IMG/VR virus record: IMGVR_UViG_3300017729_000040
Coordinates: 1 to 23,418 of that record
Source of the DNA: a virus
Strand: one strand, 5' to 3'
DNA length: 23,418 nt
The translations under genes and the position numbers were made by a program. This document shows, one piece after another, positions 1 to 23,418 of this stretch. Within the stretch, counting starts at the first letter, position 1; every line of letters starts with the position of its first letter. The notes under the pieces were generated by a model. It ran no database searches and was not told the DNA's origin. It saw only the letters and a program-made list of their open reading frames with translations.

Positions 1-3000
1 ATGTGTAATTCATTCCCAGTACCATAGTCCCAAGAGAACACGGCTAAAGCACCTCTTAGTGGATTAACACCCCCTGAAGAAGTTCCTTCAGTTACGTTAA
101 ACTGACTAATGTCATCATTAAATATACTGTGGAATGCTATTGGCGTACCATCAGAGTACTTAAACTTAAGTATTGATGAAACATCCATACTACCGTTGTA
201 CTGAGCTCTAAAACCAGTCTCATTGTCTATCAACTTAGTATAAGCTGTTACATATAGATAATCAACCCCACCTTCATTAGCAACTATGAAATCACCAATA
301 ACTCTCTCAAACTCTAAGTGGTGTGGTTTACTATTGTGAGTAACTGTCAATGTCTCTATTTTAGCTCCAAGATCCCATTTTTCCACAAAAGTAAATGGAG
401 AGGCACTCGTCACATCAACAGTAGCCTCACTAACTATAGCGCTTTGAACACCTGTTGAGGACCAAGATATAGTAACTATCTTATTTTCAGATATCGCGTG
501 CAAACCATTACTACCTCTAAAATTACCAGCTGAATCCGTACCGATATCTTCTAACAATACAGATGTGTTCTTAGGAACCCAAGGGCTTAATGAAACTATA
601 TCTCTCACCTCTATATCGTTCCAAGCTCCGTTCGTAAAGAATATTCTACCACCATCACTACCTAGCGTAGCTGTAGCTATATCATTGTACTCTGGGTAAG
701 CGTGTGGGTAAGTGTCATGAGCTGATAAAAATACAACTGTGTTTAAACCTGGGTCGTAACCAATTAAATCACCATTAGCTCCACTACCAAAACTATTTTT
801 GTTAGTAGTATTCAAATAAACAACACAAGGTGATATCGCGTCTGCACAACTCCCATCATCACAAGTAGCTAGTGGGTTGTAGTTTGAAGAGTTTATATCA
901 GTACACCCATATATACAGTATTCACAAGAACCATCGTCTAACGTTGCTAATGGGTTATAGTTTAGCGAATTTATATCAGTACATCCTAAAACAGGGTATT
1001 CACAACTCCCATCATCCAGGATAGCGTTTGGGTCATAGTTTAAAGCAGTCTCATCAGTACAACCACTAGCACACTCAGACAAAACAGGTTTAACAGTTAA
1101 ACATTGGTCGTCTCTTTCTTTTCCATCAGTAGATATATCCCCAACTACACCTAAACCTTGAACGGAGAATTCTCTCTCATCTAAGTTGGATAAAGTGGTT
1201 GTTTCTCCTTTTATATCGCTAAACCACTTTCCTTCCTTTTCCTTAAATTCTAAAGTGCTTGCTGTTTGTTGATCAGTTGTTATGTTACCAATATACCACC
1301 CAGTTTTATCCCAAAGATTATAATAGTTACTATCATTTATGTCTTTAGTTATTTTTGCTTGAGTACCTTCGTAGTTTATACTACCATAACTCTTAACAAC
1401 ACTTGGGTTGTCATTAAATATCATCGTTACATTAGAGTCGTATTGTATTCCATAGAAGTTATTTCTAGTTTCATTTGAATGGTGTTGCCACATTTCTCCG
1501 TCGGAAAAAGTGTAATATTCGTTGTTTAAACTAACTCCATTTTCTGGTAAAAACGATTTAAAACTAATCCACCCACCTGCTTGTTCACTAAAACTAAGTG
1601 TAACTGCTGAATTGTAGTATGATACCCCGCTTCCTTTCTCCGTGAAATCACCTTTTTTAAAGTTTTGCGCAGTTCTAAGTACTTGTATCCCACTTCTATC
1701 AACAGCTATCGGTTCGTTTATGTTTATTGTTGGTTCAGTTGTTATCGCATCATCTTCACAATCTACACAGTCAGGAGCTTTGTCCTCTACAGCACTAACA
1801 AGTGTATTATCCTCAACAGGGTACAATCCTTTTATGGTTATATTATATATGGATTTTCTATCATCAAAAGAACCTAATACACTTTGTGTTAGAGGGTCTA
1901 AGTTGTCAGCAAACCAATCTTTCATACCTTTGTCTGATATGTTGGTTAATCCATCTCCAGATAACCTTAAAACAGCTCCACGAGCTCTATCTGAGAAGTA
2001 CAATCTACCAGCGTCACTCGCGAAAGACTCTGGATTTGTAGATATACCATATTCTCCTGCGAAAGGAATAGCTGTACCTAAAAAGTTTTTTGACAAAGCA
2101 ACGTTAGAACTCCCGTCAGCATTAAACAGAGCATCTTTATCAGCCATAACCTTCATTATCTTGTCCTCGTGCAACACAACTATATTTGTATCCCTAGTGT
2201 GTAGTTTTTGTATACTACCATAGCTAGGGTTTAGAGTTTTAGTTATTGATTCTGCTTGAATGAATTGGTTTAATTTATTAATACCACTTGTTGAATTGTA
2301 AATACCAGAGTGTATTAACCCAGTCTTAATTCTCTCTTCTCTATATTTTTCAGCTAACACAGACGATGCTTTTACTCCTTTGTCTATATATGTTTGGTTG
2401 TAATCATCTCTAATCCTATTGGATTCAATTCCATTTCCAAAAGCATAGCAGTTAAACCAAGGAAGCGTTACCGTTTGGTTATGTGGCGCTAAACCAGTGT
2501 TTGGACTTGAGTCTCTTAAAGAGTATACGTCAAAAGTTGAACCAGTGTTTACGCTAGATGCAACTAACCTAACAACCCCACCATCTTTACTCGTGAATCT
2601 AATTACATCACCGATAGCTATATTTACGTTTGTTGATGACGTTAGTGTTACTGTGTTTGCACTCCAACTACTAATCTTAGTCGAAGCACCTACAAAGGGT
2701 GAGGTTTCATTTTCAACAATAGAACCAATAGCAGCGTATTGTTCATTTGTAGCTGAATTTATAGATAATGGGTAAGCTTGAGAAATCTCGTAATATATAT
2801 CTAATCCAATATCTTCTTTTGGTTCTGTTTCCCATATAGAAGGGTTGTCGCTAGACATTTTTTCTGGATCATCAGTATATGGCTCTAGAAATTCTACGTT
2901 GTGAAAGTACTTAGCGTGATTTCTGTAATCAGATATAGAACCCTGTGCACCTATATTATTAATAACCGCACTAGCAGTTCCTCCAGCATTTGGAGTGTTA

Positions 3001-6000
3001 CCATAACCATTGGTAGCATGTGGTTTACCTGCTCTCCAACCTAACTCTTTTCCATAAGTAATACCATTAATAGTACCGTGGTCTTGTGTTCCAACTGGGT
3101 TGTATCCACTCGCTCCATACCCAATACCAACACCAGGTGTATCTAACCTAGATACTCTTGAATAAAACCGCTCTCTATTGTTACCATCTTCATCATCCTT
3201 TGGTGCATCGCTCCAATTGTGATGTCGTCCATATATATGATTATGATGGTCAGGGTCACTTTGGTAAGAAATCTCATCAACTACATAAACATCTTGATCT
3301 GGGTCTTGTTTAAACCTAAACAACTGCCCCACCGTCCTCATCTTGCTTAAAAAATCATTTACCTCAGAGCTCTTAGCGAATTCCTTACCTGATGAAACTC
3401 CTAAGTCAATATATCTCCCATTACCCCATATACCCCTACCGTGAGTTGGGTGATCAAAAGATGATCTATTACACGAGCTACCACCATCCTTTCTATCACC
3501 CCTAGTGTTACCAGCAGCGTCAATAAATACCATATTAGTACTATTCTGCCACCAATGTTTAACGTTGTTTCTAACTGGACACCCACCACCATTAGAGTCC
3601 CTTATAGTCCCGTTACCACTAGTAAACCATAAGTCTGCTGTATCTTGGTTATCACCGAAGTCCCATTCAGTGTTCATACCAACAACCTCCCAATTCGCAA
3701 AAGGTGATGGAGCGCTTGTTGCCATGCTATTGTTTGGGAAATTGAAGTATCGAAGTGGGTATGATGATGTAACTACGTACTCTGTATTTGTTGTTTTTAG
3801 TAAATTATTCAACAAAACCAAGTCTTTGTATATCTTAACGAAGAACCTACCGTCAAACTCAGGTTTATTTTCTACCTTATGCTCTGCTAATTCAACTGAT
3901 AAACCGTTTATTATACCACTAACACTTCCGTCAGACGAAGCAAACTCTACGTCTTCTTCAAACCTACCATCAATCCTTATTTTGTAATAACCACCGGAGG
4001 CGCTACTCGCGTGTTTATTGACTTTATACCAATTTGACTTACTACCTGCATTACTTACAAGCCTGATCCTTAAGGATGAATCGTTCGATATTTTAATTAG
4101 ATTAGTTATGTCAAACTCATCACTCCACTTGTTTTGAGACATGTAAATGAGGTTTCTATCTAAAAAAGGAAAACCAGTACCGCTAGACGTACCTATAATA
4201 GTCTTACTGCCATTATTAGAAACAGACCCAAGTTCTTTAACTGTTGTTTTCACAAACTCAGGAGCATCATTTGATATTGCTAGAATTTTATACCTAGCCT
4301 CATCAACAACAGGTTTGTTAGTGTCGTGTTCTTTTTTTAGTATTAGGAAAGTATCTTCGTCAACTTTGTTTCGAGATGAAGATTGGAATGATAACCATAT
4401 GTTACCATCCTCAGCGTTGTACCACCTATCCATAGCCATGTTGTAATACTCATTAGAAGTTTCTTTTACAAACAACTTCCATGTAGTGGCCCAATCTGGT
4501 GGTCTAGAACCTATGGTTACATCTAATTTATTCAAGGTGCTAGCATTAACCTTTTCAACTTTTAAAGTACTAAGCTCCGTATCACCAGCTAAAACAGGTG
4601 TTTCACGTCCATACTCATCTCCGTATACTACTCCAATTTGATACGTTCTAAGGGATTTGATTGATTTTCCTGGAGAAGGGAACCCTTCTAAGTTGTCTAA
4701 TCCGTTTAGCGGATCACTTGATGTTCCATGGGGTGCGTTTAAAGGTGCGTCAACACTGTTTAGTGTAACTGTTATTTTGGGTTTTATCTCAGAATCTTGA
4801 CTACTAGCTGTCAAGTCGTAATTTTGCACATAATTACCGTACACAAGTCTATTGGCACTTATCTCTTGAGCTAAAGCTACTCTAGGCACATTATCCCATT
4901 GTCTAAGTAATTGGTTAGCGGGAAGGGTAGCATGTATTAACTCTGATTTTAACTTGAATTCACCCCTACCTGAAGAAGTACCTGGCCACAATGGATCTTC
5001 ATCTGTAGCTTTAATAGTTTCTACAGTATATATGTTAGGCGAAACAGAATCTTTATATAAAATATCTATCTCTATAACATCTTGCGGTCTAAGAGAATCC
5101 TCAACTACGTAATCCTTAATCTTTAAACTTCTAAGGTTGTTGGTCATACCTAAGTTATAACCTTTCTTAGCCAAGAAGTCATAGTCACTAGGTAAAAAAG
5201 CTATCTCAGACCACGGTGAGAATGTTGAGTACTCCCCGTCTTCATATTTATATCTACTAGCAAATCTAACGAATTTATGTTCAAACAATGGTTTTGATTG
5301 CTCTAACCTAGCAAACCACTGTTTTTGTTCTGTGTCTATAGCTTCTCTATCTATACTTTGTATTCTAAAGTTATATGTTCCTGAGCTAGGTACTCCACCA
5401 CCCGGTCCAGTTACATTAATCACAGTTGCTCTAACATCGTGTTCAGTAAAACTATCTTCATTAGCATCTGGATCTTGAGAAAATATAATTATATCTCCAA
5501 CCCTCCAATCAACAGGTCCAGCAAAAGATAAACTACCAAAAGTATCCCCCACTTTTTTAACTTCAAAGGTATTATTTAAGAATGAATTAAAAGCGTTTGT
5601 ACCAATCATGTTGGTGGTAATAGAGCTAATGGCGTTAACAGCCCCAGTAGTTGGGTGCAACCTACTATCTTCTGTACTTGACATTTCTAGCGTAGGTGGT
5701 GTTAAAGGACCTTTTCTTATAACCGTTATGTTTTCTTCACTAACATACCAAGGTTCAGTTGCAGTCCTTGACTTTACTCTTAGACTTTGTTTTACGTCTG
5801 GTCTAGTGGTTAATCTAGTGTGAAACATGTCATTATCACCATCATATATACTTATTGATGGAGAATACTCCTCGCTACCCCCAGTACCTGATATTGATCT
5901 TTTTATGTTTATTTTCTTTGGCTCAGTGTGATTGTCTGTCCAAAACAACATACCATCTATTATGTTGATACCGGTTATTAACCTATCCTTATTAAAGTTT

Positions 6001-6644
6001 AAAACTCTATCTGCTGTAAACGAAACGTAGTCACCTGTTTCCGATGTTAATAAGTGTGGTTTTTGATCTTTCAAAACAAACACATTCCACTGATCAGTGC
6101 CAGCCCAATATGTTAAGTTGTTTACATACATCGGTGTTTGGTTAACACCATCAATATTACCATAACATTTCATACCTGGTCTAACACCAGTCGTATTAGA
6201 AGTATCTCCATTAGCACTAATATGAAAGTGATCTAAAGGATTACCTCCGTGGTCATCACTAGATAGAGTTGTTACAACAGCATATTGATCTACAAACACA
6301 TATTTAATAACGCCAGACTTAGCATCATACTCTAATATATAATCCTTCCACTTACCAACAGTGTTAGAATTATCTTCCGCGTAGAAGTCAGGTCCAGCTA
6401 CTAACCAGTATATTTTATCCTCTTTATCATGAGCTATTGAAGCAACACAAGTACTACCCGCTGGAACGACACCTAAACCAACAAGTGTATTACCCAAGAT
6501 TGTTTGAGCAGCACCAACGTCTGATCCGTCTGATGCTGATATCTGGAGATTTAACGCGTCTCTATATTCTCCTGGTGGTATAATTCTCTCATCAAAATCT
6601 TTGTTCATTTTGCTTTTTGAGAAATTTCGAGTAGACTCTGGCAT
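1..6644 (-). CDS. Giant virion protein, muzzle/neck-tail-like with adhesin-type C-terminal part (partial, C-terminus outside window)
   Basis: One reading frame stays open from an ATG at 6644 to the window edge, giving at least 2,214 codons. I chose 6644 over the in-frame ATG at 6608 because it lies 3 bases after the stop of the preceding gene, and the extra residues (MPESTRNFSKSK) continue into MNKDFDERIIPPGEYRDALN, a start I recall from large structural proteins of marine phages. Internal landmarks are a NRLVYGNYVQNY motif, a His/Asp/Asn-rich stretch near residues 1100-1130 (DPDHHNHIYGRHH), a SYGSIQKLHTRD region near residue 1470, and three GCTD...DDGSC repeats at residues 1861-1937. The part after about residue 1600 looks like a beta-rich surface or receptor-binding region. 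It follows two ring/adaptor-like genes, the position of the crAss-like muzzle. Function is inferred; the structural-protein call is firm, the exact part is not. Confidence 0.8.
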   Translation of the reverse strand, partial: MPESTRNFSKSKMNKDFDERIIPPGEYRDALNLQISASDGSDVGAAQTILGNTLVGLGVVPAGSTCVASIAHDKEDKIYWLVAGPDFYAEDNSNTVGKWKDYILEYDAKSGVIKYVFVDQYAVVTTLSSDDHGGNPLDHFHISANGDTSNTTGVRPGMKCYGNIDGVNQTPMYVNNLTYWAGTDQWNVFVLKDQKPHLLTSETGDYVSFTADRVLNFNKDRLITGINIIDGMLFWTDNHTEPKKINIKRSISGTGGSEEYSPSISIYDGDNDMFHTRLTTRPDVKQSLRVKSRTATEPWYVSEENITVIRKGPLTPPTLEMSSTEDSRLHPTTGAVNAISSITTNMIGTNAFNSFLNNTFEVKKVGDTFGSLSFAGPVDWRVGDIIIFSQDPDANEDSFTEHDVRATVINVTGPGGGVPSSGTYNFRIQSIDREAIDTEQKQWFARLEQSKPLFEHKFVRFASRYKYEDGEYSTFSPWSEIAFLPSDYDFLAKKGYNLGMTNNLRSLKIKDYVVEDSLRPQDVIEIDILYKDSVSPNIYTVETIKATDEDPLWPGTSSGRGEFKLKSELIHATLPANQLLRQWDNVPRVALAQEISANRLVYGNYVQNYDLTASSQDSEIKPKITVTLNSVDAPLNAPHGTSSDPLNGLDNLEGFPSPGKSIKSLRTYQIGVVYGDEYGRETPVLAGDTELSTLKVEKVNASTLNKLDVTIGSRPPDWATTWKLFVKETSNEYYNMAMDRWYNAEDGNIWLSFQSSSRNKVDEDTFLILKKEHDTNKPVVDEARYKILAISNDAPEFVKTTVKELGSVSNNGSKTIIGTSSGTGFPFLDRNLIYMSQNKWSDEFDITNLIKISNDSSLRIRLVSNAGSKSNWYKVNKHASSASGGYYKIRIDGRFEEDVEFASSDGSVSGIINGLSVELAEHKVENKPEFDGRFFVKIYKDLVLLNNLLKTTNTEYVVTSSYPLRYFNFPNNSMATSAPSPFANWEVVGMNTEWDFGDNQDTADLWFTSGNGTIRDSNGGGCPVRNNVKHWWQNSTNMVFIDAAGNTRGDRKDGGSSCNRSSFDHPTHGRGIWGNGRYIDLGVSSGKEFAKSSEVNDFLSKMRTVGQLFRFKQDPDQDVYVVDEISYQSDPDHHNHIYGRHHNWSDAPKDDEDGNNRERFYSRVSRLDTPGVGIGYGASGYNPVGTQDHGTINGITYGKELGWRAGKPHATNGYGNTPNAGGTASAVINNIGAQGSISDYRNHAKYFHNVEFLEPYTDDPEKMSSDNPSIWETEPKEDIGLDIYYEISQAYPLSINSATNEQYAAIGSIVENETSPFVGASTKISSWSANTVTLTSSTNVNIAIGDVIRFTSKDGGVVRLVASSVNTGSTFDVYSLRDSSPNTGLAPHNQTVTLPWFNCYAFGNGIESNRIRDDYNQTYIDKGVKASSVLAEKYREERIKTGLIHSGIYNSTSGINKLNQFIQAESITKTLNPSYGSIQKLHTRDTNIVVLHEDKIMKVMADKDALFNADGSSNVALSKNFLGTAIPFAGEYGISTNPESFASDAGRLYFSDRARGAVLRLSGDGLTNISDKGMKDWFADNLDPLTQSVLGSFDDRKSIYNITIKGLYPVEDNTLVSAVEDKAPDCVDCEDDAITTEPTININEPIAVDRSGIQVLRTAQNFKKGDFTEKGSGVSYYNSAVTLSFSEQAGGWISFKSFLPENGVSLNNEYYTFSDGEMWQHHSNETRNNFYGIQYDSNVTMIFNDNPSVVKSYGSINYEGTQAKITKDINDSNYYNLWDKTGWYIGNITTDQQTASTLEFKEKEGKWFSDIKGETTTLSNLDEREFSVQGLGVVGDISTDGKERDDQCLTVKPVLSECASGCTDETALNYDPNAILDDGSCEYPVLGCTDINSLNYNPLATLDDGSCEYCIYGCTDINSSNYNPLATCDDGSCADAISPCVVYLNTTNKNSFGSGANGDLIGYDPGLNTVVFLSAHDTYPHAYPEYNDIATATLGSDGGRIFFTNGAWNDIEVRDIVSLSPWVPKNTSVLLEDIGTDSAGNFRGSNGLHAISENKIVTISWSSTGVQSAIVSEATVDVTSASPFTFVEKWDLGAKIETLTVTHNSKPHHLEFERVIGDFIVANEGGVDYLYVTAYTKLIDNETGFRAQYNGSMDVSSILKFKYSDGTPIAFHSIFNDDISQFNVTEGTSSGGVNPLRGALAVFSWDYGTGNELH
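834..1064 (-). repeat. Three tandem 26-residue GCTD/DDGSC repeats within the giant virion protein
   Basis: Three consecutive 78-bp units begin at 1064, 986 and 908. Each encodes GCTD, then about 7 residues, NY(D/N)P, then DDGSC. Units 2 and 3 are almost identical up to DDGSC (GCTDINS(L/S)NYNPLAT). The same type of repeat is common in secreted and surface proteins of flavobacteria. Its Asp-rich and Cys-containing pattern suggests small disulfide- or calcium-stabilised modules; that role is an inference. Confidence 0.85.
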
Positions 6645-6647
6645 GTA

Positions 6648-7526
6648 CTAGTGTTTTATTTGTTTAGACTTACCTCTCATAATCTGGGTAATTTCTTCAA
6701 TTTTAATATTTGATAATCTTAATTTAGCCGTTCTAACTGCAGCAAATCTTTCTTTCTTAAACCTAGCAACTAAATACTCTTGTGTATTTGCTCGTGTAGC
6801 TAAAATAGCGTGTGCAATCCACTTGTACATAGCTTCTTCAGCAAACTTATGTACCTGCATCTCACCGTCTGTACCTAGACTATCACTTATGTATTTTAAT
6901 GTTATATTCTTACCACTTATATTTGAGCTAAAATGAATATTCCCTTTTAATTCATCAATGTAGAACGATCCATTGTTTTGAGCGTATTGTGGGTCTAACC
7001 CATATCTACCACTATCATAAGCAACTCCATTTTCATCATCATAATCATAACTTTGATTTTGGTTTGTCGAGGTATTTGATTTGTAACCTGCCCAAGTATC
7101 TGATTCACTTTGTGTGGCTAGATTCGTTCCATTATAAGTGTAATCCCCATTAGCATCTTGTGATATAGCTGATGGATTTGATGTTTTTGATGCTGGATAT
7201 AACACGTGTTCAATACCAGCACCATCATTCCAAGTTAATTTAACGTAGTTAACGTAGTCATGTGGTAACATCATTGTTAGTGATGGTGGCAATTCAATTT
7301 CTTGAGACTTGATAGATTTCAGCGTATCAAAACTAAGTTCTTGAAGAGCTCTCATTGCATGAAACTTTATGTCTGCTCTGTTTATTTTACTTATAATTTT
7401 ATCCTCACCAACGTATGCCACTGTGAAATTACTAATTATATCATCTAGTGATACAAACTGATAATACCCTAGTGAGCCAGCTGTTCCCTCGTAATAATCT
7501 TGTTGTGTTGTAGTTAATAATCCCAT
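6648..7526 (-). CDS. Ring/tail-adaptor-like virion protein
   Basis: A 292-residue protein directly before the giant virion gene (3-base gap) and 4 bases after the 228-aa gene. The N-terminal part (about residues 25-100) carries SLDDIISNFTVAYVGEDK followed by a predicted helix (FHAMRALQELSFDTLKSI) and ELPPSLTMMLPHDYVNYVKL, a pattern I recall from neck proteins of marine Bacteroidota phages. A middle stretch (about 110-190) is Asn/Ser/Tyr/Asp-rich and looks like an inserted loop or surface region. The C-terminal part is helical and ends Lys/Arg-rich (GKSKQIKH). By position between capsid and muzzle-like genes it probably forms one of the rings under the portal. The exact ring number is not assignable from sequence alone. 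Confidence 0.65.
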   Translation of the reverse strand: MGLLTTTQQDYYEGTAGSLGYYQFVSLDDIISNFTVAYVGEDKIISKINRADIKFHAMRALQELSFDTLKSIKSQEIELPPSLTMMLPHDYVNYVKLTWNDGAGIEHVLYPASKTSNPSAISQDANGDYTYNGTNLATQSESDTWAGYKSNTSTNQNQSYDYDDENGVAYDSGRYGLDPQYAQNNGSFYIDELKGNIHFSSNISGKNITLKYISDSLGTDGEMQVHKFAEEAMYKWIAHAILATRANTQEYLVARFKKERFAAVRTAKLRLSNIKIEEITQIMRGKSKQIKH

Positions 7527-7530
7527 TTAT

Positions 7531-8217
7531 TTATTGTTTTTCTGATTGAACCTGCTTTGCGGTAGCTTGTCCAGCTAACTGAGCTAAACCTGGTTTGTTT
7601 ATCACTATACCAGCTAACTCTAGTATTTTATAAACTAATTCCGATTCCTCTGAAGCGTGTAATTCAAAGTTAACAGATATTGCATTATTGTACAAGGCTT
7701 TTTCATTAACAACTATATATGCCCATTGCACTCGGCTAGGTTTACGAATATAGTTACATGTGATATCTGATAAGATTGGCTCTACTCTCAATGTGGTAGC
7801 TGTTTCTCTAGTGTATGCTGGGTAAGATGTTGTTGGTTTGGTTAGTGGTGATTTTAATATATATACCATCTCAGTTTCGCTAACCATCTCAACCTCAGTA
7901 ACACCGTTACCGGACATTACCAAACCTATTCTATATAGGTCAAATGGAAGTGAAACTCCAGTAGCTGTTGTTGACAGTGTTGAGCTAACAGCTTTAAATG
8001 GAGCTATCTTTTCCTCTAACATCTCTACCGGGTTAGATACTTCGGTGGCATTTTTCAACTGTCTATCAGCTTGATTTATATCATAAAAATATTGTTCGAA
8101 TATTTCCATTTGAGCTTGATTAGCCAATAGGTTAAATTCTTGAGGCGTTATATAACCCCTCTGCTCTTTATTAGCTAGTACCAAAACCCTCTGATATACC
8201 GTATCTACATTTATCAT
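7531..8217 (-). CDS. Ring/head-tail adaptor-like virion protein
   Basis: A 228-residue protein starting MINVDTVYQRVLVLANKEQ and continuing GYITPQEFNLLANQAQMEIF, a helical start I associate with adaptor proteins of marine and crAss-like phages. Residues about 85-165 look beta-rich (LPFDLYRIGLVM, TTLRVEPI, CNYIRKPSRVQW), and the C-terminus is helical (ESELVYKILELAGIVI) and ends in a Gln/Lys-rich tail. It sits between the 52-aa gene (3-base gap) and the 292-aa ring-like gene (4-base gap), so it is likely co-translated with both. A role in connecting portal to tail is inferred from order and fold pattern; no enzymatic motif is present. Confidence 0.65.
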   Translation of the reverse strand: MINVDTVYQRVLVLANKEQRGYITPQEFNLLANQAQMEIFEQYFYDINQADRQLKNATEVSNPVEMLEEKIAPFKAVSSTLSTTATGVSLPFDLYRIGLVMSGNGVTEVEMVSETEMVYILKSPLTKPTTSYPAYTRETATTLRVEPILSDITCNYIRKPSRVQWAYIVVNEKALYNNAISVNFELHASEESELVYKILELAGIVINKPGLAQLAGQATAKQVQSEKQ

Positions 8218-8220
8218 TTG

Positions 8221-8379
8221 TTATTTCTTTTTATATGGGAACTTTTTGTTTAAAGCTTTTTTCCTCCCACTACAACCACAATCTTTTCCAGTAACTTTAG
8301 AAATTACGTCTGTTACTTTTTTAAGTCCGGTTGCTTTTGTTATTTTCTCTATTGAGTCACCTAATCCTTTTGATTCCAT
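8221..8379 (-). CDS. 52-aa Cys-containing small protein (CGC...RK..LN..FPY)
   Basis: A short gene too small for length-based ORF calling. It reads MESKGLGDSIEKITKATG, a Lys-rich helix, then DCGCSGRKKALNKKFPY and a lysine tail, ending TAA at 8221, three bases before the 228-aa gene. The pattern GLGDSIEKITKATG followed by CGC, RK, LN and FPY is one I recall from small uncharacterised proteins of flavobacterial phages, which supports it being real. The two close cysteines could bind metal or pair with another protein; this is speculation. It is the first gene after a terminator, so it may open its own transcript or depend on read-through. No function is known to me. Confidence 0.75.
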   Translation of the reverse strand: MESKGLGDSIEKITKATGLKKVTDVISKVTGKDCGCSGRKKALNKKFPYKKK

Positions 8380-8439
8380 TAAAATTGTGTTTTATAGCTC
8401 TATAATTACTTATAAAGTCATTATGTTACTATGGATAAT
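8380..8439 (-). promoter_or_regulatory. Leader region between terminator and the 52-aa gene, possible promoter
   Basis: About 60 AT-rich bases separate the terminator hairpin from the 52-aa gene. They include an interrupted inverted repeat (tatag-ct-ctata, 8393-8404). The upstream terminator makes a new promoter plausible here, but I do not see a clean flavobacterial TTG/TAnnTTTG pair. The call rests on context only. Confidence 0.25.
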
Positions 8440-8473
8440 AAAAAATAGCCACCCCGAAAATCAGAGTGGCTAT
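8440..8473 (-). terminator. Rho-independent terminator after the 278-aa gene
   Basis: On the minus strand an 8-bp perfect stem (ATAGCCAC with GTGGCTAT), extendable by C-G and G-T pairs, encloses a TTTTC-containing loop and is followed at once by a T-run (TTTTTTATT). It begins 17 bases after the stop of the 278-aa gene. Confidence 0.85.
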
Positions 8474-8489
8474 CCTTAATTAATATTTG

Positions 8490-9326
8490 TTACTTCAATT
8501 GCTTCTCAACACTCGAGTAAACTGCCATTCCTTCATCTGTCTTAAACCACGCTGCTAGTGCAGAGTATGGGTGCTCGTTAAAAGGTACTGTCATTAAACT
8601 TCTACCAGTTGATATCCAAGTAAAGTTTCTTTGATCTTGCGAAAGTCCTATGATACCAGCCTCAACAGCTTTAACACCAACGTTTCTTAAATGCACGTTC
8701 TCGTCATTAGCAAGCTCTATGAATAAAACGGGGTTTCTTCTAGCAAACATAAGCAAATCTCTCTTAAGTTCTCTAGAACTCATCTTAGATACGCTAGATC
8801 CCATTTCAACTCTTAATATAGCTTCAGCCATATCGACATCCATACTTTGAGCTGCGTTTAGCGCTGCGATCTCCATTTCTAAGTACTCTAAATCTCTATC
8901 AGCATTCTTAACAACATCTAACTCTTGGTACAACACATCTTTGTGTGGGTGGAATATAGATAACATTTTCTGTAGAGTTTGTTTATTCCTAGGTACAGTT
9001 AAAGTACCATTTCTAAATACTACGTGCTCTAATTTAACATCACCTTTAAACTCATCTACAAAGCAAGTTTTTTGTTTTGCTGCGTATTGAAATTCTCTTT
9101 CATAACCTTTTTCTTCATCAAAGAAATAAATATTCCTAGTTTTCAAAGCTCTACTGATAGGGGTTTTACCGTCTTTTAGAAAGTAAACTCTATCTTTAAT
9201 CTCCCAGGATGGTTTCTTAACTTCGATTTTAATTGGTTTTGGGGTCTCCATAATAGGAGTTTCCATAATTTCTTGTGTAACAACTGTCTCCTCGACAGCC
9301 TCTTCTTTTTTTGCTTTTTTAGCCAT
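8490..9326 (-). CDS. Putative head-associated structural protein, unknown function
   Basis: A 278-residue protein between the capsid and adaptor genes. The first 40 residues are charged and repetitive (MAKKAKKEEAVEETV, METPIMETPKPIKIEVKK) and probably disordered. The rest appears folded: WEIKDRVYFLKDGKTPISRAL, then FVDEFKGDVKLEHVVFRNGTL, then a helical part rich in Glu/Leu (DLEYLEMEIAALNAA) and a C-terminal region with WISTGRSLM and YSSVEKQLK. I recall similar sequences from marine flavobacterial phages without an assigned role. The gene is bracketed by terminators at both ends and has the same 23-nt leader as the scaffold-like gene, suggesting separate and strong expression. It could be a head completion, decoration or internal protein. 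Confidence 0.55.
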   Translation of the reverse strand: MAKKAKKEEAVEETVVTQEIMETPIMETPKPIKIEVKKPSWEIKDRVYFLKDGKTPISRALKTRNIYFFDEEKGYEREFQYAAKQKTCFVDEFKGDVKLEHVVFRNGTLTVPRNKQTLQKMLSIFHPHKDVLYQELDVVKNADRDLEYLEMEIAALNAAQSMDVDMAEAILRVEMGSSVSKMSSRELKRDLLMFARRNPVLFIELANDENVHLRNVGVKAVEAGIIGLSQDQRNFTWISTGRSLMTVPFNEHPYSALAAWFKTDEGMAVYSSVEKQLK

Positions 9327-9346
9327 AATATAATATAATAATAATT
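9324..9346 (-). repeat. 23-nt A/T leader (copy 1) ending in the start codon of the 278-aa gene
   Basis: The bases up to and including this ATG are identical over 23 nt to those at 11968-11990 before the scaffold-like gene. The motif is AATTATTATTATA followed by TTATATT and ATG. There is no Shine-Dalgarno sequence. It may act as a translation enhancer or carry a promoter -10 element. Confidence 0.5.
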
Positions 9347-9351
9347 AGTAA

Positions 9352-9386
9352 AATAAAACCATCCCCATATTTCAGGGGACGGTTTA
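9352..9386 (-). terminator. Rho-independent terminator after the capsid gene
   Basis: On the minus strand AAACCGTCCCC pairs with GGGGATGGTTT around a short TGAAATAT loop, with one mismatch or wobble, followed by TATTTTA. It starts about 16 bases after the capsid stop codon. Some read-through is likely, because the next gene starts only about 26 bases further on. Confidence 0.8.
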
Positions 9387-9401
9387 ATAATAAGGTATTG
9401 T

Positions 9402-10832
9402 TTACCCTTTGATTAACATAAAGTTGTTAGCTCCTTGAACTACTAAACATCTTTCAGATAAGAAGTGCATCTCCATAGCATCTAAATCAGAAGTAGAAGC
9501 TCCAACAGAACCAGTAGTCCATGTTTTCATCTTTCTGTCTTCCATTTGAGAAGCTCTGTATCTTACGTGTAAGAATGGTCTCTTCAAGTTTTTACCAAGG
9601 TTTTGGTCATAAACTGTAGAAACACCCGCAGGGCAGATAAGTCCTTTGATAGCACCTAAACCATTAGAAGCATCACCAGTAGCAACATCAATCACACCAC
9701 CTCTTGTAGCTTTATCGTTTAAGTATTTCCAGTCAGACTTGTAGAAATCGTAAGATCCACGTCTGAAACCATCAAAACCTAAGTTCAATGCCATTTCAGC
9801 TTCATTGTCAAACACACCATAAGAAGCGTTTGCGCCAGGTCCAGCTAAAGCAGAAAGCATATCATCGATACCGATAGACTGAGCTCTCTGTAAGAACATC
9901 ATGTTTTCTTCAATAGAACCTTGCTTATCAAACTCAGCTAAGATGTTGTTGAAATCAGTTAAAGCAGAAACTTCAGTAGTAATGTTACCTCTGTTTTCAA
10001 CAGCAGAGAATAAACCTTCAGTACCAGCTGTTCCAGCTCCATTAGCACCTAAAGCAGCGTCTAATTGTGTACCTGAAACTAATTCAGATTCAACCATAGT
10101 CATTTCTAAGTAATCTGTAAATCTAGTTCTAGTATCACCAGCAGCCTTCAAGTACCATAAGTAACCTGATTGACCGTCTTCACCAGAAATCTCAACCCAT
10201 CCAACTGCAGAAGCATCAGATCCAGAAACCTCGTACTTATCTTTTAAGATAATTGGCTTGTTAGAGAAAGACTTGAACTTCGGAGCATTAGCACCATCTC
10301 TTCCAGTATCACCTTTCTTATACTCAGAACCAAATACGAATAAACTAACATCACCAGATGTTGGTAATGTACCATTGTAAGCGATTAACGTAATAGTAGC
10401 AGCAGGTGTTGCAGCATTTTTCTCAACTGTAGATACATAGGCTTTAATTGTCAAAGCTGCAGTTGATAAAACCACTGTATCACCAACTCTAATACCGTGG
10501 TTAACACCCGCAGTGTGACCATCAATATCATTAGTAATAGTAAATACACCATTAGCACCAGCCGTTGCCACGTAGGATAAATGTAATCTACCTTGCTCAG
10601 ACCAAACAACTTGGTCAGCAGTCATAGACTCTTCAGCCCCTACTTTAGATAAAAATCCAGCTACAGTTCTGTTTCCAAAAACTTCAGCCTCTTTTTCCAT
10701 AAGGTCTGGTAAATATTGTTGTGCCCAGGAAGCTCCTGATGCAGATGCGAAGTCGATATAATTCGAGCTAAGCGTTTGTTTTACTGGAGAAGGTACCGAG
10801 TTAAGGTTTGCTCCAGGGTTTAAATTTGCCAT
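9402..10832 (-). CDS. Major capsid protein (HK97-fold type, inferred)
   Basis: A 476-residue protein following the scaffold-like gene by 19 bases and followed by a strong terminator, the usual place and size for a capsid protein of crAss-like or related phages. The N-terminus (MANLNPGANLNSVPSPVKQT) is flexible; residues about 24-85 carry YIDFASASGASWAQQYLPDL, then MEKEAEVFGNRTVAGFL and ADQVVWSEQGRLHLSY, a pattern of helix plus beta-hairpin seen in HK97-like capsid N-arms. The middle has a beta-rich segment of about 100 residues (90-190), which may be an inserted surface domain, and the end has CLVVQGANNFMLIKG. The codons look different from those of neighbours, with more ACC, GCA and AAG, consistent with high expression. 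No catalytic motif is present. The capsid call rests on position, size and sequence character. Confidence 0.8.
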   Translation of the reverse strand: MANLNPGANLNSVPSPVKQTLSSNYIDFASASGASWAQQYLPDLMEKEAEVFGNRTVAGFLSKVGAEESMTADQVVWSEQGRLHLSYVATAGANGVFTITNDIDGHTAGVNHGIRVGDTVVLSTAALTIKAYVSTVEKNAATPAATITLIAYNGTLPTSGDVSLFVFGSEYKKGDTGRDGANAPKFKSFSNKPIILKDKYEVSGSDASAVGWVEISGEDGQSGYLWYLKAAGDTRTRFTDYLEMTMVESELVSGTQLDAALGANGAGTAGTEGLFSAVENRGNITTEVSALTDFNNILAEFDKQGSIEENMMFLQRAQSIGIDDMLSALAGPGANASYGVFDNEAEMALNLGFDGFRRGSYDFYKSDWKYLNDKATRGGVIDVATGDASNGLGAIKGLICPAGVSTVYDQNLGKNLKRPFLHVRYRASQMEDRKMKTWTTGSVGASTSDLDAMEMHFLSERCLVVQGANNFMLIKG

Positions 10833-10851
10833 AATTTTTTAATTTTTTTAA

Positions 10852-11970
10852 TTATTTTTTGTTTTTAATTTTGAACTTGTAAGACGAAGAGTTGTCACCA
10901 AGTACTTTTACAGTCATACCTCCAGTTGTTACCTCTCCACTATGTGCTTGTCTAGGTCCCATGTTAATGTTCTTAGAGTTTTCTACACTAGCTTTTAAAG
11001 CATCAGCCTTCCCTTGTTCGTAAAAGTGATTAGCAATCATATCTGCATTATTTGCGGTATATAAAGCTTTGTGATACCCACTAGCATCATCTAACATGTT
11101 TTCGTTATTCAGGAACTTCCCGATGAAATTTGTTATATCAGCTTGCGATTCTTTAATTTTACCCGCATCCTTTACGTTTAATCTGAATTTTTTGTCACCG
11201 ACTTTATATTCAAAACCTTTGAATTTTTCAGTGAAAACAGAATTAGTCTGTTTGTTAAATGCAGATTTTTGTTTCTCAGAAAATGATTGTCTTTCTTTTT
11301 CCTCTTTGTTATACCTATTGAAGAAATCAATTGCCTTCTGCTGATCACTTGTCAGCTTGCTTCCAGCTTTAACATCTTCATAATATTTGGACTTTAACCC
11401 GTCCAGGTGGTTTTTAGCCTCAGCAACTTGCTCTTTTAAGGCTAATTTTTTTCTTTTAATATCGCTTTCCTCATCAATATCAGCGTCAAACGAGAACTTA
11501 TCCTCCATTAAGAAGTTAATCTCTCCACTGTCTAAATGTGGTTTTGTGGATTTGTAATATTCTTTTAATAAATCAATACTATCTAACTCTGAATAATCTT
11601 TGTTTAAGTTAACATAATCATTTAAGTCACCACCTGTTTCTTCCATGAACTCTTTAACTTTAATTAAGTTTTCTGGTAATGTTACAATATCGCTAGCTGG
11701 TGGTTCTACCATGTCCTCTGGTTTTGTAATGTCTATTGGAATATCTTCAACCGGTTGGTCTTCACTTGTTATCTCTTCGACAACGTTAACCTCTTCAGTA
11801 GTATTATCCTCTAACTCCTTAGGATCAACAACTGGTTTTGATAAATCTACTTTCGTTACATTTCCATCCCCATCTGTTTTAACCGATGGACTTGGCGCTT
11901 TGACTTTTGTTACGTTGTCAATAGGCTTGTCTTTGGTGATATCATCACCATCTTTCTTTTTGTCTTCCAT
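10852..11970 (-). CDS. Scaffolding-like protein
   Basis: A 372-residue, very charged protein between portal and capsid genes. The first 100 residues are acidic and low-complexity (runs of Asp, Glu, Thr, Val, Pro), probably disordered. Residues about 110-250 are helical and coiled-coil-like (LKEYYKSTKPHL, ESDIKRKKLALKEQVAEAKN, then FNRYNKEEKERQSFSEKQ). The C-terminus is basic and ends KFKIKNKK, a typical site for contact with capsid protein in scaffolds. Gene order (portal, scaffold, capsid) matches many tailed phages. No protease motif is visible, so maturation would need an enzyme from elsewhere. The role is inferred from composition and order. Confidence 0.7.
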   Translation of the reverse strand: MEDKKKDGDDITKDKPIDNVTKVKAPSPSVKTDGDGNVTKVDLSKPVVDPKELEDNTTEEVNVVEEITSEDQPVEDIPIDITKPEDMVEPPASDIVTLPENLIKVKEFMEETGGDLNDYVNLNKDYSELDSIDLLKEYYKSTKPHLDSGEINFLMEDKFSFDADIDEESDIKRKKLALKEQVAEAKNHLDGLKSKYYEDVKAGSKLTSDQQKAIDFFNRYNKEEKERQSFSEKQKSAFNKQTNSVFTEKFKGFEYKVGDKKFRLNVKDAGKIKESQADITNFIGKFLNNENMLDDASGYHKALYTANNADMIANHFYEQGKADALKASVENSKNINMGPRQAHSGEVTTGGMTVKVLGDNSSSYKFKIKNKK

Positions 11971-11990
11971 AATATAATATAATAATAATT
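11968..11990 (-). repeat. 23-nt A/T leader (copy 2) ending in the start codon of the scaffold-like gene
   Basis: It is identical over all 23 nt to the leader at 9324-9346. The two genes behind them are unrelated beyond a lysine-rich start, so the leader itself is the conserved item. Confidence 0.5.
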
Positions 11991-12000
11991 GTTGTTTTTC

Positions 12001-14412
12001 TTATCTAGGTCCAAATCCTCCAGAATTAACTCCGCCGTTTAAAACGTCATTACCTGATGACTCGAAATCCTTTGGTTTACCACCATTGTTCTTTTGATCT
12101 ATCATAGCTGATTGTTGTGAAGCTTGCATTTTAACTCTTTGATCTTTTCTATCTTCCTTATACTCGTCTTTATTGTTTGCCCCAGCAGCATCCATCTTCC
12201 TAAGCCTCATGTTTATTTCAAACTCATGATCCATCAACCCTCTCTTAACTTCGGCTTCAGTATTTAGTAATTGAGTTTTAAAACCTGTCTTTGCTTCTTC
12301 TAATTGTATTTGAGAAGCTGTTAAGTCTTGTTGTTTCTTGACCTCTGCTGCCGCAGCTGCTTCTGATGCTTTAGCGTTCGCATCTGCTTGAGCTGCCATA
12401 TTTTCTTGCTCTGCTTTTTGTTTTAAATCAGCTCTCTTCTTCCTACGTATCTTAAGCATTTGATTTGCTAGCTTAAGGTTCCTAACCTCTCTTAAATCTA
12501 TAGCGTCTTCTAAGTCTATCAACTGTTGTGATAAAGCTTGTTGTATATTGTTTTCGACTAATTGCCTCTCTTCGTCATCCGGTGTTAACTCTATAAATAT
12601 ACCAAAATCATATAGATGTAGGTTTTGCATTTCTTCCAACGTAGCTACATTGTGTCTACCTATTTGATGGATAAAAGCTTCCTTGGTTGGAGAGTACTCT
12701 ATGATATCAGATATCCTAAGTGAAAGCATTTCGCAAACCTCAGCTGTTAAAAACAATCCAGATTGTAATATATGTCTTGTTGCTGTATTAGAGTTTGCCG
12801 CTGCCATCTTCTGTATCCCAACTAACGACTTAGCATCTGGAGTGCTAGCGTCTCTTGCTTCATTTAAACCAGTCACATCTCTGATCATTTGCAGGTAGTA
12901 ATTGTAAGTCTGTATTAAACTCTGTAGTTTACCACCACCGTTACCACTAGATATTTCTTGAATAGGTATCTTACCAGGATTCATATCCCCATCACTTGTG
13001 AAACTTCTACCAATAACAGAACCTGTTTGGAAGAACATGTTTAACGCTTCTTGTGGATTATAGTTCGTACCATTACCTAAATCGATTTCAGCTAGACCAT
13101 CTGCATCTAAATACACTCCATCTGGAACCATTCTAGATAGTACTTGTTGTAACTTTAAATGTGTCAGCTGGATCATATCAGCAAATCCAGTTATTCTACC
13201 AACTAAAGATTCAATCCTACCCTTATAAACTCTTGGAGCAACTATAGAGTAGTTCATTCTAACTTTAGTAAAGTCACTTTTCTCACGCATCATGTTGTCA
13301 GACCTCTCCCATTTAATAAGTCTATCAGTACCTAGTATTAAAGCACCTTCATATACAACTTCAATAGACCTATGTAATTTTGTGAAATTACCATCCATAT
13401 CTTCAGGTGGGTTAAAACTATCATCTTTACTTATAGCCTTCTCACCTCCAGTACCGGTTTTCTTAACTTTATAAACCTCGTTCATATAGGTTTTGTAATT
13501 GAAGTATAAAACTTGGACTTTATTATTATCCATAGAGTTAGACGCTTGGTTCTCATAAGACCTTCCACCTCCACTCTTAACTATATCTTCTAAATCCTCA
13601 TGCTTTAAGTGCGGGAACTCCTTAACCAACTCATTAATCGGAATTGGCTTAACCTCCCCAACATAGTATATATCTTCAAAATAAGGTGAATCAGTGTAGG
13701 AATAAACTAGGTTAGCTGGGTCAACATACTCAACTACAGCTCCCTCAGATGTATTGAATGTTGTTTTTACAGCGCCAATACCTAATACCGTTAAATCATA
13801 AAAGAACCTTCTCTTTATTAAATCGTACTTACTACCATCTAAAAGAACGTTTAAAGCTTGCTCTTCCGCTATCTCTACTTGTTGCTTGTAATTAAGTTGC
13901 ATGTGTAATTCTAACTCATCTTTAGAGTCAGGTAATTCTTCTGGAGGTGTACTTGCTAGATCTACGTTTAAAGATTCTTTAGCCGCGGCATCAAACTCTT
14001 TAAGCCTCATATCTTTTAGTATACCCTCCATATACTCTGTCCTCTTACTCACTCCAAATGGATCCTGTGAATAAGCTTTTATATCGTATGTTCTATCTGA
14101 AATACCATTAACAACTATATCTACAAACTTTGATATAATAGGTACTGGTTTCCAATCTAAATTCAAATATGATAAATCACCATTTATAGATAACTCATTT
14201 TTATACTTCCTAATATCTTGTTCTCCCCTAGCATATAACCTAAGCTCGTGAAAGCTTTTAATGTTATTAGTAAACCTATTACGCCCGTTGCTATTGTCAA
14301 ACCACTCAGCTTCTATGGCTTGAGCGATGGACAACCCGTAGTCATAACTAGATTTCTCTAGATCGCTAACGACTTGACTTGGAAAATAATTTCTTACAAC
14401 AGACTCTGCCAT
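12001..14412 (-). CDS. Portal protein
   Basis: An 803-residue protein directly after the large terminase (2-base gap). Such a size fits crAss-like portals. Residues about 87-103 read WKPVPIISKFVDIVVNGI, a portal-type helix, followed by SDRTYDIKAYSQDP. The middle contains IYYVGEVKPIPINELVKEFP and a stretch with SIVAPRVYKGRIESLVGRITG and DMIQLTHLKLQQVLSRMVPDG that fits the stem and wing, then MIRDVTGLNEARDASTPDAK before the C-terminal helices. From about residue 650 it becomes a long Ala/Lys/Glu/Gln-rich coiled coil (AQADANAKASEAAAAAEV), as expected of a barrel domain, and ends in a Gly/Ser/Asn-rich tail. It would form the dodecameric DNA channel at one vertex. Confidence 0.85.
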   Translation of the reverse strand: MAESVVRNYFPSQVVSDLEKSSYDYGLSIAQAIEAEWFDNSNGRNRFTNNIKSFHELRLYARGEQDIRKYKNELSINGDLSYLNLDWKPVPIISKFVDIVVNGISDRTYDIKAYSQDPFGVSKRTEYMEGILKDMRLKEFDAAAKESLNVDLASTPPEELPDSKDELELHMQLNYKQQVEIAEEQALNVLLDGSKYDLIKRRFFYDLTVLGIGAVKTTFNTSEGAVVEYVDPANLVYSYTDSPYFEDIYYVGEVKPIPINELVKEFPHLKHEDLEDIVKSGGGRSYENQASNSMDNNKVQVLYFNYKTYMNEVYKVKKTGTGGEKAISKDDSFNPPEDMDGNFTKLHRSIEVVYEGALILGTDRLIKWERSDNMMREKSDFTKVRMNYSIVAPRVYKGRIESLVGRITGFADMIQLTHLKLQQVLSRMVPDGVYLDADGLAEIDLGNGTNYNPQEALNMFFQTGSVIGRSFTSDGDMNPGKIPIQEISSGNGGGKLQSLIQTYNYYLQMIRDVTGLNEARDASTPDAKSLVGIQKMAAANSNTATRHILQSGLFLTAEVCEMLSLRISDIIEYSPTKEAFIHQIGRHNVATLEEMQNLHLYDFGIFIELTPDDEERQLVENNIQQALSQQLIDLEDAIDLREVRNLKLANQMLKIRRKKRADLKQKAEQENMAAQADANAKASEAAAAAEVKKQQDLTASQIQLEEAKTGFKTQLLNTEAEVKRGLMDHEFEINMRLRKMDAAGANNKDEYKEDRKDQRVKMQASQQSAMIDQKNNGGKPKDFESSGNDVLNGGVNSGGFGPR

Positions 14413-14414
14413 AT

Positions 14415-16649
14415 TTATTTTTGTGTTATTATTGTTGATGTTCCTCCAGTATTATCATACCTTGAGATACTAATATTTAGCTGTGGTTTCTCCACTTTTG
14501 CGCTAGGCGAGTACAGATGTCTGTTACAAGCCATAATTGCATACCCAGAGCTGATAGTGGCATCATGCTTTGTTCTCTTAGTTATATCAAACCTACTCCA
14601 GTCATTTAGAGTGGCATTAAAGTACATAGTCCCATAGTTTCCGTTTTCTTTAGCCCCTATGTGCTCTTTTATATGCATTTCAATTGCAGCTGCATGCGCG
14701 TGTATTATATCTTGACTTGAAGAAGGTATACCTCCAACCTCTTTTTCAGCAACCGATAGTTTGTTCCAAACTTTATCTGGCCTATTCATACTAAACCCCC
14801 TGTAACCTCTTCTCCTCAAGTAGTACAGTAAACGTGGTTTGTTGTTCTCAGCTAGCAGCGGCATACCATAAAAAGCTATAGCCATCAACACATCTTCAAA
14901 AAACATCTCAGCAGTTTGTGGTCTAGCTAAGTACTCTAAGAAAAACTGAGAAGGTGGACAATCTTCCATGCTAAATGTGGTTAACCCATGTAAAGCTCCT
15001 TTCGAACCCTTACCGTCAACAGTTCCTGATATATCGTAACTATCACAACCAAAAGCTCCCATGTGCTCGTTACCTGGGTACCTAACTCCATTTTTCATGT
15101 GGTAGTTGTTCTGCAGGTGGCTAGGTGGAACCCAACTCACTTTAAACCTACCTTTTGGATCTGGATAGAATGTAACCTTACTATCTTTTATACCGTTCCC
15201 CCATTGAAAATTACCTTGAGTAACTACAGAGGAATTTCCAATTCCCTCATTGTAATCTATTTGCTCGTATATTTTAACTAAGTTGAATATAGAGTTTTTA
15301 GATTCATCTCTAAAAGCGTGCTCTTCTGACCTTGGGAACTGTCGGTAAAATTCGTTTAAACCATCCATGTCATCCCTAAGTCCATCCGCTTCGTTCTCCC
15401 AGTGCTCAATAACACCTGTTTCTATAATATCTCCCAGTGGACCTATTGTTTCTACCGTAGGTGTATCGAATACAGGGTGACCGTACTGATCAATAAAACC
15501 CTCATAGTTCCACTCCATTGGTATAAATAAAGAATATAAACCAGAACTAGTCTGCCCATTCTTATTTCGTTTGTTAACGTTTGAAGATGTATATAATTTC
15601 TTGAAATTTAAACCACCTTTGTCCAAAGCATTAGAAGTAGAACCCATCATACACTTACCAGTTATTCTAGCACCTAATCGTAAACAGGTTTTTGTAACCC
15701 TCCAGTTGTTTAAGATATTATTTGGTGCCTCCCATTTTCCACTCTCATCATGTACTAGTAATACTAGTTTTTCACCATCATAACTATTATCACCTGTATT
15801 CTTCCAATCTATAGTTGTATCAAGCCCTTCCATTATCTCAACAGGCTCAGATGATCTCATCTTTTTCTTCGTAAGCTTACTAGCTGGAACTCTATACGCT
15901 AATTCTGTTTTAGGCCTATCCATACCGTCTTGAATAGGTTTGAAGAAGAATGGATAATTAACGCTAATAGGTACAACTTTGTCAGTAAACATTTTTTTAG
16001 CATCTTGCCCTGTTTTTGACAATATACCATATCTACTATCGCTTGATATAGTTGCTTGGTTAACGATTTCATTAGAACCCATGAAGGAGAACCCAGAACG
16101 TCTATTTTTAAGGTAGCACATTCCATAACACCTAGTGTCAGCTTTACACCCCTCCCAGAATATATAAAACAATCTATTAGCTTCTCTAAAATCAGCTTGT
16201 CCAACATCAATCTTTGCCCACTGTAAATACATGTAATGTGCACCTGTTATGTATGTACCAACTCCTTTGTTCATAAACCAGAAACCCTCGTCTCTCCTTT
16301 TAAACTCTTCGTCTATATAATCAATCCAATCATTTTTAAAGGACTCTGGCTGCGACTCCCAGTCAAATATACTCTTAATGTTTTTTAACTGCTTAGGGTA
16401 CTCGAAACGTGTCCATTTTTGGTCATGAGCTTTGTTTGATATACTGTGGGTTTTTTTAGGTTGCTTAGGTAAAGCTACATGAAAACCATTTATACTATAT
16501 ATCTCCCCAATCTGACCAGTCTTAGATATTACAACTATATCGTGTTCTTTGTTGTAACCATACTTCCAAGACTTAGAGGCATTAAGTTTATTAACAGTTG
16601 TTCTTTTTAGTGGTTCAACTACTTCGTATAAGGCTTGTTTATAAGCCAT
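14415..16649 (-). CDS. terL: Terminase large subunit (DNA-packaging ATPase and nuclease)
   Basis: A 744-residue protein. The start overlaps the preceding stop in TAATG, so it is likely translationally coupled to the upstream gene. The ATPase part has a degenerate Walker A-like stretch at residues 179-192 (YLKNRRSGFSFMGS, lacking a canonical GKT/GKS) and a Walker B at 295-302 (KLVLLVHDE, with D301 and probable catalytic E302). The C-terminal RNase H-like nuclease part has GAFGCDSYDISG with D536, a second acidic site near E601, and KHDATISSGYAIMA with D696, in the order expected for three metal-binding acids. A C-terminal tail of about 35 residues is Ser/Thr-rich. The protein starts MAYKQ, like several small neighbours. 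It would package concatemeric DNA through the portal. Confidence 0.9.
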   Translation of the reverse strand: MAYKQALYEVVEPLKRTTVNKLNASKSWKYGYNKEHDIVVISKTGQIGEIYSINGFHVALPKQPKKTHSISNKAHDQKWTRFEYPKQLKNIKSIFDWESQPESFKNDWIDYIDEEFKRRDEGFWFMNKGVGTYITGAHYMYLQWAKIDVGQADFREANRLFYIFWEGCKADTRCYGMCYLKNRRSGFSFMGSNEIVNQATISSDSRYGILSKTGQDAKKMFTDKVVPISVNYPFFFKPIQDGMDRPKTELAYRVPASKLTKKKMRSSEPVEIMEGLDTTIDWKNTGDNSYDGEKLVLLVHDESGKWEAPNNILNNWRVTKTCLRLGARITGKCMMGSTSNALDKGGLNFKKLYTSSNVNKRNKNGQTSSGLYSLFIPMEWNYEGFIDQYGHPVFDTPTVETIGPLGDIIETGVIEHWENEADGLRDDMDGLNEFYRQFPRSEEHAFRDESKNSIFNLVKIYEQIDYNEGIGNSSVVTQGNFQWGNGIKDSKVTFYPDPKGRFKVSWVPPSHLQNNYHMKNGVRYPGNEHMGAFGCDSYDISGTVDGKGSKGALHGLTTFSMEDCPPSQFFLEYLARPQTAEMFFEDVLMAIAFYGMPLLAENNKPRLLYYLRRRGYRGFSMNRPDKVWNKLSVAEKEVGGIPSSSQDIIHAHAAAIEMHIKEHIGAKENGNYGTMYFNATLNDWSRFDITKRTKHDATISSGYAIMACNRHLYSPSAKVEKPQLNISISRYDNTGGTSTIITQK

Positions 16650-16924
16650 TATTTCTTAGACTTTTTCTCTGCAAAACCTGTGAAAGAAGTTGTTTTATCT
16701 TCCTTGGGTTTTCCTTCCAAAGCATTCTCTTCATCTTGTATCCTATTGAGTATCTCAAAAGCATCAAAGATTGCGAGTTTTTTAGTAGCAGCAGCGTTTT
16801 TAAGTCTGTCTGCTGTAATATCGTCTCCACTATCAACAATAGCTGCCTTTGCAACCTTAATGAGTTCTTCGACCGCATCACGCCCAGCTTGGATTATATT
16901 CTTCTTCGTCTCCCTTGTATTCAT
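16649..16924 (-). CDS. Probable small terminase subunit
   Basis: A 91-residue helical, charged protein immediately before the large terminase, sharing a 1-nt TAATG junction. It reads MNTRETKKNIIQAGRDAVEE then a helix and ITADRLKNAAATKKLAIFDA, ending in a Lys-rich tail. I chose the ATG at 16924 rather than the one at 16972: the longer form adds MERDFIESTTILLQLN and overlaps the upstream gene by 95 nt instead of 47, while 16924 has the A/T-rich leader seen before other starts here. Small size, helices and location fit a DNA-recognition subunit; no clear HTH is evident, so this is an inference. It could instead be an unrelated head-gene neighbour. Confidence 0.6.
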   Translation of the reverse strand: MNTRETKKNIIQAGRDAVEELIKVAKAAIVDSGDDITADRLKNAAATKKLAIFDAFEILNRIQDEENALEGKPKEDKTTSFTGFAEKKSKK

Positions 16925-17462
16925 ATTTAATTGTAATAAAATTGTTGTAGACTCTATAAAGTCTCTTTCCATCTATAATAAACTCGTATTCAGAATCTGG
17001 TTTAAAACCAACTAAATCACCATTTGCGAAACCCTCATTACTGGAGTACTTAACCACTCCAACTAAAGGTCTTTCGACATCCAAGCTTAACTCGTCCGTT
17101 GATTTTATTGGTTGAACGAAGCAGAAGTCTCCCACCGGCTCGTATTCACCATCTCTCTTCCTAAGGAATATTTGTTCTACATCTAAAGCATACAGATCTT
17201 CGCTTATATAGTTCCTACTGTTCTTCTCCTCCCCTCTTATGTTGTGCCACCGTCTAAAAACATTGTGATGTACTGTTAGTATATCGCCTATTTTAATGTT
17301 ATAACTATTAACCCTTGGTAACCCAACTACTTCGGCTTCTCTATTTACAAATTGATGATTAAAGACCTCAGTATTTAAAATGAGATCTTTATCACCAACC
17401 TTCTTTGTGTTGTTATAACGATTTCCTAGAGGCTTTACTATGAAATCATATACACTATCCAT
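16878..17462 (-). CDS. Tandem GroES-like (Cpn10) domain protein, putative phage co-chaperonin
   Basis: A 194-residue protein in which two GroES-like barrels can be traced. Domain 1 (about 1-105) has YDFIVKPL, a loop with DLILNTE (residues 26-32) like the GroES mobile loop Ile-Val-Leu tripeptide, AEVVGLP, IKIGDILTVHH and SEDLYALDVEQIFL. Domain 2 (about 106-182) has PVGDFCFVQPIK, PLVGVVKYSSNEGFANGDLV and FIIDGKRLYRVYNNFITIKY, matching the GroES order of strand, glycine turn, GD-V and IDG-Y-V-I. Domain 2 lacks an obvious hydrophobic mobile-loop tripeptide. GroES is about 97 residues, so this is twice the normal length. The start shares TAATG with the 73-aa gene. It may cap the phage or host GroEL, or may reuse the fold for another virion role. 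Confidence 0.65.
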   Translation of the reverse strand: MDSVYDFIVKPLGNRYNNTKKVGDKDLILNTEVFNHQFVNREAEVVGLPRVNSYNIKIGDILTVHHNVFRRWHNIRGEEKNSRNYISEDLYALDVEQIFLRKRDGEYEPVGDFCFVQPIKSTDELSLDVERPLVGVVKYSSNEGFANGDLVGFKPDSEYEFIIDGKRLYRVYNNFITIKYEYKGDEEEYNPSWA

Positions 17463-17683
17463 TAGTACTCTAAGTTGTACTCTACAGAAACAGCCATGTT
17501 TTTACTGAAGTCTTTCCACTGCATGACTTCCTTGTCTTTCCTTATGTATATCGAGTACTTATCTTTCTCCTCAACTATATCACAAATAGTATGTCCACCG
17601 TAAACACCTTGGCCAACAGCGTAGTGCATTGCATCACTTTTATACTCCTTCCCTATAGTTATCTTTCTAATTAGCCCCGCCAT
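17462..17683 (-). CDS. Conserved-looking 73-aa protein of unknown function
   Basis: It reads MAGLIRKITIGKEYKSDAMH, then YAVGQGVYGGHTI, and ends SKNMAVSVEYNLEY. The composition fits a small alpha/beta fold. I recall proteins with a similar start (IRKITIG..Y..AMHY.VG) in Bacteroidota phages, without a known role. Its start overlaps the coiled-coil gene by 17 nt and its stop overlaps the tandem GroES-like gene by 1 nt (TAATG), so the three are probably translationally coupled. No membrane segment or signal peptide is visible. Confidence 0.65.
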   Translation of the reverse strand: MAGLIRKITIGKEYKSDAMHYAVGQGVYGGHTICDIVEEKDKYSIYIRKDKEVMQWKDFSKNMAVSVEYNLEY

Positions 17684-17960
17684 CTTCCTCGTATTTTATA
17701 GTACCATCTTCTAAGTTAATATCTATAGAACCATATTGATTCTGAAACTCAGATCTTAACAATGCTAACTCGTCTTGATGACCAGCAACCGCATGCAGTA
17801 CTTGATGTTTTTGTGTCTCTAAAATACCAACCCTGTGTTGAGTTTGATTCAGGTCGCTAACTATCTTCTTAGCTTTCTCTAATTGTTCTGTTGTAATCTT
17901 TTCAGCTCTAGATTTTAATTGTTTAATCTTAGCTGTTGTACTGTCTTTCTTTTTACCCAT
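17667..17960 (-). CDS. Small coiled-coil protein of unknown function
   Basis: A 97-residue Lys/Glu/Gln-rich protein. After a basic start (MGKKKDSTTAKIKQLKSRAE) come two long helices with heptad-like spacing (EQLEKAKKIVSDLNQTQHRV, then ILETQKHQVLHAVAGHQDEL), and a short acidic beta end (YGSIDINLEDGTIKYEEDGG). No transmembrane segment or lipobox is present, so it is not an obvious spanin although it follows the holin-like gene. I recall similar proteins from marine phages with no function. Its leader is a TTTAA repeat. Confidence 0.6.
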   Translation of the reverse strand: MGKKKDSTTAKIKQLKSRAEKITTEQLEKAKKIVSDLNQTQHRVGILETQKHQVLHAVAGHQDELALLRSEFQNQYGSIDINLEDGTIKYEEDGGAN

Positions 17961-17964
17961 TTTA

Positions 17965-17984
17965 TTTAATTTAATTTAATTTAA
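17965..17984 (-). repeat. Four copies of TTTAA in the leader of the coiled-coil gene
   Basis: Four perfect 5-bp units fill the gap between the holin-like stop and the next start. Simple A/T repeats of this kind recur upstream of several genes here in place of a Shine-Dalgarno sequence. Confidence 0.6.
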
Positions 17985-18377
17985 CTATTTTTTTGTTTTT
18001 TCTAAAGATCGACCACCAAAATAAGCACCGATCACCGTTATTAATACTATTTGTAATAAGTCTGTCCACTTAGGTTCAACTATAAACTTTATTGTACCAG
18101 CGTCAATGAATATCATTAAAACTGTTGATACAACTAAAAAAGCTAAAACTAGTGGTCTTATATTTTTAGCTAACCACGAATCAGAGTTCATATCAGCTTC
18201 CCAGCGAGACGTAACTTGCTTCTCCATCTCTATCTCATAATTACTTATAAGCTCCTTTATTTTTAACTCAGCAGCAAGTTTTTCTTCTTTAGAGGTGTGT
18301 AGGTCATCTATGATACCACCTACACTTTTAACAAGTTCGGTTGCTCCAGAGGAGAATATGTTGCTTAGAATACTCAT
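17985..18377 (-). CDS. Holin-like membrane protein
   Basis: A 130-residue protein. An N-terminal amphipathic part (SILSNIFSSGATELVKSVGG) is followed by a charged helix (about 28-62), then two strong membrane segments: residues 74-91 (PLVLAFLVVSTVLMIFI) and 105-120 (TDLLQIVLITVIGAY), and a basic tail (GGRSLEKTKK). The motif WLAKNIRPLVLA before the first segment and GAYFGGRSLEK after the second match the 3-TM holin family known from gene transfer agents and marine phages. It would make holes in the inner membrane at lysis. No endolysin is in this window. It overlaps the preceding gene by 4 nt (ATGA). Confidence 0.7.
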   Translation of the reverse strand: MSILSNIFSSGATELVKSVGGIIDDLHTSKEEKLAAELKIKELISNYEIEMEKQVTSRWEADMNSDSWLAKNIRPLVLAFLVVSTVLMIFIDAGTIKFIVEPKWTDLLQIVLITVIGAYFGGRSLEKTKK

Positions 18378-18721
18378 CTTTTTTTGTTGCTAGCTTTCCG
18401 CTTATTTTGTGCGTCACTAATGAAGTCATTAATAGTTGGTACTGAACCATGATGCTCGTCATTCATAAACCTCATATGCTCGTCTTCTTGCTTATCTTTT
18501 GATTCTTCATTATTTGTCAAAGTAGTTGCATCTCCATCTTCATATGCTATTTTTGCATCATCACTAGCAGTTTTTGAGTTTGGTTTTTTCATTAAATAAT
18601 CCGTAGATTTAACCGCTTCTTCATTTTGACTCTTTAGAAAGTCATCTTGCTTTTTCTTAAGAGCTGTTTTATGTTGTTCAGACCCCTCTGTCATTGGGAA
18701 TTCATTCTGTTTATATGCCAT
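18374..18721 (-). CDS. Hydrophilic MAY-start protein, unknown function
   Basis: A 115-residue, highly charged protein with no membrane segment, probably disordered: MAYKQNEFPMTEGSEQHKTA then Lys/Asp/Glu/Asn-rich sequence, ending QNKRKASNKKR. The start resembles those of other small proteins in the window (MAYKM, MAYIQ, MAYTQ, MAFKL). It overlaps the holin-like gene by 4 nt, so expression is linked. Its leader holds two copies of AATACAAA directly before the ATG. A virion-internal or assembly role is possible; nothing in the sequence proves it. Confidence 0.6.
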   Translation of the reverse strand: MAYKQNEFPMTEGSEQHKTALKKKQDDFLKSQNEEAVKSTDYLMKKPNSKTASDDAKIAYEDGDATTLTNNEESKDKQEDEHMRFMNDEHHGSVPTINDFISDAQNKRKASNKKR

Positions 18722-18744
18722 TTTGTATTATTTGTATTATTTTA

Positions 18745-19107
18745 TTATGCTTTAGTCCAATATGCATACTCAACCACTACATCTGCTGTATCAGCTATCA
18801 TACCTAAGCCAGCTGCTCTATCTAGCGGTACGAAAGCAGGTTCTCCTGGGTTTAATCTACCAAAAGCCTCACCAGCGGCATTGGTTATCAAAACGTGGTT
18901 AGTGTCGTCTGTATTTTTCAAGTACACATACACCGTTCCAGGTGACCCGCTCGCTATAATAACTTGTAAGGGTGTTGTTGGTATAGACATGCGTGAAACT
19001 CCAACTGAAGGCTCTGTCGTTGTTAGTATATCTGTGATAGTTAAGCTTAGTACGTCACTACTAGTATCAGAACTTAATAATGTAATTGTAGGTGTTAATG
19101 TTGCCAT
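18745..19107 (-). CDS. Beta-rich putative virion surface or decoration protein
   Basis: A 120-residue protein, Thr/Ser/Val-rich and almost without Lys, unlike its neighbours. It reads as alternating beta strands: LSLTITDILTTTEPSV, then PLQVIIASGSPGTVYVYLKN, then HVLITNAAGEAFGRLNPGEP and DVVVEYAYWTKA at the end. There is no signal peptide or catalytic motif. The compact strand pattern with a closing VEYAYW is like small capsid-decoration or head-fibre domains of marine phages that I recall, but the assignment is a guess from fold character. It starts 3 bases after the zincin-like gene stop. Confidence 0.55.
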   Translation of the reverse strand: MATLTPTITLLSSDTSSDVLSLTITDILTTTEPSVGVSRMSIPTTPLQVIIASGSPGTVYVYLKNTDDTNHVLITNAAGEAFGRLNPGEPAFVPLDRAAGLGMIADTADVVVEYAYWTKA

Positions 19108-19110
19108 TTT

Positions 19111-19485
19111 TTAATGTTGTTCCCAAGGAAAGTCTTTGCTACCTTCTGGTAGCCATTCTCCTTGATAGTTAATAAATCCGTCTTTTCGCTCGTATGATTC
19201 CCCCATCCACGTTAACGAGTTATCTGTATAAGATAGTTTACCCGTTTTCATATCCACCTGGTGCTTCATCTCATGCATAAGTATCATTCTCTCGTGCTCA
19301 CAACCTGGTTCGATCTTATCACTAATAAAAATACTACCATCGTTATTAGCTTCTCCATCGATACCCTTACCCAGTTTCTTTCTATATATGGATGTTCCGG
19401 GTACTGATAAACCTACGGTCTTACCATGGTTAGTATTAAAAGTACTCTTTTTGGTGGCTTTGCCTCTAGGTAGTTTAAATGCCAT
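19111..19485 (-). CDS. HExxH zincin-like putative metallopeptidase with MAF-type N-terminus
   Basis: A 124-residue protein. Residues 71-75 are HEMKH in the context MILMHEMKHQVD, the zinc-binding helix of zincin peptidases, with Glu72 as probable catalytic base. The C-terminal segment (WMGESYERKDG, then GSKDFPWEQH) may supply a third ligand such as Glu122. The first 40 residues are basic (MAFKLPRGKATKKSTFN) and look like an added tag rather than part of the enzyme. Related short zincins occur in marine phages near structural genes. Possible roles are maturation of virion proteins or cleavage of a host target; neither is proven. The start overlaps the upstream gene by 11 nt. Confidence 0.65.
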   Translation of the reverse strand: MAFKLPRGKATKKSTFNTNHGKTVGLSVPGTSIYRKKLGKGIDGEANNDGSIFISDKIEPGCEHERMILMHEMKHQVDMKTGKLSYTDNSLTWMGESYERKDGFINYQGEWLPEGSKDFPWEQH

Positions 19486-19921
19486 GGTCTTCGTCTTTTA
19501 ACATATCATCTATAGCTTTGTTCATTACTTTATCAGTATATGTTTTGTTTTTGTAAAATACGTTTCTAAAGGATATAGGTAGTTGTTCATCTCCCAATAG
19601 TACTTTGTATATTCTGGTAATCATAGTTGCAGCTTTAAATGAAGTTTTAAATATAGAGCCTATACTTTTTTTCCTATCACCTTGTCTCCACACTTCTATC
19701 CAACCGTTTCTCCTAAGCCTCTCCCACCTATTCTTATCCCAATGCATCGTGTAAACTCCATCAATAAACTCTTTCCTAGAAAACCTCTTCTTACAATCTA
19801 AGTATATAAGTAGTTCTAAATCCGCATCTGATAATCCATATGTCTTACAAGCCCACTTTCTAGTTAACCTATAGTACTTAAATATATTTGCATCTCTAAG
19901 GTCTGAAACCGACAATCTCAT
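19475..19921 (-). CDS. Winged-helix-like putative DNA-binding protein
   Basis: A 148-residue basic protein. Residues about 18-60 look like the start of a MarR-type winged helix: RLTRKWACKTYGLSDADLEL and LLIYLDCKKRFSRKEFIDG, then WDKNRWERLRRNGWIEVW as a recognition-helix and wing candidate, then GSIFKTSFKAATMITRIYKV and LLGDEQLP. This order (helix, HTH, wing, long helix) fits a regulator, but the sequence is divergent. It lies in the late operon, where it could control late transcription or serve in packaging. It ends in MLKDEDHGI overlapping the zincin-like gene. Confidence 0.5.
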   Translation of the reverse strand: MRLSVSDLRDANIFKYYRLTRKWACKTYGLSDADLELLIYLDCKKRFSRKEFIDGVYTMHWDKNRWERLRRNGWIEVWRQGDRKKSIGSIFKTSFKAATMITRIYKVLLGDEQLPISFRNVFYKNKTYTDKVMNKAIDDMLKDEDHGI

Positions 19922-19924
19922 GTA

Positions 19925-20236
19925 TTAAACAACCCCAGATTCATAGGTTATAGCGGTAACCCTCATTAAAACCTCTTTCCCTGGTACCATATCCATAACA
20001 TTGTCACCAGGTACATCGGTTGCTAACAGGTTTATAATACCATTTACAACACTCCTCTCCCAACCACTACAGGTTAACTTAACGGTACTAGTGTAATTTG
20101 TGTGTGAGTGCTGATTTCTAAGTAATGGCTCAAAGTATATATATACGAAACCATCAACACTCTCAATCCCAACTATCCTAGTTACAGGGACGCAAACATT
20201 AAGGTCACTACTTATTTCAAAGTTTAATAATTTCAT
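19925..20236 (-). CDS. Small protein of unknown function
   Basis: A 103-residue protein with alternating beta strands (VCVPVTRIVGIESVDGFVYI, then YTSTVKLTCSG) and one short helix (WERSVVNGIINLLAT), ending VLMRVTAITYESGVV. I do not recognise the family. It starts 15 bases after GroES and stops 3 bases before the winged-helix-like gene, so it belongs to the same transcript. No membrane segment or catalytic motif is visible. Confidence 0.6.
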   Translation of the reverse strand: MKLLNFEISSDLNVCVPVTRIVGIESVDGFVYIYFEPLLRNQHSHTNYTSTVKLTCSGWERSVVNGIINLLATDVPGDNVMDMVPGKEVLMRVTAITYESGVV

Positions 20237-20251
20237 TCTGTTTTGTTTTTT

Positions 20252-20509
20252 TTATTCAACTAGCACTATGTCCCTAACTGTTATTACTTGGTATAATTTA
20301 CCTTCATCAGTGACACTATGACCAGCGTGTTTGTCGTAGAAAACAACATCTCCATCAACCACTCCCTCAACTAGGTTTCCAGCGGAAATTATAGTTCCTT
20401 TTGAATACCTATTATCTAGATCAGTGTTTTCATTTAAAATTAAACCACTAGTCTTTTTTGGTGGTAGTTTTATCTTTTCTACCAACACGTAACTATTAAT
20501 TGCTTTCAT
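20252..20509 (-). CDS. groS: GroES co-chaperonin (Cpn10)
   Basis: An 85-residue protein, shorter than bacterial GroES (about 97). It shows the Cpn10 order: INSYVLVEKIK, a mobile loop with SGLILNE (hydrophobic Leu-Ile-Leu at 23-25, equivalent to Ile-Val-Leu of E. coli GroES), KGTIISAGN, VDGDVVFYDKHAG and YQVITVRDIVLVE. The roof loop appears shortened. It follows groL and overlaps it by 14 nt; the usual bacterial order is groS then groL, so the order here is reversed. It should cap the phage GroEL ring during the folding cycle. Confidence 0.9.
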   Translation of the reverse strand: MKAINSYVLVEKIKLPPKKTSGLILNENTDLDNRYSKGTIISAGNLVEGVVDGDVVFYDKHAGHSVTDEGKLYQVITVRDIVLVE

Positions 20510-22061
20510 CGCCTCTCATATTTGAAATTACACAATTAGCAGATATAATAGTGGAAACTACACTCACCGCATTTTTGAGGGCCGATTTTGTAACCAAAAC
20601 CGGATCTATAATCCCTTCGGTTAACATATCAACTGCCTCTCCAGTAACCACGTTAATACCAAGCCCAGGTGACATATCTCCTTCGTATTGTATACCAGCA
20701 TTTGCTAATACCGTTAAGTAAGGAGCTCTTATAGCTTCTAGTAATATTCCTTCCCCCTCTGTTTCAGGGGTAATGTTTCTTGATGCATTTAATAGCGCAA
20801 CACCACCTCCAGCAACAACACCTTCCTTTAAAGCTGCTTTAGTTGCGTATATTGCGTCTTCCACTCTATCTTTCTTTTCTTTCAACTCAACCTTAGAGTT
20901 AGCACCAACCTTCACAACTCCAACCGAACCGGATAGCATAGCTAACCTATTTTCAATCTTCTTTTGCATGAATGGATTAGTCTCTTTCTTTAGAACCTCA
21001 TTGATCTGCTCTATCCTCTCTGTAACACCCTCTGGGACACTTTCTAGTGTCAATACTGTGTTTTGCGCACTTGTTACAGCGGAATCAGCTTCACCTAAGT
21101 GATCGATACTAATTAAATCTAGATCATCACCTAGTTCTTCGTTTATAACAGTAGCGCCAGTTAATAGTGCTAGGTCATCAATTGCTTCTGCTTTCATAGC
21201 TCCAAAACCAGGCGTATCAATTATGTTCACCTTTAGAACGTTTTTAACCTTGTTCATTAAAAGCGCCGATTTTACCTGCTGGCTTACTGAAGCCACTATA
21301 AGTAAAGATCGGTTATTCTTTATAACGTATTCTAATATACCTTCTATCTTCCTTATGTTAGGTATTTCACTGGCTACAATAAGTACAAGTGGTCTGTCTA
21401 ATTCTGCCACCATCTTATCTTGATTAGTAACCAAATGTTGTGATGTAAGACCACACTCTATCTGAGCTCCATCTACAACCTCAACATATGTATCCTCTGT
21501 CGGGGAATCTTCCATTAGAACAACCCCGTTTGATCCGACAGCTTCATAAGCTTCCGAGATAATACTACCAAGAGCATCGTCATTGTTACAACTAATAACT
21601 GACACATCCCTAAGCATCTCACCTTCTACTTTTATCGATGTATTGTTTAAGTATTCTATAACCTTAGTCATCCCAGAATCTACACCAGACTTAATGTCCC
21701 TAATAGATAGTTCTGAGTGTTTATCCGCCATAGCTGTATTCAATAGCGATTCAGCAAGGACCGTAGCTGTAGTAGTACCGTCACCTGCTTCTTTCACTGT
21801 ATTCCTAGCTGCTTCCTTTACTAAGGTAGCACCCATGTTTTCAACCGGGTCATATAAGACTACAGATTCTGCTACTGTAACACCGTCTTTTGTTATAACC
21901 GGATTTCCTCTCGCATCTTCATATATTACACACTTACCAGATGCCCCTAAGGTTGATTTTACCGCCCTAGCCAACTTTTCCACCCCTTTGGCTATTTTAT
22001 TACTAGCCTCGTTATCAAAGTTAAGATCTTTGATTAAGAGACTTGGTTGATTGTACTCCAT
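20496..22061 (-). CDS. groL: GroEL chaperonin, phage-encoded (group I Cpn60)
   Basis: A 521-residue, apparently full-length group I chaperonin. Conserved items are ITKDGVTVAE with D59 (E. coli D52), GDGTTTATVLAE with D94 (D87), DTPGFG at 282-287, EDAIYATKAA with D402 (D398), EGVVAGGGVALL and IIDPVLVTKSAL with D486 (D495), so ATP hydrolysis is likely retained. Unusual features: the ATP-pocket LGPKG is LGASG (39-43), the apical G-Y-L-S-P-Y-F segment is GLTSQHL (204-210), and there is no C-terminal GGM tail. The gene starts in an A/T leader with no Shine-Dalgarno and overlaps groS. It would refold phage structural proteins in the cytoplasm. Confidence 0.95.
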   Translation of the reverse strand: MEYNQPSLLIKDLNFDNEASNKIAKGVEKLARAVKSTLGASGKCVIYEDARGNPVITKDGVTVAESVVLYDPVENMGATLVKEAARNTVKEAGDGTTTATVLAESLLNTAMADKHSELSIRDIKSGVDSGMTKVIEYLNNTSIKVEGEMLRDVSVISCNNDDALGSIISEAYEAVGSNGVVLMEDSPTEDTYVEVVDGAQIECGLTSQHLVTNQDKMVAELDRPLVLIVASEIPNIRKIEGILEYVIKNNRSLLIVASVSQQVKSALLMNKVKNVLKVNIIDTPGFGAMKAEAIDDLALLTGATVINEELGDDLDLISIDHLGEADSAVTSAQNTVLTLESVPEGVTERIEQINEVLKKETNPFMQKKIENRLAMLSGSVGVVKVGANSKVELKEKKDRVEDAIYATKAALKEGVVAGGGVALLNASRNITPETEGEGILLEAIRAPYLTVLANAGIQYEGDMSPGLGINVVTGEAVDMLTEGIIDPVLVTKSALKNAVSVVSTIISANCVISNMRGDESN

Positions 22062-22126
22062 GTCTATATTTTATATTATTTAATTTAATTGTACTTCTTG
22101 TGTTTACAGGTTTTTTTTATATATAC
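22062..22126 (-). promoter_or_regulatory. A/T-rich leader of groL, possible promoter region
   Basis: The 65 bases before the groL ATG are one of the few real gaps upstream of 9400. They are AT-rich with AATTAAATTAAATAATATAA near the start codon. A promoter here would allow separate chaperonin expression, but no clear consensus was found, so this is a weak positional call. Confidence 0.25.
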
Positions 22127-22369
22127 CTACTTGTTTTCCTTAACAAAGTTAGATTTGGACTTATCTAAAGCTTTCTTCCAAGATTTCCAAGCCTCACTAT
22201 TCTTATCTGCTGGTTCAGCTCTAAGCAATCTCTCCGTTTGAGCCGAGTTCATAACTCCCTTTTCATCTTTGTAAACCGCGTTGCTATCTACTTTAACCTC
22301 CTCTTTACTAGCTTTTCTTTTATCACCAGGTCCAGTGAAGAACAATGGTGTCTTTTGTGTATATGCCAT
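22127..22369 (-). CDS. Small hydrophilic protein with MAYxQKTPLFF start (copy B)
   Basis: An 80-residue Lys/Glu/Ala-rich protein starting MAYTQKTPLFFTGPGDKRKA and ending WKKALDKSKSNFVKENK. Its first 11 residues match those of the preceding gene (MAYIQKTPLFF) at 10 positions, after which the two diverge. No fold or motif is recognised. It is the last gene before groL. The leader consists of a 13-bp tandem repeat. Confidence 0.6.
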   Translation of the reverse strand: MAYTQKTPLFFTGPGDKRKASKEEVKVDSNAVYKDEKGVMNSAQTERLLRAEPADKNSEAWKSWKKALDKSKSNFVKENK

Positions 22370-22371
22370 AA

Positions 22372-22410
22372 TTGTTTTATTTATTTGTTTTATTTATTTG
22401 TTTTATTATT
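22372..22410 (-). repeat. Three copies of a 13-bp A/T repeat at the junction of two MAY-start genes
   Basis: Units of ttgttttatttat (plus strand) lie at 22372, 22385 and 22398, the last with an altered end. The repeat covers the stop region of one gene (encoding NNKTNK) and the leader of the next. Confidence 0.8.
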
Positions 22411-22686
22411 CATTACTTTAATACCGCCCTCGTAGTGTCCGATCTCCTCTCCTTTGTCGTTAAAGATCTTATCTTGGTCTTGAGCTTCACCACCATCTGT
22501 AACCGTAGTGTTTTCCTTTCTTTTCGCGGCTAAATGATTTTCATAATCATCCATGTTAGCATTACCTATGTTAGGTGTCTCCTTTTTTTCCTTCCCCTTC
22601 TTTTTCTTCTTATCATCAACCTTAACAACAGTTCCATCCGACTGTGTTGTTTGAAAGAATAGTGGGGTTTTTTGTATATATGCCAT
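22390..22686 (-). CDS. Small hydrophilic protein with MAYxQKTPLFF start (copy A)
   Basis: A 98-residue protein starting MAYIQKTPLFFQTTQSDGTV, followed by a lysine run (KVDDKKKKKGKEKKE) and an Asp/Asn/Gly-rich remainder ending KVMNNKTNK. It is predicted to be mostly disordered. The N-terminus pairs with that of the next gene. It starts 2 bases after the stop of the preceding gene, implying translational coupling. Function is unknown. Confidence 0.6.
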   Translation of the reverse strand: MAYIQKTPLFFQTTQSDGTVVKVDDKKKKKGKEKKETPNIGNANMDDYENHLAAKRKENTTVTDGGEAQDQDKIFNDKGEEIGHYEGGIKVMNNKTNK

Positions 22687-22688
22687 GA

Positions 22689-23063
22689 CTAAGCCACTAC
22701 GTTTTGATCAGTCTCTGGTTGAGGTACCGCTGCGATAGCGTTAGGATCTTCTTGAGTAGCTGCATTTGGATCTACATTAGCTGTTTGATCTCCAGTCTGT
22801 GTTGTTTGTGTTGTTTGTGATGTAAAAGCTGGGTTCTTACCTCTAATACTTCCGATAGGATCTGCAACAGCGTTTAAAAATTTATTCTTTGGAGCGAACT
22901 TTTTTACTAAAGCACCCACTGGGTTCAGTAATGTCTTTAAGAAACCTTTGTTAGGTGAATCTCCTGGTAGAGCAGATTTACTGTAATTAGCGTTTGTCCC
23001 ATGTTTCGATGTTAAATCGAATTCTGCGTAGTTTTTCCCTGTGTTTTTTAATCTAAATGCCAT
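22689..23063 (-). CDS. MAF-start hydrophilic protein, unknown function
   Basis: A 124-residue protein starting MAFRLKNTGKNYAEFDLTSK. A central stretch (FLKTLLNPVGALVKKFAPK) may be an amphipathic helix. The C-terminal 45 residues are low-complexity, rich in Thr, Gln, Asn, Pro and Ala (TSQTTQTTQTGDQ, then EDPNAIAAVPQPE). No known family is recognised. The leader is a run of A on the coding strand. A scaffold, internal or anti-host role is possible. Confidence 0.55.
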   Translation of the reverse strand: MAFRLKNTGKNYAEFDLTSKHGTNANYSKSALPGDSPNKGFLKTLLNPVGALVKKFAPKNKFLNAVADPIGSIRGKNPAFTSQTTQTTQTGDQTANVDPNAATQEDPNAIAAVPQPETDQNVVA

Positions 23064-23080
23064 AATTTTTGTTTTTTTTT

Positions 23081-23383
23081 TTAAGTTCTTTTTTTATATC
23101 CAGGGTCAGCGTATGTATTACTACCCTCAGTCTTAGTGCCCTTTCCACGATTACCTCTATTCTCTTCAATTGATACAAACGATTGGGTTTTATGATCCCA
23201 ATCTTTACCCGTTAAATCTATACCCTTCTTTAGAGCAGCACGTCTAGCTTTTTGAGCACCAGCTCTATATTTCTTTCTCTTATCAGAATTAGCCATAGCG
23301 AGATTAGCCGCATTCTCTGAAGCAGTCTTAACTTCCTTCAAAGGTGTCTTGTAATATAAAGGTCCATTCATCTTGTATGCCAT
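23081..23383 (-). CDS. MAYK-start basic protein, unknown function
   Basis: A 100-residue, strongly basic protein: MAYKMNGPLYYKTPLKEVKT, then a predicted helix rich in Ala, Lys and Arg (KYRAGAQKARRAALKKG), then a Gly/Asn/Lys-rich end (GYKKRT). The start resembles the other MAY proteins, with (P/L)-aromatic residues and TPL. Its charge would suit nucleic-acid or capsid-interior contact, but this is speculation. The true operon start lies beyond the window; only 35 AT-rich bases of leader (23384-23418) are visible. Confidence 0.55.
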   Translation of the reverse strand: MAYKMNGPLYYKTPLKEVKTASENAANLAMANSDKRKKYRAGAQKARRAALKKGIDLTGKDWDHKTQSFVSIEENRGNRGKGTKTEGSNTYADPGYKKRT

Positions 23384-23418
23384 ATCCGTTATTATTACAT
23401 AGTAAAAAATTTTTTTAA

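Follow-up and report, generated by a model that had tools for sequence, protein, structure and literature searches.

The occurrence of a complete GroEL/GroES pair among phage genes raises the question of whether the virus supplies a working folding machine of its own, and from where such a machine was obtained. The window, which is the whole stretch of DNA analysed, is the linear virus contig IMGVR_UViG_3300017729_000040, 23,418 bases long and a fragment of a larger genome. The reading preferred here, with a probability of roughly 85%, is that the phage makes a GroEL together with lids matched to it, so that late proteins fold without the host GroEL/ES. The groEL and groES genes are located upstream of the genes for the terminase large subunit (TerL, 14415..16649; PHROG 6681, 6e-168), the portal protein (12001..14412; PHROG 6547, 6e-149) and a 476-aa virion structural protein whose gene occupies the major-capsid position (9402..10832; PHROG 13704, 4e-95), all on the minus strand. 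The PHROG matches thus bear out the arrangement given in the original prediction, which had also placed phage genes on both sides of the pair; the recognised genes other than the chaperonins are indeed all phage, comprising TerL, portal, several virion proteins and a holin (PHROG or profile matches). The holin gene (17985..18377, minus strand; PHROG 3427) lies between groES and a further, tandem co-chaperonin gene, and a small metallopeptidase-like protein with an HExxH motif (HEMKH; 19111..19485, minus strand) is kept in 128 related loci. Both lie between groES and the tandem gene, so that the cluster contains, besides the chaperonin genes, a holin and perhaps a lytic enzyme.

An assembly join at 20 or 22 kb is ruled out in practice, as the original prediction had required, because the flanking genes are colinear with those of related contigs. 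GroES is offset from groEL by -13 both here and in the median of the related contigs, the next conserved gene by +575 here versus +658, and the gene upstream of groEL by -2887 versus -2667. AT-rich leaders with no evident Shine-Dalgarno sequence precede groEL and the adjoining genes (20220-22400). Such leaders are common in Bacteroidota genes, which fits the inferred host phylum. A promoter scan of the AT-rich stretch gave a score no better than shuffles, and since promoter scans were uninformative the operon structure was read from gene spacing alone. The host is probably a flavobacterial bacterium, as judged from relatives; host and life cycle are known only through these because the record is a 23.4-kb fragment. 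Two further features of the window were observed. The reading frame at 3-6644 runs off the contig end and encodes more than 2,214 aa with repeats of the form GCTDxxALNYDPxAxxDDGSCEY, which resemble calcium-binding thrombospondin-3-like repeats. Several small late proteins share an MA[YF][KTIR] start (MAYTQKTPLFF, MAYIQKTPLFF, MAYKMNGPLYY, MAYKQNEFPM and MAFRLKN), and starts of this kind are located at 22127-22369, 22390-22686, 22689-23063, 23081-23383, 18374-18721 and the TerL start, 16649. Open reading frames of 60-250 aa beginning in this manner number 0.040 per kb in related phage loci versus 0.0053 in bacterial loci (about 8x), and the shared start may be a tag at the N terminus of virion proteins.

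The groEL gene (20496..22061, minus strand) is intact from ATG to stop and encodes a protein of 521 aa that matches Cpn60_TCP1 (PF00118) over residues 30-514 (E=5.8e-47) and PHROG 5725, 'chaperonin groEL' (3.3e-131). The Asp equivalents of E. coli D52, D87, D398 and D495, which form the ATP site, are all present and are invariant across the 22 close relatives sampled (22/22). A full-length Cpn60 domain carrying the ATP-site Asp residues, together with the adjacent Cpn10 gene, identifies the protein as a group I chaperonin. In the apical domain, the residues with which E. coli GroEL binds substrate and GroES are remodelled alike in this sample: Y203 (E. coli numbering) is replaced by His in 20 of 22 close relatives and L234 by Gln in all 22, the window's GroEL having Glu at the latter position. 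A chaperonin that is active on clients and with a lid of its own would be expected to show this combination of a retained ATP site and a shared apical remodelling. The residues R452, E461, S463 and V464, through which the two rings of E. coli GroEL make contact, are not conserved, and the protein lacks the C-terminal GGM tail. Judged from the sequence, its active oligomer may therefore differ from the double seven-membered rings with staggered contacts that GroEL forms.

The groES gene (20252..20509, minus strand), also intact from ATG to stop, starts inside the last codons of groEL with a 14-bp overlap and encodes an 85-aa single-domain co-chaperonin. The complete pair had thus been placed exactly in the original prediction, which recognised the chaperonin content correctly as far as these two genes and overlooked a second, tandem co-chaperonin beside the terminase gene. 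The 85-aa protein matches Cpn10 (PF00166, E=2.3e-9) and PHROG 3188, 'co-chaperonin GroES' (1e-12), and its structural model superposes on Cpn10 structures with a Z score of 11.4 and a deviation of 1.4 A over 75 residues. The mobile loop carries the motif SGLIL; a Gly and a mostly hydrophobic triad are kept at this place, with G22 present in 99 of 99 sequences. Alignments show the protein to be shortened at the place of the roof hairpin of other Cpn10s, which is absent. With a beta-barrel and a mobile loop displaying Gly and the hydrophobic triad, the protein has the defining features of Cpn10/GroES.

The overlooked gene (16878..17462, minus strand) lies immediately ahead of TerL, from which a single 107-aa gene separates it, and encodes a 194-aa protein that matches PHROG 13932, 'co-chaperonin GroES' (1.1e-16). 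No domain was recognised in it by Pfam, and comparison of its sequence with the PDB gave nothing useful, the best match being an unrelated LuxR regulator (E=0.083), so a fold search was needed. An AlphaFold2 model built from 42 related phage sequences displays two GroES folds arranged head to tail (pLDDT 75.7, pTM 0.72), an architecture shared with Cpn20-type co-chaperonins. Among solved structures the model is closest to 7ekq chain Q, with a Z score of 11.0 and a deviation of 3.4 A over 156 residues; the related chain R of that entry is named Cpn20 co-chaperonin, while T4 gp31 and bacterial GroES each match one domain. Domain 1 presents a hydrophobic triad (L/F/I-I/V-L/V) at the mobile-loop position in 39 of 42 sequences, in a loop unlike the classical GGIVL. 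The domain 2 loop (residues 122-130) is modelled with low confidence and has no clear Gly-hydrophobic motif.

The tandem protein could form a mixed lid with GroES, act alone or have a structural role. That it is a virion or packaging component reusing the GroES fold, rather than a co-chaperonin, is somewhat unlikely. Its gene invariably lies directly before TerL and adjoins structural genes as a core gene in Pervagoviridae (PMC8776804), and neither the second-domain loop nor the departure of the first from GGIVL speaks for a lid; against this, the triad of domain 1 is at the position expected of a mobile loop, the whole fold matches Cpn20, and long records always pair the tandem protein with a phage GroEL. 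The more specific proposal that GroES and the tandem protein assemble on the phage GroEL as a mixed seven-domain lid, by analogy with chloroplast Cpn10/Cpn20, is tentative and rather doubtful. If true, such a lid would be phage-made, non-uniform and suited to phage clients that are large or awkward.

A phage-encoded folding system would here comprise three parts, namely GroEL, the single-domain GroES and the Cpn20-like tandem GroES. The GroEL ring would hydrolyse ATP and enclose phage proteins under a phage-made lid, allowing the capsid and other late proteins to fold independently of host GroEL/ES. The 476-aa protein in the major-capsid position is a candidate for the main client, by its position and the precedent of T4. 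The start of groES inside groEL would allow translational coupling, and coupling, together with a position immediately ahead of the terminase, portal and capsid genes, would make the chaperonin available at morphogenesis. It is quite improbable that the phage lids instead serve host GroEL, as T4 gp31 does, and that the phage GroEL has another job such as a holdase. The latter has been proposed for the chaperonin of phage EL, which works without encapsulation (PMC7185714), and the loss of inter-ring contacts in the window's GroEL is consistent with it; however, the ATP site is intact, and in nearly all relatives groEL and groES overlap and are inherited side by side, which suggests that GroEL and GroES work together.

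The phage-made chaperonin and its lids are not peculiar to the window. IMG/VR loci were gathered through TerL, GroEL or the tandem protein, and the counts that follow describe best-hit samples, not population frequencies. The groES gene is directly downstream of groEL for 101 of 102 unique phage GroELs. The tandem gene is directly before TerL in all 235 unique cases in which the contig extends far enough, a further 10 unique tandem proteins having the contig end before the TerL position. In this otherwise uniform set, a short TerL fragment at 7536-8126 of L183 is the sole TerL match lacking an adjacent tandem call. A search of IMG/VR with the tandem protein of phage Panino as query found no relatives. 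In all 88 loci of the window's clade, some of which share a contig, groEL and the tandem gene have the same orientation, with groEL 1.6-6 kb upstream; in the elemovirus relatives groEL has the opposite orientation (7/7 loci). The related records of at least 48 kb that had been selected by TerL or the tandem protein, independently of GroEL, all encode GroEL (18 of 18). The five records lacking it are fragments of 36-42 kb, and the tandem protein was present in 25 of 25 long records tested. Among GenBank phages TerL matches were restricted to Flavobacteriia phages (of Flavobacterium, Cellulophaga, Tenacibaculum and Maribacter) and one spring-water podovirus genome. The window's PHROG and TerL matches include the core proteins of phi38:1-like phages, that is TerL, portal, Cpn10 and structural proteins; these kin span Pervagoviridae and the unassigned Elemovirus. 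The chaperonin genes are core, probably late genes in these mostly marine, Flavobacteriia-infecting podovirus relatives (phi38:1, elemovirus and Panino kin), and the set of GroEL and two lids is standard in this large group of aquatic phages, which had been catalogued before. The original prediction had regarded linkage to a late operon with groL before groS as uncommon, but both are usual in this lineage, as shown by the 101 unique GroELs and the 18 long records; the genes are annotated in GenBank (MW202828, the elemoviruses and phi38:1), and GroEL in phages of this kind was published in 2017 (PMC5332604).

The origin of the chaperonin was judged from a careful tree of 46 rows and 200 bootstrap trees, a first, larger tree containing unreliable long branches (OBP, AR9, JM2012 and phi14:2). 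In the 46-row tree a branch supported at 100/97, recovered in 99% of bootstraps, sets the phage lineage apart, and the GroELs of Vibrio phage, immuto and Bacteroides phage fall on the bacterial side. The window's GroEL is nested in its IMG/VR clade, within a group of Flavobacteriia-phage relatives outside all sampled bacteria. It is at most 72% identical to that of other phage contigs (72% to L086), and its best bacterial matches are Flavobacteriia, the closest being Galbibacter at about 41% identity. In 79 of 80 bacterial loci groES precedes groEL, the opposite of the groL-groS order of the phage lineage. Branch support, bacterial identity of about 41% or less and the opposite gene order together point to an old phage chaperonin, vertically kept and of single origin within the lineage, other phage groups having gained GroEL separately on the evidence of the same comparisons. 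That one phage recently captured a host groESL operon is hardly credible: many phage genes are host-derived and the best bacterial matches are Flavobacteriia, but bacterial GroELs are without exception about 40% identical, the phage sequences group separately, the gene order is reversed and the same locus recurs in dozens of contigs. A recent host copy of groEL is refuted by the trees, which show no clustering with one bacterial genus, the outcome that would have told against the original prediction. In this reading one abundant lineage of aquatic phages has kept a private GroEL/GroES by descent, as a core possession rather than one acquired sporadically, and the Cpn20-type two-domain co-chaperonin, tied to terminase, is equally universal in it. 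The elemoviruses, phi38:1, Calle and Panino offer culturable models for asking why a phage keeps its own chaperonin and why it keeps two kinds of lid.

The closest annotated parallels are found among these kin. Podoviridae sp. ctfjg026 (MW202828, Manatee Spring; complete genome, 60.8 kb) displays groEL followed by groES on one strand and a tandem gene, annotated hypothetical, one gene before a TerL that is 62% identical. In contrast to the window, its groEL/ES is more distant from the tandem gene, by about 8 kb, and its GroEL is only 38% identical. Similarly, the Elemovirus phages elemoA-F of Flavobacterium from the Baltic Sea have annotated GroEL, GroES and a second GroES directly before TerL, although groEL/ES is on the strand opposite the late genes and GroEL is about 37% identical (tblastn). 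Cellulophaga phage phi38:1 and Calle (Pervagoviridae) encode GroEL, Cpn10 and an extra 'co-chaperonin GroES', gp089, but Cpn10 precedes GroEL with one gene between and the pair is in the replication region. In Panino, GroEL and the tandem gene are annotated and a weak GroES match adjoins groEL. GroEL was reported in 36 genomes of a phi38:1-related group of marine Flavobacteriaceae phages (Nishimura 2017, PMC5332604), and cpn10 was listed among the core proteins of Pervagoviridae (Bartlau 2021, PMC8776804). The chaperonins of phages EL, OBP and AR9 are also phage-coded GroEL relatives, yet they are far more divergent, with longer branches, and work without a co-chaperonin (PMC5934643, PMC7185714), whereas the window's GroEL has an adjacent groES and stands apart from them in the larger tree, where their branches are very long and unsure. 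T4 gp31, like the window's GroES, is a phage-coded GroES-fold lid without a roof hairpin (PMC6318259; alignments), and it provides a slightly larger, more open cage for the T4 capsid protein (PMC6318259). Unlike the window, T4 has no GroEL of its own, and the gp31 mobile loop is longer. For the tandem protein the counterpart is chloroplast Cpn20 (Chlamydomonas, PDB 7ekq), which also comprises two GroES folds in tandem; sequence identity is 15-16%, the two may have arisen separately, and the likeness of the phage protein is known from its model. A 2018 review described tandem co-chaperonins as specific to chloroplasts, and a limited literature search, which is weak evidence, found no paper pointing out this architecture in phages, where it is an under-described feature. 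Chloroplast Cpn20 coexists with a single-domain Cpn10, as the tandem protein does with GroES in the window (PMC5780408), and in chloroplasts the two form mixed lids (PMC4242682, PMC5780408).
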